DNA of 64,000 nt from positions 1 to 64,000 of IMG/VR virus record IMGVR_UViG_3300035137_000073. One strand, given 5' to 3'. Below the pieces are notes generated by a model. That model ran no database searches and was not told the DNA's origin. It worked only from the letters and a program-made list of their open reading frames with translations. Positions 1 to 64,000 of this stretch are shown here, piece by piece. Source of the DNA: a virus. The stretch's first letter is position 1, and every line of letters starts with the position of its first letter. The translations under genes were made by a program, and so were the position numbers.

Positions 1-815
1 TGACGTTCCGCGGCATCGTGGTATCGAGTCGAGCTATCAAGATGGCAGGCTCTAACAACCTGTACGAGGACATGTCGTTTGTTGGTGGCCCTGCGTGCGG
101 CAACACCATGAACCTCGTGACCGGCATCAACACCACGATTCGCCGTAGCGCGATCTACGGTCCCGGTGGCCGGTACCAGTTCATGAGTTACCAGCAGATA
201 GGTGTCACGCTTGAAGACGTGATTATCCGGACTGACGGTGGATGGGGAGAGGGCGGTACGAGTTGTACGGAATGGGAGCCTAACGCGCCTCTCAACGCCT
301 ACGATTCGAACGACTTCGCCTGCATCAACTGCATCACCTTCGATGGCATCGTTACCGCGACGGGCGAGACAGAGACGCTTGGCGGTCTCGGTGTGAATTG
401 CCACGGGTCGGCATCGGGCGCGCTGTTCGAAAACTCGCTGGTGGCCGGTATGGGCAGTTCGCTTGCGGCTGCACGGTTCTACGCAGACGGCAACGGATCG
501 TGCGCCAACGTGACGCTCCGCGATGTCTACGCTCGTGCCTACACTCGCAACGTCAATGGAACGACGACGGTTGAGCGCGGGACATTCACCGACCTTTGTG
601 CGGCATGGGACGGTTCTGTTCAATTAGTTGACAGTCGCGTAGGCGGGAATCAGGGTTGCTCCGGTTCGACTACCGGCGCCGGCGCTTCCATCACACTGAA
701 CGCTTCGTTTCTCGACAATCCCAGATGGCGACGCGAGATGTGCGACAGCGTAACGCGCGGCTGGTGCGGTACGGACCTAACGCTGTCGGAATATCTGAGA
801 GGATTGCTACCGTGA
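1..815 (+). CDS. Beta-helix tail fibre/spike-like protein, C-terminal part (5' truncated)
   Basis: The reading frame enters from the left edge, so the N-terminus is missing; about 270 residues remain. They alternate short hydrophobic strands with Gly/Asn/Asp turns (for example VTLRDVYARAY, ALFENSLVAG, NCITFDGIVTA). This is the rung pattern of right-handed parallel beta-helix proteins. Such folds are common in phage fibres and spikes that bind or cut surface polysaccharide. The following genes are also receptor-region structural genes, which supports a virion role. No catalytic residues can be assigned. The stop overlaps the next start (GTGA). Confidence 0.6.
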   Translation, partial: TFRGIVVSSRAIKMAGSNNLYEDMSFVGGPACGNTMNLVTGINTTIRRSAIYGPGGRYQFMSYQQIGVTLEDVIIRTDGGWGEGGTSCTEWEPNAPLNAYDSNDFACINCITFDGIVTATGETETLGGLGVNCHGSASGALFENSLVAGMGSSLAAARFYADGNGSCANVTLRDVYARAYTRNVNGTTTVERGTFTDLCAAWDGSVQLVDSRVGGNQGCSGSTTGAGASITLNASFLDNPRWRREMCDSVTRGWCGTDLTLSEYLRGLLP

Positions 816-1033
816 CTGGTGCGTTTACACGTCGGTATGGAGACCGCGACACACTCGAAGAGGCCAAGGAATCCGCAAAGGCCGATGGACACGACTGGCA
901 GAAGCTTCCTCGACCGTTTCGTGAAGGCTACATGTTTCGCGCCGACAGAGAGATGAACGAGACAAAAGAAACGTTCGATGAATTTGTGGGGAATGCACGC
1001 TCTAGAACAAAGCGTGCCGACTTCTCTAAGTGA
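812..1033 (+). CDS. Small hypothetical protein (73 aa)
   Basis: The start is a GTG that overlaps the stop of the preceding gene, implying translational coupling. The frame is open further upstream, but those codons lie inside the beta-helix gene. The product is charged and helical (DRDTLEEAKESAKADG, then REMNETKETFDEFVGNARSR), with no membrane segment or recognisable domain. Its position between two virion genes suggests a small structural or assembly protein. I do not recognise a family. Confidence 0.55.
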   Translation: MTGAFTRRYGDRDTLEEAKESAKADGHDWQKLPRPFREGYMFRADREMNETKETFDEFVGNARSRTKRADFSK

Positions 1034-1047
1034 CGGAGATGTTCTAG

Positions 1048-1725
1048 ATGGCTGAAGTCTTTAGGGAAGAATTCACCGATACCAACGGCACAGCGCTTGA
1101 AGATCATGACGCTGGTTGGGATCATATTTCCGGTGCGCCGGACATAGAGATCCAAAGTAACAAGGGCGAAGCGACCAGCAACTCAGCAATCTCCTACTAT
1201 CGCTACACGACAGATCAGCCTTCAGACGCCGACGCCACGATGAAGGCCGATATCTACGGCACGTCAGGCAAGACGACACCAGGGATCGGCGTGCGTGTTG
1301 CCTCGAACGGATACGGCGTGTACGGCTATTTCGTCACCGACACTTGGTACCTGTTTCACAATGACGCTGGCGGGCCGTCCGTCGATGGGACGTACGCAGG
1401 AGATACCCCTAGCGGTGAGCCCACCGTTCAGATCATCCCCAATGGCAATGATTTTGCGCTTGAGATTGGTGGCGTAGAGCGCATTTCGGAAACAATCACT
1501 GGATACGCTGCGGCGGAATCTGGCGGGCTTTTGCTAGCCTATACCGACGCGTCAGGGACCACGATCGACAATGCCATCATGGAAGAAGATGGGGGTGGTG
1601 GTAGCGCAGTTCCCATCATCATGCAGATGATGCACCGTGTTAGGCATGCGTGGAAAAAGCGTCCGAGTGGAATCTTTGTACCTGATGTAGACCATATCCT
1701 GTCCCCAGCAAGGGTTGTAGTATGA
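1048..1725 (+). CDS. Putative tail protein with concanavalin/LamG-like domain
   Basis: 225 aa. The body (about residues 5-175) is a beta-rich, aromatic and Gly-rich sequence resembling concanavalin A-like lectin/glucanase (LamG-type) domains. It opens with a strand such as EEFTDTNGTALEDH and contains repeated strands such as GYGVYGYFVTDTWYLFHND. A Gly-rich hinge (EEDGGGGSAVP) precedes a basic C-terminus. In phages such domains sit on fibres and baseplates and bind glycans. The last codons overlap the next gene by 4 bases. Function is inferred from composition and context. Confidence 0.5.
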   Translation: MAEVFREEFTDTNGTALEDHDAGWDHISGAPDIEIQSNKGEATSNSAISYYRYTTDQPSDADATMKADIYGTSGKTTPGIGVRVASNGYGVYGYFVTDTWYLFHNDAGGPSVDGTYAGDTPSGEPTVQIIPNGNDFALEIGGVERISETITGYAAAESGGLLLAYTDASGTTIDNAIMEEDGGGGSAVPIIMQMMHRVRHAWKKRPSGIFVPDVDHILSPARVVV

Positions 1726-3854
1726 TTACACACCCGCCAGTCAAAAAAGGCACCACGGATAATACATGTACCGTGCGGGTGATTGATAGCTCGGATGGTA
1801 CACCAGAAACAGGTGTTGCCTACAACACTGCTGGTGTTGACCTGTGGTATCGTCGAGCACCCACTGGTGCGAAGACGTCATTGACTGAGGCATCTCAAAC
1901 GGTGACCGGGGCTCACACTGACGGTGGTTTCGTTCATGTGGGAGATGGGTATTGCCGTCTCGATCTACCTGATGCAGCGTGTGCTGCAGGTTCGTTCACG
2001 CATGTTGAAGTAGGCGGAACATTCACCGGCATGATTGTCATTGGGGCATTGATTCCTCTTGTTGACAACGACCTAGATGATGTCTATTCCGACACTACGG
2101 CCATTCACTCCCAGACAACGAAGATTGAAAGTGATACGGCGGTAATCGAGTCCGACACAACAGCGATCCACTCTGATACCACCGCAATCCATACGCAGAC
2201 AACGACCATTGCGTCGGACTTGGTTCTGGTCTATTCGGACACAGCGGCCATCCACACTCAGACGACCACCATCGCGTCCGATCTGCTCTTGGTTTACAGT
2301 GACACGACGAAGATCGAGAGTGACACAGCGGCGATCGAGACGGACACCGGGAACATCTACAGCGATACCACAATCATCGCTTCCGACCTGGTCTTGGTGT
2401 ATTCGGATACAGCTGCGATCCATGCTCAGACCACGACGATCGCATCGGATCTGCTACTCGTATACTCTGACACTGCCGCGATCCACGGTCAGACAACCAC
2501 GATAGCGTCGGACGTTCTCCAGATCTATTCCGATACGACCATCATCGCTTCCGATGTGGTGCTCATCTACTCCGACACCACCAAGATCGAAAGCGATACC
2601 GCTGCAATCGAAACTGACACGGGCAACATCTACTCGGATACCACGATCATTGCCTCGGACCTCGTGTTGATCTACAGCGACACGACGGCAATTGAGGCTG
2701 CCGGTGGCGGACTCAGCGCTGCCCAGGCTTCGCAACTCGCGCAAGTCAACTCTGATGTAAAACTCGTGTATTCGGACACGACAGCCATTCATTCCGATAC
2801 CACGGCGATCCATACCGACACGGCCAACATCTACAGTGACACGACCATAATCGCGTCGGACATCGTGTTGGTGTACTCAGATACCGCAGCCATTCATGGG
2901 CAAACGACAACCATCGCAAGCGACTTGGTCGTCGTTGCATCCGACTTGCTCCTTGTCTATTCGGATACCACCGCCATCCACTCGGACACAACGGCGGTGC
3001 ACACGCAAACGACGACGATTGCAAGCGACTTGGTGATTGTTGCCTCAGATCTCTTGCAGGTCTACAGCGACACAACGATTATCGCCTCAGATCTGGTACT
3101 GGTGTATTCGGATACCACGGCCATCGAAGCGGCTGGCGGTGGGCTGACGGTAGCACAAGCCTCGCAGTTGGCTCAGGTGAATTCGGATGTCAAACTAGTG
3201 TACTCCGATACGACGGCGATCCATTCGGACAGCACTGCGATTCACTCAGATACGACCGCCATTCACACCCAGACGACAACGATCGCTTCGGATGTCTTGT
3301 TGATCTACTCGGATACCACAATCATCGCATCAGATCTTGTCCTCGTCTATTCAGATACGACAGCGATTGAAGCCGGCGGCGGCGCACTCACCGTGGCCCA
3401 AGCGTCACAGCTTGCCCAGGTGAACTCCGACGTGAAACTGGTCTACAGCGACACCACGGCCATTCACAGTGATACGACCGCAATCCATACGGATACCGCG
3501 AATATCTATTCCGACACGACGGTGATAGCGTCGGACCTAGTCTTGGTCTACTCAGACACAACCGCCATCGAGGCTGGAGGCGGAAGTCTGACGGTGGCGC
3601 AGGCAAGTCAGCTTCTGCAGATCAACTCGGACGTGAAACTCATTTACTCAGATACGACCGTCATCGCATCTGACCTACTGCTCGTGTACAGCGATACCAC
3701 TGCTATTCACACACAGACGACGACAATCGCCTCTGACCTCGTTCAGATCTACTCTGACACGACGGCGCTTGTGACGGGCGTCAATGTCTCGCACGTCAAC
3801 AGCACGGAGATCCAGGGTACGGGTGTACTAGGAGACAAGTTCAGGCCGGTATGA
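1722..3854 (+). CDS. Heptad-repeat tail fibre protein (710 aa)
   Basis: An N-terminal beta-rich head (about residues 1-120) is followed by some 560 residues of nearly uninterrupted 7-residue units. Each unit reads roughly S/T-D/Q-T/L-x-x-I/V-x (SDTTAIH, TQTTTIA, SDLVLVY, SDTGNIY). Hydrophobic positions 3 and 6 predict a coiled-coil or fibrous stalk, probably trimeric. Four 18-residue Gly-containing inserts (such as AAGGGLSAAQASQLAQVN) break the register like hinges. The tail (HVNSTEIQGTGVLGDKFRP) resembles C-terminal caps of other environmental-phage repeat fibres. Repeats are far more diverged in DNA than in protein, so they are old and under selection. Confidence 0.7.
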   Translation: MITHPPVKKGTTDNTCTVRVIDSSDGTPETGVAYNTAGVDLWYRRAPTGAKTSLTEASQTVTGAHTDGGFVHVGDGYCRLDLPDAACAAGSFTHVEVGGTFTGMIVIGALIPLVDNDLDDVYSDTTAIHSQTTKIESDTAVIESDTTAIHSDTTAIHTQTTTIASDLVLVYSDTAAIHTQTTTIASDLLLVYSDTTKIESDTAAIETDTGNIYSDTTIIASDLVLVYSDTAAIHAQTTTIASDLLLVYSDTAAIHGQTTTIASDVLQIYSDTTIIASDVVLIYSDTTKIESDTAAIETDTGNIYSDTTIIASDLVLIYSDTTAIEAAGGGLSAAQASQLAQVNSDVKLVYSDTTAIHSDTTAIHTDTANIYSDTTIIASDIVLVYSDTAAIHGQTTTIASDLVVVASDLLLVYSDTTAIHSDTTAVHTQTTTIASDLVIVASDLLQVYSDTTIIASDLVLVYSDTTAIEAAGGGLTVAQASQLAQVNSDVKLVYSDTTAIHSDSTAIHSDTTAIHTQTTTIASDVLLIYSDTTIIASDLVLVYSDTTAIEAGGGALTVAQASQLAQVNSDVKLVYSDTTAIHSDTTAIHTDTANIYSDTTVIASDLVLVYSDTTAIEAGGGSLTVAQASQLLQINSDVKLIYSDTTVIASDLLLVYSDTTAIHTQTTTIASDLVQIYSDTTALVTGVNVSHVNSTEIQGTGVLGDKFRPV

Positions 3855-4819
3855 GGATAGCTCACGTCGCAATCGCGACTCCTGGCATGTGTGGGTTGTA
3901 CGAAACCACACGAGAACTCGCGGCGGCCGAGCGCGAGTTAGGGGTCGATGCGCGCATTGTGGATCCACAGCCAACACCGTTTCACCCGGGAGAGGAAGAC
4001 CGAGGGGTACCCATGGCTGACACGTCGTTCCTTGCGAAGGCAGACGTTGTTGCCGACCACAGCGGAATCGACAAGCTGGGGCTTGAGCGGCGCCGGCGCC
4101 CGATCGTGTACGTAAATCACGGCCGGCCGGCATCGTCGTTCGCGATGGAACGAAACGGTGGGCCTCCGGCACTCAGCTACTGGTACAAACGGGACAGAGA
4201 CAAGCGGTACAGAGTCGTCACGACGTTCTGGCCAGAGCACGTGCCTTACCTCGAGGGAATCTGGAGCAACACGCCGGTACGAGCTGTGTCGCCACCGACA
4301 GACCTCGAGCGGTGGTCGCCGGGCCCGACTCCCTACGATTTTGCTGGCCAGGGCGGCGACATCAATGTCGTGATAGCCGATATGTGGCGTGACGACGTGA
4401 CGCCGTTCCCGTGTATCGCGGCGTTCCTGAAGTTCGGAGAAGAGAATCCGACCGCACGGCTGCATCTGTACGGGTTGCCGGACGATCGGAGCGGCATCGA
4501 GGTGTTCCTGCAGGTACTGCGCGATCGCGGGCAGCTAGGCGTCGCTCAGGGGCATGCACGGGCATTGGAGGTCGTTTACAGGGCTGCCGATCTCGTCATC
4601 TCGCCACAGAGGATCTATACCCGGACACTTAGGGAGTCGATGGCGTGCGGAGCGCAGGTAGTGAGTGGGCGAGACGCCGATCCGGCCGATCTCTGTGCGT
4701 TCGTCGAGGCGATGGAAGACCGATTGTCACACCCCCGTGATACGCGATCTGAGGCCGAATCTCTGTTCGATCCAGTTCAGACAGCGACACAATTCTTGGA
4801 AGTAGTAAGCCTCAATTGA
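3851..4819 (+). CDS. Glycosyltransferase, GT4-like
   Basis: 322 aa. It begins with the N-terminal motif of GT-B glycosyltransferases (MRIAHVAIATPGMCGLYETT, then RELAAAERELGVDARIV). Near the C-terminus it has the donor-binding segment AADLVISPQ...RTLRESMACGAQVVSG, matching the E-x7-E region of family GT4 (normally EGFGLxxLEAMACGxPVV); the first Glu is not obvious. It would transfer a sugar from a nucleotide sugar. Start and stop overlap the fibre gene (ATGA), so it may decorate the fibre or alter host glycans. The target is inference. Confidence 0.7.
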   Translation: MRIAHVAIATPGMCGLYETTRELAAAERELGVDARIVDPQPTPFHPGEEDRGVPMADTSFLAKADVVADHSGIDKLGLERRRRPIVYVNHGRPASSFAMERNGGPPALSYWYKRDRDKRYRVVTTFWPEHVPYLEGIWSNTPVRAVSPPTDLERWSPGPTPYDFAGQGGDINVVIADMWRDDVTPFPCIAAFLKFGEENPTARLHLYGLPDDRSGIEVFLQVLRDRGQLGVAQGHARALEVVYRAADLVISPQRIYTRTLRESMACGAQVVSGRDADPADLCAFVEAMEDRLSHPRDTRSEAESLFDPVQTATQFLEVVSLN

Positions 4820-4831
4820 GGGAGTAGTACC

Positions 4832-5152
4832 ATGAAAACAGCAATAACGATTGCGTCCGGAGCCGCCTTGTCGAGCGAAATCGACATGCGTAGTTACCAC
4901 CAAAGACTTGGTTTTTACTTCCCGACGATGACGCAAACCGCAGTCACGTTTTGGGCCGCAGCCGATCCGGACGACACGTTCCGTCAGGTGTACGATCACG
5001 ACAACAACGCGATCGCGGCAACCGTGGCGCCTGACAGATTCGTCGGGGTATCCGGTACGGACCTCGAAATCTTGATGAGTTGCAACTACCTCAAGATCAA
5101 AATGGGCGGGAACGAAGGTGCCGACCGGACGATCTACGTGGTTCTGAAATAG
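4832..5152 (+). CDS. Small beta-rich virion-associated protein
   Basis: 106 aa, preceded by GGGAGTAG. The sequence opens with a strand-turn pattern (KTAITIASGAALSSEIDMRS) and ends with ADRTIYVVLK. It resembles a widespread but uncharacterised small phage protein found beside fibres and decoration proteins in environmental phages. No membrane segment or catalytic motif is seen. A virion role is inferred from family context and from neighbouring fibre genes. A reverse-strand nuclease cassette follows immediately. Confidence 0.5.
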   Translation: MKTAITIASGAALSSEIDMRSYHQRLGFYFPTMTQTAVTFWAAADPDDTFRQVYDHDNNAIAATVAPDRFVGVSGTDLEILMSCNYLKIKMGGNEGADRTIYVVLK

Positions 5153-5169
5153 GAGGTCAAGAGAACGTG

Positions 5170-5727
5170 CTACTGAAAACTCACCGCCTTTATTTGTGCT
5201 CGACGTTTACGTGCCCATTCACGCTTATATGCGCGCTTAGCCTCTGTTTTGTTGTCGCAGAGCCGTGCTTCGCGATTCCGCCAGTAATCGCGTCGCGCAT
5301 GCATGCGCGCGCAAGTACGGCAACGCCGCTCACCGTTGGTGGTGTATGTTGTGTTTTCCGCATTGAAAGGATGACCTCGAATGCAGTGAGTTTTCCGGGC
5401 GTTCGTAGCACCTGGTCCGTACCCCCGAAGCACATTCTCACCGCGCGTAACGACTTCCATGTGAGCAGGGTTGACGCATGCCCGATTGCGACAAAGGTGG
5501 TCAATACAGAGCCCGGCAGGGATTGGCCCAACCAGTGTTTCGTACGCCAGCCGGTGGGCCAACAACATCTTCTGTCGTCTTCCTTCAAGTCGGTCTTTCT
5601 TACAGATGTTGATGTGGTATACACCATAGCCTGTGCTTTGAATGGTACCACGCCAATTCCAACACCCCGTTTCATTGTCCAAAACGATCTTGTCACGAAA
5701 ACGTTTCGGGAATTCATGCGTATCCAA
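5170..5727 (-). CDS. HNH homing-type endonuclease
   Basis: 185 aa on the strand opposite its neighbours. The nuclease core lies at about residues 74-92, CIDHLCRNRACVNPAHMEVV. Candidate catalytic residues are H77, N86 and H89, with structural Cys pairs around them and a second Cys/His cluster (CIRGHP...CRTC) towards the basic C-terminus. This is the layout of phage free-standing HNH endonucleases. The start is TTG directly after the TAA stop of a small RHH gene in the same frame, with GAGAAGG as ribosome site; the next in-frame ATG is about 50 codons on. The gene lies between two structural genes and looks like an inserted element. Confidence 0.85.
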   Translation of the reverse strand: MDTHEFPKRFRDKIVLDNETGCWNWRGTIQSTGYGVYHINICKKDRLEGRRQKMLLAHRLAYETLVGPIPAGLCIDHLCRNRACVNPAHMEVVTRGENVLRGYGPGATNARKTHCIRGHPFNAENTTYTTNGERRCRTCARMHARRDYWRNREARLCDNKTEAKRAYKREWARKRRAQIKAVSFQ

Positions 5728-5871
5728 TTAGACCTTCTCTCGTCGGGCAAGCAATCGTATGGCCATCTCAACAACAGCTGTTTGAGAGATACCCATCTTT
5801 TCGGCCGTTTTGCGAATCAAACGTACAGCGGTTGTGCTCAAGCGATAGCTGGTGGGGTGTCGTGCTGGCAT
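5728..5871 (-). CDS. Ribbon-helix-helix DNA-binding protein (47 aa)
   Basis: Encodes 47 residues starting MPARHPTSYRLSTTAVRLI. A short strand (TSYRLS) is followed by two predicted helices (TAVRLIRKTAEKMG and ISQTAVVEMAIRLLARR), the full layout of CopG/Arc-type ribbon-helix-helix repressors. It is in the same frame as the downstream HNH gene, separated only by TAA. An 8-bp inverted repeat lies 6 bases upstream of its ATG, a likely operator. No Shine-Dalgarno is visible, so translation may be leaderless. It may autoregulate the cassette. Alternative: the antitoxin half of a broken toxin-antitoxin pair. Confidence 0.7.
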   Translation of the reverse strand: MPARHPTSYRLSTTAVRLIRKTAEKMGISQTAVVEMAIRLLARREKV

Positions 5872-5876
5872 GATCT

Positions 5877-5903
5877 ATATGTAGCGCTGTTTGCACTACA
5901 TAT
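5877..5903. promoter_or_regulatory. Inverted repeat, probable operator of the RHH/HNH cassette
   Basis: ATATGTAG at 5877-5884 and its exact reverse complement CTACATAT at 5896-5903 are separated by 11 bases, giving centres about 19 bp apart. The repeat lies just upstream of the reverse-strand RHH gene and 24 bases before the forward fibre gene. Two half-sites about two helical turns apart fit binding by RHH dimers. The reverse-strand TACATAT may also serve as a -10 element. Confidence 0.5.
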
Positions 5904-5926
5904 CAAGACTGAAGTAGAGGTGTAAA

Positions 5927-6730
5927 ATGGGCCTTACGTATGGCTTGAAAGCAATTCATCAAGCGACCGCTTCAGACCGACCTCATATCCTAGGTCACAA
6001 TACAGCCAGGTCGGTATCAGAAGACCTACTTCTTGATGTCTGGAATGGAGCGACGAACGCAAGTCGCGTCTTATCTATCAACAAAGATGGAACGTTGTAC
6101 TCTGCGGCCCTGACCGAAGGTGACGTTCTGTACGCAGTTGCCGGAGGAGTTACGGGCGTGAAGCGCCTAGACTCGCTGGCGATTGGTGCGGCCAACGCGG
6201 TCATGACCTCGAGCGGTACCGCGCCCCAGTGGTCGACGTCGCTGACGATAGTGGGAATCACCGCGTCAGGAACAATCACGGCTGGCGGGCTCATCACGGC
6301 TAGCGCTGGTGCCGCTGTGACAGATGGAAATCTGTATGTGGGTACTGATGATTCGGTAAGAGGTCTGTTGCGGATATACTCGTCCGCCACCACTGGCGGC
6401 AGACTTGTGTTGTATTGCGACACTGGGGCCAGCATCGACAACTACTCAATTCGCGGGCTAGACGACGATCTGGATGTACTCCAGGAGGCGACGACCATAC
6501 TGCGGTACGTCCATGCCACGTCGTCGTGGGATTTTACCGGCGATGTCACGGTGGGCAATGATCTCAACATCGCTGCGAATTTCAATCACGATGGGTCGTT
6601 TGTGGGCTTCTACGGCGCAACGCCTGGGGCAAAACCGACCATCACTGGGTCTCGTGGCGGAAACGCGGCGCTTGCCGACTTGCTCACCGAACTTGCAAAC
6701 CTCGGACTCATAACCGACAGTAGCTCATAA
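5927..6730 (+). CDS. Tail fibre protein with conserved C-terminal domain
   Basis: 267 aa with ribosome site AGAGGTG. The body is Ala/Gly/Thr-rich with fibre-like strands (TIVGITASGTITAGGLITAS) and a beta-rich section (RGLLRIYSSATTGGRLVLY). The C-terminus (GFYGATPGAKPTITGSRGGN, then ALADLLTELANLGLI) matches a capping motif I know from many tail-fibre or receptor-binding proteins of siphoviruses and podoviruses. A virion-surface role is likely. The reverse-strand HNH cassette lies directly upstream, so this gene must use its own local or read-through transcription. Confidence 0.7.
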   Translation: MGLTYGLKAIHQATASDRPHILGHNTARSVSEDLLLDVWNGATNASRVLSINKDGTLYSAALTEGDVLYAVAGGVTGVKRLDSLAIGAANAVMTSSGTAPQWSTSLTIVGITASGTITAGGLITASAGAAVTDGNLYVGTDDSVRGLLRIYSSATTGGRLVLYCDTGASIDNYSIRGLDDDLDVLQEATTILRYVHATSSWDFTGDVTVGNDLNIAANFNHDGSFVGFYGATPGAKPTITGSRGGNAALADLLTELANLGLITDSSS

Positions 6731-6741
6731 GGAGATCAAGC

Positions 6742-7110
6742 ATGCGAAAAGTCACTCTCACAGCATACCAGTTCGACAACTTCGTCTATACGCCGGTGGC
6801 CAACTCATCCGCGGAAAACGAGAACGAACTCGAAACTGCATTGCGGGTGATGCGCAAACTCAAAGACCCCAAGCTGACGCGAGACGGGGAAATCTCACCG
6901 GAGGAGGCGAAGCTGATTGGGAAAATTGCGGCGTACGCACCGCGCGTACTTGCCACAGCTGAAGCCATCTTCGAGTTCGAAGAAGACGAATTTGCACTCA
7001 TTCTCCGTCGGATGAACAAGGCCAGAACCAGCCTTGCCCTTGTGGCGCTGCCGGATCTGATGGAAACCATCGAGGTGTTCAACGGTACGTCAAGCGAGAC
7101 TGAGGAATAG
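6742..7110 (+). CDS. Hypothetical phage protein (122 aa)
   Basis: Preceded by AAGGAGATC. The acidic, mostly helical sequence includes DPKLTRDGEISPEEAKLIGK and EAIFEFEEDEFALILRRMNK. There is no membrane segment and no known motif that I recognise. It sits between a fibre and the propeller-like tail gene, so it may be a small tail-assembly or chaperone protein; that is inference from position only. Confidence 0.6.
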   Translation: MRKVTLTAYQFDNFVYTPVANSSAENENELETALRVMRKLKDPKLTRDGEISPEEAKLIGKIAAYAPRVLATAEAIFEFEEDEFALILRRMNKARTSLALVALPDLMETIEVFNGTSSETEE

Positions 7111-7113
7111 CAA

Positions 7114-8781
7114 GTGGCGCAGATGATCGAGGAGTTGACGACCGATTTCAGTCGAGGGATGTACGACTCGGTATCGCCGGGTCGATATCCCAAGGCATCG
7201 GTGCGTCAGATCTTCAATGGTCGGGTACAGCCTGACGGTTCGGTTGAACGTCGGTGGGGCGGCATTCGGACGAGTGCCGCCGTTCCGAACGCCGGTACGG
7301 GTTATGGAGGTAGTCGGTTTACGACCGCTGCGGGTACCGATCAGATCATCGCCATATGCGGTGCGAAGGCGTACAAGAGCGAGGACTACGGGACGACATG
7401 GACAGAAATCGCTACGGGACTGCGTCAGGACTACTACACGTTCGCCGAGATGCGTGTCGGCGCCACGAACTACCTGTTCATGGCCAACGGCGACACGACA
7501 ATCAAGCGGTGGGATGGTACGACATGGGATACGGTACCGAACGCTCCATCGGGCGTGAAGTTCCTTGCTGCCAAGGATCGGCGACTCTGGGTATCGGGTC
7601 ATAGCGGTGTCTTGGTGCAGGCATGCAAGATCAACGATCCCGAAACGTGGTCGTCTCCTAACGGACTCACGGTACAGGTAGACCAGACGCCGACAGCGAT
7701 GGCTGTTGTTGCTTCGCATCTGTTGGTGTTCGATCGGCACTCGGCCTCATACATCGACGGCTACGGCGAACAGACGTTACTCGTTGCGGCGGGCGCGACG
7801 GGATGGTCGCGATCGGTTGGATGTACGGCGTTCCGAAGTGTCGTCGGTGTCGGCGACAACGGCCTCTGTTGGCTGAGTGAGCGCGGAGTCGAGTACTACT
7901 CGCCGGGCAGTGAGATCAAACTCGTCAGCAACAGCGTGCAGGAGTTCCTTGGCGAGATCGACTGGGAAGAGTTGTACGGCGCGCCGGGCCGCATCTCGGC
8001 CACCTACAACGAGACGAGCCAGAACTACCATATCGTGCTCTCGACCAATGGTACGCGAAACAACCGCAAGTTGATTTTGAACCTGTTCCAGCGAGATGTC
8101 GACTACCAGCGGAGCGGCAACATTGCCGCGGCTGCGATCGACCGGCCTCAGAGTACATCAGGTGGCGACCTGCTATTTGGTGGAGACTCAGACGGGTACC
8201 TGGCCGTGGTCGATGGTGGGTTCGAGCTTGAGTCCGATTCCAACGGATACATGCGGCTGGACACCGACGGTAGCGGCGGCGATCCGACGAGTGAAGATGC
8301 CGACGGGTATCTGGACACGGTAACCGACGACACGTTGCCAGCGACGCTCTTCGTTGCTCCCTACACCGACAAACCGAACGTCGTGTACTCGATTGGCTAC
8401 GACGGTTTTGTGCGCAGGCACTACAACGTCGACAGCGACGACATGTTGTCTGACGAGTCTGGCGGCGTCGAGGTCACGATGTCGATCAGGACGCGGCCCT
8501 ACGGACAGCGGTACGCCGATCAGACCAAGCGGGGCCGCACCATTCACGTATCGTCGATTCAGGAAGATACTGCGACTATCACGGTTCAGGGATACGGTCG
8601 CGGCACGGCAACGGCCTCACAAGATCTGACGATGACCGCTTTGGGTGTCGACCATGCCGACCGCCAGAAAGCGCGCATCAAGTTCGACGCAGACGCGCCA
8701 CAGATCGAACTCCGGACAAAAGACAAGGTCAAGATCACGATGATCGGGTTGTCGTTCGAGTTATTGAGGAAACGGCGATGA
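7114..8781 (+). CDS. Beta-propeller-like tail/stabilisation protein
   Basis: 555 aa from GTG, 3 bases after the previous stop. It opens with LTTDFSRGMYDSVSPGRYP then QIFNGRVQPDGSVERRWGG, the start typical of podovirus tail-completion/DNA-stabilisation proteins that bind below the portal. Repeated aromatic strand segments (TTWTEIATGL, TIKRWDGTTWDTV, RLWVSGHSGV, LLVFDRHSASYIDGYG) fit propeller blades. An Asp/Gly-rich, possibly calcium-binding stretch follows (SDSNGYMRLDTDGSGGDP). The C-terminal beta domain ends KVKITMIGLSFELLRKRR. It likely closes the head-tail channel. Family assignment is from overall pattern. Confidence 0.6.
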   Translation: MAQMIEELTTDFSRGMYDSVSPGRYPKASVRQIFNGRVQPDGSVERRWGGIRTSAAVPNAGTGYGGSRFTTAAGTDQIIAICGAKAYKSEDYGTTWTEIATGLRQDYYTFAEMRVGATNYLFMANGDTTIKRWDGTTWDTVPNAPSGVKFLAAKDRRLWVSGHSGVLVQACKINDPETWSSPNGLTVQVDQTPTAMAVVASHLLVFDRHSASYIDGYGEQTLLVAAGATGWSRSVGCTAFRSVVGVGDNGLCWLSERGVEYYSPGSEIKLVSNSVQEFLGEIDWEELYGAPGRISATYNETSQNYHIVLSTNGTRNNRKLILNLFQRDVDYQRSGNIAAAAIDRPQSTSGGDLLFGGDSDGYLAVVDGGFELESDSNGYMRLDTDGSGGDPTSEDADGYLDTVTDDTLPATLFVAPYTDKPNVVYSIGYDGFVRRHYNVDSDDMLSDESGGVEVTMSIRTRPYGQRYADQTKRGRTIHVSSIQEDTATITVQGYGRGTATASQDLTMTALGVDHADRQKARIKFDADAPQIELRTKDKVKITMIGLSFELLRKRR

Positions 8782-9278
8782 TCGAGTTACCGCCAGGCGC
8801 CAGCCCAGAGTTGCGCGAGATCATCAATGTCTTGCGCGAGGAGTTGCTGTGGCGTCGTGAGCCGACGTTGCTGGGATACCGGCACGACGGAACGACTCTG
8901 CATCTACGGTTCCGAGCAGCACTGTCCACTCCGTGGGTTCAGGTCCATGTCCAATCGACAGCGGCCGATGAAGCGGCGGCAGGCGAAATCGGAACGGTAT
9001 GGGCCGACAACACATGGGCGACCGACTCGTGGGCTGACGACACATGGGGCGATGTCAGCGAAGGCGGTTCAGAATACGATCCCGATAACTACCAGTCGAC
9101 TACGCTAGTTGATTGCCGTGAAGACCGAGTGCAAGACGTGACAGTGACGGATGTGCCGGAAGAGCGCGTTGTGGTCTATCTAATTCCGGTTCAGTACGAC
9201 GGCGCCGACACAAAAGTCATGTTCGATGGAGAGAGCGGAAGACCTGATAACATGGCCTTCCAAACGATGGGGCACTGA
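8778..9278 (+). CDS. Hypothetical structural protein (166 aa)
   Basis: The start overlaps the propeller gene stop (ATGA). A helical N-terminus (SPELREIINVLREELLWRRE) is followed by beta strands and a Trp/Asp repeat (WADNTWATDSWADDTWGD) unlike its neighbours. The C-terminus is beta-rich (ERVVVYLIPVQY). The position between a tail protein and the large repeat protein argues for a virion component. No family recognised. Confidence 0.6.
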   Translation: MIELPPGASPELREIINVLREELLWRREPTLLGYRHDGTTLHLRFRAALSTPWVQVHVQSTAADEAAAGEIGTVWADNTWATDSWADDTWGDVSEGGSEYDPDNYQSTTLVDCREDRVQDVTVTDVPEERVVVYLIPVQYDGADTKVMFDGESGRPDNMAFQTMGH

Positions 9279-9280
9279 TT

Positions 9281-12200
9281 ATGACAGCACCATATTTGAC
9301 AGACGACGAACTCCAGCAACAGGCCGAGGAGCAGGCGCAAGCGACACAGGCGCTTCAGACGCCAAGCGCTGCGCCCGGAATGCCCAGTGGGGTGCCTGGG
9401 GCTGAAGTTCCTGAAGCGACATCGCCGGGAGCCAGCGTTCCTCAGGCTCCGGGTGCCGTTCCGTCCGGTGCGGTAACGATGCCGCCACCGCCTCCACAAC
9501 CACCGACGCTGCCGGGTCTTTCGCAACAGGTGACACAACACGCGTCCGACTGGCTGAATCAGGGCAATCGGTACCTGTCGCCGTTGGTGAGCGCTACACG
9601 CGAAGCCGGAGATCTCAGAAGAACAGAACAAGAGGCCGCGGCCGCACGCGGAATTGAAGAATGGGCAGCGAGCCGTGGGCTGGTAGGCAGTTCGTATGAA
9701 GGCGAGCAGATGGTCGATCTTCAGGAATCGCTTGCCCGTGCCCGTGCCGACGAAGAACTCGGGTTGTATCAGATGCTGGCAGACGCCGAATCACTGGACC
9801 GACAGGCTGCCGGCGAATTCGGGCTCAACACGCTTACCACTCAGGAGAATATCAACTTCCGTGCCCAGGAACTTCTGAACGAAGGTCGGGCGTTGGATTT
9901 GCAAGAGGCGCGGGATCTTGCGGCCGTCGAACTCGCACGCGAGGAGATGGCGCAGAACGAAAGCCAGTTCGGGCAGACGCTTTCTTTCGAAGAAAGGCAG
10001 GCCGAAGCGGAACGGGCGCTCGAGCGTGAACGACTGGCTCAGCAGGGCGAGCAATTCACGGAATCGTTGTCCGAGCAGCGTGCTGGGCGGTTACAGCAAT
10101 ACGGTCTATCTCAGCAGCAACTGGATCTTGAGGCGCAACGGCTTCAACAGCAGGCCCAAACAGAGGGTCGTACTCTCGATCTTCAGCAGGCGCGTGATGA
10201 AGCAGAGATCTCCATACGAGCCGAGCAGATGCAAATGGAGGCGATGCTCCAGGGCCGTTCCATGGATATTGAGGAGGCCCGGAACCTTGCGCAGTTGGAA
10301 CTTGGACAGGCACAGCTTGAGGAACAGCGTCTCACCCGGATCCAGAGTTTCGGGTTGTCGCAACAGGAACTGGACCTCCAAGCGCAGCAAATCCAACAGC
10401 AGGCGGCTCTTGAAGGCCGGCGCCTCGACCTCACCGAGGCTCGGGACGAAGCCGAACTTACGTTGCGGGCAGAGCAGCTACAACAGGAAGCGATGTTGCA
10501 GGGTAGGTCGCTTGATATCGAAGAGGCACGGAATCTTGCCACTCAGGAGATCGCCCAAGCTCAGCTTGCCGAACAACGCGCTCAACGTCTTCAAGACTAC
10601 GGCGTTACGCAGCAGCAATACGACCTGCAGGTGCAGCGACTTCAGCAAGAGGCCAGTCTTTCCGGTCGGCAGATGGACATCCAAGAGGCGCAGTTTACCG
10701 CCGAGGTTGGATTCCGGATGCAGCAGTTGCAGCAAGAGGCCGAACTGGAAGGCAGATCCCTCGACATTCAGGAGGCGAGAAACCAGGCCGAGCAGGAAAT
10801 CGCCTACGCCGGACTCAGGCAGTCAGAGTCGCAATTCATGCAGCAACTCGGGATTTCGCAACAGGAAGTTGATCTACGTGCGCAACAGCTGCAGCAGCAG
10901 TACCAGTTGGAGGGTCGCAGCCTAGACCTGCAGGAAGCCAGGGACCAGGTCGTCCAACAGGTGCAACTTGGCCAACTTGGTATCGCGCAACAGGAAGTCG
11001 ATTTGAGGGCCGAGGAACTTCAGCAAGAGGCACGTCTCCAGGGCCGGGCCCTCGACCTACAGGAAGCCCGCGATCAGGCGTCTCACGAGCTTCAGGCGCA
11101 GCAGCTGGGCATCTCACAGCAAGAGGTCGACCTTCGCGCGCAGGAATTGGTTCAGCAGGCAGCCCTACAGGGCCGTTCCCTAGACCTCGAGCAGGCTCGC
11201 GACGACGCGACTCGCGAGTTGGCGACACAGCGGCTGGCGATGGAGGAGTCGCAGTTCAACCAGATGATGTCCGAACAGCAGGCGGCCCGACTGCAGAACT
11301 ACGACATCTCGACGCAGCAGCTGAATCAGGAAGCCCGGAGACTTCAGCAGGAAGCTGAACTACAGAATCGGCAGATGGACATTCAGGAGGCTCAGGGCGA
11401 GGCCGAGATCAACCTTCGCGGTCAGCAAATCCAGCAGGAATACGAACTCCAAGGTCGGGCGCTCGACATTGAGCAGGCCAACAACATCGCTCGGAACGAA
11501 GTTGCTTATGCGCAACTTGAAGAGCAGACAGCTGGACGGCTGCAGCAGTACGGAATCTCGCAGCAGGAATTGTCTCTTGAGCAACAGCGACTGACCCAGC
11601 AGGCTGAACTCGAAGGCCGGTCGCTGGACATCACCGAAGCTCTTGGACAGGCCGAAATCAACCTGCGTAGCGAGCAACTTCAACAGGAGGCGGCGCTGGA
11701 AGGTCGGTCGTTGGATCTGCAGGAAAGCCGGATCTTGGCCGAGCAGGAAATTGCGTACGCTCGACTGGACGAGGACCGGGCTGCGAGGTTACAGCAGTTC
11801 GATCTGACTCAACAGCAACTCGACGTGGAAGTTCAACGGTTGCAACAGGAAGCGCAGTTGGAAGGCCGGAGTTTGGATATCAGAGAAGCCGAATCTCAGG
11901 CCGAGATCAATCTGCGGACACAACAACTCCAGCAGGAAGCCCAGCTTCAGGGACGTGCACTCGACATTGAAGAGGCTCGAAACCAGGCGACAGCCGAGAT
12001 CCAGCGTCAGCAGCTTGGAATCTCGCAGCAAGAAGTCGATCTACGGGCACAGCAGATACAGCAACAGGCCGCGCTCGAAGGCCGTTCGATGGACATCCAG
12101 GAAGCGCAGTTTGAGGCCACACAGGTCCTTGCGCGCGAAGAGATGGAATTCCGGGAGCGGCTACAGGAATCGGAGATTGCACAGCGGGAAAGCGAGTTCG

Positions 12201-13534
12201 CCCGTAGTCTTGGACTCAGCGAACGCGAGTTTTCAGCACAGCAAGACCAGTTTGCGGCGCAGTTGGCCGAAGAGACGGCTGCCAGATTCCAAGAAAACGA
12301 GCAGTTTTATGCCGCTCTGCAGTCCGACGAAGCCCAATACGCTCTTGACTTCGGACTGCGCGATCGTGCTCTCGATCTTCAGCTTCAGGGCATGGAGATG
12401 GATGAAGCGTTTCGGCAAGCCAGTCTCGATCAGGAGAGAGATCTGCAGGAACGGTCGCTTGACTTGCAGGAAATGGGGATGTCGTCGGACGACTCGTACC
12501 GATACGCCGTATTGGCTCAGGATTCGCAGTTCCAGCAGATGCAGATCGATCTACAGAACCGCGGGCTCGATATCGAGGAGTCGTACCGAGAAGCCGAGCA
12601 GTTCGTTCAGTTGCGTCAGCTGGACATCTCGCAGCAAGAGGTCAATCTCCGTGCCGATCAGCTGACACAAGAAGCTGAACTGGCCGGCCGAGAGCTCGAT
12701 TTGATGGAAGCCCGAGATCAGGCCCAGATTGATCTTGCCGAGGACCAGATGGAACATCAGTGGGAACTGGCCAACCTCGAGTTGGCTCAGCGCGAAAGCG
12801 AATTCGCCCGGGCCTACAATCTCGACGAACGTCAGTATGCCGAACAGCAACGTCAGTTCTCCGTTCAGTACACCGAACAGGTCCAAAGCCGACTGCAACA
12901 GGACGCGCAGTTCCAGGCAACGCTGGCACAGGATGACGCGCAGTTCGCCCTTGAAGTTGGGTTGCGCGAACGGGCGCTCGGCCTTCAGGAAACCGGCATG
13001 CTCATGGACGACGCATACCGTCAGGCCGCTCTCGATCAGGAGCGAGCCATTCAGGAAGGTGCGCAGGAGCTTCAGCGCCAAGGCATCTACATGGAAGATG
13101 CCTATCGATACGCGGTATTGGAGCAAGACGCCGAATTCCAGCGTCGTGCGCAGGATCTGCAGGAACAGGGCATGAACATGGAGGATGCGTATCGGCAAGC
13201 TGATCTCGATTTGCGAAACCGTGCGCTTGCCGAAGAGCACTACCAGTTTGCGCAGGAGATGCAGTTCCGCGAAGACCAAGCGCTGGACGATCAGGCTCGG
13301 TTCGACCAGATATACGAGTTGTACCAGGAAATATGGGGTGACGAGGATGGCGACGACGGCGATACAACGACAACTATCGTGAACGTATACGGCGGTGGCA
13401 CAACAGGCACAGGCGATACAACCGGCAATCCAGATGAGTATCCAAACATCAACCCGGACAACGGCGGCACGTGGCATTGGGATCCTGACATAGGTAACTG
13501 GGTTGACGACGAAGGAAATGAGTACGAGGAATAA
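9281..13534 (+). CDS. Giant Gln/Glu-rich helical repeat protein (1417 aa)
   Basis: Residues ~1-85 are Pro/Ala-rich with a PPPPPQPP stretch. From ~100 to ~1330 the chain is built of helical repeats around the core L-(E/Q)-G-R-x-(L/M)-D-(I/L)-x-E-A, linked by QQ(E/Q)xDLxAQxLQQ and ISQQEVDLRA. In the middle (residues ~525-655) two successive units are each exactly 43 residues. Later units change to ALDLQ/GMxMDDAYR types. The tail is acidic, then Thr/Gly-rich (VNVYGGGTTGTGDTTGNP), and ends with WHWDPDIGNWVDDEGNEYEE. It lies just upstream of putative ejection proteins. A long rod-like virion or ejected protein is most likely. A tape-measure role is an alternative, but hydrophobic segments are absent. 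Confidence 0.65.
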   Translation: MTAPYLTDDELQQQAEEQAQATQALQTPSAAPGMPSGVPGAEVPEATSPGASVPQAPGAVPSGAVTMPPPPPQPPTLPGLSQQVTQHASDWLNQGNRYLSPLVSATREAGDLRRTEQEAAAARGIEEWAASRGLVGSSYEGEQMVDLQESLARARADEELGLYQMLADAESLDRQAAGEFGLNTLTTQENINFRAQELLNEGRALDLQEARDLAAVELAREEMAQNESQFGQTLSFEERQAEAERALERERLAQQGEQFTESLSEQRAGRLQQYGLSQQQLDLEAQRLQQQAQTEGRTLDLQQARDEAEISIRAEQMQMEAMLQGRSMDIEEARNLAQLELGQAQLEEQRLTRIQSFGLSQQELDLQAQQIQQQAALEGRRLDLTEARDEAELTLRAEQLQQEAMLQGRSLDIEEARNLATQEIAQAQLAEQRAQRLQDYGVTQQQYDLQVQRLQQEASLSGRQMDIQEAQFTAEVGFRMQQLQQEAELEGRSLDIQEARNQAEQEIAYAGLRQSESQFMQQLGISQQEVDLRAQQLQQQYQLEGRSLDLQEARDQVVQQVQLGQLGIAQQEVDLRAEELQQEARLQGRALDLQEARDQASHELQAQQLGISQQEVDLRAQELVQQAALQGRSLDLEQARDDATRELATQRLAMEESQFNQMMSEQQAARLQNYDISTQQLNQEARRLQQEAELQNRQMDIQEAQGEAEINLRGQQIQQEYELQGRALDIEQANNIARNEVAYAQLEEQTAGRLQQYGISQQELSLEQQRLTQQAELEGRSLDITEALGQAEINLRSEQLQQEAALEGRSLDLQESRILAEQEIAYARLDEDRAARLQQFDLTQQQLDVEVQRLQQEAQLEGRSLDIREAESQAEINLRTQQLQQEAQLQGRALDIEEARNQATAEIQRQQLGISQQEVDLRAQQIQQQAALEGRSMDIQEAQFEATQVLAREEMEFRERLQESEIAQRESEFARSLGLSEREFSAQQDQFAAQLAEETAARFQENEQFYAALQSDEAQYALDFGLRDRALDLQLQGMEMDEAFRQASLDQERDLQERSLDLQEMGMSSDDSYRYAVLAQDSQFQQMQIDLQNRGLDIEESYREAEQFVQLRQLDISQQEVNLRADQLTQEAELAGRELDLMEARDQAQIDLAEDQMEHQWELANLELAQRESEFARAYNLDERQYAEQQRQFSVQYTEQVQSRLQQDAQFQATLAQDDAQFALEVGLRERALGLQETGMLMDDAYRQAALDQERAIQEGAQELQRQGIYMEDAYRYAVLEQDAEFQRRAQDLQEQGMNMEDAYRQADLDLRNRALAEEHYQFAQEMQFREDQALDDQARFDQIYELYQEIWGDEDGDDGDTTTTIVNVYGGGTTGTGDTTGNPDEYPNINPDNGGTWHWDPDIGNWVDDEGNEYEE

Positions 13535-13546
13535 CAGGAGCGAACC

Positions 13547-14101
13547 ATGGGAATCTTCGGATCGATAAAGAACGCCATCACCGGACCGTTCCGGGCGATC
13601 AACGAGCTTGCTCACGGTAGGCCCCGGGGAGCGATCGGCGCGCTTGGTGACACGGTGAAACCTGCCGGTGTTATTCTCGGTGCTACGGGAGTGGGATTGC
13701 CAGTTGCTGCCGGGGTCAGCGCCCTGGGTGGGGCGATGCAGAAGGCTGACGATGTCGGGAATCGCGGATTCGAAGACATCGTGGGTGGCGCCGCCGAAGG
13801 TGGGATGCTTGGTGCCGGGTCGGCGTTGGCTCCCATCGCTGTCGACAAACTTGGCGGGCTTAGTGCAATCGCCAACTACGCTAAGTCGAATCCGCAGACG
13901 GTCTTACAGGGATTGGGTACGGCTTCTAATATGTATGGATCGTACGAACAGGGACGGGCGTACGACGATCGTTTGGCGGCCGATCAGCTGTATCGTGACC
14001 AACAGGCGAGGTTGGATGAGGCCGAGCGACAGCGTCGGTTCGACCTCAGCAAACTCAACACACTTGTGAGCATGATGAGTGCAACAAGACCGAGGTATTG
14101 A
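13547..14101 (+). CDS. Gly/Ala-rich putative internal virion protein
   Basis: 184 aa with ribosome site AGGAGCG. Residues 40-125 are rich in Gly, Ala and Val (VILGATGVGLPVAAGVSALG; GGAAEGGMLGAGSALAPIAV), giving weakly hydrophobic, membrane-active-looking segments. The C-terminal ~50 residues are charged and helical (DEAERQRRFDLSKLNTLV). This layout and its place before a 1344-residue protein recall small ejection proteins of T7-like phages that insert into the host envelope. No sequence family is assigned. Confidence 0.5.
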   Translation: MGIFGSIKNAITGPFRAINELAHGRPRGAIGALGDTVKPAGVILGATGVGLPVAAGVSALGGAMQKADDVGNRGFEDIVGGAAEGGMLGAGSALAPIAVDKLGGLSAIANYAKSNPQTVLQGLGTASNMYGSYEQGRAYDDRLAADQLYRDQQARLDEAERQRRFDLSKLNTLVSMMSATRPRY

Positions 14102-14103
14102 CG

Positions 14104-15066
14104 ATGTCCTATGCGTTAGGAGGGGCGTTTCAGGCGCTTGGATCGGGGCTTAGCGAGATCGGTCGTATCGCAGCTGCGAGGAGACGCGAAGAAGAACAGC
14201 GGCGACTCCGTGAGGCGGCGCAGTACGATGTTGACATAATGCAGCCTGGTGTTGTGCCACTCAGAGATATCGCGAACGCGTCGGCAACGGTACCTGAGGA
14301 CGCGAGAACGCTATCATCGGGCGTCATGGTCAGTCCTGGCTTGGCCGAGGAACAGGCGATCGCCGCTGAAAGAGATGCGCATCGACGCCAGATGAACTAC
14401 GATCTCGAGCGGTCGAGATTGGCTGAACAGGAGAGGGCGTACGGTCCCGACGCACGTGGCGAACGGGCAACCGCTGCCTTTGTGGTCGAGCAGAATCCGG
14501 AATTGTTTGCGGGTGCGCCGCGCGATGTCATGCAGAGTCCCAAAGCCATCATGAACGTTGCTCGATACGCAGCGGGACAGCAGCAGCCTGCGCAAGGCGA
14601 ACGGAATGCGCGACTCAACCTGAACCAAGCTCTGGAATTCGTGAAAGACAAATACGCTACTAGGGATGAGTTCGCTCCGAACAGGATCACGGGTCACTCG
14701 GTTCCGCATGAGCAGATGTATCAGATGGCAAGAGAAATGGCGAACACGGGCGAGTTCAGAGAGATATTGCCTGTTGCGCCACCGATGATGGCAAGGCCGC
14801 CAGCGGGTTCGGAACAGACAGGTGCACGTGCCGTGGTACCGACAGCTTCTCCGATGAACGCCGAGGTTGATTCTTCTGCCAGGATGCCAACTGCCGCAAC
14901 CGAGGATGACGTGTGGAGTCGTTTGGGTGTTCAGCGATCCGAACTGGAAAGAGACATAGCCGAAGCAAAAGAAGAAGGGTTGAGCGACGATCAAATCCTA
15001 GCGGGTCTGCGTGGTGCACCTAGAGCCGTACTTGTCGAAGCACGACGGATACTTGGTGGAAGATAA
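14104..15066 (+). CDS. Putative internal virion protein (320 aa)
   Basis: I chose ATG at 14104; a TTG at 14098 overlapping the previous stop is an alternative. The N-terminus is Gly/Ala-rich (SYALGGAFQALGSGLSEIG), followed by a strongly charged helix (AAARRREEEQRRLREAAQYD). The middle is helical and Gln/Arg-rich; the C-terminus is a small acidic helical unit (EEGLSDDQILAGLRGAPRAV). The gene sits in a run of three overlapping genes consistent with ejection proteins. Its stop overlaps the next start (TAATG). No enzymatic motif seen. Confidence 0.55.
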   Translation: MSYALGGAFQALGSGLSEIGRIAAARRREEEQRRLREAAQYDVDIMQPGVVPLRDIANASATVPEDARTLSSGVMVSPGLAEEQAIAAERDAHRRQMNYDLERSRLAEQERAYGPDARGERATAAFVVEQNPELFAGAPRDVMQSPKAIMNVARYAAGQQQPAQGERNARLNLNQALEFVKDKYATRDEFAPNRITGHSVPHEQMYQMAREMANTGEFREILPVAPPMMARPPAGSEQTGARAVVPTASPMNAEVDSSARMPTAATEDDVWSRLGVQRSELERDIAEAKEEGLSDDQILAGLRGAPRAVLVEARRILGGR

Positions 15067-18000
15067 TGCCCGACCAAGATCGCTTCGCGAAGTACCGGGA
15101 AAATGATCGGTTCGCCAAGTACCGAGAGCAGGATGAGCCCGGCTTACTGCGTCGGGTTGCCGACGTTGGTTCTACGGTGTTTCAGGCTGTCGCAGATCCC
15201 ATTGGTTTCACGGCTCGCCAAGTTATCCCGAAGGCCCCTGATATTCTACGGCAGACGGGTCGGGGGCTTGCCGAGTCGGGGTACGCGACTGCAATCGGTA
15301 CCACCCAACTCGTTGGTGCTGATGAATTTGCCGAAAACTTGCGGGAAGGTCGTGAAAGCGCACGCGAATTCTACGGTGCACCCGAAAGCGGCGTCGGTGC
15401 CGTTGCCGGAACCGCAGCACGCATGGCTGGCGATGTTGCTCAGTTCATGGCACCTGGGTCAGCCATTGCACGATTCGCGAAGCCAGCCACTACACTCGGA
15501 AAGGTGGGCTTAGAGGTTGCGACAGGAGCTCCGCTGGATGCAGCCATAGCCGCGTCAGGACGTGAGGAGTCCCTTGCAGGTATGGCAGCCGACATCACTG
15601 GATCCGAGACGTTGGGGCAAATAGCAGAAAGTCCATTTGGAAGAGCGGCTGTGGATGTTGCCGTTGGGGCTGGAATAGGCGGTAGCTTGGCTGCCGCGGG
15701 TGCTCGCGGTGGTCGTTCGGCGACACGCACCGCAGACGACATTGCATCCACACGACGAGTCATTGACGAGCCTACTGGAGTGGGGCGATTCGAAAAATAC
15801 ACTGAGCCATCAACGGATGTAGTGGTGCGTGCAGAGCCAGCGCAGGAACCGTCCGTCGTGCAAGTTGCAACCGACGCCGTGGAAGTTGGAACCCAACCTA
15901 AGGCACTAGATCGGCTTCAGTCGTTACATCGCGAAATGCGTCAGGTTGAGCGAGAAGGCGAACAGGTCAGCGATGAGTTGTTTGATGAGTTTGAAGTGGC
16001 TTTCGAAGAACGTCTCGACCGAATCCAGAATGAGATGGACAAAGTCAAGAAGGATGTATATGAGCAGGATGGCCCCGAGGCCCACGCTAGTCTTCTTGAT
16101 GCGTTTGATGAGTGGATAGAACACAAGGAAGGGAGTGTTCAGGGGATTGGGGGCGATCAAAGCGTGTGGGATACCGATACACCCGAGTTCCCAACGACAG
16201 TCGATGAGACAAGAGAGGCGTTGGCCGATCCCAATATTGTCATCGATGAAACCGGACCATCTGACGCCCTAGAATCGCGCGTACCGGCTTTGGAGTCTGC
16301 GTCCACCCAAGACCCCATCGAAGGCATCGAACGTCAGGTACGCGCTGAGGAGCGTCCAGCGTTAGGTACCGAAACGGCACAGCCGGAAGCTGTAGACGAT
16401 GTCCAGGGCCGCAGCGGTTTCGACGAGTACTTGGCGGACATGACAGAGCGCGGCGACGCAGTGGGTATGGCTGGGGGCGGTGAGGCTGGATATGTAAACC
16501 CAACAGCAGTCGGCAAGGGAATCAAAGCCTTCATTCGTCGGAACTTCACAAGCGCCGGTGATTTGCCGAAGAAGGTATTCGATCGCATGATCCGCCGTGA
16601 CGGTGGTGTGAATTCTCTGCAGCGCGAAGTTGCTTACACTCTCCGCGATTTCAGGCGCACTGCGCGCGAGGTATACGGCACAGCCAATTTGTCGTCAGAA
16701 CAACTTGAGCAGATAGACACCGCGCTGAAGGGGGAGTCGTCGGTTGTTCCAGAAGAGATGCGATCGGTCGTTGCCAAGATGCGCAACGATATCGACGACA
16801 TGAGTCGGCGACTCATTGATGCTGGGGCTATCGATTCGGAGCTTGTACCAGCAGTAACCGACAATCTCGGCTTGTATGCGACTCGTTCCTACCAGGTGTT
16901 CGATGATCCCAAATGGGCCGAGAAGGTGCTGTCAAAGCATCCTGATGTGGCCCGTAAGGTCTGGCACTTGTTGGAAAACGAGAACCCAAACCTGCCGCGC
17001 GAAGAAATCGAAGGGCTTTTCAAGGCGCTCCTCGAGCGTGGTGAGGACAGCCCGCTGGCGTTGATCCAACAAGGAAAGCTGGGCAGCAAGGACCTCTCCA
17101 TCGTCACTCGAAGAAAAGATATCGACCCGGCAATTCGTGCGCTGTGGGGCGAATACCACGACCCTCGTGTCAACTACGCACGATCGATGACGAAGATGGC
17201 GCACCTTTTGGAAAACCACAAGTTTCTCCAAGACGTGCGGTCGGAAGGGCTCGGGCAGTTCTTCTTTGAAACGCCGATTTCCCGCGAAGGGGTCGACTAC
17301 GTCCAGCAGTTTGCCGCGGAAGGGTCGAAGACGTTGGAGCCTTTGAATGGGCTCTATACCACCAGAGAGATCGCTGACGCGTTTGAAAGGGTAGTCGAAT
17401 CATCGCCAGCCCCCGACTGGCTGAGGGCATACTTTGGAGTCAATTCGGCAGTCAAGTTTTCGAAGACGATCGGATCGTTGATGACGCATGTCCGCAACAC
17501 AGTCGGCAACGTAGGGTTTGCCGTTGCCAACGGACACTGGCGTGTGGACAAAATGGGTGAGGCCGCAAAGACAGTTTGGGGCGATTTGTGGGACGTTGGC
17601 TTGAAAGACAAAGCGAAGTGGCGCGAGATCTACCGCGAGTTGGTGGATCTTGGAGTTGTGCACGAAAGCGCGCGTGCCGGCGAATTGCGAGATGCTATTG
17701 CGGATGCCATCAGTGATTCTGATACCCTTGTGGGTGGGCTCCCGCAGCGTGTCGCGAAAAAGACTCTGCGGGGCGCCCAAAACGTCTATCGTGCCGAAGA
17801 TGACGTGTGGAAGGTGTATGCCTATCACAATGAGTACAGCCGGTACAAGAAACAGCTACCGGACATGCCCGAAGACGAACTGAAACGGCATGTAGCAGCG
17901 ATAGTGCGCGACACCTATCCGACATACTCATTGGTACCATATGGCGTGAAGATGGCACGGCGGTTCCCTGGTGTTGGAACGTTTGTGTCCTTCCCGGCCG

Positions 18001-19100
18001 AAGTGGTTCGAACATTAGGGAATTCACTTGCGCTAACGGCCAAGGAATTGAAGGATCCAGCGCTGCGTAGTATAGGCGCTCAGCGGCTTGCGGGCTTGGC
18101 AACCGCCGCAACGTCGGTATGGGGTGCAACGGTGGCATCCCGCCACATGAACGGCATAGACCGCGACACGGACCAGGGCGTTCGGCGCTTCTTACCTAGC
18201 TGGTCGCAGAACAGCTCTCTGTTCTATCTGAACCGAAACGAAGACGGCAGGGCGCGGTTTGTTGATCTGAGTTACACCGATCCGTATTCGTACATACGCA
18301 AGCCTTTGATGGCGTTCATGCGTGGCGAAGATTGGAACGAAGCCGTTTTGCAGGCCGGTGCCGAAGCGGCAGAACCTTTTCTTTCCGAAGAGATTCTAGC
18401 CGGCAAAGTCTTCGACATTGTACGGAATCGGAAAAAGGATGGAGGCGAGGTTTTCAACCCAGAGGCCTCTTGGAACGAGCGAGCGCAGGCTATTGGGCTT
18501 CACATTCTAGACGCATTGGAGCCAGGTACAATCTCGAGCATGCAACGCATTTGGCGCGGAATTCGAGGTACAACTACAGTGCACGGCCGCAGCTATGATC
18601 CCGTACTTGAGGCCAAAGCGGTGTTGACTGGATTTCGCATTCAGGAGCTGGACGTTCCGCAAGCCTTGTCGTGGAACGCTCGAAAGGCGCAGGGACGTAT
18701 GGGGGATGCGCAGGCGATGTTGAGCAGCGTTGCAGGACGTGGAGGTTCTGTGGACGACGCTGAACTGGAAAACGCCTACCGTCAAAGCGAGACTTCAAGG
18801 CAGGAGATTTTTGAGGGATTGGTCCAGGATGTGGCGGCGGCGCGGAATCTTGGTATGAACAACAGGGATATTCACGATGTGCTGCGTAGCGTCGGGATGT
18901 CGAACGACCAAGCTACCGAGGTCATGAACGGTAGTTACCTGCCGTACCGTCCAGGCGATCAATTTCTCGAACGGAAGGCGAGGGCGGTAGCTAGTACCGC
19001 GAATCCTGAGGAACGGCGCGGACTCATACGTGATTACCGTCTTAGGCGCCAGCGTGTACAACAAATGGCTGATAGCGCCAGGGCCACGCGGAGGCGATAG
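15066..19100 (+). CDS. Very large putative ejection/internal virion protein (1344 aa)
   Basis: Opens with a tandem octapeptide (DRFAKYREN, DRFAKYREQ) seen at the start of large phage polyvalent proteins. An N-terminal Gly/Ala region (to ~230), a charged low-complexity linker (~240-470) and a long helical C-terminal part (~480-1340) follow. The C-terminal part has segments such as SKTIGSLMTHVRNTVGNVGF, RRFPGVGTFVSFPAEVVRTL and SYTDPYSYIRKPLMAFMRGE. The FP-rich block resembles large-polyvalent-protein domains (LPD38-like). By size and place it is the counterpart of the largest T7-type core protein, ejected into the host envelope. No lytic transglycosylase motif was recognised. Confidence 0.55.
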   Translation: MPDQDRFAKYRENDRFAKYREQDEPGLLRRVADVGSTVFQAVADPIGFTARQVIPKAPDILRQTGRGLAESGYATAIGTTQLVGADEFAENLREGRESAREFYGAPESGVGAVAGTAARMAGDVAQFMAPGSAIARFAKPATTLGKVGLEVATGAPLDAAIAASGREESLAGMAADITGSETLGQIAESPFGRAAVDVAVGAGIGGSLAAAGARGGRSATRTADDIASTRRVIDEPTGVGRFEKYTEPSTDVVVRAEPAQEPSVVQVATDAVEVGTQPKALDRLQSLHREMRQVEREGEQVSDELFDEFEVAFEERLDRIQNEMDKVKKDVYEQDGPEAHASLLDAFDEWIEHKEGSVQGIGGDQSVWDTDTPEFPTTVDETREALADPNIVIDETGPSDALESRVPALESASTQDPIEGIERQVRAEERPALGTETAQPEAVDDVQGRSGFDEYLADMTERGDAVGMAGGGEAGYVNPTAVGKGIKAFIRRNFTSAGDLPKKVFDRMIRRDGGVNSLQREVAYTLRDFRRTAREVYGTANLSSEQLEQIDTALKGESSVVPEEMRSVVAKMRNDIDDMSRRLIDAGAIDSELVPAVTDNLGLYATRSYQVFDDPKWAEKVLSKHPDVARKVWHLLENENPNLPREEIEGLFKALLERGEDSPLALIQQGKLGSKDLSIVTRRKDIDPAIRALWGEYHDPRVNYARSMTKMAHLLENHKFLQDVRSEGLGQFFFETPISREGVDYVQQFAAEGSKTLEPLNGLYTTREIADAFERVVESSPAPDWLRAYFGVNSAVKFSKTIGSLMTHVRNTVGNVGFAVANGHWRVDKMGEAAKTVWGDLWDVGLKDKAKWREIYRELVDLGVVHESARAGELRDAIADAISDSDTLVGGLPQRVAKKTLRGAQNVYRAEDDVWKVYAYHNEYSRYKKQLPDMPEDELKRHVAAIVRDTYPTYSLVPYGVKMARRFPGVGTFVSFPAEVVRTLGNSLALTAKELKDPALRSIGAQRLAGLATAATSVWGATVASRHMNGIDRDTDQGVRRFLPSWSQNSSLFYLNRNEDGRARFVDLSYTDPYSYIRKPLMAFMRGEDWNEAVLQAGAEAAEPFLSEEILAGKVFDIVRNRKKDGGEVFNPEASWNERAQAIGLHILDALEPGTISSMQRIWRGIRGTTTVHGRSYDPVLEAKAVLTGFRIQELDVPQALSWNARKAQGRMGDAQAMLSSVAGRGGSVDDAELENAYRQSETSRQEIFEGLVQDVAAARNLGMNNRDIHDVLRSVGMSNDQATEVMNGSYLPYRPGDQFLERKARAVASTANPEERRGLIRDYRLRRQRVQQMADSARATRRR

Positions 19101-19525
19101 TGTCTGATCTGTCGTTGATGTCTTTCGGTGTGTGGGGACTTCAAAGCGCGGTCGAGCAGATGGAAGCCTGGGGTATCAGCCGTGAGGCCCTGGCGTTCTT
19201 CGGGGCGTATATCACTTTGCTGGGTCAGGGATTCCGGCATCGAGCGAAATCGAAAGACGAGATTGGGAAAGCAACGGAGCGAATTGCTGCGTTGGAGTCG
19301 ACCGTTACGTCGCATGTCAGCATCACGCCTCAGACGGAGTCGATCATAACGAGAATCAACCGAAGCGCCGACGAGACGCGCCGTGAGTTCAGGGACCAGC
19401 ACGAGGATCTGTGCAATCGAATGCAGGGAATGCTGACGCGAGTGGAGACCGACTACCGCGACCTGGACGGTCGAGTTCGTGTAGTCGAGCAGGCGCAGGC
19501 CGTAAACGACCAGGGGCGGCCATGA
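19100..19525 (+). CDS. Membrane-anchored coiled-coil protein (lysis candidate)
   Basis: 141 aa from a GTG overlapping the previous stop (TAGTG) with GGAGG six bases upstream. One hydrophobic segment (about residues 28-45, ALAFFGAYITLLGQGF) is followed by a basic patch and ~90 residues of coiled coil (DEIGKATERIAALESTV; DLDGRVRVVEQAQAV). The layout fits a small membrane protein with a long soluble coil, as in i-spanins or pinholin-associated proteins. It is the first of three consecutive membrane genes after the ejection proteins. No endolysin is visible nearby, so a lysis role is tentative. Confidence 0.5.
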   Translation: MSDLSLMSFGVWGLQSAVEQMEAWGISREALAFFGAYITLLGQGFRHRAKSKDEIGKATERIAALESTVTSHVSITPQTESIITRINRSADETRREFRDQHEDLCNRMQGMLTRVETDYRDLDGRVRVVEQAQAVNDQGRP

Positions 19526-19782
19526 GCACCCAGCAGATCCTCGCCCAAGGCGTCAAAGACGACCTAAAGCCACAGAGTCCGGAACATAGAGTTCGGCTTA
19601 TCGGTGCCGCATTCGTGTCGGGTCTCGGTGGTTTCGATATCGTCATCAGTCGTTTTTTTCGCGACCAGCCGTGGTCGTGGGAATCGCTGATTCTTGTTCT
19701 GTTCGGTGTCGGCATCGTCTTCACTGGCACGATCATCAAACTCGCCAAGGCGCTTTTGCCATGGGTGCGTAACGGTGTTTGA
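19522..19782 (+). CDS. Two-segment membrane protein, holin candidate
   Basis: 86 aa; ATG overlaps the upstream stop (ATGA). There are two hydrophobic stretches: RLIGAAFVSGLGGFDIVI (about 24-41) and SLILVLFGVGIVFTGTII (about 55-72). A charged N-terminus and a short basic C-terminus complete the layout. Size, two-segment topology and a place between membrane genes fit a class II holin, but sequence alone cannot prove it. Confidence 0.5.
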   Translation: MSTQQILAQGVKDDLKPQSPEHRVRLIGAAFVSGLGGFDIVISRFFRDQPWSWESLILVLFGVGIVFTGTIIKLAKALLPWVRNGV

Positions 19783-19996
19783 CGGATTCGCGCCCACAAT
19801 TCCAATTGCGGCCTCGATCGGGGCCGCTTTTCTTGGTGGGCTAGGTCTCGGGATCTTTGTGGTGCTATGCTTTTTCGAAGTGAAACGGGTGCCAGCGAGC
19901 GCAAAGCTTGGCGCCAATTCGAAGCGTTTGCGACATCACGCGCATCCGGCTCCACGTCGTGTTTCACGTGGAACATCAACCGCAGTAACGACTTAG
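19775..19996 (+). CDS. Single-pass membrane protein carrying the parS sequence
   Basis: GTG at 19775 is the best start, overlapping the preceding gene by 8 bases. The frame stays open upstream, but those codons lie inside the holin candidate. Of 73 residues, about 6-33 form one long hydrophobic segment (TIPIAASIGAAFLGGLGLGI continuing FVVLCFF). The C-terminus is basic and His/Arg/Pro-rich. The last codons (RRVSRGTS) are encoded across a 16-bp parS sequence. A spanin or holin accessory role is possible but unproven. Confidence 0.45.
   Translation: MFDGFAPTIPIAASIGAAFLGGLGLGIFVVLCFFEVKRVPASAKLGANSKRLRHHAHPAPRRVSRGTSTAVTT
19960..19975. promoter_or_regulatory. Canonical parS-type ParB-binding site
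   Basis: The forward strand reads TGTTTCACGTGGAACA; the reverse complement is TGTTCCACGTGAAACA. That matches all positions of the chromosomal parS consensus TGTTNCACGTGAAACA recognised by Spo0J/ParB proteins in most bacteria. It lies at the 3' end of a small membrane-protein gene, about 55 bases before a strong promoter. I saw no second full copy in the window. No complete ParB gene is present, so host ParB would be the likely ligand. Confidence 0.7.
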
Positions 19997-20029
19997 GCTC
20001 ATTGACCGCACAAATCGCGTTTTCCCGCC

Positions 20030-20059
20030 TTGACAATTCATACTAAAACACCATATACT
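20030..20059 (+). promoter_or_regulatory. Strong sigma70-type promoter of the recombination/replication operon
   Basis: TTGACA at 20030-20035 and TATACT at 20054-20059 are separated by 18 bases in an AT-rich stretch. The -35 is perfect and the -10 differs from TATAAT at one base. Transcription would begin near 20066 and enter the HTH gene at 20100. A second TTGACA at 20069 lacks a good -10. This is the best promoter match I found and marks the start of what looks like the early region. Confidence 0.7.
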
Positions 20060-20099
20060 CAACAACGTTTGACATTAAACCGCACGATGGAGTTTGCGC

Positions 20100-20312
20100 A
20101 TGGCACAGGAATCTCATGTCAACGCCGATCCTATACTGACGGCTACTGAAGCGGCTGAATACCTACGGTTGGAATCGACGCAGACGATCTACAACATGGT
20201 TGCTCGTGGGGAGTTGCCGCGAACAAAAGTCGGCCGCCAACTTCTGTTTCGCCAGTCGACGCTTGATGCTCTAGTCGACGCCAAGCTTCCTGTGACACCA
20301 CAGGACGGGTAG
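20100..20312 (+). CDS. Excisionase-type helix-turn-helix protein
   Basis: 70 aa. ATG at 20100 follows GGAG at 20088-20091; a TTG six bases upstream is less likely. Residues ~12-60 (LTATEAAEYLRLESTQTIYN, then MVARGELPRTKVGRQLLFR) form the MerR-like winged HTH of the excisionase/AlpA group (HTH_17). The domain binds DNA and acts as excisionase or regulator. As first gene after the strong promoter, with no integrase in view, an early regulator is more likely. Confidence 0.8.
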   Translation: MAQESHVNADPILTATEAAEYLRLESTQTIYNMVARGELPRTKVGRQLLFRQSTLDALVDAKLPVTPQDG

Positions 20313-20317
20313 CAATT

Positions 20318-20560
20318 ATGGATTTCTGGGAACGCCTCGTGTGGTTCTTTGTCGGCTATGGCGTGCGCTGGTTTGTTGAAGCGTGGGACCGGCGACAGGA
20401 TGAAATCTCATTCCGGAATGAGAAACTGAACGCGGCCGAGGCCGATTCGGAGTACTACCGACGCCTTGCCGAGGAGTGCATTCGTACCCAGAAAACCCCC
20501 GCCGACGTGTCGCCGACGCGACACTATGAGTCAATAGACGATCTTCTGGGGGATCTCTGA
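20318..20560 (+). CDS. Small protein with hydrophobic N-terminus
   Basis: 80 aa. An aromatic, hydrophobic N-terminal helix (DFWERLVWFFVGYGVRWFVE) suggests peripheral or single-pass membrane attachment. A charged helical C-terminus follows. Residues ISFRNEK are encoded by the dispersed 18-bp palindrome at 20406-20423. The stop overlaps the next ATG (TGATG). Function unknown. Confidence 0.6.
   Translation: MDFWERLVWFFVGYGVRWFVEAWDRRQDEISFRNEKLNAAEADSEYYRRLAEECIRTQKTPADVSPTRHYESIDDLLGDL
20406..20423. repeat. Dispersed palindrome TCTCATTCCGGAATGAGA, copy 1
   Basis: Perfect 18-bp palindrome inside a coding sequence (codons for ISFRNEK). The surrounding 26 bases (AAA before, AACTG after) are identical to the copy at 47519. 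Other copies are at 35634 (one mismatch) and 39562. Confidence 0.85.
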
Positions 20561-20820
20561 TGGTATCGGTTCCTGAGCCTACAGATGATCGGTATTGGGC
20601 CGAACAGCAACGGCGTGAGGAAGCAGCCGAGAAAGACGCTGACCGCGTCTTGCAACTCGAGCGCTGCATTCAACAGATGGTCGAATACCCGGAACACATG
20701 CGTATAGCCGGCGAGGGAATCAGCGATAACGCGGCTCGCAGTGCCTTTCTGAAAGCTTGTACTTCAGCAGATCAGACTCTACGAGATATCGCGAACATGT
20801 ATGACGTGGCGGTCCAATGA
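20560..20820 (+). CDS. Hypothetical charged helical protein (86 aa)
   Basis: Coupled to its neighbours at both ends (TGATG at the start, ATGA at the end). The sequence is mostly charged helix (RREEAAEKDADRVLQLERCI; RSAFLKACTSADQTLRDIA). No membrane segment or motif. It may be a small recombination accessory or regulatory protein by position; no family recognised. Confidence 0.6.
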   Translation: MVSVPEPTDDRYWAEQQRREEAAEKDADRVLQLERCIQQMVEYPEHMRIAGEGISDNAARSAFLKACTSADQTLRDIANMYDVAVQ

Positions 20821-20909
20821 GCGACGCCTTCGTGCGGTCGATCGCGGCCTTCGTGCTGGCGCTGATGCTGTTCTACCAAACCAGCAAATGGACAATGACA
20901 AAGGAGTAA
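20817..20909 (+). CDS. Single-span membrane miniprotein (30 aa)
   Basis: Short frame beginning at an ATG that overlaps the previous stop (ATGA) and ending 4 bases before the exonuclease start. The 30 residues hold one hydrophobic helix (SIAAFVLALMLFYQTSK). Codons keep the local GC pattern and the spacing leaves no room for anything else. Function unknown. Confidence 0.5.
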   Translation: MSDAFVRSIAAFVLALMLFYQTSKWTMTKE

Positions 20910-20913
20910 GAGA

Positions 20914-21867
20914 GTGACGCTTACAGCAGAGCAGTTAGAGATGCGGAAAGGGGGCGTCTGTGCCTCCGAGATGGCCGCGATTATGGGGGTGCATCCGCAC
21001 CAGAACGCTGTCGATGTCTTCTTGGAGAAGACAGGCAAGGCTGAGCCGTTCGAGGGCAACGAATTCACGTACTGGGGCACCGTGTTGGAACCCGCCATCG
21101 CTCAGCGGTATGCTGAGGAGAACGGCGTCGAACTCGTTGAGAGCGATACGTTGGTGCATCCGAAGCATCCCTGGCTGATGGCAACTCCCGACCGGATCGT
21201 GAAGGTTGACCCGGGCCGCGGACTGGAGTGCAAGAATCGTGGTGCGTACAACGTGGATGCCTGGGGCAATCCTGGGTCCGACGAGGTGCCCGACGAAGTC
21301 GCGATTCAGTGCCACACCAACATGGAAGTCACAAAACTTCCGCGCTGGGATGCTGCCGTTCTCGTCGGGGGTAACAACTGGCAGTCTTTCGTCCTGGAGT
21401 ACGACAAAGAGATTGCCGAAGCGATCGTCGACGCCGCTCACGACTTTTGGTTCAATTACGTTCAGGCTAATATCTGTCCCGAATTGGATGGTTCGGAATC
21501 CAGCACCAACTACGTCGCCCGGAAGTGGAAGACGCACAACGATCTTCTGGTTCCTGCCACTCCGGAAATCGCTGCGACTGCCGAGGAGTTGCGTGAGATC
21601 CGCGCTCTCCTGAAGGAACACGAGGAGGACGAGGAGCGGCTGAAAAACCTCCTCAAAGATTTCATTGGCGACCAGGCAGGGGTCAGCCTACCCACCGGCA
21701 AGAACATCACCTGGAAGCGTCCCAAGCCACGTCGGAAAACGAAATGGGAAGCGCTTGCCAAAGCTCTTCAGGGTCACGTCTCGAAGGATGTTTGGGACGA
21801 TCTGTTGAATACCCACACCGAAGAACAGCAGACCGCGCGTCGGTTCCTCTATCCCCGCAACTGGTAG
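20914..21867 (+). CDS. YqaJ-family viral recombinase/exonuclease
   Basis: 317 aa from GTG, preceded by AAGGAGTAAGA. The PD-(D/E)XK core is clear: WGTVLEP (E59), TPDRIV (D93), GLECK (E105 and K107) and IQCHTNM (Q132). This is the lambda-exonuclease/YqaJ fold that degrades one strand of duplex DNA to give 3' tails for annealing or replication. A coiled C-terminal arm (ELREIRALLKEHEEDEERL) extends it. It lies directly before a putative annealing protein and an SbcC-like ATPase, forming a recombination module. Confidence 0.9.
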   Translation: MTLTAEQLEMRKGGVCASEMAAIMGVHPHQNAVDVFLEKTGKAEPFEGNEFTYWGTVLEPAIAQRYAEENGVELVESDTLVHPKHPWLMATPDRIVKVDPGRGLECKNRGAYNVDAWGNPGSDEVPDEVAIQCHTNMEVTKLPRWDAAVLVGGNNWQSFVLEYDKEIAEAIVDAAHDFWFNYVQANICPELDGSESSTNYVARKWKTHNDLLVPATPEIAATAEELREIRALLKEHEEDEERLKNLLKDFIGDQAGVSLPTGKNITWKRPKPRRKTKWEALAKALQGHVSKDVWDDLLNTHTEEQQTARRFLYPRNW

Positions 21868-21877
21868 GAGAACATCA

Positions 21878-23002
21878 ATGACGGTACCACCCGAAGTAGG
21901 CACTATGTCCGAATCGACCGACTTGGTGCCGAAACAGTCAGAAGCTGTAGTCGAAACCAGTGCCACGGCCGTGGCGGCTCGAGAGAAAGCTGCCGTTGAA
22001 GCCAGATTCGTTATGGCGATGAATCGGCCGCGGAATCCTGAGGTCGCCCGTCAGAGCATCCTCAAAGCCTGTCAGCGTCCACGGTTTGCCGAGTCGGCGA
22101 TGTATTCGAAACCAGTTGGTGGGCGGGCAATCACCGGCCTGTCCGTTCGGTTTGCAGAGGAAGTGTCACGTCTCTGGGGCAACATCCTCATCCAGTCTAC
22201 CATCACGTTCGATGATCGTGAGCGTCGAATGTACAAGGTGGTTGCGACGGACCTCGAAACCAACACGGCGCACGACCAAGACGTAGTGGTCGAAAAGTTT
22301 GTCGAGCGTCGAAAGATCAAGGATGGCGACGAGGTAATCAGCAGCCGGCAGAACAAGAACGGCCAGACAGTCTACCTGAAAGCCGCCACTGACGACGAGA
22401 TCTTGAACAAGTGCAATGCGGCGCTGTCGAAGGCGAAACGCAACCTCGCACTTACTCTCATTCCATCTGACATTCGCGAAGAAGCCGAAGAGACGATCAT
22501 TGCGACCGTCAGGGATCGAGACGCCAAGGATCCGGACGGTGCTCGAAAGAAGCTGTTGGACTCGTTTTTCCAGCTGGGCGTATCGGCGGATCAGGTGCAG
22601 GCGTTGATCGGTAAGCCGTTGCAGCAACTGAACCCGGCTGAGATCCAGTGGCTTCGGGGTGCCTACACCGCACTGAAGGATGGCGAAGCCTCGTGGGCCG
22701 ATATCGCGAGCGAGCCCGCATTCAACCGTGGCAGTGAGAAGAAGAAGGAAGAGGGCGACGGCAAGAAAGGCTCGGCCGGTTTGAAGCAGCGGGTCGCCAA
22801 GAAGGCCGACGGAAAGAAGGCGGCCAAGAAGAAGGACGACACGCCAAAGGCCGCCAATGAGGCCGGCAACGAACCCCAGCCAGAGAAAGCCAAGGAACTC
22901 ACCGAGGAACAGGCGGAAGCCGCGGCAATTGCGGATGTCGAGGATGACGAAGAGGCACGGATCCGGGCCGAAGAAGAGCAGATGGCGCTGGAGGACAAAT
23001 GA
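21878..23002 (+). CDS. Putative single-strand annealing/recombination protein
   Basis: 374 aa. The conserved-looking core (about 40-240) includes ILKACQRPRFAESAMYSKPV, GRAITGLSVRFAEEVSRLWG and ILNKCNAALSKAKRNLALTL. The C-terminus is Lys/Glu-rich low complexity (KKADGKKAAKKKDD). Proteins of this type occur next to YqaJ exonucleases in phages and are proposed RecT-like annealing proteins; I infer that role from neighbours. The final codons overlap the next gene (ATGA). Alternative: an ssDNA-binding protein. Confidence 0.55.
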   Translation: MTVPPEVGTMSESTDLVPKQSEAVVETSATAVAAREKAAVEARFVMAMNRPRNPEVARQSILKACQRPRFAESAMYSKPVGGRAITGLSVRFAEEVSRLWGNILIQSTITFDDRERRMYKVVATDLETNTAHDQDVVVEKFVERRKIKDGDEVISSRQNKNGQTVYLKAATDDEILNKCNAALSKAKRNLALTLIPSDIREEAEETIIATVRDRDAKDPDGARKKLLDSFFQLGVSADQVQALIGKPLQQLNPAEIQWLRGAYTALKDGEASWADIASEPAFNRGSEKKKEEGDGKKGSAGLKQRVAKKADGKKAAKKKDDTPKAANEAGNEPQPEKAKELTEEQAEAAAIADVEDDEEARIRAEEEQMALEDK

Positions 23003-23310
23003 GCCAGTCCCTAGACAGGATGACTCGCCTTATTGAGATGATCGAATCGGCCCGCAAAACGTTGGCGGCATTCGAACGAGAATCCCAGATTATCGAAGCA
23101 AACGTCGACCAGTGGGTCCGTGAAAAGAAGCACTTGTCGCGGTTTGCTAGTGGTCGGCAGTACGAGATCGAAGTCGAGTGTGTTTGTGGCAACAAGGACA
23201 CAATCGGCTTCACCAGACCGAAGTGCTCTGGCGGCTGTGAACGTCTGATGATCCCGATCGGGGTCCTGACGTTCGAAGAAGCATGCGGGCAGAAGTTTTA
23301 CTCGAAATAG
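22999..23310 (+). CDS. Coiled-coil protein with C-terminal Cys cluster (103 aa)
   Basis: The first ~55 residues form a coiled coil (LIEMIESARKTLAAFERESQ). The C-terminal half has a C-x-C...C-x3-C arrangement (VECVCGNKD, KCSGGCER) that may bind zinc. Its place between the annealing protein and an SbcC/RecF-like ATPase suggests an accessory of the recombination module. No family recognised. Confidence 0.55.
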   Translation: MSQSLDRMTRLIEMIESARKTLAAFERESQIIEANVDQWVREKKHLSRFASGRQYEIEVECVCGNKDTIGFTRPKCSGGCERLMIPIGVLTFEEACGQKFYSK

Positions 23311-23348
23311 GTCAAAGCCCGCGACGGTTACATAACACTGGAGAACAA

Positions 23349-24626
23349 ATGAGCGACGGTATCCATATTGCCTCTGTCGAGGTCCAGAATTTCCATCGGT
23401 TGTCGGTTGCCGAGGTCGAGAACGTTCCGGAAACGGGACTGGTTAGAGTCACGGGCAGGAACGCATCGGGCAAGACAAGCTTGCTTCGGTCGATCGCCGC
23501 AGCCTTGGGCGGTGCCGGCGAGATGTTGCCCGACGCGATCCGTGAGGGCGCCGACGGGGCGTCAGTCTCTCTCACGCTCACCACCGGATTCACGGTTCAG
23601 CGCAAGGTCACCGAGAGCAACCCCAAGGGCTATCTGACGGTTGAGGGGCCGGACGGTGGCAAGTTCAAGCAGGGGAAACTCAGTGAGTGGCTGGGTGAGC
23701 GTTCGTTCGACCCCCTGTCGTTCTTTTCTCTCAAGCCAGATCGGATGCGCGAGGTCTTGTTGTCGCTCAGTACCGATTCGGAGTTGCCGCAGAAGCTCGC
23801 GGATCTTCGGGCAGAGCAACAACGGATCTATGACGAGAGAACTCCGTGGATAGCCCAGGAACGGCGCGCAAAGCAGGTCAGGAAGCCCGAAGGTATACGA
23901 CTCCCCCCAGTAGACACCTCTGCCGAGATGGAGCGCCTGACGGCCCTGCAGGAGCAACAGCAGGCCCGGGAGGAGTGCCATGAATTGGCGCTTGATCGCC
24001 TCACAAAAATTCGGTCAACACGCGCCACCATCGACAAACTGCAAGCCGAGATCAATACAATGGAGTCGGATATCAAACGGTGGTTTGCCGAACAGAAAGA
24101 AGCGTCTCGGCGTCTCGAAAACGAACTGCCAGATGTCGCAGCAGACATCCGCGCCGTAAAAGATCGGATCGCTAAGGCCGACACGATCAATGTGCAGCTG
24201 GAGCCCTGGAAGGAATGGGACCGCGCGAGAGCCAACGCCAAAGAGGCGGGCGCAGAAACGCAGAAACTCAGCAAGGCGATCGACCAGGCGAAAGCCAGCG
24301 AAAAAGACCTGCTACAGAACGCCGGCATTCCGGTACCCAGTCTGTCGTTCGACATGGAAACCGGCGAGCCCATGCTTAACGGTCATCCCCTCTCCGGTGC
24401 CAGCGGCAAAGAACGCATCGACATGGCCGTCAGCGTGGCGATGGCAGCGAACCCCGAACTCCGGATCTGTTTGGTAGACGAAGCGCATGCGTTGGATGAC
24501 GAGTCCATGGAGGCTCTTCATGATCGTGCGGTCGCTCATGGTTTTCAGATCTGGGTGGCTCGTATCAGTAACCAGGGTGGTTGTGAGATCGTGGTTGAGG
24601 ATGGCGTAGCGAAGGAATCTGAGTAG
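23349..24626 (+). CDS. SbcC/RecF-type ABC ATPase
   Basis: 425 aa; ATG 23349 follows GGAGAAC. The frame is open for 66 bases upstream but the conserved N-terminus starts here. Walker A GRNASGKT is at 36-43, an ABC-signature-like PLSGASGKERID near 350, and Walker B ICLVDEAHALDD near 375. The middle (about 160-310) is coiled coil. These are the parts of SMC/Rad50/RecF-like recombination ATPases, here in a short phage form without a recognisable zinc hook. It probably works with the YqaJ nuclease in DNA end processing. Confidence 0.8.
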   Translation: MSDGIHIASVEVQNFHRLSVAEVENVPETGLVRVTGRNASGKTSLLRSIAAALGGAGEMLPDAIREGADGASVSLTLTTGFTVQRKVTESNPKGYLTVEGPDGGKFKQGKLSEWLGERSFDPLSFFSLKPDRMREVLLSLSTDSELPQKLADLRAEQQRIYDERTPWIAQERRAKQVRKPEGIRLPPVDTSAEMERLTALQEQQQAREECHELALDRLTKIRSTRATIDKLQAEINTMESDIKRWFAEQKEASRRLENELPDVAADIRAVKDRIAKADTINVQLEPWKEWDRARANAKEAGAETQKLSKAIDQAKASEKDLLQNAGIPVPSLSFDMETGEPMLNGHPLSGASGKERIDMAVSVAMAANPELRICLVDEAHALDDESMEALHDRAVAHGFQIWVARISNQGGCEIVVEDGVAKESE

Positions 24627-24629
24627 CCG

Positions 24630-24992
24630 GTGGCCACATTCACGCCCGTTCCGAAGGCGGACCTGAAGGACCCGGCCTTTCTCGAGCATTGCCGCGAGCT
24701 CTGTCGGCTATGGCGAGTCCCGTGCTTCATCAGCGGAGTACGGGACGGAACGATTGTTCCCCACCACGTACGCCCAAAGGCGGTCTGGGGCGACAAGAAC
24801 AACGTCGTGTTTCTCAGTTCGGCCTACCACGTCGAGCGCAACGACTCCGCACATCGTCTCGGTAGCTACATCGCATTTGACGCAAAACATGGTTGCGATC
24901 TCGTCGCCGAGGCGTTTCGGATCTACCAGGAGTATCTGCGAATTTACCGACCCAAAGGAGAAGACAGTGAAGGTATCAATACCGACGGTTGA
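24630..24992 (+). CDS. HNH-like recombination endonuclease (DUF968/Ref type)
   Basis: 120 aa from GTG three bases after the ATPase stop. The core VPHHVRPKAVWGDKNNVVFL, then SAYHVERNDSAHRLG has the His-His, Asn-Asn and two later His residues of HNH/His-Me finger nucleases related to phage DUF968 and P1 Ref proteins. Such enzymes nick DNA during recombination. It sits in the recombination module, which supports that role. Exact subfamily is uncertain. Confidence 0.65.
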   Translation: MATFTPVPKADLKDPAFLEHCRELCRLWRVPCFISGVRDGTIVPHHVRPKAVWGDKNNVVFLSSAYHVERNDSAHRLGSYIAFDAKHGCDLVAEAFRIYQEYLRIYRPKGEDSEGINTDG

Positions 24993-25170
24993 GGTGAACG
25001 CCAATCAGTTGATCGCGATCGGCAACGGAGAAATTGCAACCCGGTTGCGGGTTCGGGGCTGGATTGAGGGTGTCATTCAGAAGGCGCTGGAAGATGTTGT
25101 GCCAGAGTATCATAGGGCGCAACTCGCGAAACACGAGGAACGCGACGACGACCTACCGGAAGGGATCTGA
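24967..25170 (+). CDS. Small hypothetical protein (67 aa)
   Basis: GTG at 24967 follows AAAGGAGAAGACA, so it overlaps the HNH gene by 26 bases. The frame extends further upstream, but only this start has a ribosome site. The product begins KVSIPTVEVNANQLIAIGNG and has a helical, acidic end. No motif recognised. Confidence 0.55.
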   Translation: MKVSIPTVEVNANQLIAIGNGEIATRLRVRGWIEGVIQKALEDVVPEYHRAQLAKHEERDDDLPEGI

Positions 25171-25180
25171 GGTATTCGGT

Positions 25181-25342
25181 ATGGCAACCAAAGTTCTAGA
25201 CAACGAGTCGGCGTACTGGATGGCTCACAAACTAGAGGGATGCGCGAGCAACAACAAGCGCAAAGTGGTGCTTAGTAAATCCGAGGCGTTGCGAATAGCC
25301 GCAACGCTACGACGACTCATTGCGATCCGAACCGACAAGTGA
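25181..25342 (+). CDS. Small helical protein (53 aa)
   Basis: ATG 25181, ten bases after the previous stop, with only a weak TGAGGT ribosome site. The C-terminal helix (LSKSEALRIAATLRRLIAI) is amphipathic and basic, as in small DNA-binding or regulatory peptides. No family recognised. Confidence 0.5.
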   Translation: MATKVLDNESAYWMAHKLEGCASNNKRKVVLSKSEALRIAATLRRLIAIRTDK

Positions 25343-25343
25343 C

Positions 25344-26102
25344 GTGCGCGGAGGCTATCTCCCTGCTTGGCGAAAGATCTTTGATCCATCTCATCCCCTT
25401 CATCCATCGAGTACGGGGGAGCCTGCGTGTCGTGCGTTCGCCTGGTTGGACATGTGCAGCATGGCACGGTTTGAGGACGGAGACTTTCTCAAACGCGGCC
25501 AACTATACGGCAGCATCCGGACATTTGCGAAGCGTTGGAACTGGTCGCGCAGTAAGGCGGCTCGCGTGCTAAAAGAATGGGTGTCAGCAGAGCAAATTGC
25601 GGTCAAAACCGTGACGCAAAGTCGGGACAGTCGGCGGGACAGTTATCTGCAAAAACCGGGACAGTCACCTAGTGTCATAACTATATGCAACTACGACACT
25701 TACAACCCGCAGTCCGATGAAGGTGGGACAGTTGGTGGCGAATTGTGGGACGGTTCGTGTTCAAATCGTGGGACAAGAAGAAGAAATAAGAATGGTGATA
25801 AAGAGTATATGGCGGAATTTGAGGTTGTTTGGAAGGCATGGAAGGGGCGTCCCAACAACAACAAGAAGGCCGCATTCAAAGCGTACAAGGCTCGGCGTCG
25901 GAGTGGTGTATCGGCCGAAGACTTAAAGGCGGGAGTGGTACGCTACTACAAGTACCTCAGGGAACAGGGAAAGCTTGGCACGGAATTCATGAAGACAGCT
26001 GCGGCATTTTTTGGACCGAACGAGCATTGGAAGGATAAGTACAACGAGGAACGCAAGGCACAGCCGGATCTTCCGTTACTCAATGCCGGAGCGGGTAAAT
26101 GA
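25344..26102 (+). CDS. DnaD-like replication initiation/helicase-loader protein
   Basis: I chose GTG 25344 (252 aa); a TTG at 25320 would add 8 residues. The N-terminal half looks like a winged-helix initiator: RAFAWLDMCSMARF, GQLYGSIRTFAKRWNWSRSK and AARVLKEWVSA, with ICNYDTYN. This pattern is typical of phage replisome organisers. The C-terminal half has the helicase-loader signature-like segments EVVWKAWKGRPNNNKKAAF, GVVRYYKYL and FMKTAAAFFGPNEHWKD. It directly precedes and overlaps the DnaB-like helicase. The pair would load the helicase at the phage origin. Confidence 0.7.
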   Translation: MRGGYLPAWRKIFDPSHPLHPSSTGEPACRAFAWLDMCSMARFEDGDFLKRGQLYGSIRTFAKRWNWSRSKAARVLKEWVSAEQIAVKTVTQSRDSRRDSYLQKPGQSPSVITICNYDTYNPQSDEGGTVGGELWDGSCSNRGTRRRNKNGDKEYMAEFEVVWKAWKGRPNNNKKAAFKAYKARRRSGVSAEDLKAGVVRYYKYLREQGKLGTEFMKTAAAFFGPNEHWKDKYNEERKAQPDLPLLNAGAGK

Positions 26103-27001
26103 GCGATACTGACAGCTTACTTCGTCCCGTTGGCGAACAAACCCTGTACGGGATGTTCAACCGCAACTCGATGCCCGTCGAAGCGGTACCCACGATGTTG
26201 CCGACCTGGAACCAGATGTGTCGGGATGAAGGTGGGGGGGTCGGCCTTGCTCATGGGTGGCATGTCATCGTTGCCGGCAAGACTGGATCTGGCAAGTCGT
26301 TGTTCGGGCTCAATCTTGCAGCCGCCGCAATGAAGAAGAAATACCCGGTTGGGTTCATCTCGCTTGAGATGTCGCGTACACAACTGGTGACGCGAGCGCT
26401 GTCGATCGTGTCTGGCGAGCGGGTGTCGCGGCTGGAGCCCGGGCCGGACTATGACCAAGAGGTGTTTCAGCAAGCAGCGCAGCGATGGGTAGACACCGTC
26501 GAGAACAAGTTGTTCGTCAACAAGGTCCCGATCCATTCACTTGGCGATATCGAGACGGCGATGGTTCGCGCATACGAGCAAGACTATGTGCGGTGCTTCA
26601 TCACTGACTACCTCCAACTCGCCTGGGTGTCGGACGCAAAGGGGCTCCAAGACCAGATAACCGAAGTCTCCCATAAAATCCGCGGATTGGCTCAGAAGTA
26701 TCAGCTAGTGTCGATCGGGCTCAGCCAGTACAACCGTGAAACATCGAAGTCGAAAGACCGGCCTGAGGCGACAGGGTTGATGGGTGGGTCGAGCCTCGAA
26801 AACGATGCCGACCAGGTGGTTCTGCTCGACCACACCACGTTCAAGAAGACATCCAAAACCTCGGCAACCCAAGAGGTGTTGTTGGCCAAGAATCGTCACG
26901 GTTCCAAAGGGCGGATCGCCGTGGCTTGGGACTTCACGACCCTGCGGGTCACCGAACTTCAGGAGGGCGCCGCAGATGACGAAGACGATGCGCCTTTCTG
27001 A
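26099..27001 (+). CDS. DnaB-like replicative helicase (RecA-fold ATPase)
   Basis: 300 aa; ATGA overlap with the initiator. Walker A GKTGSGKS is at 60-67, Walker B CFITDYLQL at 166-174, and a helicase motif region near SIGLSQYNRE. The residues GGSSLENDADQVVLL and LLAKNRHGSKGRI match the C-terminal domain of DnaB helicases (motifs H3/H4). The DnaB N-terminal domain is absent, as in many phage helicases. It unwinds the phage fork. Confidence 0.85.
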   Translation: MSDTDSLLRPVGEQTLYGMFNRNSMPVEAVPTMLPTWNQMCRDEGGGVGLAHGWHVIVAGKTGSGKSLFGLNLAAAAMKKKYPVGFISLEMSRTQLVTRALSIVSGERVSRLEPGPDYDQEVFQQAAQRWVDTVENKLFVNKVPIHSLGDIETAMVRAYEQDYVRCFITDYLQLAWVSDAKGLQDQITEVSHKIRGLAQKYQLVSIGLSQYNRETSKSKDRPEATGLMGGSSLENDADQVVLLDHTTFKKTSKTSATQEVLLAKNRHGSKGRIAVAWDFTTLRVTELQEGAADDEDDAPF

Positions 27002-27332
27002 GTATCACGCCTACCTGCGCTCGCCGGAGTGGGAAGCCAAGAAGCTGAAGATGTTCCAGCTGCGCGGCCGGCACTGCGAGCGATGTGGCAGCCGGAAGGA
27101 CATTGAGGTCCACCACAAGACATATAAGCGTCTTGGCCGAGAGCGGTACGAGGACCTGGAAGTGTTGTGCGGCTACTGCCACGGTCTCGAGGGTGGGTAT
27201 GAGCGGTTGCACGACGAGCGTGTCGGTGATATCCAGCGGCTGAACGAGAACGATTTCGCACGAGTACTGAAACGAGTGTTGGTTCGTTCTGACCAGGCGC
27301 TCATCGAAGACGCGCAGATGGTAGACGACTGA
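26976..27332 (+). CDS. HNH endonuclease (118 aa)
   Basis: ATG 26976 lies 26 bases inside the helicase 3' end. The compact HNH domain has [20 protein letters not shown] (zinc Cys pair, catalytic His pair) followed by [12 protein letters not shown] (second Cys pair and the final His). This form is common beside phage replication or packaging genes. It may be a recombination nuclease or a free-standing homing enzyme. No intron or disrupted neighbour is seen. Confidence 0.8.
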
Positions 27333-27372
27333 TGCCCCGAGTCCGGTACCGTCCGACCGAAAGGAAAAGAAC

Positions 27373-27963
27373 GTGAGCATTGAAATACTGAACCGCTGGA
27401 CAAAAGCGGTCCTATATAAGAGCGAGGACGCGCAAGACATACGGGCTGCGGTAGTCGCGGCTGTGAACCGTGGCGCGAATCTCCGTGACGCGGATCTCCG
27501 TGACGCGGATCTCCGTGGCGCGAATCTCCGTGACGCGAATCTCCGTGACGCGGATCTCCGTGACGCGAATCTCCGTGACGCGGATCTCCGTGACGCGAAT
27601 CTCCGTGGCGCGGATCTCCGTGACGCGAATCTCCGTGGCGCGGATCTCCGTGGCTTCCAAATCCCACACGGCGAACTCGTGGTGTGGAAGAAGGTGCAAG
27701 ACAAGCTCGTACGGCTACGCATTCCGGAAAAGGCGCGGCGCACCGCGTGTTTTGTGAATCGCAAGTGTCGAGCCGAGTTCGCCGTAGTGGAATGGATTGA
27801 AGACGGCGGCCCGGTGATGAGTGACGGCATGGGAAGTGGTGCGCCGACAACATACGCTGTTGGCGAAGAGGTACGGCCTGACAAGTATGACGACGACGTG
27901 CGGGTCGATTGTTCTCACGGCATACACTTTTTTTTGACGCGTGAAGAGGCGCGGGCGTGGTGA
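27373..27963 (+). CDS. Pentapeptide-repeat protein with DUF5758-like C-terminus
   Basis: 196 aa from GTG. Residues ~33-94 are A-(D/N)-L-R-(D/G) pentapeptides, which form a right-handed quadrilateral beta-helix. The C-terminal ~100 residues ([51 protein letters not shown]) match the DUF5758-type domain often fused to phage pentapeptide repeats. Some pentapeptide proteins mimic DNA and inhibit gyrase; that is only a possibility here. The repeats are nearly identical in DNA. Leader sequence is duplicated downstream of the gene. Confidence 0.85.
27481..27654 (+). repeat. Tandem 15-bp repeat array in the pentapeptide gene
   Basis: Eleven complete copies of CTCCGTGACGCGGAT (27481-27645) plus a partial twelfth. 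Copies differ at only two positions: GAC or GGC in codon 3, and GAT or AAT in codon 5. The near-identity shows recent expansion or continuing homogenisation. Copy number is likely unstable. Confidence 0.95.
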
Positions 27964-27994
27964 ATTGTTACCGTCCGACCGTGAGCATTGAGCG

Positions 27995-28267
27995 ATGATT
28001 CGACAACACAATTTCGGCGGACCGTTCTGCTGTGTTCGGTGCGGACACGCTAGTCAGTACCAGTACGAGGGGTCACGCACGCAATGCGAAGAGTGCGGCT
28101 ACCGCGGCGCGATCCCCGTTACGTGGGATGACTGGCATAGGCGAGCAGATTTGTTGCGACGAAGAAAAAAGCTAGCTGTATCGGTTACTCCTCCGATGGT
28201 CACAGTAAAGGCGATGCCTACGCCACCCCCAAGCCTTTTTAGATGTAAAGGAAAAAACAGTGAGTGA
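27995..28267 (+). CDS. Zinc-ribbon protein (90 aa)
   Basis: The N-terminal ~45 residues form a zinc ribbon: FCCVRCGHASQY followed by RTQCEECGYRGAIPV. The C-terminal half is basic, then Pro-rich (MPTPPPSLF). It directly follows the duplicated leader remnant of the pentapeptide gene and overlaps the next gene by 8 bases. Role unknown; many short zinc ribbons occur in this cluster. Confidence 0.65.
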   Translation: MIRQHNFGGPFCCVRCGHASQYQYEGSRTQCEECGYRGAIPVTWDDWHRRADLLRRRKKLAVSVTPPMVTVKAMPTPPPSLFRCKGKNSE

Positions 28268-28481
28268 AAACCAGACAAATGTATTGGTGGCCACGTGCGT
28301 GACGACTTGTGGATGCGTCTGCGCTACCATCGGCGTAAACATCGGATACTACGTCACAAACGACTCAGCATCAGTAACTGTTTTAACGGTGATCTTTATG
28401 ATTCTAGGGTTGTTGGCTTTCATGGGTGGTATTGTATGGGCAATGCGCGGAGACGAGGTTTCGCATGACCCGCGTCGGTAG
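28260..28481 (+). CDS. Two-span membrane protein (73 aa)
   Basis: GTG 28260. Two hydrophobic segments are seen: NVLVATCVTTCGCVCATIGV (about 7-26) and VLTVIFMILGLLAFMGGIVW (about 41-60). The first is unusually Cys-rich. Small charged tails flank them. Possibly a superinfection or membrane-modifying factor, but nothing in the sequence fixes a role. Confidence 0.6.
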   Translation: MSENQTNVLVATCVTTCGCVCATIGVNIGYYVTNDSASVTVLTVIFMILGLLAFMGGIVWAMRGDEVSHDPRR

Positions 28482-28719
28482 AGCGACAGACGAGCGGCGT
28501 GTGCGCGTCAGTATCGAGTATGCGCGGTATCTCGCCGACAAGCAGGGGTTGACCATCCTGCGGCTGCCTATCGGTACAGGCGGGCTTGCAAGACGCTACG
28601 CTGTGCTTCGTACCGACCTTTGGATGCGGTATGGTATCGAGGCTCCATACATCAAATACCGCGGACTCAAGACGCTGATAGCCGCCCTGACGCCGCAGAG
28701 GCGGGAGGCCGGGGCGTGA
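28465..28719 (+). CDS. Small basic protein (84 aa)
   Basis: ATG 28465 lies 17 bases inside the membrane-protein gene. The product is basic, with RVRVSIEYARYLADKQGLTI and TDLWMRYGIEAPYIKYRGLK. No Cys cluster or membrane segment. The next gene starts 10 bases after the stop. No family recognised. Confidence 0.5.
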   Translation: MTRVGRATDERRVRVSIEYARYLADKQGLTILRLPIGTGGLARRYAVLRTDLWMRYGIEAPYIKYRGLKTLIAALTPQRREAGA

Positions 28720-28729
28720 GAAAGGCGAG

Positions 28730-29008
28730 ATGATGAAACAGAGAGCTACCGATCAAGCGTTACCGTTGAATGCTTGGGATGAAGGGATCAAATGGTCGTG
28801 CGGTTTTTTGGGACGCAGGCGTATCTGTTTGCGAGCCCGACGCTTCGATTCAGGATCGCGCTTACTGGCCGTGACGTTCGGCTACGATGGCAGGTACAGC
28901 TATTTCGACGGTTACCGCATAGACAACAAGATAGGCATTTCGTTGGGCTGGTGGTGGGGAGATCTAACACTTGTTGTCGGATTGGCGACACCTGAAAGGG
29001 AAATTTAG
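28730..29008 (+). CDS. Hypothetical protein (92 aa)
   Basis: Starts at tandem ATG codons (28730 or 28733) after AAAGGCGAG. Basic N-terminal half (GRRRICLRARRFDSG) and an aromatic C-terminal half (YDGRYSYFDGYRIDN, SLGWWWGDLTLVVGL). Probably beta-rich. The 51 bases to the next gene contain a GC-rich stretch and a good GAGGAGGTGAG ribosome site for that gene. Confidence 0.5.
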   Translation: MMKQRATDQALPLNAWDEGIKWSCGFLGRRRICLRARRFDSGSRLLAVTFGYDGRYSYFDGYRIDNKIGISLGWWWGDLTLVVGLATPEREI

Positions 29009-29059
29009 ATGCGGCAATCAAGCAATTACCCGCGGCCCCGGCCGCTGAGGAGGTGAGAC

Positions 29060-29353
29060 GTGAAGGAGGGTGAGATCTGGCTGAGAATCGCCGAAGATGT
29101 GGAATGCAACAACCCTGGATATTTCTTAGGGCTGTGTGAGCGGATACAGCACTACCGCGTGTCTGAGTACACACGCAACGTACGCACAATAAAGCGCATG
29201 GACGCACGCTTGCAGTTGTTCAGGCCCAACGGCGCAGATGACTTCGACTATTGGTGGAGTTCGAAGTTTGGGCCCACAAATCCGAGTTATCGAGAATCTG
29301 AAGCCTGTCGCGTTCTGGCGGCGTGTTTCTTGGCGGCGATGTCCGATGCCTGA
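29060..29353 (+). CDS. Hypothetical protein (97 aa)
   Basis: GTG start 9 bases after GAGGAGGTGAG. Mixed helical sequence (GEIWLRIAEDVECNNPGYFL; WWSSKFGPTNPSYRESEACR). It resembles small phage proteins of unknown function encoded among zinc-ribbon genes. Overlaps the next gene by 8 bases. Confidence 0.55.
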   Translation: MKEGEIWLRIAEDVECNNPGYFLGLCERIQHYRVSEYTRNVRTIKRMDARLQLFRPNGADDFDYWWSSKFGPTNPSYRESEACRVLAACFLAAMSDA

Positions 29354-30149
29354 CGCCGACCGCGAGAGGATCGAGGGGCCTACGCCAATTCGATGTCCAC
29401 ACCATCCTGATGTTGATTGGGATCATATGCGCGGTTGTCCTGAGTGTTTGAAAGAACTGCGAGATGCGCCAAAACCGCTGGTCACTGATCGTCAGGCGTA
29501 CGTGATGGCTGCCGAAATCATGCAATCGACACTGTGGGACGGCCTGGATAATGAGTGCCGAGAAGCGGTTCGGGCCGCAACAGCAGAAGGCGTTGTTTGG
29601 GCTCACAAGTCCCGCGTGCAACCCGAAGGAGGTGATGCCGATGGTGTCGGTGGACCGACACGGAGCACCGATGTAACTCAGGGAGAGGGGGACTACGACG
29701 ACTGGTGCGACCACGAAGACGCGCACCTGATCGAAGATTCGCCCGCAGACGATTCCCCGTATCAGAGCGAAAGCGCCCCCTCTCCCGACCTCGAGCGCGT
29801 GCGGGAATTGCGAGCCTTGGTTCCGGAAATGCGGTCCGCTTCGACACTGTGCGGCCCCGGTGAGGAGAAAGAACTGGCAACAGGTGTGGCGTTGATTGTT
29901 GACGAACTGTGCGCGATCATCGAGCGGCTGGCGGGTGAGAACGCCCGTCTCCGTGCCCGTCTGGAGGAGGCGCGGAAGGTGGTAGAGCCGTTAAAGCGCG
30001 AACGAGACGTGTTTGCTGGAAGAGATCCCAAAAGACGAATTATAGGCATGTCGCCATACAAAGACCTTTCCGGCGACGTTGAACTGTTTGGGAAGATTAC
30101 CAAGTCACACCTTGAGGCCGCCGCCCGGTTCATTGGAGGAGAACGATGA
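29346..30149 (+). CDS. Cys/His N-terminal, coiled-coil accessory protein (267 aa)
   Basis: ATG 29346 overlaps the previous stop region. Residues ~17-34 hold a Cys/His cluster (CPHHPDVDWDHMRGCPEC) that may bind zinc. The middle is acidic and low complexity (GEGDYDDWCDHEDAHL). The C-terminal ~110 residues contain a coiled coil (IIERLAGENARLRARLEEAR) and end in an alpha-helical segment. It is coupled to the next gene (ATGA). No function assigned. Confidence 0.55.
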   Translation: MPDADRERIEGPTPIRCPHHPDVDWDHMRGCPECLKELRDAPKPLVTDRQAYVMAAEIMQSTLWDGLDNECREAVRAATAEGVVWAHKSRVQPEGGDADGVGGPTRSTDVTQGEGDYDDWCDHEDAHLIEDSPADDSPYQSESAPSPDLERVRELRALVPEMRSASTLCGPGEEKELATGVALIVDELCAIIERLAGENARLRARLEEARKVVEPLKRERDVFAGRDPKRRIIGMSPYKDLSGDVELFGKITKSHLEAAARFIGGER

Positions 30150-30331
30150 GTGACCACATCCGACTCGCGTATGAGCGCGACGCCCTCCGCGCCCGCGTCG
30201 AGGAGTTGGAGGCGGATAACGAACGGCTGCGGAAGGTCGAGGCGGCGGCGAAAACGTTTGTTGCTGCCGCATATCAAGCGGGGGCTCTTGAGGCCTTTGA
30301 CGAACTGCGCGCATCCCTGGGGGACTTATGA
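30146..30331 (+). CDS. Small coiled-coil protein (61 aa)
   Basis: Almost entirely one coiled coil (YERDALRARVEELEADNERL, then RKVEAAAKTFVAAAY). This type of short protein is common in phage accessory clusters. The start overlaps the previous stop and its own stop overlaps the next start, so it is translated in a chain. Confidence 0.6.
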   Translation: MSDHIRLAYERDALRARVEELEADNERLRKVEAAAKTFVAAAYQAGALEAFDELRASLGDL

Positions 30332-30477
30332 TAGTCATACGATGCCCACGGTGCGGTAGTGACCAAATCGCCACTAGTACAGCAACGGCAGAAAAACCGC
30401 ACCTCTGCCTATTATGTGGCCTTACGTTCCGCGCCAACGTACTCAAGGCAATCGCGGAGGGCGGCGACGATGGATGA
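30328..30477 (+). CDS. Zinc-ribbon miniprotein (49 aa)
   Basis: ATG 30328 overlaps the previous stop (ATGA), and the stop at 30475-30477 overlaps the next gene by 8 bases. The sequence has two Cys pairs, IRCPRCGSDQ and HLCLLCGLTF, 17 residues apart, a complete zinc ribbon. Both couplings and the intact ribbon support a real gene. Confidence 0.65.
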   Translation: MIVIRCPRCGSDQIATSTATAEKPHLCLLCGLTFRANVLKAIAEGGDDG

Positions 30478-31078
30478 CAAAGAACGATTGAACATCGAAA
30501 ATGACTTGCGACAGTGCCCGTACATTGTACCGGCCAATGGCTGTGCCTGCTCGAATTACGAACACGCAGCGGAGTGGTTTGTTGAGCGCGGCTACCGTCG
30601 CTCCGGGGAGTGCGTGAGTGTGGACCGGCACTGTGGTACGTGCCGGCACCACGGCGAACTTAGTAAAGATGGCCAACACACGTATGAGTGTTTACAGCCC
30701 ATAGACGTAACATGCGTCAACTGGAACAAATGGGACAGCCAAGGAACCTCCGGCTCCCCCGAGGACGAGGGGGAACTGGTACAAACGCTTGATTCCATCC
30801 TTGCCGATTGGGAGAGGTTCGGAGAAATGAACGGCTACGATCAGGCACCGTGGATTGTCAAGGGACTGCGGGATAGTGGGTTCTGTGTGATCGACACCGC
30901 CGAACTCGCGGCGCTGAAGGAGAGGGTGAGAAAGCTTGAGTCGGTACGACGAGTGCCGTTAACGGCGCGAGTGTTTGGCCCTGCCGCCGACAACGCAAGA
31001 CGGCAGAGAGAAGAGGCGCAGATGGAAGAGGCGTCGAAAAAACTCGCCGCGCTCGACAAGGAGGAAGGCTGTGAGTGA
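30470..31078 (+). CDS. Cys-rich accessory protein (202 aa)
   Basis: ATG 30470. The N-terminal ~85 residues contain many Cys/His (QCPYIVPANGCACSNYEHAA; DRHCGTCRHHGEL; YECLQPIDVTCVNW), compatible with one or two zinc sites. The remainder is helical with coiled coil (AALKERVRKLESV; AQMEEASKKLAAL). A segment EMNGYDQAPWIVKGLRDSG recurs in other phage small proteins. Overlaps the following gene by 8 bases. Confidence 0.55.
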   Translation: MDDKERLNIENDLRQCPYIVPANGCACSNYEHAAEWFVERGYRRSGECVSVDRHCGTCRHHGELSKDGQHTYECLQPIDVTCVNWNKWDSQGTSGSPEDEGELVQTLDSILADWERFGEMNGYDQAPWIVKGLRDSGFCVIDTAELAALKERVRKLESVRRVPLTARVFGPAADNARRQREEAQMEEASKKLAALDKEEGCE

Positions 31079-31334
31079 GATGAACGAATTGTTGGGTGAG
31101 ATTCAAGGCTTCTTAGAAAAGTCCGCCAACTCGTCACGCCCTGTCGATTACTCAGAAGCGATGGAATTGCACGACAGAATTGGTGCGATCACGCTGCCTA
31201 CCGCGCTCTCGCCCACGGTGAGCGAGATCGAACAGCAGAAAGTTGTCTGCCAACACTGCAACCGTGTCACCCATGCGGGCTACTCATACAAAGGCACATT
31301 TTCCACTACCCGTGCCGCGCTGGAGGGGCGATGA
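31071..31334 (+). CDS. Hypothetical protein with C-terminal Cys pair (87 aa)
   Basis: GTG 31071; the ATG nine bases later is an alternative start. A helical N-terminus (ELLGEIQGFLEKSANSSRPV) is followed by one CxxC motif (VVCQHCNRVTHAG), half a zinc ribbon. ATGA overlap with the next gene. Confidence 0.5.
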   Translation: MSEMNELLGEIQGFLEKSANSSRPVDYSEAMELHDRIGAITLPTALSPTVSEIEQQKVVCQHCNRVTHAGYSYKGTFSTTRAALEGR

Positions 31335-31558
31335 GTGACGTACAGATACCCTACGAGGCGTGCGAACTCGGGAACACGCATGGGCGTGCGCCGGTTGAAA
31401 TCACATGTCCGTTTTGCGCCACTGTGTTTACTGCCTATAAGTGGTCCCTGGCTGGCAGTGGTAAACGATGCCCTGGGTGTCGAGCGATGTTTTCGCTTTG
31501 GGGAGCGACGTCGGCGGCTGCATGGAAAGCACTGACGAATCGGAGGGGCGATGAGTGA
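31331..31558 (+). CDS. Zinc-ribbon protein (75 aa)
   Basis: Two Cys pairs, ITCPFCATVFTAY and KRCPGCRAMFSLW, spaced 19 residues apart, form a classic zinc ribbon of the MJ0042/FmdB-like style. The C-terminus is short. The stop is overlapped by the next gene by 8 bases. Probably nucleic-acid or protein binding; partner unknown. Confidence 0.65.
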   Translation: MSDVQIPYEACELGNTHGRAPVEITCPFCATVFTAYKWSLAGSGKRCPGCRAMFSLWGATSAAAWKALTNRRGDE

Positions 31559-31715
31559 CACAACTACGCCGCCGATGCCTCCTCAATACGAGTACAAGGG
31601 GTTCAAGGCGAGTGTCGATTTCTGGAAGCGCACCGAATACATGAAGATTGTGTTCGATCCGAAAGAACACGAGCAGCGACGAATTCGACATCGGTTACAG
31701 GAGATGCTGCCATGA
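31551..31715 (+). CDS. Small basic protein (54 aa)
   Basis: ATG 31551 lies inside the end of the zinc-ribbon gene; the stop overlaps the next ATG (ATGA). The N-terminus is Pro-rich (TTPPMPPQYEYKG) and the C-terminus a basic helix (HEQRRIRHRLQEMLP). The double coupling and GC pattern support a real gene. Function unknown. Confidence 0.5.
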   Translation: MSDTTTPPMPPQYEYKGFKASVDFWKRTEYMKIVFDPKEHEQRRIRHRLQEMLP

Positions 31716-32170
31716 CCACCGACCGCAACGTGTTGATCGCCGAACGTGTGATGGGGTGGCGGTGGTTCACGGTCGCAACGGTCAACGTGCTCGTGCCGCC
31801 GTTCATGGCCAGAGATATGGTTTTACATCCTGCGTTGTACCAAGAAGGCAAGCATGGTTCACAAACCAATGGGGAAGATGGCAACTTTTTTTACGATTCA
31901 GCGCGGATACCCCCCGAGCACTATCCACCAATTCCCGACCCCGAACACGACCCCGTAGCGTGCCACGAGGCCCTAGACAAGATGCGCGAGATGGGGTGGG
32001 AGAAAGAGTGGCGCGAAGACGACCATGGACACACCGTTGAATTAGCTAAGTGGTACACGGTCGCTGGCACACAGCGGTGGCGCACCATCGAAGGAATGTC
32101 CGCCATCCCCGGTCCCTTGGGTTTCTGCGACGCCGCGTGTGCGGCGATGGAAAGGGCGGTGGAAGGATGA
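31712..32170 (+). CDS. Phage ABA-sandwich (BC1872-type) protein
   Basis: 152 aa. The opening NVLIAERVMGWRWFTVATVN matches the start of the phage ABA-sandwich/BC1872 family (consensus LVAEKVMGW). Typical later elements follow: YDSARIPPEHYPPIPDP (the ST...A-x-x segment), DKMREMGWEKEW, and WYTVAGTQ. Members are widespread, cytoplasmic and of unknown function. A divergent relative lies on the reverse strand at 35848-36324. Confidence 0.65.
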   Translation: MTTDRNVLIAERVMGWRWFTVATVNVLVPPFMARDMVLHPALYQEGKHGSQTNGEDGNFFYDSARIPPEHYPPIPDPEHDPVACHEALDKMREMGWEKEWREDDHGHTVELAKWYTVAGTQRWRTIEGMSAIPGPLGFCDAACAAMERAVEG

Positions 32171-32445
32171 GTGAAACGACCGAAATAACCGACCTCGATC
32201 GTGAATATGGCGTATGGGTTTCTGATATTCCGCTTGATACGTCGGTACAATTTACGTCGGCGTGGTGGAGTGGTGCGAAAGCACGGCAAGCGAACAAACC
32301 ACGCTTTACGTGTCCATATCGAGATGTTCGAGCGTGGAACGGGGCCGTCACATTCTCGCGTGCTTTTCGGCGTTTTTGGCTAGATGGTTGGGACTGTGCT
32401 GATGAATTTGCCAAAACCGTCGCCGCCCCCGAGGGGGACGCGTGA
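32167..32445 (+). CDS. Hypothetical protein (92 aa)
   Basis: ATGA overlap with the ABA-sandwich gene. Aromatic-rich, probably alpha/beta (DREYGVWVSDIPLDTSVQFT; AVTFSRAFRRFWLDGWDCAD). Ends PEGDA before a GTGA overlap to the next gene. No family recognised. Confidence 0.5.
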   Translation: MSETTEITDLDREYGVWVSDIPLDTSVQFTSAWWSGAKARQANKPRFTCPYRDVRAWNGAVTFSRAFRRFWLDGWDCADEFAKTVAAPEGDA

Positions 32446-32606
32446 GCGAGAAACCGAACCTTTACCTCGACGTTGACGGTGTTCTGTGGGTTGTGAAATC
32501 GACGGGCGTGATTGCGAGTCCATATGAACGGGCTGCCGCTCCGGGGTTGGGGAGCTTTCTCGCTTTCGCGTTCGAGCACTACAACGTCAAATGGCTGACA
32601 TCTTGA
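32442..32606 (+). CDS. HAD-superfamily N-terminal fragment (54 aa)
   Basis: GTG 32442 overlaps the previous stop. The start NLYLDVDGVLWVVKSTG contains HAD motif I (DxDGV/T), with the nucleophile and acid Asp. AAPGLGSFLAFAFEHYNVKW follows, as in phage HAD hydrolases of 100-150 residues. A TGA then ends the frame right after WLTS, before motifs II-IV. A 20-residue frame (32591-32653) overlaps the end. It is most likely a truncated or decaying gene; catalytic activity is unlikely. Confidence 0.55.
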   Translation: MSEKPNLYLDVDGVLWVVKSTGVIASPYERAAAPGLGSFLAFAFEHYNVKWLTS

Positions 32607-32657
32607 TCGCGGCACAGATGGAATTGCGCCGTCGCGCTCAACGCAGGGGGTGAGTGA

Positions 32658-32927
32658 GTGAGCAACCTATTTTACACTCCGTATGGTTGGTGGCAGTTCC
32701 TAAAACGTTGGTGGCGTGTAGGCCCAATAGTTTCCCGTACCGAGCGGTGTCCGCGTTGCGGTCGCAAGTTCAGCGATTGGTTTGTATGGACAGACGATCG
32801 TAAGTCTGAGTACTGCGGTTACCGTTACTGCTATCCGTGCTATAGGGAAACTCGCGAAGTCATCAGAGAGTTGGTGATTCCATCTTGGTTTCGACCCGCC
32901 CCGCTCGGGCACGAGGGGGAGAGATGA
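32658..32927 (+). CDS. Cys-rich small protein (89 aa)
   Basis: GTG 32658 after GGGGGTGAGTGA. The N-terminus is aromatic and hydrophobic (FYTPYGWWQFLKRWWRV). Two Cys pairs follow (ERCPRCGRKFSDW; YRYCYPCYRET), a zinc ribbon. The next ATG lies just inside the end. Role unknown. Confidence 0.6.
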   Translation: MSNLFYTPYGWWQFLKRWWRVGPIVSRTERCPRCGRKFSDWFVWTDDRKSEYCGYRYCYPCYRETREVIRELVIPSWFRPAPLGHEGER

Positions 32928-33088
32928 AACGACCGCTGAATGCAAAATTGCTTGCCGAATGTATGATGTGGCTCGGACTGGGAACCGTCATATTCGGAAT
33001 AATAACCCACGACGATCATACGATCACGCAAGGGTTTGTGATCTTCGTCATGGGTGAGGTATGGGACATCAGGGCCAAACTCCCGTGA
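32924..33088 (+). CDS. Two-segment membrane miniprotein (54 aa)
   Basis: ATG 32924 after GGGGGAG. Two short hydrophobic segments (CMMWLGLGTVIFGII and GFVIFVMGEVWD) are separated by a HDDH turn. Likely a hairpin in the membrane. The sequence codes through into the RusA leader region. Confidence 0.5.
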   Translation: MKRPLNAKLLAECMMWLGLGTVIFGIITHDDHTITQGFVIFVMGEVWDIRAKLP

Positions 33089-33111
33089 CCCCGACCGAAA
33101 AGGAGACCGAG

Positions 33112-33477
33112 ATGGCGTTGATTATCCCTGAGCCGCCATCAGCTAATCGGTACTGGCGACACACGGCGCGCGGTGGTCGAGCGATTACATACAAGAGTGC
33201 GAAGGCAAAGCAGTATCAATCTGAAGTCAGGACGCGCGCGATGCTGGCGGGATTGCAGCCATTGAATGGCCCGGTAGAAGTCCACTTGGTGTGGTACCGG
33301 AAGGCGAGACGCGGCGATCTGGACAACAGGTTGAAAGTGATTTTCGACGCCCTACAAGGCGCGGCGTATGTGGATGACTCGCAGATAGTAGCCATCACAG
33401 CCCGGCGCGAAGAAGACAAGAACAACCCGCGGGTCGAGATCGTGGTTCGGCCCCGCGACTCTCACATAACGAGGTGA
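33112..33477 (+). CDS. rusA: RusA-family Holliday-junction resolvase
   Basis: 121 aa; ATG 33112 after AAAAGGAGACC. The family features are present: N-terminal PEPPSANRYWRH, KSAKAKQYQSEV, the acidic active site RRGDLDNRLKVIFDAL (D69, D71, K75) and YVDDSQIV (D88/D89). This matches E. coli RusA residues D70, D72, K76 and D91 in order. Normal length for the family. It resolves branched recombination intermediates, probably before packaging, complementing the YqaJ module. The leader contains GACCGAAA, like a motif before other genes. Confidence 0.9.
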   Translation: MALIIPEPPSANRYWRHTARGGRAITYKSAKAKQYQSEVRTRAMLAGLQPLNGPVEVHLVWYRKARRGDLDNRLKVIFDALQGAAYVDDSQIVAITARREEDKNNPRVEIVVRPRDSHITR

Positions 33478-33480
33478 CAC

Positions 33481-33699
33481 ATGGCAACAAGTAGCAGCAG
33501 TTCAGGAGGAGCCGGTTTTGCCGGACTTCTCACAGTGCTGTTTATCGGACTCAAGTTGACCGGCCATATCGACTGGTCGTGGTGGTGGGTGTTGTCGCCG
33601 CTGTGGATCGCGACGAGTGCTGTGATCGTGTTTCTCGCCGCGTTTGTGCTTATCGGCACGCTTTTGGACTCGCGCAAAATCCGCAAGCGTGTCCGGTGA
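33481..33699 (+). CDS. Transmembrane Fragile-X-F-type protein
   Basis: 72 aa. A Ser-rich N-terminus, then GFAGLLTVLFIGLKLTGHID, WSWWWVLSPLWIATSAV and IVFLAAFVLIGTLL give two to three membrane spans. The WSWWWVLSPLWI motif is the hallmark of a common phage/prophage protein annotated as transmembrane Fragile-X-F protein. Function unknown. Confidence 0.75.
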   Translation: MATSSSSSGGAGFAGLLTVLFIGLKLTGHIDWSWWWVLSPLWIATSAVIVFLAAFVLIGTLLDSRKIRKRVR

Positions 33700-33726
33700 C
33701 TGACTACCCCTAACACGAGGTGACAC

Positions 33727-33933
33727 ATGGGAGAACTGAAACCTGGCGACGTGGTGGCCATCAAGAAAGCAGGCAGGTGGTGGGGAGAAGTGGTGCTGCC
33801 GCCGTCGCAGTGGTGCGCCTCGTACATGGTTGTAGTGGGCTTGTCCGGTAATGATGGGTGGCTCGCCACCACGGCCACGTATACCTACAAACGCGAGGAC
33901 CTCGAGCCCGTGGGCGTCAACGTCCGTGACTGA
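33727..33933 (+). CDS. Small beta-rich protein (68 aa)
   Basis: Preceded by CACGAGGTGACAC, as is the gene at 33481. Starts with an SH3-like pattern (KPGDVVAIKKAGRWWGEVVL), with strands to the end (YKREDLEPVGV). Such SH3-barrel miniproteins often occur in phage accessory regions. The next GTG is 8 bases inside its end. Confidence 0.55.
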   Translation: MGELKPGDVVAIKKAGRWWGEVVLPPSQWCASYMVVVGLSGNDGWLATTATYTYKREDLEPVGVNVRD

Positions 33934-34087
33934 CTACCCCTACCGCTGGCACTGGCGCACGAAGCTGCCGGACCGCCACGGTCAACGATGCCGGATCATC
34001 GCGCGCGGCCGGCTCAACTCCGTGATGGTGGAGTTCGAGGACGGCTACCGCGTGGTGACCAGCCGATTCGCCGTGAGGAAAGTATGA
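33926..34087 (+). CDS. Small beta-rich protein (53 aa)
   Basis: GTG 33926 overlaps the preceding gene. Sequence YRWHWRTKLPDRHGQRCRII, then VEFEDGYRVVTSRFAVRK is a short beta-barrel-like pattern seen in many phage miniproteins whose genes follow terminase or nuclease genes. Function unknown. Confidence 0.55.
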   Translation: MTDYPYRWHWRTKLPDRHGQRCRIIARGRLNSVMVEFEDGYRVVTSRFAVRKV

Positions 34088-34112
34088 AGACAATCCGACA
34101 GGGGGAATGGTG

Positions 34113-34358
34113 ATGAAGAAGCTACCGAGTAACCCACCAATTGAAGCGGCGGCCAGCGTGTTGCGCTCTGGATACATAGCGGAGGTGACAGCAATGGAGG
34201 TTGTTTTGATGTGGATCAAGTCATTATCCGATGCTGATTGTATGTCACTCGATGCCGACGTAAAGCGCCACATGGCCTACGCAGAGCCGCCATCCGCAGT
34301 GCCCGAGGCTATCAGGAGTGCGTTAAGTAGGCGTGTAACCGAGCCGTGGACCGACTAG
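34113..34358 (+). CDS. Hypothetical protein (81 aa)
   Basis: ATG 34113 has AGGGGGA at a good distance; an ATG six bases upstream would leave no spacing. Helical throughout (NPPIEAAASVLRSGYIAEVT; SDADCMSLDADVKRHMAY). No motif recognised. Confidence 0.5.
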   Translation: MKKLPSNPPIEAAASVLRSGYIAEVTAMEVVLMWIKSLSDADCMSLDADVKRHMAYAEPPSAVPEAIRSALSRRVTEPWTD

Positions 34359-34367
34359 GAGGAGAAT

Positions 34368-34709
34368 ATGAAACGAGGATCCCTTTGGCTCGATTGGGTT
34401 GAACTTGGATGCCGAGAATGGGACCTTGAACCCGAGGGCGCTGGCATGGACTGCGATTGGCAGGAAGGCCCTGGCTTTCGCTGCCACGAGGGCGACTACG
34501 CGCATCTTGACAGGCAGTCGCTTGAACTTCTCATCGCGGGTTGCCCGGCGTTTGTGGAGCGCGTTTTTCGCGATTTGACAGCGGCGGGTTTGTATCGTCA
34601 AGGCGTGATGGGGAATCCGTGGGTGCTGAAAACTTGTCGGTATTCTGAACTGCCCGAAACGTTTACTGCTGGATGTGACACAGAATCGCTAACTATGCCC
34701 GCTCCGTGA
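34368..34709 (+). CDS. Hypothetical protein (113 aa)
   Basis: Preceded by AGGAGGAGAAT, one of the strongest ribosome sites here. Acidic and aromatic N-terminus (LWLDWVELGCREWDLEPEGA), a helical middle (QSLELLIAGCPAFVERVFRD) and a variable C-terminus. No family recognised. Confidence 0.55.
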   Translation: MKRGSLWLDWVELGCREWDLEPEGAGMDCDWQEGPGFRCHEGDYAHLDRQSLELLIAGCPAFVERVFRDLTAAGLYRQGVMGNPWVLKTCRYSELPETFTAGCDTESLTMPAP

Positions 34710-34716
34710 GGAGAAT

Positions 34717-35130
34717 ATGAGTTATCCATGTCCAATTTGTGGTCAATGCCACGACACAACGGCGTGTCCGCCGCCACCGCTGAGGTCGCTTCCAGACTTT
34801 GGTTCTGTAAGCGTGAACAACACTCCTCTTGAGTTGCTTGGTGTTGTCGATGCGCTGAATGCGCTGACCGCCGAAATACGAGCGCTCCGTCAACAACTAC
34901 CCATAACACAGGACGCGGAGGACGATCAGCCGTTACTTATCGACACTCTGCCTGAGACCATGCTGGCAAGGACTATTGTCGACTCGCTGAATGTTGAGTT
35001 GCACCCAGAACAAGATGCGTGCGGTGATCTAGGAGTGTCATACACAATAGCGGTCGATGTTCCAGCGTTCCTCGCTTCGCTCGGCAAACTTGTTGTTCAG
35101 CGTGCGCCCACTAACGCAGAAACCGACTAG
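34717..35130 (+). CDS. Hypothetical protein with N-terminal Cys motif (137 aa)
   Basis: Begins SYPCPICGQCHDTTACPPPP, a Cys-rich knuckle. A predicted coiled region (ELLGVVDALNALTAEIRALR) and an alpha/beta end follow (TIVDSLNVELHP; SYTIAVDVPAFLASLGKLVV). The last gene of the forward accessory operon; a clear terminator lies 55 bases downstream. Confidence 0.5.
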   Translation: MSYPCPICGQCHDTTACPPPPLRSLPDFGSVSVNNTPLELLGVVDALNALTAEIRALRQQLPITQDAEDDQPLLIDTLPETMLARTIVDSLNVELHPEQDACGDLGVSYTIAVDVPAFLASLGKLVVQRAPTNAETD

Positions 35131-35184
35131 ATTGCATACGTGTCGTGCGGTGGGTCCCCAGCCTGCCGGGGTGCCATGACACGA

Positions 35185-35217
35185 AACCCCGCGCTTGGAT
35201 AGGCGGGGTTGTTTTTT
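35185..35217 (+). terminator. Rho-independent terminator of the 20-35 kb operon
   Basis: Perfect 8-bp stem AACCCCGC / GCGGGGTT (35185-35192 and 35203-35210) with a 10-base loop, followed by GTTTTTTGG. It sits between the end of the forward accessory genes and the reverse-strand operon. On the reverse strand only a short TTT follows, so it mainly stops forward transcription. Confidence 0.85.
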
Positions 35218-35621
35218 GGCGACGACCTGCCTTTACCCTGTCATACCCAGGGGTTGAGCATTTTCCGTGCACTCTGGCAGGCTTACCGCGTGTGAGTTGT
35301 CGCCGGATAGGTCAGGTCCGGCCCCTGTCGAACGCACCACGATTCACACCCAAGCCAGTGGGTGAGTCGTCTACGACCACAGATTATGCTGATGACAGAC
35401 CAAGTTGCGGGCACGCAGAGCTTGGATTTGGTGTTTCGCATCAATCTGGACATCTCGTTGAGTCTCCGTTGAGAGTGCGTCAACGGTGGCGAACGATGTC
35501 CGAACGCCATTGTACGCGACTACTTGGCACGTACCCCAATCTACCGAATCAGCGCCAGGACCGCAAATAGCCCGGCGACGCCCCACCCGGCGTATCCCGC
35601 CCAACCGATTGACGGTCGCCC
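35218..35621. other. Non-coding stretch between convergent operons
   Basis: About 400 bases without a convincing gene. Long frames exist on both strands but lack ribosome sites, cross the terminator or real genes, and have atypical composition. No tRNA, long repeat or promoter with both elements was recognised. A short hydrophobic peptide can be read on the reverse strand next to 35621 but has no start codon. Confidence 0.5.
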
Positions 35622-35867
35622 TCACGGGTCGTTTTTCATTCCGGAATGAGATTTGGCGCGCTCGTCTTGGCGGATCTTGTCCCAGTCGAGCGCGATGGTT
35701 GATTGAGTGGGCCGCTTCCAATGTCCTTGAATTCCGAGCCAAACAAACAGGGATGGAACAGCCCAGAGGATGGTGAGGATCAGCACTGCGAAGAGGCCGC
35801 CAGCAATCGACCACGCGATGTCCCCGAAGAGCCGGAGCGCGTCGGCTTCATGCGGTTGGAGTTGCAT
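35622..35867 (-). CDS. Single-span membrane protein (81 aa)
   Basis: Last gene of the reverse operon; starts 20 bases inside the ABA-sandwich gene. One long hydrophobic segment (AWSIAGGLFAVLILTILWAV, then PSLFVWLG) is followed by a basic tail. The C-terminal codons (SHSGMKN) run across the dispersed palindrome copy at 35634. Function unknown. Confidence 0.55.
   Translation of the reverse strand: MQLQPHEADALRLFGDIAWSIAGGLFAVLILTILWAVPSLFVWLGIQGHWKRPTQSTIALDWDKIRQDERAKSHSGMKNDP
35634..35651. repeat. Dispersed palindrome, copy 2 (one mismatch)
   Basis: TTTCATTCCGGAATGAGA differs from the 18-bp palindrome at one base of the left arm; the 12-bp core CATTCCGGAATG is intact. It overlaps the 3' end of a reverse-strand gene, in a different reading frame from copies 1 and 4. 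Confidence 0.8.
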
Positions 35868-36324
35868 CGCGTTTTCCCATCTTGGCTTTGAGTGCAGCGA
35901 GCGCAGCGCGGCAGACCGCAAGCTCGCGAGTGTCAGCGCAGGCCACGGTGGTTGGGTTGTGGAGAATCCCGACAACGCACGCATATCGCTGCTCAACCGC
36001 GGCTATGGTTTCGACGGGAAATGCCGCGGCGCGGCCGATAGTCACATAGAATTGGTAGTAAGATTCCAGCCGATCCATCACCTCCATCATTGCGGTGCTG
36101 TGTGTGCTTACGGCAGGGTAGACCGGTTCTCCCTCGCCTGTTGTCATGAACCTGTCGTACGGCCTCTGCCGTTCAGATGTGAACTGCTCGCCAACTGGGT
36201 GTCCTGGACTGGCTTCAACTACCGTATGTCTGTATATGTCTGGTACTGGACCGATTCCCACGACCTTGCATACCAGTTCGTCTAGCTCCGGGCCTGCCGG
36301 CATGGTGTCTATGTCGATGGTCAT
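35848..36324 (-). CDS. Phage ABA-sandwich-like protein (158 aa)
   Basis: The N-terminus TIDIDTMPAGPELDELVCKV matches the first strand and helix of the phage ABA-sandwich family (typical IDxMPAGxELDxLVAExV). The STHSTAMMEVMDRLESYYQF segment fits the following conserved part. The C-terminal half differs from 31712-32170. It overlaps its neighbours by 4 and 20 bases. Function of the family is unknown. Confidence 0.6.
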   Translation of the reverse strand: MTIDIDTMPAGPELDELVCKVVGIGPVPDIYRHTVVEASPGHPVGEQFTSERQRPYDRFMTTGEGEPVYPAVSTHSTAMMEVMDRLESYYQFYVTIGRAAAFPVETIAAVEQRYACVVGILHNPTTVACADTRELAVCRAALAALKAKMGKRDATPTA

Positions 36325-36653
36325 TTAGGCACTCCCAAGATGTCTTGAAGATCCGATACGGCTTCGGGTGGAAGGTGGTCGCGATACTGGCCCAACCACA
36401 TGCGCACGTTTAAGTTGCGGTCGTCCTCTTCTTCGTCGCCGCCGAACAGCTGCACTACGCCCGATTCGTAGATTGCGCGCTTGAGCAGAAACGTGGTGCA
36501 CTTATGGAATCCAGAGCCATCAGTAGCAACAAGCGTTTCATGGGTGGCGTGTGCGACTTCCCAGCCATCCTGACCGAACTTGTTCAGGTCGTCCAACATG
36601 TGGGGTATATGATCTGTTGGAACCGTTGCGGATTTGTATTCCCACTTCATCAT
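36321..36653 (-). CDS. DUF4177-like protein (110 aa)
   Basis: Begins MMKWEYKSATVPTDH, then LNKFGQDGWEVAHATHETLV and FLLKRAIYE. This is the strand-helix-strand pattern of DUF4177 (KWEYK...LNxxGxxGWELV...FLKR). The C-terminus is acidic (GGDEEEDDRNLN) and helical. Coupled to genes on both sides. Role unknown. Confidence 0.55.
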   Translation of the reverse strand: MMKWEYKSATVPTDHIPHMLDDLNKFGQDGWEVAHATHETLVATDGSGFHKCTTFLLKRAIYESGVVQLFGGDEEEDDRNLNVRMWLGQYRDHLPPEAVSDLQDILGVPK

Positions 36654-36979
36654 GAGTTCTTCCTTTCCAAGGCGTCGATAATGCGGCGGTAGAATCCCGG
36701 ATCAGCCTCAACTTGGAGATCGCCGACCTTAACACCAGAGAAGTTGCGCTTGGTGGGCAGGCCCAATTCGTCGCCTAGATCGGCTACCACTGGTTCGCTT
36801 TTGGCCCACGTCCCTATCGTCCGGCGAGTGTGGTCGCGACAGGCTTTGATGCAGTCGGGACAGAAGTGGGGGTGCCAATGCTCCACTTCGATATCAGAGC
36901 CAGTTTGTGTAGTGCTCTGCAGGTACTGAGCATACCTATGGCCAGCATCGCACATTTCAATGCGGAATATCTCGGTCAT
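36650..36979 (-). CDS. Hypothetical protein with His/Cys site (109 aa)
   Basis: ATG 36979 is preferred over an upstream start because it overlaps the repressor gene stop in the usual way. The sequence has CDAGHRYAQY and EHWHPHFCPDCIKACRDHTR, a possible zinc site. The C-terminus is GVKVGDLQVEADPGFYRRII. No family recognised. Confidence 0.5.
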   Translation of the reverse strand: MTEIFRIEMCDAGHRYAQYLQSTTQTGSDIEVEHWHPHFCPDCIKACRDHTRRTIGTWAKSEPVVADLGDELGLPTKRNFSGVKVGDLQVEADPGFYRRIIDALERKNS

Positions 36980-37218
36980 GGAGATCCCTCGCTTTCTCCG
37001 GCCCACATCTGAATATGCATTACTACGGCCTGTTTCGGTGCGTTTCTGCCCTGCAGCCAGTTGTTGACGCTTTCGGGCGTGTATCCGAGGCGTTTGGCGA
37101 GCTCTTGCTGAGTGATGCCGGGCCCTGCTTTGGGCCCGGTCCGGTGTTTGCGCGCCTCGAGTTCGTTCTTGTTGGGCGGTATGCGGTCGAGCGCTTCGCG
37201 TAGTTCGTCGGGATTCAT
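36976..37218 (-). CDS. XRE/Cro-type helix-turn-helix regulator
   Basis: 80 aa. Residues ~35-68 (ITQQELAKRLGYTPESVNNW, then LQGRNAPKQA) form a standard lambda-repressor-like HTH with the recognition helix TPESVNNWLQ. The N-terminal ~30 residues are charged. It lies within the reverse operon, so it may regulate that operon or the divergent promoter region near 40.7 kb. Overlaps the next gene by 4 bases. Confidence 0.8.
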   Translation of the reverse strand: MNPDELREALDRIPPNKNELEARKHRTGPKAGPGITQQELAKRLGYTPESVNNWLQGRNAPKQAVVMHIQMWAGESEGSP

Positions 37219-37223
37219 GGCAA

Positions 37224-37538
37224 TCAGTACCTCAGCGCGGCTTGGATACCGCGGTTGACCGTCTCGCTGATGTCGGCTCCGACAAACAGATACTTGCGGA
37301 GAAAACCTTCGGCGCCGTGCCTCCGGATAGACTCACCGAAGAGCGCCAGGAAGAAACTCGAGGAGATCGAGAACGTGTCGTCGGGTACGCACACGACAAC
37401 GGGGTCGTCGGTTCGGTCGAGTTGGTTGAGTTTGGCGTCGCGTCTGACGAGCGTTCCGCGATCGCGGCCGGCAAAGACCCGGACTCCGGGCGAGCGGAAA
37501 TCGTCTAGGTCTATTACTGCGGTGTCGGTGATTTGCAT
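37224..37538 (-). CDS. STAS-like (DUF4325) protein
   Basis: 104 aa. The C-terminal half SISSSFFLALFGESIRRHGA, then FLRKYLFVGADISETVNRGI matches the STAS-like DUF4325 domain, found in bacterial and phage regulators. The N-terminus is a beta strand region (DTAVIDLDDF). It lies directly upstream of the XRE regulator in the same operon, so a regulatory partnership is plausible. The 60-base leader upstream contains no clear promoter. Confidence 0.6.
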   Translation of the reverse strand: MQITDTAVIDLDDFRSPGVRVFAGRDRGTLVRRDAKLNQLDRTDDPVVVCVPDDTFSISSSFFLALFGESIRRHGAEGFLRKYLFVGADISETVNRGIQAALRY

Positions 37539-37598
37539 TGTCTAACGCCTCGATTCTTCGTAGATTTCAGTCTCAAGCGCGGTTTGCCGCGCAACCTC

Positions 37599-38045
37599 TT
37601 AGGAGGTTCGGTCTAGGCCCGTCTCACTCGGAGGCGGGCCGTTCCGTTTGGTGGTCATTGTGGCAATGTGGCGTCTGACACAAAGGGGGTGCCAGCCCTT
37701 CGATCGCGTCCACTCCTTTGGCGTGCCTTTGCCGTACGTCGCATCGTTCCACTGGTACTGCCATACACCGCCCCGTTCGTCGATGGCGAACAGCTCGGCC
37801 TTCTCTTCATAGCCACCACCGTACGTGGCCTGCACGAACTTGGGACGGACGAGAATGTCCTTGAGGGTGCGCATTAGCTCGCCGATCATCTCCAGGGCGT
37901 CGCCGACGTCGGTTTCCTCACGCTCAACACAGGACGCATACCAAGCGTTTATGTGGTCCATCAGCATCCAGGGATCGACGGGCGGTTCCTCAAGCGGTGC
38001 AAATCCGTGTATCTCCAGTTTTTCTGGCATCTGCGTTTCCTCCAT
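37599..38045 (-). CDS. Hypothetical protein (148 aa)
   Basis: ATG 38045 is chosen because GGAGGAAAACC precedes it; the frame stays open upstream through the box and spacer. The product begins EETQMPEKLEIHGF and has a helical middle (DVGDALEMIGELMRTLKDIL). It ends with strand segments such as AELFAIDERGGVWQYQWND, then PLCVRRH. The last codons (GLDRTS) read across a GGTTCGGTC element at 37605. Function unknown. Confidence 0.55.
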   Translation of the reverse strand: MEETQMPEKLEIHGFAPLEEPPVDPWMLMDHINAWYASCVEREETDVGDALEMIGELMRTLKDILVRPKFVQATYGGGYEEKAELFAIDERGGVWQYQWNDATYGKGTPKEWTRSKGWHPLCVRRHIATMTTKRNGPPPSETGLDRTS

Positions 38046-38059
38046 GGTTTTCCTCCGTG

Positions 38060-38068
38060 GGTTCGGTC
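38060..38068 (-). promoter_or_regulatory. GACCGAACC box before the 38045 start
   Basis: Reverse strand GACCGAACC, 14 bases upstream of the ATG and just before GGAGGAAAA. Same box in similar position before starts 39052, 39531 and 40601. Confidence 0.5.
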
Positions 38069-38109
38069 CAAAGCCTAGCCGGGGCATTGCAGCCCCGGGC
38101 GACTGGGGG

Positions 38110-38619
38110 CTAGGCGGTTGCTGCGGCGCGTTCGGGCTCGGGTAGTAGGTGCCACAGCGTTGCCGTGCGGTCCTCGCCAAGCGTTCGGATGATGGCGTAG
38201 GGGTGGGCGTAGCCTCCGCCTGCTCTGCGTGGCCAGTCGGGTTCATTGCGTGCAATGTTCTCCGGAGTCAGGAACGGCGCGAGCTCGGGGTGTTTCTTGA
38301 TCGCCTCGGCCGCAATGCGGGCTGTGAATTGGTCGGAGTATTCCCGGTCTACGATGACGCCCTGTAGGCCGTAGCATCCCTCGGGCAACTCGTGGCCGGT
38401 ACGGTGGTAGCTGTCGTCCATGCCGTCGAACTGGCTTGACTGGAAGCTGTAGCAGGCTGCTTCGACGTTCGCCTGGCTCGGCCCGTCGGTGTAACTGACG
38501 CCCGCCCAGCCGTAGGCTGTGCCGCGGTGCCGGCGCACGCTGAACTTGATGGCCGGCCATCGCTTTTTGAGTTCGCGCCGGAGGTGCGGGAGTATATCGG
38601 ATGCGTCGCGCTTAGGCAT
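38110..38619 (-). CDS. LPD29-like protein (169 aa)
   Basis: ATG 38619. The N-terminal ~90 residues (LRRELKKRWPAIKFSVRRHR, VSYTDGPSQANVEAACYSF, FDGMDDSYHRTG) match large-polyvalent-protein-associated domain 29. That domain is found alone or within giant phage/plasmid proteins and thought to act on incoming-DNA functions. The C-terminus is variable. It overlaps the upstream gene by 8 bases. Exact role unknown. Confidence 0.6.
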   Translation of the reverse strand: MPKRDASDILPHLRRELKKRWPAIKFSVRRHRGTAYGWAGVSYTDGPSQANVEAACYSFQSSQFDGMDDSYHRTGHELPEGCYGLQGVIVDREYSDQFTARIAAEAIKKHPELAPFLTPENIARNEPDWPRRAGGGYAHPYAIIRTLGEDRTATLWHLLPEPERAAATA

Positions 38620-39052
38620 GCTGCACCTCCCGGCTTTCGTCCTTCGCCAGGTCGCCGCGCAGGATTGCAACAACGTCGAACGCGCCGCTGTCGTTCGTCG
38701 GGATTCGTTGCCCGTTGTCGATCCGGGCAAGAACGTCTATGGCTGCGTCGTCGAAGTGCCGACCGGGACAGACGCGCGCCAACTGGATTAGCGCCAGCGC
38801 TGCCCGGTGCGCCTTGAACCAGTTCGCCCATTGCCGGGGTCGGTGTTCGTCCTCGTAGGGTCGGGGGGCAACTCCGGGCTGCGGTACGTGTTGGGTATCC
38901 GGTAGCGGTATCTCGCCGGCAAAGTAGCGGGCTTGGTAGTGTGGGCTAGTCCCGGTGATCTCGCACTCACTCCAGCGGCGAGATTCCTGGAAGCTTTCGA
39001 GCGTCGGGAACCGTGTGCTCTTGACCCAGAATATTCCTTGTGGTGTCTCCAT
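38612..39052 (-). CDS. Hypothetical protein (146 aa)
   Basis: ATG 39052, 22 bases after a GACCGAACC box and an AGAGGGATG region. The N-terminal part is beta-rich (GIFWVKSTRFPTLESFQESR), the middle Pro-rich (TQHVPQPGVAPRPYEDEH), and the C-terminus helical (RAALALIQLARVCPG). No family recognised. Confidence 0.5.
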   Translation of the reverse strand: METPQGIFWVKSTRFPTLESFQESRRWSECEITGTSPHYQARYFAGEIPLPDTQHVPQPGVAPRPYEDEHRPRQWANWFKAHRAALALIQLARVCPGRHFDDAAIDVLARIDNGQRIPTNDSGAFDVVAILRGDLAKDESREVQHA

Positions 39053-39074
39053 CTCAGCATCCCTCTCGGTTAGT

Positions 39075-39083
39075 GGTTCGGTC
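39075..39083 (-). promoter_or_regulatory. GACCGAACC box before the 39052 start
   Basis: Reverse strand GACCGAACC, 22 bases upstream of the ATG at 39052; one of four identical boxes in this operon. Confidence 0.5.
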
Positions 39084-39138
39084 TGTCCTGCAAGGCGCAG
39101 CCGGGAGTCGAACCCGGCCGACTGTTAAACGCCGCTGC

Positions 39139-39531
39139 CTAGCGGTTGGTGTTTTCAAGTATTGGGTTACTGCCTTGGTGATTCGGGCATTCGTCCAGCG
39201 GTCGAAGGTGGCACATGCAATGGGCTTTGCCGGTTTCGGCTTCAAGCCGTAGCGTTCTCGCGCAGCGGCGGTATGTGCGAGCGTTTACGTCGCCTACCGA
39301 ATGGCCTGGCTGTGACAGGTCTACGCCCTGCTCGCGATCCCATGCGGCCATACGCTCTGCTGACTCCGCTTCGCGTTCCCAATGTTCGGCGCTCGCCATC
39401 AACTGCTTGGCTTCGGTTGTCAACTCGTCGGCCTCGGGTAGCTGTGCGTTCAGTGCGTCAAGTTGCGCCATTGCTTCAGGGTTGAACGTTTGCCGTGCCG
39501 GCTCGTCGTATTTGCTAGGATCTTCGTTCAT
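39139..39531 (-). CDS. Coiled-coil protein with C-terminal Cys/His site (130 aa)
   Basis: ATG 39531 follows CGGAGACAGC; the box and a palindrome copy lie upstream. A helical centre (LTTEAKQLMASAEHWEREAE) leads to a C-terminal Cys/His cluster (GKAHCMCHLRPLDECPNHQ), typical of small phage zinc proteins. Function unknown. Confidence 0.55.
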   Translation of the reverse strand: MNEDPSKYDEPARQTFNPEAMAQLDALNAQLPEADELTTEAKQLMASAEHWEREAESAERMAAWDREQGVDLSQPGHSVGDVNARTYRRCARTLRLEAETGKAHCMCHLRPLDECPNHQGSNPILENTNR

Positions 39532-39548
39532 GTGCTGTCTCCGGTTCA

Positions 39549-39557
39549 GGTTCGGTC
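39549..39557 (-). promoter_or_regulatory. GACCGAACC box before the 39531 start
   Basis: Reverse strand GACCGAACC, 17 bases upstream of ATG 39531. The dispersed palindrome at 39562 lies immediately upstream, so the two elements are adjacent. Confidence 0.5.
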
Positions 39558-39561
39558 TATT

Positions 39562-39579
39562 TCTCATTCCGGAATGAGA
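39562..39579. repeat. Dispersed palindrome, copy 3
   Basis: Perfect TCTCATTCCGGAATGAGA in the intergenic region 5' of the reverse-strand gene starting at 39531. This is the only copy outside a coding sequence. Confidence 0.85.
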
Positions 39580-39683
39580 TTCCGGCCGAGGTCGATATCA
39601 CCGCCCGGGTCGCGGCTGCGGAGCTCGCTCAAAACGTCATGAAAGCGCGACAGCGGCAACGTGGCGGTAGATAGTACGCATGG

Positions 39684-40601
39684 CTACTCGGCCTCAACTA
39701 TGGTGTAGGTGGGGCGGGAGTGCTCGCCGTGCTGTAGGTAGTACGTCTCGGCGCCCTGCTCGTCGATCCAGTCCTGAGCCTCGGCGTAGGTCGCATACTC
39801 GCGGATGTCGTGGCTGTCGTCGCGGGCAAAATCGTCACGGGGCGCACCGGCCGTGCCAGGATAGTACTGAGGCTCTGCCCAGATACGGCATGGGCCGTCG
39901 TGGGTCACGATCTCGATGTACAACGAGTCATCGTCCCATATCGCCGCCTCAGTCTCTCTCAGCGAGCGGATGCAATCCTCGGCCTCGTCCATGGTCGCGC
40001 ATGTCGCGGTGTCGGCGTCACATCCAGGATACTCCGAGGTCCCGTCCGGCATGCGGACGCGCACGACGTATTGACGTGCGACCGTCAGCGCCTCAAGGCC
40101 GTCTAGTCCCCACTCAGCGTACCACTCAGCCTGCGATATGCCAGCGTCATATGGCGTATCCCACCGGCCCAGCTGAGTGTAGATCGTGTGCGAGGGGGGC
40201 TCACAAGACACGGACACCGGCCCACTCTCGGCATCTACGTCGATCCACAGACTACCACCTGACGGTATGGCGTAGCGGTAGATCTTGTAGTGCGGGTGCG
40301 ACCATGACTCAGTAGCTGTCTCGTCGCTCGGCAGCTCGGCGTACTCCTCGATGATCTCGCGGTACACCTCGCCGATGTCCAGCGCCTCAACCTGCGCGTC
40401 AGTGTAGCCGTGCTCGCGCAGGTCGGCCTCGGCAGTATATGCTCCGGTGATATAGCCCGTAGGTCCGTCGGCCGTGTCTATCACCTCAGTAGCGGCGCCC
40501 TGATCAGACACGTAGTGAGCCACGGCGATCATACGGATGATATCCTGCGGTACGGTGGGGGCTGCGGGCGTAGCCCGCTCATTGGTGGGTAGGTCTGACA
40601 T
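39684..40601 (-). CDS. Large acidic hypothetical protein (305 aa)
   Basis: First gene of the reverse operon, with AGGAGACCGAC before ATG. Strongly acidic and aromatic, probably with repeated alpha/beta units (SLWIDVDAESGPVSVSCEPP; SLYIEIVTHDGPCRIWAEPQ look related). No Lys-rich or membrane region. The twin GP-C segments suggest an internal duplication. An acidic surface could suit a DNA-mimic or antirestriction role, but that is speculation; no family recognised. Confidence 0.55.
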   Translation of the reverse strand: MSDLPTNERATPAAPTVPQDIIRMIAVAHYVSDQGAATEVIDTADGPTGYITGAYTAEADLREHGYTDAQVEALDIGEVYREIIEEYAELPSDETATESWSHPHYKIYRYAIPSGGSLWIDVDAESGPVSVSCEPPSHTIYTQLGRWDTPYDAGISQAEWYAEWGLDGLEALTVARQYVVRVRMPDGTSEYPGCDADTATCATMDEAEDCIRSLRETEAAIWDDDSLYIEIVTHDGPCRIWAEPQYYPGTAGAPRDDFARDDSHDIREYATYAEAQDWIDEQGAETYYLQHGEHSRPTYTIVEAE

Positions 40602-40619
40602 GTCGGTCTCCTGTTAGGT

Positions 40620-40628
40620 GGTTCGGTC
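40620..40628 (-). promoter_or_regulatory. GACCGAACC box before the 40601 start
   Basis: Reverse strand GACCGAACC, 18 bases upstream of the ATG of the first gene of the reverse operon. Confidence 0.5.
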
Positions 40629-40801
40629 GTCTCAGTACACCCCCATACGGACAACAGCCGCAAAAGTTTCAACCGTTACCATATTGGCAGACCACACGCC
40701 AAATTGACAGACACTCTTCCCCAACTCCCCAAATCGCCCTAAATTGATCCATATAAGACATAGACAGTCTCTATATCCCGCACAAAGCCGGATACACGAC
40801 C
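40629..40801. other. Divergent regulatory region
   Basis: 173 AT-richer bases between the reverse operon and the forward terminase-small-subunit-like gene. It should hold both promoters. Forward TATAAG (40752) and TATATC (40772) are -10-like; a TTGACA at 40704 lacks a -10 at the right distance. No complete promoter can be fixed by eye. Short imperfect inverted repeats around 40755-40777 may bind the XRE regulator. Confidence 0.4.
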
Positions 40802-41488
40802 ATGACAACCACCGATACAGCTGAGCAAATACCCACCCCGGCATCAAGGGCGCTCGAAAGAAAAAAAAAGGACGAGGATGCCCAACTTAAGAAACTGCAA
40901 CGACTTGCAAGACGGAAAAAAGACTCCCCCTTTGGCCACATTGGGCACACCAAGAAACGAGCCTATGTCACCGCACTGGCTTTAACCGGTATGCACGGTC
41001 GAGCGTGCCGAGTCGCCGGGATCAGCAGAAACACCCCATACACGGATCAGTGGCGCGACGATCAGGAGCTACAGGAGGCCATCGGCCAGGCTGCCGGTAT
41101 CGCTGCGGATATGATCGAGGAGGAGCTGTATCGCCGTGGCGTTGAAGGGGTTACGAAGCCGACAGGGTGGTATAAGGGCGTACCCGGTGGGTACATACAG
41201 GAGTACGACACGACGGCGGCAATCTTCCTGCTGAAGGGGCTACGGCCGGAGAGGTACGCGGATCGGCACGACGTGCGGTCGGTCTCGGTCCAGCACAAGA
41301 TCGACTACGCGGCTCTGGCGCGGACTCCCGAGGGGCAGGCGATCATGGACAGGATCATCGCCGGCGAGCCTGCGCCTGTAGTCATCGCGACGGCCGGTGT
41401 ACCGGTCCCGATGCTCGAGAGTGGACAGGACAAGGCAAGCGATGGTGTCGCGATGGTGTCGCCGGAAAACGGCGATTTAGAGGGCTAG
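40802..41488 (+). CDS. Terminase small-subunit-like DNA-binding protein
   Basis: 228 aa. A Lys-rich N-terminus is followed by an HTH-like region (KKRAYVTALALTGMHGRACR, then VAGISRNTPYTDQW). The typical small-terminase core comes next (LQEAIGQAAGIAADMIEEEL, YRRGVEGVTKP, YDTTAAIFLLKGLRPERYAD). Such proteins bind the packaging site and guide the large subunit. The large subunit gene is about 10.5 kb downstream, an unusual separation. Alternative: a host-take-over regulator with the same fold. Confidence 0.7.
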   Translation: MTTTDTAEQIPTPASRALERKKKDEDAQLKKLQRLARRKKDSPFGHIGHTKKRAYVTALALTGMHGRACRVAGISRNTPYTDQWRDDQELQEAIGQAAGIAADMIEEELYRRGVEGVTKPTGWYKGVPGGYIQEYDTTAAIFLLKGLRPERYADRHDVRSVSVQHKIDYAALARTPEGQAIMDRIIAGEPAPVVIATAGVPVPMLESGQDKASDGVAMVSPENGDLEG

Positions 41489-41938
41489 CTTAACATAAGA
41501 CCTCTTACGCGTAGTACTTTTTGGCGTTTTTCCTAGGGATTCGGACTGGTGACAGTATTATCGGCCTGGGCGCTGCCGAATCGACAGTCTTGGTGTCATG
41601 AGTCGAGATCGGGCCGGCACTCGCCGCGGCACCGAGTCTCGAGGCCGATCGAGCCACCGACCCACCCAACCATCCGACCAACCCCCCAGGGGTATGTAGG
41701 ACCCAGGCCCCCCAAGATAGGTTCCCCGCGTTCATTCGTGCGCTGTTTTTGAGGAGTAGGCGGTAGAACTGCGGGTTTTGGTAGTGATTGCGCTTATGGG
41801 CCCCTTTTCTGGGGGTGATTTGGGAAATTTTGGTGGGGGATTTTTTGCGGGATGGCGTGAAATAGCTGTTAGATGTTGCATCTAGCCCGGCCTAGTACTA
41901 CATTTTGGTGAATTTGGGTGTTGAAACGGGAGTTGAGG
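41489..41938. other. 450-bp non-coding region
   Basis: No gene with a ribosome site is seen. It begins pyrimidine-rich and becomes G/T-rich near 41800-41900 (runs of GGGGG and TTTTTT). There are small inverted repeats (AGATG/CATCT near 41872) and a CCCC/GGGG hairpin near 41802. It lies directly after the small-terminase-like gene, so packaging-site or promoter functions are possible; none is proven. Confidence 0.4.
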
Positions 41939-42160
41939 ATGGTACGAGGGGGTTCAGGGGGTGATTATGAGCGTTATCCGAACGCGGTTTTGGTGCGAGT
42001 GTGGCGTCGTTTTTTGGGGTTGGGGCAGCGAGACGCGTCGGAGCGATTGGGAGTGAGTCGATCGACGTTATGGCGTTGGGAGGAGCGTGGTAGTCGGCCT
42101 CCTCGTCGGGTTTGGCGTCGGATGTTGGAGGTATTGGTGGACCTATCGAAGGAAAGGTGA
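41939..42160 (+). CDS. HTH DNA-binding protein (73 aa)
   Basis: ATG 41939 after GGGAGTTGAGG; a GTG at 41918 is an alternative. An XRE/Cro-like HTH spans residues ~28-60 (FLGLGQRDASERLGVSRSTL, then WRWEERGSRPP), flanked by Arg-rich segments. It overlaps the methyltransferase start (GTGA), so it may control that gene. Confidence 0.7.
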   Translation: MVRGGSGGDYERYPNAVLVRVWRRFLGLGQRDASERLGVSRSTLWRWEERGSRPPRRVWRRMLEVLVDLSKER

Positions 42161-42861
42161 GGTGGTTTGATGAGGTTGGGCCCTGTTATGGGAACCGCCT
42201 GAATAGGGGGTGTGACATCGAGCCTTACTACGAGGAAGACGGGATCCAGATATTCCATGGGGATTGTAGGGAGGTGTTGCCGACACTTTCGCCAGTCGAT
42301 CTAGTGTTGACAGATCCGCCGTACAGCACGGGGCGACCAGAGGGAGAGTTTGCAGCGAATGGTAATGTTGCCGTATCCCTTCACCTCGCAAGCCGGTTAG
42401 CGCCGACAATGGCTGTGTTTGGGACTGCAAGCGGTCGCGGGGTCGAGTTTTTACGTTCTACGATTCGTGAGTTGCCGCACAATCGAATGCTGGTGTGGCA
42501 TCGCTCATACGTTAACTCACCGGCAGCTGGGCCATGGTGTTGGGATATTGTGATTATCCACGTTTTCGGTAAGGGATCATTCGGTAGACCAGAGGTGAGT
42601 TCGCTCATTCAAACCGATGGCACGCGCAAGCTTGCCGAAGAGACCGGTCATAGGTCTCCGGTGTTTACGTCGGTAATGGAGCATTTATACGTGCCATTTG
42701 CGCCGGGTGTCGTGCTCGACCCGTTTATGGGCAGCGGTCCGACATTGTTGGCCGCGAAACGCCATGATGGCAAGGCCATCGGCATCGAGATCGAGGAGCG
42801 GTACTGCGAGATAGCCGCCCAGCGGTTGAGTCAACAGGTTTTGAACTTAGAGGGGGTGTGA
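42157..42861 (+). CDS. DNA adenine/cytosine-N4 methyltransferase
   Basis: 234 aa from GTG overlapping the HTH gene, with GAAGGAAA upstream. Motif IV TDPPY is at 52-56, and the SAM-binding motif I DPFMGSGPTLLAA near 188. Motif IV precedes motif I, the order of the beta class. The target-recognition region lies between. It would methylate N6 of adenine or N4 of cytosine, probably to protect phage DNA from restriction. No matching endonuclease is adjacent, so it is an orphan. Target sequence unknown. Confidence 0.85.
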   Translation: MRWFDEVGPCYGNRLNRGCDIEPYYEEDGIQIFHGDCREVLPTLSPVDLVLTDPPYSTGRPEGEFAANGNVAVSLHLASRLAPTMAVFGTASGRGVEFLRSTIRELPHNRMLVWHRSYVNSPAAGPWCWDIVIIHVFGKGSFGRPEVSSLIQTDGTRKLAEETGHRSPVFTSVMEHLYVPFAPGVVLDPFMGSGPTLLAAKRHDGKAIGIEIEERYCEIAAQRLSQQVLNLEGV

Positions 42862-42898
42862 CAATGCCGGTATCGCTTTCGAAAGGTGTGGTGTAGGA

Positions 42899-43198
42899 AT
42901 GACGGATCCGTGTATTAACGACGTACCGCAAGGTCCTGGAGATCCGAGTCGAGCGACTTTGGCTGGAGCGACGATGACGGCAGAGGGTTTGAAGAATGGC
43001 CTATCTGACCTAGTGAAACGGCTGAAGGTATGTAACGACAGTCTCTTTGGTCTCGACCCCACGGTTCCCGAGGTAACTGATGTGCCGCGTCTTGAGCAGG
43101 GTGCGTTTGCCTCGCGGCTGGAACAACTCAACGAAGATCTTGCCGAAGTGCAGTCTTATTTGGAACGCGAGGTGAGTCGTTTGGAGAATGGGATTTGA
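42899..43198 (+). CDS. Helical hypothetical protein (99 aa)
   Basis: Starts 37 bases after the methyltransferase with a GTGTAGGA upstream. The N-terminus has CINDVPQGPGDPSRATLAG; the rest is coiled (LNEDLAEVQSYLEREVSRLE). No family recognised. Confidence 0.5.
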   Translation: MTDPCINDVPQGPGDPSRATLAGATMTAEGLKNGLSDLVKRLKVCNDSLFGLDPTVPEVTDVPRLEQGAFASRLEQLNEDLAEVQSYLEREVSRLENGI

Positions 43199-43275
43199 GT
43201 TTGGTAGGACTGCGGGTGCCGGCGTTGGCGTAGTCGGGGCGATCCTGGGGTCGTCAAAAGGGTTTCTAGGACTCT

Positions 43276-43300
43276 GCGGGTTCGAATCCCGTTGCCTGTA
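43276..43300 (+). other. tRNA 3'-half-like sequence (T-arm)
   Basis: GCGGGTTCGAATCCCGT folds as a 5-bp T-arm with the invariant TTCGAAT loop, followed by TGCCTGT and a discriminator-like A. A 5' acceptor partner (GCGGGTG at 43212) would need four G-U pairs. The D and anticodon arms do not fold normally, the anticodon loop being 17 bases. It could be a decayed tRNA or a tRNA-derived attachment site. Confidence 0.3.
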
Positions 43301-43332
43301 GTGGCGAGTTCAACTGAATCGAGGTGAGCGAG

Positions 43333-43548
43333 ATGGTGTTTTCTGAGAAGCTGATGGCTTTAGTGAATGCGGAGATCGAAAAGGGTGCACTAAGCACACG
43401 GGCGGCGGATGTAGTAGCGAAGTTGCACGAGCAGCATAATGCGTGTGAGTTGAGAGTTCGGGAATTGCTGGAAGAGAACGAGAAGTTGCAAGAACAGGTC
43501 GAGCGTGACCGGTTTAGGGTTTGTGAAGCTAGCGGAACATCTAGCTGA
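43333..43548 (+). CDS. Coiled-coil protein A (71 aa)
   Basis: ATG 43333 after GAGGTGAGCG; a GTG at 43324 is an alternative. The N-terminal half (FSEKLMALVNAEIEKGALST) parallels the next gene (LPDQVLALVDVAVEENTFSL), and the leaders are nearly identical, so the two are tandem paralogues. The C-terminal half is coiled coil (LRVRELLEENEKLQEQVE). Function unknown. Confidence 0.6.
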   Translation: MVFSEKLMALVNAEIEKGALSTRAADVVAKLHEQHNACELRVRELLEENEKLQEQVERDRFRVCEASGTSS

Positions 43549-43605
43549 TTGTGGTTATCGTCGCATCGAGGAGTTCATAGGGACAACGGAATCGAGGTGA
43601 GCAAG

Positions 43606-44100
43606 ATGTCGTTACCGGATCAGGTTTTAGCGTTGGTGGATGTGGCTGTGGAGGAGAATACGTTCAGTTTGGATGCTGTGAAGGGCGTTCAGCGGCTCCG
43701 GAGTGAACATGCGGACAACGTAATACGGATCGAGGAGATGCAGAAGTCGATCGACGAACTGGAGGAACGGGCCGAGAGTTGGGAGAAGCAGTTCCAGGTC
43801 GAACGCGGGCGATTCAACGAACTGCAACTCAAGATGGATGAGTACGCGAAGCGCGAGAAGGAATTGGCGGAGCGCGAGTTCGAGTGTCGGGTTGGAGAAA
43901 TGCGAGCTGTTGAGATGAATCAACGGCTTATCGATATGAAGGATTTGGTGGGGATGGTCTTTCGGAATCCGGTGTTGAAGCGAACGGTGACGGAGCCAGT
44001 GATGGTACCGCCGCCAAGTTTCGATTCTGGCTCTGGTTACGGGCTCCAGTGCGGTCATGTCGAGTCTCACACGCGGACGGAAGAAGAGGAGGAGGTCTGA
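43606..44100 (+). CDS. Coiled-coil protein B (164 aa), paralogue of the preceding gene
   Basis: ATG 43606 after GAGGTGAGC. Its first ~60 residues align with the previous gene. Then come a long charged coil (EEMQKSIDELEERAESWEKQ; LKMDEYAKREKELAEREF) and a flexible, acidic end (HTRTEEEEEV). No membrane segment. Duplication followed by extension is the simplest origin. The stop overlaps the next gene (TGATG). Confidence 0.6.
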   Translation: MSLPDQVLALVDVAVEENTFSLDAVKGVQRLRSEHADNVIRIEEMQKSIDELEERAESWEKQFQVERGRFNELQLKMDEYAKREKELAEREFECRVGEMRAVEMNQRLIDMKDLVGMVFRNPVLKRTVTEPVMVPPPSFDSGSGYGLQCGHVESHTRTEEEEEV

Positions 44101-44363
44101 TGTCGAGAATTGAGTTGTCGTCGCCGATGGCGGCGCCGGGTTCAGAGGATCCGGGTACGGTTGCGGCGGAGTGGTTGGATGAGGTGTGCGATATGACCTG
44201 TGGAATTCTGGGTTGTTCGTACAATGATGTTCTGACGGCGGCCGTGAAGAAGATAGTCGAAGAGGAGACGTGGGGCGCGTTGTTGCGGAACGAGCGGTTC
44301 ATGGAGGTGGTACGGGCGGCGGTACAGGGATCGATTGACGGTTGGTTGGCCGAAAAGGAGTAG
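44100..44363 (+). CDS. Helical hypothetical protein (87 aa)
   Basis: Coupled to the previous gene. Acidic, helical sequence (TVAAEWLDEVCDMTCGILGC; VKKIVEEETWGALLRNERFM). Two Cys lie close together, but not in a zinc pattern. No family recognised. Confidence 0.5.
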   Translation: MSRIELSSPMAAPGSEDPGTVAAEWLDEVCDMTCGILGCSYNDVLTAAVKKIVEEETWGALLRNERFMEVVRAAVQGSIDGWLAEKE

Positions 44364-44368
44364 GCGAG

Positions 44369-44881
44369 ATGACGTTACTGACGGCTGTTTTGGTGGTTGT
44401 CTGTGGTGGTGTTTTGGCGGCATACGTGCTTCGTCGCCCATCGTTTGCACCAGGACTGGAACGAGCGTTCGAGGGTTTTGGTGACCGGGTCGTATCGGAT
44501 CTGGCGTCGCGATTCGAGTCGTTGCGGGATCTGGATCGGTTGTCGGCTCGGAAACTGGAGTTGGAGGCCGAGGTTGCGGCGTTGTGGGCCGAGAAGGCCG
44601 ATATCGAGAAGGCGTTCGCGCAGAGGCGGCGGGATTTGGAGCACGAGATGGGGCTGCAGAAGAAGGAGATGGACGCGGCACTCGAGCGGGGCCAGAAAAC
44701 GGCCGACCTGGAAGCCGATCGGAAAGTGCTGGAAGCTGAGCGGAAGTTCAACGACGACGTGTTGCAGGCGAAAGAGGCTGCGTTCAAGGAACAGGTAGCG
44801 GACCTGCGCGAGATTGCGGACCGGATGTTCCAGTTGGTACCGGACATGAAGGGCCGGATTGAGTTGAAGGGGGATGTGTAG
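44369..44881 (+). CDS. Membrane-anchored coiled-coil protein, i-spanin-like topology (170 aa)
   Basis: N-terminal membrane span (LLTAVLVVVCGGVLAAYVL, residues 3-21), then ~130 residues of coiled coil (LSARKLELEAEVAALWAEKA; LQKKEMDAALERGQKT). One TM followed by a long coil is the layout of inner-membrane spanin subunits, but no endolysin is next to it. The lipoprotein at 49254 would be an outer-membrane partner candidate. It could equally be a membrane-linked accessory protein. Confidence 0.5.
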   Translation: MTLLTAVLVVVCGGVLAAYVLRRPSFAPGLERAFEGFGDRVVSDLASRFESLRDLDRLSARKLELEAEVAALWAEKADIEKAFAQRRRDLEHEMGLQKKEMDAALERGQKTADLEADRKVLEAERKFNDDVLQAKEAAFKEQVADLREIADRMFQLVPDMKGRIELKGDV

Positions 44882-44884
44882 GAA

Positions 44885-45970
44885 ATGTCGGCGTTCTGGC
44901 CAATTGCTGGTCTGTTCGGCGGTGCTGGCGGACCTCTCGGCAACGCCGTGGCACAGCAACAAGAGTGGCTGCGGGAGGCTGCATTACAGGACGAATTGGC
45001 GCAGAAGCGGGCCGAGCTAAAGGCGTTGCGACAGCAGGAACACGCTCGCCAGCAACGGGAATTAGACTGCCTGTGTCTGTACCCCGAAACGCGGGCCGCA
45101 CTTGAGCAGCAGAGGTTGCGGCGAATGGAAGAGGATCTAGATGTACGCATCGCGTCCGATCTCGTCCTTGTGGACGCTGGCGGTGGTTCACCGGAGTACG
45201 AGCCGAAAGTGTGCGATTCATGGTTTGACTCCGAGTTGTTCTTGAAAACGCAAGAAATCGAACTCAGAGCCCGATGTGAAGGCCGCGATCTTTCGCATGA
45301 AGACGCGAAACGTGAAGCCCGTGCGGCTCTGATGACCAATCCGGCGTATGTCGCGAAACTGCGCGAGAGACACCGTAAGCAACGAGCGGAGTTGGATTCA
45401 GCCACACGGCAACTCGGCCTAACACAGGAGCAGCTTAAGGCGGCGACGGATCCGTTGGTTATCCCGAAAGGGGCGCTATCGGCACCTGTCGATCTAGCCG
45501 CGATGGTCGAGGAGACGCGTCGGGTAGGTAGTCGGATGTTGGGGACGGATGATACGACGAGTCAGTACGGATCGCAGGCGCTTCAGGGTGAGGCGACGAG
45601 ACACGCTCAGCAGGCCGCCAAGACGGCGATCGCGTTGTTTCGGGCACATGTACGTCCGACACTGTCCAAGACGGTCGCAGGCCACTTCCTTAATGACCAG
45701 GAACGTCGGGCCGCACAGGAATGGGTCGATGCGGCGTGGGAGCGCACGAAACGTTGGTGTCCCCATGACTGCGGGCTATCGTACTTTCGTGAAGTAATAT
45801 TCATGCCGGCTGTCGAGCTTTTCAATGACCAACTTGCCCATGGCATTTACCGACACCTCGAACCAGGCGACGTCGAGGGCATGCACACAGAATTCCAACT
45901 GCTTTTGCGGACATTCGTAGACAGAAAAAACAACAAAGCACAGACAATACCACGCATTCCGCCCTTTTAA
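44885..45970 (+). CDS. Hypothetical helical protein (361 aa)
   Basis: A Gly/aromatic N-terminus (FWPIAGLFGGAGGPLGNAVA) leads to long charged helices (LAQKRAELKALRQQEHARQQ). A second half has conserved-looking segments (TRHAQQAAKTAIALFRAHVR; AAQEWVDAAWERTKRWCPHD; EVIFMPAVELFNDQLAHGIY). The last looks like a helical catalytic or binding domain, but I cannot name it. Ends basic. Largest unknown in this cluster. Confidence 0.55.
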   Translation: MSAFWPIAGLFGGAGGPLGNAVAQQQEWLREAALQDELAQKRAELKALRQQEHARQQRELDCLCLYPETRAALEQQRLRRMEEDLDVRIASDLVLVDAGGGSPEYEPKVCDSWFDSELFLKTQEIELRARCEGRDLSHEDAKREARAALMTNPAYVAKLRERHRKQRAELDSATRQLGLTQEQLKAATDPLVIPKGALSAPVDLAAMVEETRRVGSRMLGTDDTTSQYGSQALQGEATRHAQQAAKTAIALFRAHVRPTLSKTVAGHFLNDQERRAAQEWVDAAWERTKRWCPHDCGLSYFREVIFMPAVELFNDQLAHGIYRHLEPGDVEGMHTEFQLLLRTFVDRKNNKAQTIPRIPPF

Positions 45971-45984
45971 GAAGGGATAGTCCA

Positions 45985-46434
45985 ATGATCCGAGTTCAGA
46001 TAGACGAGTGGTTGCATCACGACGACATGTTTGATCGTGAGCCGAAGGCGGAGGATCCGAACGGTCCTCGAACGAGTCCGGGCCGGATGATGCACTCGCG
46101 CACGTTGCTGTTGCAGGACTTCGAGCATCTGGAGGTCGCGCCTGTTGTGGCGTTTCTGAACGGTTTGGTGGCGCCGCCGTTGTGCCGGTGCGGGCATTCG
46201 AAGGAGATGCACACGGGTGGATGCTCAGCGTGGGATCCTGGTGGTTTCGGTACCTGCGACTGCAAGGAGTACCAGCCGGTGACGGTCAACGACTTCCTGA
46301 ATCTTCAGAATGAACTAGGTTCGGTGCGGCAGGACCTGGAGAGTGTGTGCCAGGATCTTCGGACGGCTCTGAAGGCTCGGGAGGAGCTGCGCCGCAAGCT
46401 CGAGCGGCTGGAAAAGAAGGGAAAGAAGAAATGA
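45985..46434 (+). CDS. Zinc-site plus coiled-coil protein (149 aa)
   Basis: Residues ~64-90 contain a Cys/His cluster (PLCRCGHSKEMHTGGCSAWD, then TCDCKEY) known from phage proteins in which CxCGHxxxxHxxxGxC...CxC binds zinc. The C-terminal ~50 residues form a Lys-rich coil (LRRKLERLEKKGKKK). Function unknown; ATGA overlap with the next gene. Confidence 0.6.
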   Translation: MIRVQIDEWLHHDDMFDREPKAEDPNGPRTSPGRMMHSRTLLLQDFEHLEVAPVVAFLNGLVAPPLCRCGHSKEMHTGGCSAWDPGGFGTCDCKEYQPVTVNDFLNLQNELGSVRQDLESVCQDLRTALKAREELRRKLERLEKKGKKK

Positions 46435-46679
46435 GCGTACCCACTACATCTGAGTTACTAGCCGTTGATGTCGAGTCCGGTGTTACCGTGACCCTGCCGA
46501 TGCAGCGGTATCTGCATTTGATCTGGAATGACGCCGAATTGAGACGAATTCAACGACGGGCAGACGGAAAGATCGCAGACGTGTTGGAGGAGTGTCTTGC
46601 AACGCGCTGTTCGGACCTACGGAAGCTGTTGCAAACAACCGCCCAAACATACCGGGAGCTCAGCGGAGAGAAGAAATGA
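46431..46679 (+). CDS. Small helical protein (82 aa)
   Basis: ATG overlaps the previous stop. A short beta N-terminus (SELLAVDVESGVTVTLPMQR) is followed by helices (RRIQRRADGKIADVLEECLA; LLQTTAQTYRELSGEKK). No family recognised. Confidence 0.5.
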   Translation: MSVPTTSELLAVDVESGVTVTLPMQRYLHLIWNDAELRRIQRRADGKIADVLEECLATRCSDLRKLLQTTAQTYRELSGEKK

Positions 46680-46825
46680 GTCTCACGGGTCCGAAGAAGT
46701 TTCGGATCTTCTGTCTTCGTTGCAATTGGGAAAGATGGCCGTGGTTCAGCGATCGTGATTTGTGGGGTCAGTACTCGGCCTGTCCGGCGTGTGGTGGCCC
46801 TACTGACGGATTGGAGAAGAAATGA
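46676..46825 (+). CDS. Zinc-ribbon miniprotein (49 aa)
   Basis: ATG 46676 overlaps the previous stop. Two Cys pairs (IFCLRCNWERWPWF and SACPACGGPTDGL) 19 residues apart make a full zinc ribbon. ATGA overlap with the next gene. Function unknown. Confidence 0.6.
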   Translation: MSLTGPKKFRIFCLRCNWERWPWFSDRDLWGQYSACPACGGPTDGLEKK

Positions 46826-47028
46826 GCGCAATCCAAATTACTTTGCGCAATGGGGACACTTACTTCACGCAGGACTATGACACGCCAGCCGAGGTTCGTG
46901 GTGCGATTCAAGAAGGTGACGAGTTGGCTGTGTTTTGGTTTGCCAGGTGGGGTAGGCGGTTTAGCGAGACGTTGTTGGTGGATTGGGACGAAGTCGGATA
47001 CCTAGTGACGGAGCGAGAGATTCCGTGA
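46822..47028 (+). CDS. Beta-rich small protein (68 aa)
   Basis: Sequence SAIQITLRNGDTYFTQDYDT, then GDELAVFWFARWGRRFSETL and VDWDEVGYLVTE is a small barrel-like beta protein. Coupled at both ends. No family recognised. Confidence 0.55.
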   Translation: MSAIQITLRNGDTYFTQDYDTPAEVRGAIQEGDELAVFWFARWGRRFSETLLVDWDEVGYLVTEREIP

Positions 47029-47264
47029 GTCCCGTATCTCCCGGTGAGCAGTTTGTGGATGTCTTCCGGTCGTTGTTTCGGGCTGCGGTTGAGCAGCCGA
47101 GGCCGTCGCCGGAGCTGGTAGTAGCGATAGAGAAGGCGCGTTCGATGGCGATGGGTGTGGGTCAGGCTCCGATTCGGGAGCGTGTTGCTGAGTCGGTTGG
47201 TAGTGGGGCGCGCGCGGAGCGTTTGGCGGAAAGCCTACTGAGGATCTACGAGGACGAGGAATGA
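47025..47264 (+). CDS. Small helical protein (79 aa)
   Basis: GTG 47025 overlaps the previous stop. Helical, Ala/Arg/Glu-rich (FVDVFRSLFRAAVEQPRPSP; ARAERLAESLLRIYEDEE). No motif. Confidence 0.5.
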   Translation: MSPVSPGEQFVDVFRSLFRAAVEQPRPSPELVVAIEKARSMAMGVGQAPIRERVAESVGSGARAERLAESLLRIYEDEE

Positions 47265-47268
47265 AACG

Positions 47269-47841
47269 ATGGCAACAGCAGTAGTAGAGCACGAGAAATT
47301 CGCCCCGACACGGTACAACCCGCCAAAGGAACTGAGTTTCGAGGAATGGGGGCAGGATGTCGCGACGGCGATCGCGATGGAGAAGGCGCTGCCGTGGTGG
47401 CTTGGCGACTTGCTCAATCTCGGCGAGAACCGATGGGGCGAGAAGTACACACAGGCCGTTTCGATTACCGGAATCGCCCCTGAACGGCTGGCGAATTACG
47501 CGTACGTCGCGGCTCAAATCTCATTCCGGAATGAGAAACTGTCGTGGACGCACCATCTTGTCGTCGCGAAGCTGGAGCCTGGCGAGCAGAAGATGTGGCT
47601 GGATACGGCGGAAGCGAACGAGTGGAGCTCGAAGGAATTGCGCGAGGCGGTCAAGGCTCACCAGGCGCCGACCTCGAGCGGCGATTCGGACGATGAGAAG
47701 CCGGAGGTACGCGAGAAGGTACCTGACGGCGAGTTCATGAATCGTCCGATTCAGTATCGGATTGATTCAACGACGGACGGATTGGTAGTACGGGGTCCTG
47801 AGGAGTTGCTGGTGGCGTTATCGAACGTCGTGGAGGGCTGA
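47269..47841 (+). CDS. ParB-HTH-like DNA-binding protein (190 aa)
   Basis: Conserved region ~35-125: MEKALPWWLGDLLNLGENRW, TGIAPERLANYAYVAAQI, RNEKLSWTHHLVVAKLEPGE, NEWSSKELREAVKAH. This resembles a phage/plasmid family with a helix-turn-helix arranged like the ParB/Noc HTH (LS-x-HH...L..EEQ...W S..ELR). The ParB CTP-binding N-terminal domain is missing. The dispersed palindrome encodes ISFRNEK inside this region. A regulator of phage genes is likely; a link to the parS sequence is only a suggestion. Confidence 0.5.
   Translation: MATAVVEHEKFAPTRYNPPKELSFEEWGQDVATAIAMEKALPWWLGDLLNLGENRWGEKYTQAVSITGIAPERLANYAYVAAQISFRNEKLSWTHHLVVAKLEPGEQKMWLDTAEANEWSSKELREAVKAHQAPTSSGDSDDEKPEVREKVPDGEFMNRPIQYRIDSTTDGLVVRGPEELLVALSNVVEG
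47519..47536. repeat. Dispersed palindrome, copy 4
   Basis: Perfect TCTCATTCCGGAATGAGA, in the same reading frame (ISFRNEK) and with the same flanks as copy 1. It lies within the conserved HTH region of the surrounding gene. Confidence 0.85.
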
Positions 47842-47844
47842 CGA

Positions 47845-48183
47845 ATGGAAAGAAGAGGTTTTCTAGGAGCTGTCATGGCAAGCGTCGTTGTTCCTGTCTC
47901 GGAGCCCGAACTTTCTGGTAAAGCCCCCGGATTAGTGGGCGCAATGGGGCAGTCGATAGACAGTCTAGGAAAGATCGTCATCAACGTAGACCCAATGGAG
48001 TGGTTGTCCAAGTGGGTCGAAGACCCACAACACAGGCCGGTAGGTAAGGTTGTCGCGATCACGCGCCACGACCGAACGATGACGCTGCGGCTGCGACCGT
48101 GGGACGAGAGCGACCACACAACCGTTACGATGCCGTACGAGGTGTACAGCCCAGACTGGCAAACGGTGAGGACAAATGTCTGA
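47845..48183 (+). CDS. Protein with Tat-like leader (112 aa)
   Basis: The N-terminus MERRGFLGAVMASVVVPVSE has a twin Arg followed by x-F-L and a short hydrophobic stretch, as in Tat signal peptides. The mature part includes SIDSLGKIVINVDPMEWLSK and a beta-rich end (RTMTLRLRPWDES; VTMPYEVYSPDW). It starts three bases after the previous gene. Export through Tat is inference; related leaders occur at 50705 and 51694. Confidence 0.5.
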   Translation: MERRGFLGAVMASVVVPVSEPELSGKAPGLVGAMGQSIDSLGKIVINVDPMEWLSKWVEDPQHRPVGKVVAITRHDRTMTLRLRPWDESDHTTVTMPYEVYSPDWQTVRTNV

Positions 48184-48349
48184 CCTTCTGACGACCTACG
48201 CCCGGCATTCGATCGAAGATCTGACGGACGAGGAGTTGCGTGCGTACGGGGGTGCGTTGCGAAAGGAGTTGGGGAAGCTACTGCGTCGGTACCGTGCATT
48301 ACGGGAGCGTCTGGTTGAGGTCGACAAGGAAATGGAGGCGCGGAAGTGA
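48176..48349 (+). CDS. Small coiled-coil protein (57 aa)
   Basis: ATG 48176 overlaps the previous gene by 8 bases; the stop overlaps the next GTG. Sequence SIEDLTDEELRAYGGALRKE, then RYRALRERLVEVDKEME is one helical hairpin or coil. Translational coupling at both ends supports it. Confidence 0.55.
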   Translation: MSDLLTTYARHSIEDLTDEELRAYGGALRKELGKLLRRYRALRERLVEVDKEMEARK

Positions 48350-48558
48350 ACGAGTCGTTCAGCGGTAGCGCCGATGAAGCGCGGTTTCTATTGAAACTCG
48401 TCCGTGCGTACCAGGGGGCACAGGAAACGATTTTTCACATCGGCGTGCTCTTGGACGAGTTCGGCCTACGTCGCAACAACTACGACCTCAACAACGACCG
48501 AATGCTGGAAATCGCCAAATCCATGGCTGAGCAAGAGCAGTCCGATGAGCAAGGGTAG
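48346..48558 (+). CDS. Small helical protein (70 aa)
   Basis: GTG 48346 overlaps the previous stop. Acidic and helical (EARFLLKLVRAYQGAQETIF; DRMLEIAKSMAEQEQSDEQ). No family recognised. Confidence 0.5.
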   Translation: MNESFSGSADEARFLLKLVRAYQGAQETIFHIGVLLDEFGLRRNNYDLNNDRMLEIAKSMAEQEQSDEQG

Positions 48559-48766
48559 CGTTCGTCGTCCGGAGAACCCCGACAAGGAGCCTGGGGCGTA
48601 CGAGCGGGGGTACGACCAGATCGAGTGGCCGAATCGGAAGAAGAAGCCGCAGGGATTCGAGCGCATCGGGGAATTTAATGGGATTGAGTACTGGTCCCAT
48701 CCGGACGTGCCTGAGGATGAGATTGTCGTGCTCAATACGCCGCGGGTCGTACCACCGGAGGAATAG
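48545..48766 (+). CDS. Small Pro/charged protein (73 aa)
   Basis: ATG 48545 within the end of the previous gene. Polar sequence with RRPENPDKEPGAYERGYDQI and WSHPDVPEDEIVVLNTPRVV. No motif; a GGAGGAA downstream serves the next gene. Confidence 0.45.
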   Translation: MSKGSVRRPENPDKEPGAYERGYDQIEWPNRKKKPQGFERIGEFNGIEYWSHPDVPEDEIVVLNTPRVVPPEE

Positions 48767-48769
48767 CAC

Positions 48770-48904
48770 ATGCCCTACAAACGCATTGGCAAGACGGTGT
48801 ATGTGAGGAAAGACGGTGAATGGCAAGTTGTGAAGAAGCATCCGAACGAACGCGCCGCTCAGAAGCATTTGGTGGCGCTGAAGATCAATGTGAAGGAGAA
48901 ATAG
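48770..48904 (+). CDS. Basic miniprotein (44 aa)
   Basis: ATG 48770 after GGAGGAATAGC. The sequence PYKRIGKTVYVRKDGEWQVV ends with AAQKHLVALKINVKEK. This basic strand-helix form (HLxALxxNVK) is common as a tiny phage protein. Function unknown. Confidence 0.6.
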   Translation: MPYKRIGKTVYVRKDGEWQVVKKHPNERAAQKHLVALKINVKEK

Positions 48905-49108
48905 ATGTGTGATTGCGACAGGCGGTATCAGCCACTTGGCGACGGGGCGATTATGCTGGTGCTTTTGTTCTCGTTCTACGCCCACATTGGGAAATGGTGG
49001 TTAGCGCTAGTTCTTGTCGGAATCGGAGCCATTTTGAATTTGGTGCAGCAGCATTTGGTTGGCTCACGAATTCGGCGAGTGATCAATGAAGCCAAGGGTC
49101 CACCATGA
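48905..49108 (+). CDS. Two-span membrane protein (67 aa), holin-like
   Basis: Two hydrophobic segments: AIMLVLLFSFYAHIG (15-29) and WWLALVLVGIGAILNLV (31-47). A Cys-containing short N-terminus and a basic C-terminus (GSRIRRVINEAKG) flank them. The hairpin topology resembles class II holins. The next genes encode another membrane protein and a lipoprotein, so this could be a small lysis or envelope cluster. Confidence 0.5.
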   Translation: MCDCDRRYQPLGDGAIMLVLLFSFYAHIGKWWLALVLVGIGAILNLVQQHLVGSRIRRVINEAKGPP

Positions 49109-49257
49109 AACGCCGCTCGAAGATTTACGAGTTCACACGCCGCGACGGAATGCCTTTTTCTGGGCGCATTGTCACCGACGAGAAGTATGATCTGCCGGCT
49201 CTCTGCCTTTTGTCGGCTGCGCTCGGTTTCGTCCTTGCGATGATAGTGTTGCTATGA
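49105..49257 (+). CDS. C-terminal membrane-anchored miniprotein (50 aa)
   Basis: ATGA overlap on both sides. The N-terminal half is basic and polar (KRRSKIYEFTRRDGMPFSGR); the C-terminus is one span (ALCLLSAALGFVLAMIVLL). It lies between the holin-like gene and the lipoprotein. Confidence 0.5.
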   Translation: MKRRSKIYEFTRRDGMPFSGRIVTDEKYDLPALCLLSAALGFVLAMIVLL

Positions 49258-49415
49258 ACCGTCTCCTCGTCCTCCTCTGCGCGCTGTTCAGTCTTGGGTG
49301 CGGCGATCCGGTAGGTCCGGGTCCGGTCGGTCGTTCGGAGGTACGGTTGCGGGCATGCGTTATTGACACGGTGGTAGCGGGTGACCGAATTTTCGTACTA
49401 AAGGAGTGTTACTGA
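49254..49415 (+). CDS. Small lipoprotein (53 aa)
   Basis: ATG 49254 overlaps the previous stop; the stop overlaps the next ATG (TGATG). MNRLLVLLCALFSLGC is a signal peptide with lipobox LGC; the mature form starts CGDPVGPGPVG. Size, lipidation and a Pro-rich start recall Rz1-type outer-membrane spanins, whose partner would be a TM-plus-coil protein (for example 44369-44881). A surface-exclusion lipoprotein is the alternative. Lipidation is strongly predicted; the role is not. Confidence 0.6.
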   Translation: MNRLLVLLCALFSLGCGDPVGPGPVGRSEVRLRACVIDTVVAGDRIFVLKECY

Positions 49416-49768
49416 TGGGTGACAGTGTTGAACTTGAACGGCTGCGGGCGCTGGCGAAAGCATGCAAGGCCGAGTGGGATGAGGATGTCGGGTGGGTGCT
49501 GCCGTTTTTTACTCAGCTAGGCGAGCATTTCGAGTGCGGCGATGAGGTTTTTGAGAATCCGAAGTTTCCGCTCGACGAGTGGATAGAACGGCGCAGGGCA
49601 ACGTCGGCCAAGCTCTCTCATTTGAAAAAAGCTGCGGGTAGTTTGGTGGACGCAGTCGATTCATTGATGAGCGGTTCACAGATCGACGTCGTTGGAGTCA
49701 TCGAGTTACCCCTTGAGGAAACAAGGACTGTGCTGGCGTTGATCCAATCGCCAAAACGAGTGACATAG
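49415..49768 (+). CDS. Hypothetical protein (117 aa)
   Basis: ATG 49415 overlaps the lipoprotein stop. Mixed alpha/beta (VELERLRALAKACKAEWDED; GSLVDAVDSLMSGSQIDVVG). No TM or motif. Confidence 0.55.
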   Translation: MGDSVELERLRALAKACKAEWDEDVGWVLPFFTQLGEHFECGDEVFENPKFPLDEWIERRRATSAKLSHLKKAAGSLVDAVDSLMSGSQIDVVGVIELPLEETRTVLALIQSPKRVT

Positions 49769-49778
49769 GAGTGTGACA

Positions 49779-50186
49779 ATGGCGCAATACTACAGGCAGA
49801 ATACGCGAGAAGCAGGCCAAAACCCAAGATTGGTCGTCGAAGCATGGCAGTACATGCCTGAAGGTGGCGGCAAGGATCCGGAGTGGGTCACGGCGGCGAA
49901 GAAGGCTGGCGTGTTCGATTCGCGGTTCGAGGGCGGTGAGGGGTTCAAGGGAGCCCTGACGGCACCTGACGAGGATGGCGTGGTATCGAAAGTACCCGTT
50001 GCGCCTCAGGACTGGGTTGTCGTTCGCAAGCTGGCAGGCAAAGAGCCTGTTGTCGACAGGATGTTTGTGTTCGCTCGATACGCCGATGGGACGCTGGCTG
50101 ATCGGTACGCGGTCGTCGGCGTCTTCAACCCGGCCCTGTTCGCGTCGAAGTTCGAGGCGGTGAAGGAGAAGACTGACGATGCCTAA
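49779..50186 (+). CDS. Phage conserved protein, KKP-x-EA-like (135 aa)
   Basis: ATG 49779 follows AGGAGTGTGAC. Residues LVVEAWQYMPEGGGKDPEWV, VAPQDWVVVRKLAGKEP and MFVFARYADGTLADRYA parallel the next gene's strand order (VEIEAFQLT, DWIIRGVAGELYPC, FAATYEAV), so the two may be distant paralogues. Function unknown. Overlaps the next start by 8 bases. Confidence 0.5.
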   Translation: MAQYYRQNTREAGQNPRLVVEAWQYMPEGGGKDPEWVTAAKKAGVFDSRFEGGEGFKGALTAPDEDGVVSKVPVAPQDWVVVRKLAGKEPVVDRMFVFARYADGTLADRYAVVGVFNPALFASKFEAVKEKTDDA

Positions 50187-50499
50187 GTACCGAAAGAAGC
50201 CGGTCGAGATCGAAGCGTTTCAGTTGACCGAGGAAACGCGGTGGGATAACCGAGACTGGCCGGAATGGCTGAACAAGGCATGGAACATGGGGCATGACGA
50301 GTACGGCGCTGTGTTTCCGGCTCCCCATAGGCGTCCGGCGAAGGGACACGAGAGTGCGACGGATCTGGTCATCAACACTCTTGAGGGGCAAATGTTGGTC
50401 AACCCAAGCGATTGGATCATTCGCGGGGTCGCCGGCGAGTTGTATCCGTGCCAAGACGCGATCTTTGCGGCGACGTATGAGGCGGTGTCGGCCGAATGA
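50179..50499 (+). CDS. KYRKKPVEIEAFQ-family phage protein (106 aa)
   Basis: The opening KYRKKPVEIEAFQLTEETRW and the later TLEGQMLVNPSDWIIRGVAG, ELYPCQDAIFAATYEAV define a very common tailed-phage family of unknown function. Full family length. ATGA overlap with the next gene. Confidence 0.75.
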   Translation: MPKYRKKPVEIEAFQLTEETRWDNRDWPEWLNKAWNMGHDEYGAVFPAPHRRPAKGHESATDLVINTLEGQMLVNPSDWIIRGVAGELYPCQDAIFAATYEAVSAE

Positions 50500-50708
50500 G
50501 CCGCCTCCGGGCTTGCAGGGAGTGTCTGAGGGTCTGTTGGGAAGATCGTATGCACGACAGGAAGTGCGGGCCTTGTGCAGGCGCGAAGGTCGAACATGTG
50601 GAACAGGAGTCGCCGTGGTGGCGACCGTTTGCGGTTTCGCTCGTGGTATCCGTTCTGGTCGCCATGGTTGTGATGTGGTTGCTCTTTTCAACTGGAGTGT
50701 TGCGATGA
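50496..50708 (+). CDS. Zinc-site membrane protein (70 aa)
   Basis: N-terminal Cys cluster (RACRECLRVCWEDRMHDRKC, then GPC) followed by one membrane span (FAVSLVVSVLVAMVVMWLLF). Cytosolic zinc knuckle plus TM anchor. Coupled on both sides. Function unknown. Confidence 0.55.
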   Translation: MSRLRACRECLRVCWEDRMHDRKCGPCAGAKVEHVEQESPWWRPFAVSLVVSVLVAMVVMWLLFSTGVLR

Positions 50709-51106
50709 ACCGTCGTTCGTTCGTTTCCCGTCTCGTCGTTGCGATCCTGGCGTTGGTCGGGATCAGAGGTAGTGGGCCCAAACCTGTACGGATCGCTGAG
50801 ATCAGTGAAACCTACAGGACCATTGTGTATGATTTGGGCGCCCAGGGGTTGAATTTCTGCACGCTAAGCGTCGGCGATGGCTGGCCGATGACCCCGGAGA
50901 CCCTGCAAGTATCTCTCGACGAATCATATGGGCCAGGTAGGTGGCGAGTGCTGCCTTTCTTCGTCGACACAACAGACATTCATACGGCGACATGGCAACA
51001 ATGGAAGCCTGTGCGCGGTGCGCCCGAGACGATTGACCACCCTGAAGTTCAAAAGCATTGGCGCCGACTCGCCAACCACCTCGTCAACCACGATATCACA
51101 GCATGA
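50705..51106 (+). CDS. Protein with Tat-like leader (133 aa)
   Basis: ATG 50705 overlaps the previous stop. The leader MNRRSFVSRLVVAILALVGI has N-R-R-S-F and a hydrophobic core, close to a Tat signal. The mature part is aromatic and alpha/beta (GDGWPMTPETLQVSLDESYG; PEVQKHWRRLANHLV). Upstream in-frame codons exist but lie inside other genes. No family recognised. Confidence 0.55.
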   Translation: MNRRSFVSRLVVAILALVGIRGSGPKPVRIAEISETYRTIVYDLGAQGLNFCTLSVGDGWPMTPETLQVSLDESYGPGRWRVLPFFVDTTDIHTATWQQWKPVRGAPETIDHPEVQKHWRRLANHLVNHDITA

Positions 51107-51327
51107 CCATCACACCGATGGTTGTGTTTCTGTGTGTCGGGTACGGGCCGCTGAACCCGGAGTACGCGGAAAACCCCACCGGTGCATTGGCTATTGGTGT
51201 GAGGTGTTTGCGCCGTTTCCTGGTTGCGCAAGCGCATGGTTCGGTATCTGTAGCGCTGTCGGCGGAAACTCAAAGAAGTCACGATAGCATGGTCATCGAG
51301 ATCCACCGAAGGGCGGCGCGAAACTAA
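51103..51327 (+). CDS. Hypothetical protein (74 aa)
   Basis: ATG overlaps the previous stop. Beta-rich sequence (TPMVVFLCVGYGPLNPEYAE; SVSVALSAETQRSHD). The stop overlaps the start of a 34-codon frame (TAATG). Confidence 0.5.
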   Translation: MTITPMVVFLCVGYGPLNPEYAENPTGALAIGVRCLRRFLVAQAHGSVSVALSAETQRSHDSMVIEIHRRAARN

Positions 51328-51431
51328 TGCAGTTCCCCCCGCAGTCCCACACGCTCATTGAGCGCTCAGCCTCCGCTACGTCCGACGTATGGTGGGGAAT
51401 CGTCGGACTCCTTCCTTCGCTGGGGCAGTAA
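51327..51431 (+). CDS. Possible miniprotein (34 aa)
   Basis: ATG 51327 overlaps the previous stop and its TAA overlaps the next ATG (TAATG at both ends). The end SDVWWGIVGLLPSLGQ is hydrophobic. Double coupling and gap-filling position are the evidence; the protein is too short for family assignment. Confidence 0.4.
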   Translation: MQFPPQSHTLIERSASATSDVWWGIVGLLPSLGQ

Positions 51432-51697
51432 TGAGATCTCGCAAGAAGAGATATAGATGTTCAATAATACCTGGATTCTGGCGTCCATTCTGGCGATTTC
51501 TGCCCTTCTCTACACGTCTCAAGATTGAGAAGTACTACATAGACCGACTCGGCGAGTGGACGCAGATTTTCACCTCTTCCAACGCCAATCCCTGGTTGCC
51601 CCTGATGTGTGGTTGTCGCGACAGGTGGGGCTGGTGCGCTGGCCCGAAAGCCAAACCACCGCCACCGTGCCCCGGATGTGGGAGAGCGTTACGATGA
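51431..51697 (+). CDS. Basic protein with Cys sites (88 aa)
   Basis: ATG 51431 overlaps the preceding stop. Basic, aromatic N-terminus (RSRKKRYRCSIIPGFWRPFW). The C-terminus has CGCRDRWGWCAG and PPCPGCGRALR, likely zinc-binding. The next gene starts inside its end. Confidence 0.5.
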   Translation: MRSRKKRYRCSIIPGFWRPFWRFLPFSTRLKIEKYYIDRLGEWTQIFTSSNANPWLPLMCGCRDRWGWCAGPKAKPPPPCPGCGRALR

Positions 51698-51978
51698 ACC
51701 GTCGCTCGTTTCTGAAGTGGTCAACGGCGACAGCGGCGGCTCTGTGGTTGCCTTCAAGCGTGCGACCTCCGAAAGAGTGGGAGGTTGTTTATACCAACCC
51801 CTACGAAGCCTTGGCCGAGCGTATTTTCGCCCAGCTGTGGGAAACGTGGAAGGCGCTCGAGTCAGGTTGCGCGATTCACGGTACCGAGTCGGGGGTTGTC
51901 AGTCGTAAGGTGCCGAACGAGGCGCTTGCTGTTTCCATAGAGCGCACCCTCCAAGTTTCCGTGCCGGTGGTAGGATGA
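51694..51978 (+). CDS. Protein with canonical Tat leader (94 aa)
   Basis: The leader MNRRSFLKWSTATAAALWLP contains RRSFLK, an almost perfect Tat motif (S/T-R-R-x-F-L-K), followed by a moderate hydrophobic core. The mature ~70 residues are helical (PYEALAERIFAQLWETWKAL) and beta (LAVSIERTLQVSVPVV). Its stop overlaps the large-terminase start (ATGA). Export would need host Tat. Confidence 0.6.
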   Translation: MNRRSFLKWSTATAAALWLPSSVRPPKEWEVVYTNPYEALAERIFAQLWETWKALESGCAIHGTESGVVSRKVPNEALAVSIERTLQVSVPVVG

Positions 51979-53747
51979 CTGCGCGCGGCGGGTGGACGAA
52001 GGCGGCGATCGAGCAGGAACGGGAGCGAGCCCGGGCTGCGAAGGCGAAAGCGCAGTATGAAGGAATATGGGTCAGCTCGACTCAGGCTCATGTCGAGTAC
52101 CAAACGCGGCCTCTTGATTGGATAGAAGAAAAGCTGGGTGTCCCGCGACATACGCTCGTGTGGTCGCTCAACGAGGGCTACGAAGGCCACAAGTGGGACG
52201 GTGACGAAGATCCCCTACTGAAGATTCTTGAGGCCATCGCCGACTGGAAAGACGTTGGGGTCGAATCCGCGACGGGGCCGGGCAAGACGTTTCTTTCGGC
52301 CTGTATTACGCTGTGGTTCCTAGCGTGCTTCCCGGACTCTCTTGTCCCTACGGTCGCTCCTAAGGCGAGTCAGTTGCTCGGCCAGATCTGGAAGGAAATC
52401 GGGAAGCTGTGGCCGAAGTTCAAGATCCACTTCCCGCAAGCGGAGTTACTGACTGGCGTTCTCCGCATGAAGCCGGCGGTTGAGGAAAAAGAGGTTTGGG
52501 CGGCTTGGGCGTTTGTCTGCGGCGTCGGGGCGAACGAGGAGTCGGCGACGAAGGCGCAGGGTATCCACGGTGAGCATGTGCTGTTCATCACTGAGGAAAC
52601 GCCCGGCATCAACTCGGCGATCATGGTGGCGATCAGCGAGACTCGGACGGACGACCACAACCTCCATCTTGCCCTTGGGAACCCGGACCATCAGCAAGAT
52701 GAGCTCCACAAGTTCTGCACTGACGAGGATGTCGTTCACATCCGGATCAGCGCATTCGATCATCCGAACATCGTTACGGGCAGACGCATCGTACCTGGTG
52801 CGATTGGCCTGAATCGGCTCAACAAGCGAATTCGGAAGCTTGGTAAGGGTAGCAGGCTCTACGAGTCGCGTATCCGCGGTATATCGCCTAAAGAAGCTGA
52901 GGACGCGCTTATCAAATGGGCGTGGTGCGTCGCGGCGGCAAATCGCTACGGTGACGATCGGTTCCGGCAGGGCGACCTCGCGCTAGGCGTCGATGTCGCC
53001 GACACGCCTTCGGGGGACAACGCCTCGATCGCTCGAGGTCAGGGTGCATGCCTCACCGAAGTCGAAAGCTTCAAGGTCAAGGAGGATGCTGGCGAGATAG
53101 GGCCGCGAGTCTACAAGGAAGCAACCGATCGCGAGAATCCGATCGAGCCCAAGCGCATCGGAGTCGATAGCGTCGGAGTCGGTGCTTCGGTGGTGAACGA
53201 CCTCCGGAAGTTGGGGATGAGGATCAAGAAGGTGTCGGGGAATGCCAAGGCAATCCCCGAAATGGACGTGGAGTCGCGCTGGAGTGCCACCGACGTGCGT
53301 GAGGATGGAACTATAAAAGCTGCCGGCCCTAAGGTTGTTGAGACGGAGGAGTACGACAATCTGCGGAGTCAGGTGTGGTGGCGGATGCGCGAGGACCTGC
53401 GTCTTGGCCGGATCGCATTGCCGAACGACGAGATGCTGTTCCAAGACCTCACGACCCCGACATACGAGACGCGGAACGGCGCCATCTGCGTGGAATCCAA
53501 GCGAGAGATCAGGAAACGGCTAGGTCGGAGCCCTGATAAGGGGGATGCGGCCTGCTACTGGAATTGGGTGCGGGACCGGCGACCGATGAGGCGCGAAGCG
53601 TCTGAAGAAGAGATGAAAGCTGCGGGCATCGTTGTCCCAGGCCCCAACCGTGATATCGGCCTGGAGAAGATGTTCAAGCGCATGAAGAGAGAGCAGGCCA
53701 TCAAAGAACGGCAAATGGCTCGGATGTTCAGACCAAGGAGAAGATGA
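51975..53747 (+). CDS. terL: Terminase large subunit
   Basis: 590 aa. ATPase: Walker A-like SATGPGKTF (98-106), Walker B VLFITEE (202-208), and a coupling-type region at ALGNPDHQQDELHKF. Nuclease: GVDVADTPSGDN (about 337-348, first catalytic Asp) and KRIGVDSVGVGASVVNDL (second acidic site). Ends basic. It drives DNA into the prohead and cuts concatemers. It follows overlapping small genes and precedes portal and capsid genes, as expected. The small subunit-like gene lies far upstream. Confidence 0.85.
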   Translation: MTARGGWTKAAIEQERERARAAKAKAQYEGIWVSSTQAHVEYQTRPLDWIEEKLGVPRHTLVWSLNEGYEGHKWDGDEDPLLKILEAIADWKDVGVESATGPGKTFLSACITLWFLACFPDSLVPTVAPKASQLLGQIWKEIGKLWPKFKIHFPQAELLTGVLRMKPAVEEKEVWAAWAFVCGVGANEESATKAQGIHGEHVLFITEETPGINSAIMVAISETRTDDHNLHLALGNPDHQQDELHKFCTDEDVVHIRISAFDHPNIVTGRRIVPGAIGLNRLNKRIRKLGKGSRLYESRIRGISPKEAEDALIKWAWCVAAANRYGDDRFRQGDLALGVDVADTPSGDNASIARGQGACLTEVESFKVKEDAGEIGPRVYKEATDRENPIEPKRIGVDSVGVGASVVNDLRKLGMRIKKVSGNAKAIPEMDVESRWSATDVREDGTIKAAGPKVVETEEYDNLRSQVWWRMREDLRLGRIALPNDEMLFQDLTTPTYETRNGAICVESKREIRKRLGRSPDKGDAACYWNWVRDRRPMRREASEEEMKAAGIVVPGPNRDIGLEKMFKRMKREQAIKERQMARMFRPRRR

Positions 53748-53750
53748 GAT

Positions 53751-54018
53751 ATGGCGACGAAAAAGAAGAGCGTGAAGAAAGCGGCGAAGAAGAAGGCTCC
53801 GGCGAAGCGGAAGAAGACGGCAGCGAAGAAGCTGACCCCCCCGCGAGGAGCGGCGGTTCTGGGTCGCGACCGGAGCTCGGCTGGCGATCGGGAATTTGAT
53901 GGCGGTCGGCGCTATTCATCCCGACAAAGCCAAACTGGTGCAGAACTGGATGGAGGACAAGCGTTTCGTTGGCCTCAAGATCGGCGATCTCATGATCTTC
54001 CCGCCCGAGTTGCCGTGA
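53751..54018 (+). CDS. Frameshifted basic protein after the terminase
   Basis: Starts MATKKKSVKKAAKKKAPAKR, a Lys/Ala tail like histone H1-type linkers. At the C7 run (53836-53842) the sensible protein moves into the +1 frame: REERRFWVATGARLAIGNLM, then HPDKAKLVQNWMEDKRFVGL and IGDLMIFPPELP, stopping at 54016-54018. Without the shift, frame 0 reads ~58 low-quality residues into the next gene. With one base fewer in the C run, or a +1 ribosomal slip, the product is 88 aa and ends in a normal TGATG overlap. It may bind DNA during packaging. Confidence 0.6.
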
Positions 54019-54296
54019 TGTTCTGGGGTCGCCAGAAGGATCCTCTCATCGAAGAATTTCACGATGAGGGGATGCTGCTGTTGCGCGAGCAAAGGCATGC
54101 TCGCGGTGAAATGGTGGGACTGAACATGGGAGGGGTTCGTATCGACCGCCCATCCGAGAACGCGTCGGTTGAGCAGAAGGCGGATTTCGGGCACATGACA
54201 TGGCTGTTCATACAGCACGTGGCCGGGAAAATGACGTGGGACGATTGCCACGACGACATCATGGCCTACAGAGAGCGATGGGAACATACGAAATGA
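54018..54296 (+). CDS. Hypothetical protein (92 aa)
   Basis: ATG 54018 overlaps the stop of the shifted frame. It lies in the same frame as the upstream Lys-rich start, so a plain frame call would wrongly fuse both. Sequence MFWGRQKDPLIEEFHDEGML and HMTWLFIQHVAGKMTWDDCH. Helical; no family recognised. ATGA overlap with the next gene. Confidence 0.65.
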   Translation: MFWGRQKDPLIEEFHDEGMLLLREQRHARGEMVGLNMGGVRIDRPSENASVEQKADFGHMTWLFIQHVAGKMTWDDCHDDIMAYRERWEHTK

Positions 54297-54631
54297 CTCG
54301 TTGGCAGAGGTTCTACAAAGCGATCGGTGGATTGGGGCCTGATGATCCTCACGAATCATCGAGGCAGGCACTTCGGCTGTCGACGCCTGTCCTGCGTGAA
54401 TTCCACGGACCAACGGAGATCGCACGATTCTTGATGTGGTTGGGTTTCTTGGCATACGATCCGGGCATTCCCGACTATCGAGCGGGGTTTTTCTACTGCA
54501 TGAAATGGCAGTGGAGATTTTGGAAGGGTCCGTACCACGATTACATAGTCGCCGGGGCACCTATAGGAAGTCTTGATAGGAGCAAAGCAAAGTGGTTGCG
54601 GGTCCCAGCGCCCTGGACAGATCGCTATTGA
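54293..54631 (+). CDS. Hypothetical protein (112 aa)
   Basis: ATGA overlap with the previous gene. Aromatic and basic (LREFHGPTEIARFLMWLGFL; FFYCMKWQWRFWKGPYHDY). No clear TM. It lies between packaging genes and a sulfotransferase. No family recognised. Confidence 0.55.
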   Translation: MTRWQRFYKAIGGLGPDDPHESSRQALRLSTPVLREFHGPTEIARFLMWLGFLAYDPGIPDYRAGFFYCMKWQWRFWKGPYHDYIVAGAPIGSLDRSKAKWLRVPAPWTDRY

Positions 54632-55191
54632 TGGGACACAAGGCCGTCGTAAATCCGCCACAGCCCAAGCTGAACTTCCATGTCGATGAGAAGAACGGTT
54701 TGCTTTGGATCATTCACCGAAAGGTGGCGGGCAGTTCGATCCGGAAAGCCCTGGGGATTCGTCGGATGATTCGGGCCGAGGAAGCGATACCGTACAACCT
54801 AACGCTCCGGACCATCACGGTCGTTCGGCATCCGTGGGACAGGCTCACGTCGGGTATGTTCAATCCCTACTACGTGTCCCCAGAGCATTTCGCGCACCGG
54901 ATTCACGAGGAGATTCTGAATCGCGAAGGGCCGCATGCTGTCGACTGGCACCTGTGGCCGCAATCGTATGTGACAAAAGGGTTTAGGATCGACGACGTGG
55001 TGTTGTTCGAGCACCTACAGGAACGATGGGACGGGTTGCGTGAGGAGTACGACCTACCTGCCCTAGAGCATGTCAATCGCGGGAATGGCCACGATTGGCG
55101 ATGTCCGGGCGGGACGCCGTTCGACTGGACGCCGTTTTTGCCGTGGTACGAGAAGGACTTTGAGTATTTCCCCGATTGGGAGAGAGCATGA
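54631..55191 (+). CDS. Sulfotransferase (sulfotransfer_2-like)
   Basis: 186 aa from ATG 54631 (TGATG overlap). The PAPS 5'-phosphosulfate loop is HRKVAGSSIRKAL (29-41) and the 3'-phosphate motif is VVRHPWDRLTSGMFNPYY (64-81). These match Golgi-type/NodH-like sulfotransferases. It would move sulfate from PAPS to a glycan, lipid or protein. Phage sulfotransferases are uncommon; possible targets are host surface glycans or virion glycans made with the glycosyltransferase at 3851. Target is inference. Confidence 0.8.
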   Translation: MGHKAVVNPPQPKLNFHVDEKNGLLWIIHRKVAGSSIRKALGIRRMIRAEEAIPYNLTLRTITVVRHPWDRLTSGMFNPYYVSPEHFAHRIHEEILNREGPHAVDWHLWPQSYVTKGFRIDDVVLFEHLQERWDGLREEYDLPALEHVNRGNGHDWRCPGGTPFDWTPFLPWYEKDFEYFPDWERA

Positions 55192-55538
55192 GCAACGTCG
55201 ATCCTGCTGATTTCGAGATGTTGAGGCCAGCCGTTACTGGTGATGGATTGATTGAGATTTCGGGTGACGCCGTGCGTATCTTAGCTGAAATGGCAAAAAA
55301 CACATCTGACTACTTCGAGAAGTGCGCCACCCGCGACATGACCCCTGATGTTGCAAAAGCTATACGTATTTGGCGCGTGCAGTCTGGGTACACATGGAGA
55401 GCGGTGGCTCGATCGGCGCATGACGAATTCAATTTTACCTGGATCGAGCCGCCGTACAACCAGTTGGCCGGCGTGGCATTGTGTGAAGTTGCGGCCGCCC
55501 TCTTTAACGAAGACGGTCAACAAGGACCGTGGAATTGA
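55188..55538 (+). CDS. Hypothetical protein (116 aa)
   Basis: ATGA overlap with the sulfotransferase. The helical C-terminal half (AIRIWRVQSGYTWRAVARSA; NQLAGVALCEVAAALF) resembles an HTH-like helical bundle. No family recognised; may be a small packaging or regulatory factor. Confidence 0.5.
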   Translation: MSNVDPADFEMLRPAVTGDGLIEISGDAVRILAEMAKNTSDYFEKCATRDMTPDVAKAIRIWRVQSGYTWRAVARSAHDEFNFTWIEPPYNQLAGVALCEVAAALFNEDGQQGPWN

Positions 55539-55577
55539 TCAAATGAATCCTCCGCAGACGAAGGAACGGGGCGCAGC

Positions 55578-55904
55578 ATGAATCTTCGTTGGCCGTGGGT
55601 GTCGCGCCTAGCCTACGAAACGGTTGCAGACGAACGTGACCGGCTCCGGGAGAAAAACGACGAACTGATGGCGCATATCGTTCGGATGGACCGTCTTGAG
55701 CATGGCGTCGGAGAAGTTCCTCGAGGGCCGAAGAAGCCGCGAGAACCGATGCCACGGCGCCTGATGCGGCATCTCAAGTCATTCGATAATTCGGCGATGG
55801 CACACGAACTCATTGAGCAGTGCGTTGGTCGTCACAGGACCGGTGAGTCTTGGGAAAGCATCGAATCCGACATGTTACCGAAGGAGTCAGGCGATGGGCC
55901 ATAA
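55578..55904 (+). CDS. Hypothetical protein with coil (108 aa)
   Basis: ATG 55578. Sequence: hydrophobic N-terminus (NLRWPWVSRLAYETVA), a coil (ERDRLREKNDELMAHIVRMD), a Pro-rich linker (PRGPKKPREPMPRR), then a helix (LMRHLKSFDNSAMAHELI). No family recognised. Confidence 0.5.
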   Translation: MNLRWPWVSRLAYETVADERDRLREKNDELMAHIVRMDRLEHGVGEVPRGPKKPREPMPRRLMRHLKSFDNSAMAHELIEQCVGRHRTGESWESIESDMLPKESGDGP

Positions 55905-56157
55905 AAGCAGAGGTAGGCAGCCGCAGCGTGATGTGAAGGCAGCGCAGTCTGTCATGCAGCGCGATCAGGCGAATCAGGTTTTTGACAGGCTAAAGCAGGA
56001 CGTGTTGGCTGAAGTCGGCGAGCGGATGGCGTTGGTGTTCAGGAGATACCATAGAAAACATATCGAGCCGGTTCTGGCGCGTTTGGAGCGGATTGAGGAG
56101 CATTTGGGCCTGGAACCGATGCCAGGGCCCGAAGAGCCGGAGAGCGAAGAAGGGTGA
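55894..56157 (+). CDS. Basic/coiled small protein (87 aa)
   Basis: ATG 55894 after AAGGAGTCAGGC. Basic N-terminus (GHKSRGRQPQRDVKAAQSVM), then helical coil (LVFRRYHRKHIEPVLARLER) and an acidic tail. Ends GTGA with the next gene. Confidence 0.5.
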   Translation: MGHKSRGRQPQRDVKAAQSVMQRDQANQVFDRLKQDVLAEVGERMALVFRRYHRKHIEPVLARLERIEEHLGLEPMPGPEEPESEEG

Positions 56158-56321
56158 ATGACTTCCTGAAGGGCCTGAAAAGCACCGCCATTTGGGCAAT
56201 TCACATGATTGCTCGGATCCTTGCCGAGGGATTCACCGGCAAGATCGAGATCGACTGTAGCCAGGGTGGAGTGACGGGAGTGCGGAGGACCGAAACGATG
56301 CGGCCTCCGAAAAAGAACTAG
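56154..56321 (+). CDS. Small amphipathic protein (55 aa)
   Basis: GTG 56154 overlaps the previous stop. Helix LKGLKSTAIWAIHMIARILA is amphipathic, followed by a beta segment (GKIEIDCSQGGVTGV) and a basic end. Coupling and codon pattern support the gene; role unknown. Confidence 0.5.
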   Translation: MNDFLKGLKSTAIWAIHMIARILAEGFTGKIEIDCSQGGVTGVRRTETMRPPKKN

Positions 56322-56336
56322 ATATGGAGAATTGAA

Positions 56337-56558
56337 ATGAGCTCGGAATGGAAATCAGACCAGAACCCGCCGCCAAGGCTGAAGTACCTGAACCGTGACA
56401 ACTCGAACGGATTCGTCGAGTGGCTGTATCTGTGGACCGCAGACATGGCGGAATGGGGCAAACGCGTCCGCAAGGACATCTTGAGGATCGAGGAAAAACT
56501 CGGCATCGAAAAAGGCGACCCCGGCGACCCGCCAGGTGGACCGCCGAACGGAGACTGA
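56337..56558 (+). CDS. Small protein (73 aa)
   Basis: Preceded by AGATATGGAGAATTG. Polar/aromatic (NGFVEWLYLWTADMAEWGKR), short coil (KDILRIEEKLGIEKG), and a Gly/Pro-rich end (DPGDPPGGPPNGD). No family recognised. Confidence 0.5.
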   Translation: MSSEWKSDQNPPPRLKYLNRDNSNGFVEWLYLWTADMAEWGKRVRKDILRIEEKLGIEKGDPGDPPGGPPNGD

Positions 56559-56562
56559 GAGT

Positions 56563-56772
56563 ATGGCCAATGATTGGGACGATCCGGCAACGCATAAGAA
56601 TTTGCTCTTTGTTGTATGTATGCTTTGTCTGGTGATTGTATTCCGTAGTTGCGTGTCGAGTCATCGTGACAATCGCGACCGCCGTGAGCGCGATGAGCAG
56701 GTCGAGCAGTTACAATACGACGTCGAGCGGCTGAAAGCTCGAACAGGAGTTCCGGTAGACAACGGGCGTTGA
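56563..56772 (+). CDS. Single-span membrane coil protein (69 aa)
   Basis: ATG 56563, 4 bases after the previous stop. One span (NLLFVVCMLCLVIVF, 13-27) and a charged coil (RRERDEQVEQLQYDVERLKA). Small spanin-like topology, but it may be a head-assembly membrane factor. Last gene before a terminator. Confidence 0.55.
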   Translation: MANDWDDPATHKNLLFVVCMLCLVIVFRSCVSSHRDNRDRRERDEQVEQLQYDVERLKARTGVPVDNGR

Positions 56773-56892
56773 CCACACGAGTGAGCCAGGACACTTGACG
56801 AAACTGCCATTTTGACCGTAACTTGATGTCGTAACGGCAGTACAACAGCTACCGGACGGACACGATCCCGCTCAGATGCGGGGCAATCATGG

Positions 56893-56930
56893 CCCCGGGA
56901 CTCTTGTGAGTCTCGGGGTTTCTTGCGTTT
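56893..56930 (+). terminator. Rho-independent terminator before the portal gene
   Basis: CCCCGGGACTC (56893-56903), loop TTGT, GAGTCTCGGGG (56908-56918) with one G-U pair, then TTTCTTGCGTTT. The hairpin is strong, the T run moderate. It separates the terminase-sulfotransferase block from the head genes. The 120 bases upstream (56773-56892) contain TTGACG and TTGACC but no matching -10. Confidence 0.75.
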
Positions 56931-56940
56931 GCGGGACACA

Positions 56941-59163
56941 ATGACAGCGATCGCACCAACAGGACCGAATGTAGTGGTCGCGCCTCTGCCCGAGCAGAAC
57001 GAGGTAGATGCTATTGGGGAACGTTCCGCCCGTGCAATCGCCGACGAAGTACTTCAACTCCACAAAAACGGCCTCCGAAGTCTCCGACAACGACACCTCA
57101 TTAGTGAAAAGCTATTCCTTCATATAGATGGCAGCGGCGACATGCAGTACGCCGACATCTACCAGGGGCAGCGCATCGTCATTCCCCGAGATGCGTCGGG
57201 CGGTTACAGGCAATCGGAGAACTTGCTACGGATCGTCGTCGACAACGCCGTCGCCCACCACACCACAATGCCGCTTCGCTACTTCGCGGATTCCCTGCCC
57301 GACCGAGAAGCCAAAGACAAAGCTCTCATCGACACCCTCTGGATGAACCACGTCGCACACCAACAGGACCTGAACGGCCTGTTCCGGGACGCGATGTATT
57401 CGGCGATGCCAGCCGGATTCTGTCCGGTTCATGTGTGGTGGCGGTCGGATCAGCAGGATCAGTACGAGGCAGTGGGGCCCGCGGCGACGGACAGTCCTGA
57501 ACGACAACTCATGCAGATGATCGACCCGAAACCGGGGATGATTGATTGTTGGCTCGGGAATCCGCTCGACACGGTCTTTGATGTCGGTGCCAAACGGAGT
57601 TCGGCTCATTGGTGCTCGTACGGTCGTGTGTTGCCGGCGAAACTGGTACGGAACGCGTTTGGTCATTTACCTGGAGTCGCAGGGCTCGAGGGTACGCGTC
57701 GAATCCCTTCGGCGGCGCAATATCAGCGGCTCATTCGTGGGTGGCAGGGCGACGGTCTTTCGATGCACGGCTCTCCCGCCATTTCCGAGAGACGCGGCGA
57801 AAACGACGATGAGGAACTGATGATCCTCGTCTGTCGGGAAGTCCTGCCGGGGATCGATGTCGATTGGCCGATGGGCCGGTTGCAGATCATCGCCGTCCCT
57901 GGCGCTGTCGATCTGATGCGCGGCGAAGGAGCGGACCATGCGGTCTTGCTTGCCGATCAAGACCTACCTGGCGGCGACTACTCATGGACGAACTTCTACT
58001 CGCATCATCGTGGCGACGACATCTACGGCAAGCCGTGGGTTGAAGATCTCGACGAGTATCAGGTTCGGCTGAACCTCGCCATTTCAAAGCACTACGCCTA
58101 CACCGAGAAAATGCGCCAATCGCCCATGGTAGTTCCGGGCGGTGTTGTTGAGGACATGGCCGAGTACGACGGTTACAATGTCCTTGAAGTTGAAATCAGC
58201 CATACGGGATTCCGGCCACAGGTAATCAAGCAACAGCCCGAAGTGCTGGCAGCACTGGAGCGCCAAGCTGACATGTGTCGCAGAGCGCTCTATACCGTAG
58301 GCGGATACCAGGCCGCATCGCGTGGCGAGTCGTTGGGTTCTCGAACAGCAGCAAAGACCGTCATGGCGCTTCAAAACGCCGACAGCTCTATCCATAGCAC
58401 GGTCAACCAGCGTTTCCGGCGCTCAGCCTGCGATTTCGCGGTTAAGTGTTGGAAGCAGTTCAAGATGTACGGTGACATTCCGTCGCTCATCGAAGCCGCT
58501 GGCGACGAGTACGGGTACCTAGTCGAACCATATGTCGACAACACGAAGCTTTCCGATCGTCCTCCGAAATATCGTCTAGTCAACGCCTTTGGTCCGACGC
58601 CAGAAGCTGTATCGCAAGAGATCCTTCAGTTGGTGCAGATGCGCGGTGCCGATGGGCGACCGCTTCTCACAACAGAACGTGCGAAGCGGCTCTACCCCAA
58701 TAGGGAAGTCATCGAAGACGATGACGATGCCAAGGCGGTCGCGCGCCAGCGTGCCAAGATCATAGCCAAGGCGGCGATTCACCTAGCGGCTCAGGTTCGC
58801 GCCAACGGTATGCAGGAAACCGACCCGGGACATCCGTGGGTCAAAGAGGCGGCCCAGCAAGTCGCCATCGCACTCGAGCGGAAGTTCCCGAGACTTCGCG
58901 ATGACGACCTGCCGGCCCATTTGGCAGCCTATTCGGCAGTCATACAGGACGAGACTGCCGATATCGTTGCCCGTTACGGTCTGATGCGTAGGCAAGACGC
59001 CTACTTCCAGTGGCAGGCCGAACGTGCACAGCAGCAGAGGCAGGCGATGGGTCAGTTACCTGGCCAGCAAACGACACAACCCCAACAGCCCAACGACGAT
59101 GGACGCCGAGCGGTTGCCCAAGAGATGGCCACCGGAGGCGGGTCGCAGGCTGTGCTCGCGTGA
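56941..59163 (+). CDS. Portal protein
   Basis: 740 aa from ATG 56941. Segments typical of short-tailed-phage portals include a helical start (RSARAIADEVLQLHKNGLRS), HHTTMPLRYFADSL, the wing/stem region FYSHHRGDDIYGKPWVEDLD, KMRQSPMVVPGGVVEDM and an acidic/Gln-rich C-terminal tail. The portal forms the dodecamer through which terminase packages DNA and to which the tail binds. Position between terminase and scaffold/capsid genes agrees. Exact subfamily uncertain. Confidence 0.75.
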   Translation: MTAIAPTGPNVVVAPLPEQNEVDAIGERSARAIADEVLQLHKNGLRSLRQRHLISEKLFLHIDGSGDMQYADIYQGQRIVIPRDASGGYRQSENLLRIVVDNAVAHHTTMPLRYFADSLPDREAKDKALIDTLWMNHVAHQQDLNGLFRDAMYSAMPAGFCPVHVWWRSDQQDQYEAVGPAATDSPERQLMQMIDPKPGMIDCWLGNPLDTVFDVGAKRSSAHWCSYGRVLPAKLVRNAFGHLPGVAGLEGTRRIPSAAQYQRLIRGWQGDGLSMHGSPAISERRGENDDEELMILVCREVLPGIDVDWPMGRLQIIAVPGAVDLMRGEGADHAVLLADQDLPGGDYSWTNFYSHHRGDDIYGKPWVEDLDEYQVRLNLAISKHYAYTEKMRQSPMVVPGGVVEDMAEYDGYNVLEVEISHTGFRPQVIKQQPEVLAALERQADMCRRALYTVGGYQAASRGESLGSRTAAKTVMALQNADSSIHSTVNQRFRRSACDFAVKCWKQFKMYGDIPSLIEAAGDEYGYLVEPYVDNTKLSDRPPKYRLVNAFGPTPEAVSQEILQLVQMRGADGRPLLTTERAKRLYPNREVIEDDDDAKAVARQRAKIIAKAAIHLAAQVRANGMQETDPGHPWVKEAAQQVAIALERKFPRLRDDDLPAHLAAYSAVIQDETADIVARYGLMRRQDAYFQWQAERAQQQRQAMGQLPGQQTTQPQQPNDDGRRAVAQEMATGGGSQAVLA

Positions 59164-59201
59164 CATAAACGGCGCCGCGTACGTCGCGCCAAGGAGATGA
59201 G

Positions 59202-60599
59202 ATGACGAACCCAGCGACGACTGAACCACAGGCAGCAGCAGAGGCCGCGCCCGAAGCCGCCGAAGCCGTGGAACAGATTTCCTCGACTGAAGTCCAGGAA
59301 ACGACGCAAACGGAAGAAACACAGATCCAGAAGAAACCGATGTCGATGAAAGAAGCGCGACAGTCGGCGCGGGAACGTGCGCTTGCAATGCGTGACGCAA
59401 TGCAGCAGAAGCAAGGACAACAGGCAGGGGAACCAACGGAAGGTTCCGCGGAAACGGAGACGACAGAGGAGTCCGGTGCAACTGAAACGACCGAGCAGGT
59501 CGAAGCCCAACCCAAGTCGGATGAGAGCACAGAAGAAACTAAGCAAGAGCCTACGGGCCAACCTGAAGAAAAGCCAACTGAGTCTCAGACCTCCGAAGCG
59601 CAGGCTGGTGATAAGCCGCAGGAAACGCCTACGCAGCCGTCGTACATCACCATCGAAGTACCTCAAGACCATCCACTTGCTTCAGGTGGTGTCAAGGAGT
59701 TCGTAGCCAGAAACGAGTTCGAGGCACGTCAGATACGTGCGTTGATGAACGGATATGTGAGGCGCGGACAACTTGAAGAGGTGCAGTCTCGGAACGTCGA
59801 GTTACAGAGACAGATTGCGCGAAACGAAGCGGAACAAGAAGCGCGGCAGAAGTACGAACAGAGCGACCAGTACAAACAAGCGATGCAGGTCGCAGAAAAC
59901 ATCCGGCAGCAAGAAGAAGACGGTTTGACTCCGAAAGGAACGGCCGACGCGTATCTTGCTGGTACCCAGGCCGAGCGCCAGAGAATCGTTGAAGAGCTGT
60001 ACCAAGAAAAAGCTCATCAGATCGACGCCAAACAGGCCGAAGAAGCCGGCCAGCGCTGGACGCAAGAGGCGTACACTCGGGTTGCAGCGGCATTTCCACC
60101 AGCGGTGCAGCAACTACCCGGATACAGGGATATCTTTGCCCGAGCTCTGCATACGTTCAATGCCGAGTTGGGGCTTGGCACACAGGGTAATTATGGCAAC
60201 ATCCAGCCCGGTGATACCGAAGCAATGCATGTCGCTTTCGTAAAGCACTGCCGGTCTCGATTCGTTAACGAGCCCGCCGTGCGAAACATATTGAAACGAA
60301 ACCTAGCACAAAAGCAGCAACAGCAGCAAACCGCCGCCAACGAGGCCGCGGCGAAGCAAGCAGAACTTGATCGCATCAGGCAGGAAGCGATCGAAGGGTA
60401 CAAAAAGACACTCGCCGAACAGAACCAGACCAAGCCTAAGCCAAATCCGCTTGCGCAGGTGCCTGGTGCTACCCGCAGTCGTGTGCCCACGGAGTTAGGT
60501 GACGACGGGATAGACCTCTCGAAACTGCCTCCAAACGAACGAATGAAAGCTGCGCGCATGCGTGCTCGGCAACGAGGACGCGCAATGGAGCGCAAGTAA
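59202..60599 (+). CDS. Scaffold protein
   Basis: 465 aa. The first ~150 residues are disordered Glu/Thr/Gln-rich (EAAPEAAEAVEQISSTEVQE). A structured core follows (YITIEVPQDHPLASGGVKEF), then long coil-forming helices. The basic C-terminus (MKAARMRARQRGRAMERK) would contact the capsid shell, as in P22-like and other scaffolds. It lies directly before the major capsid gene. No protease motif is visible, so maturation may not involve a fused protease. Confidence 0.75.
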   Translation: MTNPATTEPQAAAEAAPEAAEAVEQISSTEVQETTQTEETQIQKKPMSMKEARQSARERALAMRDAMQQKQGQQAGEPTEGSAETETTEESGATETTEQVEAQPKSDESTEETKQEPTGQPEEKPTESQTSEAQAGDKPQETPTQPSYITIEVPQDHPLASGGVKEFVARNEFEARQIRALMNGYVRRGQLEEVQSRNVELQRQIARNEAEQEARQKYEQSDQYKQAMQVAENIRQQEEDGLTPKGTADAYLAGTQAERQRIVEELYQEKAHQIDAKQAEEAGQRWTQEAYTRVAAAFPPAVQQLPGYRDIFARALHTFNAELGLGTQGNYGNIQPGDTEAMHVAFVKHCRSRFVNEPAVRNILKRNLAQKQQQQQTAANEAAAKQAELDRIRQEAIEGYKKTLAEQNQTKPKPNPLAQVPGATRSRVPTELGDDGIDLSKLPPNERMKAARMRARQRGRAMERK

Positions 60600-60614
60600 A
60601 GGAGAAATCGAGAG

Positions 60615-60630
60615 CGCCGAGAAATCGGCG
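60615..60630 (+). promoter_or_regulatory. GAAA-tetraloop hairpin before the capsid ribosome site
   Basis: CGCCGA (60615-60620), loop GAAA, TCGGCG (60625-60630), immediately followed by AGGAG. This 6-bp stem with a GNRA loop just upstream of the major capsid ribosome site could stabilise or process the mRNA. Confidence 0.5.
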
Positions 60631-60644
60631 AGGAGTAACCGAAA

Positions 60645-61961
60645 ATGGCACTCGGAAGCCAATACAACAAGGTCGAGACGACCTCGACGGTCGATGACCT
60701 TGTTCACGACATCTTCACCAATGATGTCGTAGACAACGCACGTTGTGAATCGCCGGCTGCGTCAGTGTTCCAAGATGCAGGCCCAGGCGACTACGAACTC
60801 ATCGGTGAAAGCATGAAGTTCGCGACCGATCTGCACTGGGTGACTGGTGCGGTGGCCTCGAGCGGTAACCTGCCGGACGCACAGAGCAGGGACGCGGTCG
60901 AGGGGTCGCTCACTCCGGTACGTCGGTACAGGCGTATCGCAATCGACAACCATTACGAGAAGAGGATCCGCAAGCCTGGTTCGTACATGAACCTGAGTGA
61001 CCGCATTTTCATGGATCTCTGGTTCTCGTGGAAACTCATGGAAATCCGGCATAGCATCGGCGCCGCGTCGGGGCTCGTTGGAAAGGTTTCAAGTAGAACC
61101 GACTCCGACACCTTCGTCATCAAGGATGCGTACGGCAACGCCGATTCTGACCCGCTGGCGCAGTTGGCTGTGGGGGCACGGATCTGTTGGTACGACGTAG
61201 ACGGTACCGCAATTGCTGGCGCAGGAATAATCAGTGCCATCACTGAATCGACGCGGACCATCTCTGTCACGTCTTCAGCCACCTGGGAGCCGGGCAACAG
61301 CCTCGCTGCCAACGACCTGATCTACTTCTGCACGACACCCAACATCGCGACCGACTACTTCGAGGCCGAGCGGAACCTGGCCCCGAGTGGGTTGGGAACC
61401 ATCGTCGATCCGGCTGCCGCGCTGTCGACCGCATTCGGAATCGCTGAGTCGGGCAACACTCGCTGGAAGCCCTACAGGGTTGCCTCGAGCACGTTCGATC
61501 ACATGGAGGTGCAGGAGCACTGGCGTCAGTTGGGTGTCAAGCGACAGATGGCCGTCAGTCCGATGACGGATGTCGCAATCACGTTCCCGTCAATCACGTC
61601 GCAGCTTGCCCGCACCATGATGGGCTATCAGCAGCAGTCGTACGAAGGCGGGATGTTGAAGGGTGGGTATGCCGGTGTCACGATCGGCAACATGGAAGTC
61701 ATCGAAGACGGTCACTTCTACCACGACATCCTGATGACGGTGCGCAAGGACAGCCTGTTCCGGATCAATCTCGGCGGAGACGCCGATTTCTTCGACGAGG
61801 ACGGGTCGATGTGGAGGCGTATCGCCGACTTCGACGGAAAGGAAGCGCACGTCGGCGAGTACATGCAGTACTTCAGCAATGCGCGCGGTTCAAATGGCGC
61901 GCTGACGGGAATTTCGACCGACCTGACGGATACGCAGTACTCGGTCGTCCCGAACTATTGA
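60645..61961 (+). CDS. Major capsid protein
   Basis: 438 aa. Signs are the length, position after the scaffold, strong ribosome site and rather even composition. N-terminal arm: TSTVDDLVHDIFTNDVVDNA. The E-loop/P-domain-like section is YRRIAIDNHYEKRIRKPGSY. A large insertion (~145-235, Ala/Thr-rich, likely an I-domain) follows. A helical spine contains FDHMEVQEHWRQLGVKRQMA, and the A-domain end runs to the C-terminus. This is consistent with an HK97-fold protein; no cleavage site is obvious. Confidence 0.75.
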   Translation: MALGSQYNKVETTSTVDDLVHDIFTNDVVDNARCESPAASVFQDAGPGDYELIGESMKFATDLHWVTGAVASSGNLPDAQSRDAVEGSLTPVRRYRRIAIDNHYEKRIRKPGSYMNLSDRIFMDLWFSWKLMEIRHSIGAASGLVGKVSSRTDSDTFVIKDAYGNADSDPLAQLAVGARICWYDVDGTAIAGAGIISAITESTRTISVTSSATWEPGNSLAANDLIYFCTTPNIATDYFEAERNLAPSGLGTIVDPAAALSTAFGIAESGNTRWKPYRVASSTFDHMEVQEHWRQLGVKRQMAVSPMTDVAITFPSITSQLARTMMGYQQQSYEGGMLKGGYAGVTIGNMEVIEDGHFYHDILMTVRKDSLFRINLGGDADFFDEDGSMWRRIADFDGKEAHVGEYMQYFSNARGSNGALTGISTDLTDTQYSVVPNY

Positions 61962-61971
61962 GCTGGCTAGG

Positions 61972-61990
61972 GCGGGGTTTCTGACCCCGT
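61972..61990 (+). other. Hairpin after the capsid gene
   Basis: GCGGGGT (61972-61978), loop TTCTG, ACCCCGT (61984-61990): seven pairs, one G-U. No T-run follows, so it may protect the capsid mRNA end or reduce read-through rather than terminate. Confidence 0.4.
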
Positions 61991-62017
61991 CCACCATACC
62001 GTAAGGAGAAACAGGAG

Positions 62018-63253
62018 ATGTCCCAGAGAACGGTAGCAGCCAGCGCAGCCAACGCGGCAAAGAGCCCGCAGGAGTCTTTCCTGTGGGTGGTTGGAGCCAT
62101 CTGCAATCAGGCGGCCGCGCTGGGCAACGAACTCATCACCGACCATGCAACGATCAAGGCGGCGTTGGACGCGTCGAATACATGGTGTACGGAGGTCGAT
62201 GGCGACCTAGATGACATCTGCGACGTGCTGGAGTTTGAGCACGGACTAGACGGTGTCATTGGGGGCGACTACACCATCACCGCTGGTGCGGCGGTAACTC
62301 TGACTGGCGCCGGTCGTATTCGTTGGCGCAGAGACGGCCAGGTCTACGAAACCGCACTCGACACCACCATCACGCTTGGTGACGATGGCGACGTCGATGA
62401 CACCAAGTGGCGCGCATGGCGGATTGAGATAGCCGATACGGGTGTGGTCACGGCCACGGCTGATGGCGACACGCAGCACGCGAACGAGGAAGACGCGCTT
62501 CTCAGTTTGGCCTCGAAAGCGAAAACAGCCAGCACGGTCGAAATCGGCTACTTCACCATTCATTCAGACGGCGGTTTCAATATCGGCACAGACAATGTGA
62601 ACGGTGAGACTGCCGCAAACGTGTACTACTGCAAGGAGCCTCGGCAGCGTGCGGCCGGCCTAACGGCCGACATGGGTGCTGCCATCGCAATCGGCAGTTC
62701 GGACACGAACTTCTCGCACGGTACCATCGACTGCAAGACGCAGGGTGTGAAGGTCGCGCAGATTGCGGCCGGAGCCGATGTCGCATTTGACGATGCGGAC
62801 ACCATCGGCGAAAATCAGTTCGGTGGGCACCTGATTGTAGTCGGGCTTGACGGAGCGTCTGTGTACGCGCTGGCGTCAGATGGTATTGCAGGAGCGGTGT
62901 CAGCAATGACTCACGCCGATCTTGCTGCGGCTACCACAGCACTCGACAACGTACAGGACCGAATACCGGCAATCTTCCCGGTTTTGGGACGCATCACCTG
63001 CGAGAACGCGAAAGCCGGAACCTTCACATACGGTACCGACGACGGTGCCGGCACTGATGGAACCTTCACCTTCACAAGCGAAACGTACGCGGCGTTCGAT
63101 CGGACGGATCAGAGCGGTACAGGTCAGGGCGTGGATCAGCCCACGATTCCTGCGTCTGTAACTGCGACGATTCCTGCGGCCGGTCCTGCGACGCTGACCA
63201 ACAGCACAGCAATCGACACGGTCACAACCCGAGAACAGGGGACGCCTTCGTGA
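62018..63253 (+). CDS. Head decoration/fibre-like structural protein (411 aa)
   Basis: Helical N-terminus (~1-85) that could bind the capsid, then Asp/Thr/Gly-rich beta domains (DYTITAGAAVTLTGAGRIRW; TVEIGYFTIHSDGGFNIGTD; GTFTYGTDDGAGTDGTFTF). These resemble domains in head fibres and decoration proteins. Follows the capsid gene with AGGAG. It may sit on the outer head surface. GTGA overlap with the next gene. Confidence 0.55.
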   Translation: MSQRTVAASAANAAKSPQESFLWVVGAICNQAAALGNELITDHATIKAALDASNTWCTEVDGDLDDICDVLEFEHGLDGVIGGDYTITAGAAVTLTGAGRIRWRRDGQVYETALDTTITLGDDGDVDDTKWRAWRIEIADTGVVTATADGDTQHANEEDALLSLASKAKTASTVEIGYFTIHSDGGFNIGTDNVNGETAANVYYCKEPRQRAAGLTADMGAAIAIGSSDTNFSHGTIDCKTQGVKVAQIAAGADVAFDDADTIGENQFGGHLIVVGLDGASVYALASDGIAGAVSAMTHADLAAATTALDNVQDRIPAIFPVLGRITCENAKAGTFTYGTDDGAGTDGTFTFTSETYAAFDRTDQSGTGQGVDQPTIPASVTATIPAAGPATLTNSTAIDTVTTREQGTPS

Positions 63254-63783
63254 TAGTCACCTTAGACGGTCAGAGGGGCGTAACAGCCCCTCCGGCCGAG
63301 ATCGCCGACGAGGTTGAGCTCTATGCCCGCGAACATGACCGGCATGGCACGCTTCATCTCGTCCCATTCAACAAGGGCCGGTTCGTCTGGATGGCCCGAT
63401 TCACACTGAAATCAGACGATTTGCGTTTGCAGTCGTATCAGAAGGGACTTGCACCGGAGCCGCCAACCGAGGACGTGTTCTTCGTCGAGCACAACCCTGA
63501 GGCGAAGCGATGGGAAGACCAGAAGATACCGCTCAACATCGTGGAAATGGGCGCGTCCGGGGTACGGCAGTTCCTCGAGCGCGGAAACACTTGGGGTCGC
63601 GGTCAGTACTCATCGGTCGAGGACTGTCTGCGGGAAGTCAGAAAGAAGAACGAAGCGAACCGCGACAAGATCTTCAACGACGCCAGGGAACGCAGTCGAC
63701 ACAGACAGATGGATAAGCGTCGTTCTCGACTCAAAATACCATTTCATCGGGTTGGGATAGACCTCATGGAATCGAACCAGTAG
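63250..63783 (+). CDS. Hypothetical head-cluster protein (177 aa)
   Basis: GTG overlaps the previous stop. An alpha/beta N-terminal part (LDGQRGVTAPPAEIADEVEL; LVPFNKGRFVWMARFTLK), then a basic coil (SVEDCLREVRKKNEANRDKI; RSRHRQMDKRRSRLK). Position suggests a connector or head-completion role; no family recognised. Confidence 0.5.
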   Translation: MIVTLDGQRGVTAPPAEIADEVELYAREHDRHGTLHLVPFNKGRFVWMARFTLKSDDLRLQSYQKGLAPEPPTEDVFFVEHNPEAKRWEDQKIPLNIVEMGASGVRQFLERGNTWGRGQYSSVEDCLREVRKKNEANRDKIFNDARERSRHRQMDKRRSRLKIPFHRVGIDLMESNQ

Positions 63784-63792
63784 GAGAGAACA

Positions 63793-64000
63793 ATGGCAAG
63801 ACCAGGAACGCTAGACGAGATCCCCCGGATTCAGGCGCCAATGAAGCCGCCTGACGATTCAGTACCGGCTGGGGCGACGCATCACGGCAAGCAGTTGTTC
63901 AAACGCACGATGCTCATGAACAAGCCGGAACCGGACATCGACCCAGCGACGGGTGAGCAGCGATGGAAGACAGATCGCCGAACGGGCGAACGGATCACTG
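63793..64000 (+). CDS. Hypothetical protein, 3' truncated at the window edge
   Basis: ATG 63793 follows TAGGAGAGAAC; the frame remains open to position 64000 (69 residues visible). The start ARPGTLDEIPRIQAPMKPPD is Pro-rich and basic. Continuation of the head/neck gene cluster is expected. Confidence 0.55.
   Translation, partial: MARPGTLDEIPRIQAPMKPPDDSVPAGATHHGKQLFKRTMLMNKPEPDIDPATGEQRWKTDRRTGERIT

Follow-up and report, generated by a model that had tools for sequence, protein, structure and literature searches.

How short-tailed phages span envelopes of differing depth is known from few systems. The window analysed here (64,000 nt on one strand, positions 1 to 64,000 of IMG/VR record IMGVR_UViG_3300035137_000073) bears on this question through a single, very long gene: what does a phage do with a helical-repeat protein of 1417 residues? 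The gene (9281..13534, on the + strand like all the features below) is an uninterrupted, ATG-initiated reading frame that begins 2 nt past the stop of its upstream neighbour. Its product is rich in Gln (17.9%), Glu (12.8%) and Ala (12.3%), has a net charge of -161 and contains neither Cys nor Lys, an absence that the preliminary description of this DNA had not noticed. The reading frame, the composition and the repeats all confirm the Gln/Glu-rich repeat protein which that description had placed here. It had also found no hydrophobic segments of the tape-measure type, and indeed the highest Kyte-Doolittle mean over 19 residues is 0.44, so that nothing in the protein resembles a transmembrane segment.

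Architecture of the repeat protein

The protein opens with a Pro/Ala/Gly-rich leader (residues 1-90, 9281..9550; 18 Pro in 90 residues) that is predicted to be disordered and has low pLDDT in the model of an orthologue. A conserved headpiece follows, and then a repeat tract of about 1150 residues (190-1345). Between residues 323 and 1134 there are at least 16 units related to [LE]-x-[GN]-R-x-[LM]-D-[IL], and the identity autocorrelation at lag 83 (0.286, against a shuffle maximum of 0.154) places the repeats above chance. Their dominant period is 83 residues (29+54), with related spacings of 166, 29, 54, 43, 18 and 11. The main ladder of such units spans residues 274-940 (10100..12100) and includes 43- and 65-residue variants. 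The repeats first described as extending over some 1200 residues are thus real, if slightly shorter in extent; similarly, the two successive 43-residue units reported near the middle do exist (residues 543-585 and 586-628), but they are a minority form and not the dominant period. Beyond the ladder, local alignment (score 433) reveals two near-copies of a block of about 190 residues with DAYRxA-type repeats, at residues 939-1130 (12096..12670) and 1141-1333 (12701..13279). Recent slippage can be rejected as the origin of the repeats, the 83-residue units of the main ladder sharing 48-70% amino acid but just 50-62% DNA identity.

The protein ends, as had been described, in an acidic Gly/Thr linker with a Trp-rich motif (residues 1346-1417, 13316..13531; net charge -20, four Trp). 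The motif, WHWD...NWVDDEG, is also kept in the orthologue L108, whose AlphaFold2 model has small beta elements in this region.

Two AlphaFold2 models and the hydrophobic periodicity agree that the protein is predominantly alpha-helical. Hydrophobic residues fall, far above shuffled controls, on two opposite faces of a helix with 3.606 residues per turn (dominant period 2.246, an alias of 1.803; power 79.9 against 9.7 when shuffled). Spectra of leucine only peak at 5.95 and 2.6 and not at 3.5 or 3.67, which excludes a simple heptad or hendecad rod as the sole description; when Ala is added, the second harmonic of 3.606 appears. AlphaFold2 divides every 83-residue unit into three helices (pLDDT 75-90; the models are monomeric, with pTM of 0.26 and 0.43), and so the models do not support the long rod that had been suggested. 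Nevertheless, the repeat spacings correspond to whole helical turns, so that the tract may still adopt an extended state. A common two-faced phase is maintained from helix to helix across the predicted loops (R 0.88). With its Gly and Ser/Asp capping motifs the three-helix repeat recalls natural and designed alpha-solenoids, and designed helical repeat proteins are among the weak PDB matches. However, none of these matches is significant, the common two-faced phase sets the protein apart from alpha-solenoids, and Foldseek searches of viral and PDB libraries gave no match at E<=0.001.

A conserved headpiece and its relatives

Searches with the whole protein of Pfam, the PDB, phages (tblastn) and single-sequence patterns in IMG/VR gave no match, and PHROGs returned a single weak one (phrog_35597, E 0.0011). 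Relatives were recovered solely with a profile of the 83-residue unit; profile (HMM) scans yielded 51 distinct ones. All have a headpiece of about 100 residues followed by 0-1230 residues of helix. In the window protein the headpiece, which the preliminary description missed, occupies residues 87-185 (9539..9835); its helices form a hairpin whose turn is RGLVGSS (residues 132-138; RGLx[AG]SS across the family), and its HMM finds the 51 members. Positions E41, R46, G47 and S51 of the headpiece alignment (A4) are invariant, and both AlphaFold2 models show a helix-turn-helix. The 1417-residue protein is a member of a phage protein family without a name, having a fixed front end and a variable repeat tract. 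It is the longest complete member found in a family whose size varies 7-fold. At the sensitivity used, no prophage copies were detected in 84,980 prokaryote genomes.

When the headpiece profile was compared with 53 protein clusters from these loci, only its own family and one short cluster rose above background. This cluster contains members of PHROG 4287, "DNA ejection protein", and scored 31.5, as against at most 19.4 for unrelated clusters and 15.6 for column-shuffled controls. The relationship is remote (hhalign probability 38-74%), and the PHROG 4287 HMM itself matches neither the 1417-residue protein nor 11 relatives; the profile comparison indicates a distant yet specific relationship between the headpiece and these short proteins. 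They are about 250-420 residues long, come from loci like that of Pelagibacter phage HTVC027P, and likewise have the same large virion protein encoded downstream of them. They contain a helical hairpin that resembles the headpiece and is specifically similar to it in profile-profile comparison; they differ in having no long repeat tract and in their Gly/Gln-rich C-terminus.

A second set of counterparts occurs in the HMO-2011-type phages, which have short tails (PMC9038755). Their hypothetical proteins HMO-2011 gp25 (706 aa), Vibrio phage CHOED gp13 (460), HTVC103P gp59 (695), that of Pseudoalteromonas phage Slicky01 (WGH49919; 620) and Sinorhizobium phage phiM6 gp25 (578) occupy a comparable slot, with an RGLxxSS headpiece, almost no Cys and a long helical tract with two faces. 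The headpiece of the gp25 relatives scores 31.2 against ours (15.1 when shuffled). Overall, the sequence similarity to the window family is no more than remote, and their repeats are of 11 residues (3.667 per turn), versus spacings of 18, 29 and 83 in the window family.

A long helical repeat protein among tail genes might at first suggest a tape measure, and hence a long-tailed phage that had escaped recognition, but we regard this as very improbable. Hydrophobic segments are absent, the HMO-2011-type relatives are short-tailed (PMC9038755), and two close orthologues in the same gene context have only 592 and 665 residues. When the main structural genes were scanned against PHROGs, no tape-measure or tail-tube family was recognised, nor the clear tape-measure gene that the preliminary description had set against its own proposal.

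Gene neighbourhood and cysteine exclusion

In the window the genes follow the order 555-166-1417-184-322-1344 (in residues), which is the same in L097 and L108. The first (7114..8781) encodes the protein in the tail-hub, or nozzle, position. Its profile (A3) matches HMO-2011 gp44 (E 1.9e-20), phiM6 (E 1.5e-10) and CHOED (E 1.9e-6), and it has no detectable similarity to T7 gp12. The 166-residue gene (8778..9278) lies between it and the repeat protein, an order kept in L097, L108, L088 and L091. Downstream is a Gly-rich protein of 184 residues (13547..14101), which aligns in part with its L108 and L097 counterparts and has one transmembrane-like segment (19-residue Kyte-Doolittle mean 1.85 at residue 42); we propose it as the membrane member of an ejection set. 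A 322-residue protein of the same block (14098..15066) and a large protein of 1344 residues (15066..19100) follow. The latter matches phrog_22602, "virion structural protein" (E 6.7e-47), and its homologues in Cellulophaga phages phi13:2 and phi19:3 carry the same annotation. With the tail-hub homologue before the repeat protein and three genes after it, the last of them for a virion-protein homologue, the block is arranged as podoviral ejection operons are. A tail-hub homologue lies upstream on the same contig in 43 of the 51 family members; a recognised homologue of the 1344-residue protein lies downstream in just 6, and a different large gene takes its place in the others.

The four consecutive genes from the repeat protein to the 1344-residue protein have no Cys in 3267 residues. 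With 0.71% Cys in the other virion genes of this phage, the Poisson probability of such an absence is about 9e-11, a post hoc figure. The 51 relatives have none in 33,631 residues, and the family of the large ejection protein has 6 in 164,558, as against 0.98% in the tail-hub family; portal, capsid and tail-hub proteins do contain Cys. T7 gp15 and gp16, which are proven ejection proteins, also have none in 2065 residues. However, Cys is likewise missing from HMO-2011 gp43 and CHOED 09, both annotated as tail fibers, and its absence is thus not exclusive to ejected proteins; it is only consistent with ejection into the host envelope ahead of the DNA.

These Cys-free fibers of relatives lend something to the idea of an external whisker or fiber, in which the repeats would project outward as a long rod tipped by the Trp-rich C-terminus; the length of the tract, its low-complexity Gly/Thr tail with the Trp motif and the spacing in whole helical turns would all suit it. 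We nevertheless consider the whisker of the preliminary description improbable: the gene sits inside the ejection block and not among fiber genes, the headpiece matches a DNA ejection family, no adhesin domain (or any Pfam domain) was recognised, and the C-terminus, expected to form the tip, is not conserved across the family. Equally improbable is a non-virion helper that would assist the ejection proteins during assembly, as chaperone or scaffold, and not be retained in the mature particle. Such a role would fit a highly acidic, soluble-looking helical repeat free of Lys and Cys, but Cys exclusion throughout a family is hard to explain in a purely cytoplasmic protein, and the remote link to the DNA ejection family also argues against it.

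A candidate component of the DNA conduit

Gene order, remote headpiece homology, the Cys-free block and the presence of family members in isolated short-tailed phages together favor the ejection machinery among the roles first envisaged. The phage is probably short-tailed and the protein an internal virion (ejection) protein, with its repeat tract as one part of a trans-envelope DNA conduit; the virion location, ejection and oligomerisation of the protein, and the role of its repeats, are what we infer from this evidence. The precedent is T7, whose ejection proteins are the first to be expelled and build a trans-envelope channel (PMC8954989). Shared with the window set are the order of the genes, from a tail protein through a small and a mid-sized to a large one, the mainly helical character, and the lack of Cys in gp15 and gp16. 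Sequence relation to gp14, gp15 or gp16 was not detected with either the headpiece or the full family (hhalign probability <=0.3%); gp15-like homologues are themselves mostly matched through size and synteny (PMC8954989). The T7 proteins have no comparable repeat tract, and their sizes vary by under 30% (gp14), up to 138% (gp15) and up to 120% (gp16) (PMC8954989), versus 7-fold in the window family. Other podoviral ejectosome proteins, such as DEV gp72 and gp73, are also helical and adjoin a giant ejected protein. Expressed on its own, DEV gp72 assembles into a tube (PMC10925440). No repeat array is mentioned in the text consulted, and Foldseek found no match to solved structures at E<=0.001.

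In T7-like phages the ejection proteins are stacked as an internal core before ejection (PMC8954989), and the protein might instead stay in the capsid around the portal, where it would organise the other ejection proteins, or else the end of the DNA, without contributing to the conduit. Its place in the ejection block and its all-helical, acidic sequence with no membrane segment would accord with such a core or scaffold. We regard this as unlikely, though less so than the whisker: the charge of -161 speaks against DNA winding on the protein, and hence against the core spool once proposed, and the Cys exclusion is common to partners thought to be ejected.

In the conduit reading, the protein joins its helical-hairpin headpiece to an extremely long succession of amphipathic helices, hydrophobic on two opposite sides, and to the acidic tail. 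Several copies would be packaged near the portal alongside the 184-, 322- and 1344-residue partners, pass out through it before the DNA, and adopt a new fold once in the envelope. There the two-faced helices could pack side by side into a wall or an extension of the conduit, with the headpiece anchoring the protein to the tail or to partner proteins. The number of repeats would set the amount of wall, or the reach, that the phage brings, which could explain the variation from 0 to about 1230 residues among relatives. More speculatively, the family may represent a class of ejection proteins with a fixed headpiece and an expandable repeat wall, stored as folded three-helix units in the capsid and extended into a two-faced sheet or tube in the envelope. 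Repeat number would then set conduit length, a tape measure of the ejectosome, and the ejected set would be marked by its Cys exclusion.

With one conserved end and a tract of 0 to about 1230 residues, the family makes it possible to ask directly whether channel length depends on the number of repeats. Cys exclusion is easily scored and may help to find ejected proteins without sequence similarity to those of T7, and a role can be proposed for hypothetical proteins of the HMO-2011-type phages, which are abundant in the sea.

Genome and structural region

The full virus record has 67,917 bp, of which the window covers 1-64000, and the sequence at its start (1-144) is found again in the last ~144 bp, the two copies being near-identical but slightly different once translated. 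This end overlap suggests a probably complete, circularly mapped genome. The structural genes start with the terminase (51975-53744; phrog_2), followed by a 746-aa gene that stands in the portal position but matches no family, and the gene for the major capsid protein (60645-61961; phrog_14242); fibre-like genes and the repeat-protein region come next, across the ends of the record. A fibre or spike gene is split by these ends (locus L007:6993-7916, joined to window 1-815); it has proline-rich 'PPDTVWIP' repeats and then a domain running on at the window start. The 710-aa product of 1722-3854, composed of short Ser/Asp/Thr repeats (IHTQTTTIASDLLLVYSDTTAI...), finds tail fibre and minor head proteins as weak matches in PHROGs and is probably a repetitive fibre. 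Within the structural region there is also a glycosyltransferase-like gene (3851-4819; weak Pfam match to Glyco_trans_1_4, E 0.006), and shortly after the terminase gene the product of 54592-55191 has a weak match to phrog_3347 (E 0.004), a phage family of the sulfotransferase type.

The repeat protein and its family

The uninterrupted ORF 9281-13534 encodes a 1417-aa protein that is rich in Q, E, A, L and R and lacks Lys and Cys. Lysine is equally missing from the 665-aa orthologue (L097:9020-11017), whereas the other listed genes of the phage average 3.8%. Identity autocorrelation is highest at lag 83 (0.286 against a shuffle maximum of 0.154), followed by 166, 29, 54 and 43. The ladder is a reiterated 29+54 with variants of 43 and 65 residues, and the two 43-residue units of the preliminary description are located at residues 543-628. 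Near the C-terminus a ~190-residue block is duplicated (939-1130 and 1141-1333). Since main-ladder units share 48-70% of their amino acids with a DNA identity of only 50-62%, these repeats are evidently old and maintained by selection on the protein, not recent copies.

A profile of the 83-aa unit matched 24 viral loci. The nearest relatives are L097 (665 aa; contig of 67,951 bp; downstream 184, 394 and 1374 aa) and L108 (592 aa; 72,339 bp; downstream 219, 310 and 1906 aa). Common to all is a ~100-residue headpiece preceding the repeats, with E, R, G and S invariant around RGLx[AG]SS; its HMM has 51 distinct members, 39 of them complete (194-1417 aa). The part beyond the headpiece ranges from 0 to 1230 residues, that of the window protein being the longest and the next 974. 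The headpiece-only members (L161:854-1438 and L164:8674-9264; 194-196 aa) are natural minimal versions, with a Gly-rich gene upstream and a large gene downstream. Parallel to this family there is another set, whose repeats are 11 residues long; among its members are HMO-2011 gp25, CHOED gp13, HTVC103P gp59, Slicky01, phiM6 gp25 and metagenomic proteins of up to 1552 aa. The longest of these (L061:878-5536), a relative in kind with unbroken 11-residue repeats, occupies the repeat protein's slot; over 850 residues its lags are fully coherent (1.00) with a helix of 3.667 residues per turn.

Helix geometry

With Leu-type residues and Ala counted as hydrophobic, the repeat tract has a single dominant period of 2.246 residues (power 79.9 against 9.7 in shuffles), the alias of 1.803. 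The latter value is the second harmonic for a helix that turns once every 3.606 residues; scoring only Ala puts the maximum at 3.608. This harmonic indicates that the hydrophobic side chains alternate between two opposite helix faces, and a 2.24-residue period is present in most family members as well. Nearly all of the 40 strongest repeat lags are whole helical turns (R 0.93, against a random 95% limit of 0.26), and successive predicted helices keep to one two-faced phase (R 0.88; null 99% 0.56). An AlphaFold2 model of residues 80-640, from a 10-row alignment, gives the ladder a pLDDT of 75-90, each unit forming three helices of 17, 23 and 27 residues; the helices break at two motifs with conserved Gly and Ser/Asp capping residues, G-R-x-L-D and Y-G-[IL]-S. 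The models are monomeric and of moderate confidence (pTM 0.26 and 0.43), and no fold match was found for them. A folded helical array is the more likely state of the tract; its coherent phase may stem from ancestral units of 18 and 11 residues, or from a second state that is extended.

Proposed ejection role and cysteine exclusion

An ejection role is favored by homologies, all remote, of the headpiece and of the neighboring genes. Upstream, the 555-aa tail-hub protein (7114..8781) has homologs in HMO-2011 (gp44, E 1.9e-20), phiM6 and CHOED; HMO-2011-type phages are short-tailed (PMC9038755). Downstream lies a virion structural protein homolog (phrog_22602), whose homologs in Cellulophaga phages phi13:2 and phi19:3 are so annotated; this recognized large-protein homolog is downstream in only 6/51 family members. 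Finally, compared with 53 protein clusters from the loci collected up to that stage, the headpiece profile rose above background only against its own family and a short family with PHROG 4287 'DNA ejection protein' members (score 31.5; other clusters ≤19.4, shuffled controls all <16). The strongest rival, an internal scaffold, seems improbable, and the winding of DNA on the protein, as in the core spool proposed earlier, is opposed by its net charge of -161. An external whisker, also suggested earlier, a non-virion helper and a tape measure are less likely still.

We suggest that the repeat protein would be packaged near the portal and leave ahead of the DNA, its two-faced helices packing side by side to build part of the wall of the conduit or to extend it. 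The 184-aa protein, which has one membrane-like segment, would be the membrane element and the 1344-aa protein the gp16-like large member. T7 offers a precedent, its arched gp15 straightening into a tube after ejection (PMC8954989).

The four-gene block (1417, 184, 322 and 1344 aa; 9281-19100) has no Cys in 3267 residues, against 23 expected at the 0.71% rate of the other virion genes (P about 9e-11, noticed post hoc); the tail-hub has 4, the portal 7, the capsid 3 and the terminase 8. Among relatives, the counts are 0/33,631 residues for the repeat-protein family and 6/164,558 for the large partner, against 0.98% for the tail-hub family. T7 gp15 and gp16 similarly have none (0 in 2065 residues), and gp14 has one. 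Because the annotated tail fibers HMO-2011 gp43 and CHOED 09 are also Cys-free, this absence is a supportive sign of ejection rather than proof. Cysteine might be excluded because the proteins pass partly unfolded via a narrow channel and refold in the oxidizing periplasm. Shared by the four-gene block, its relatives and T7 gp15/gp16, Cys exclusion may mark ejected podoviral proteins in general.
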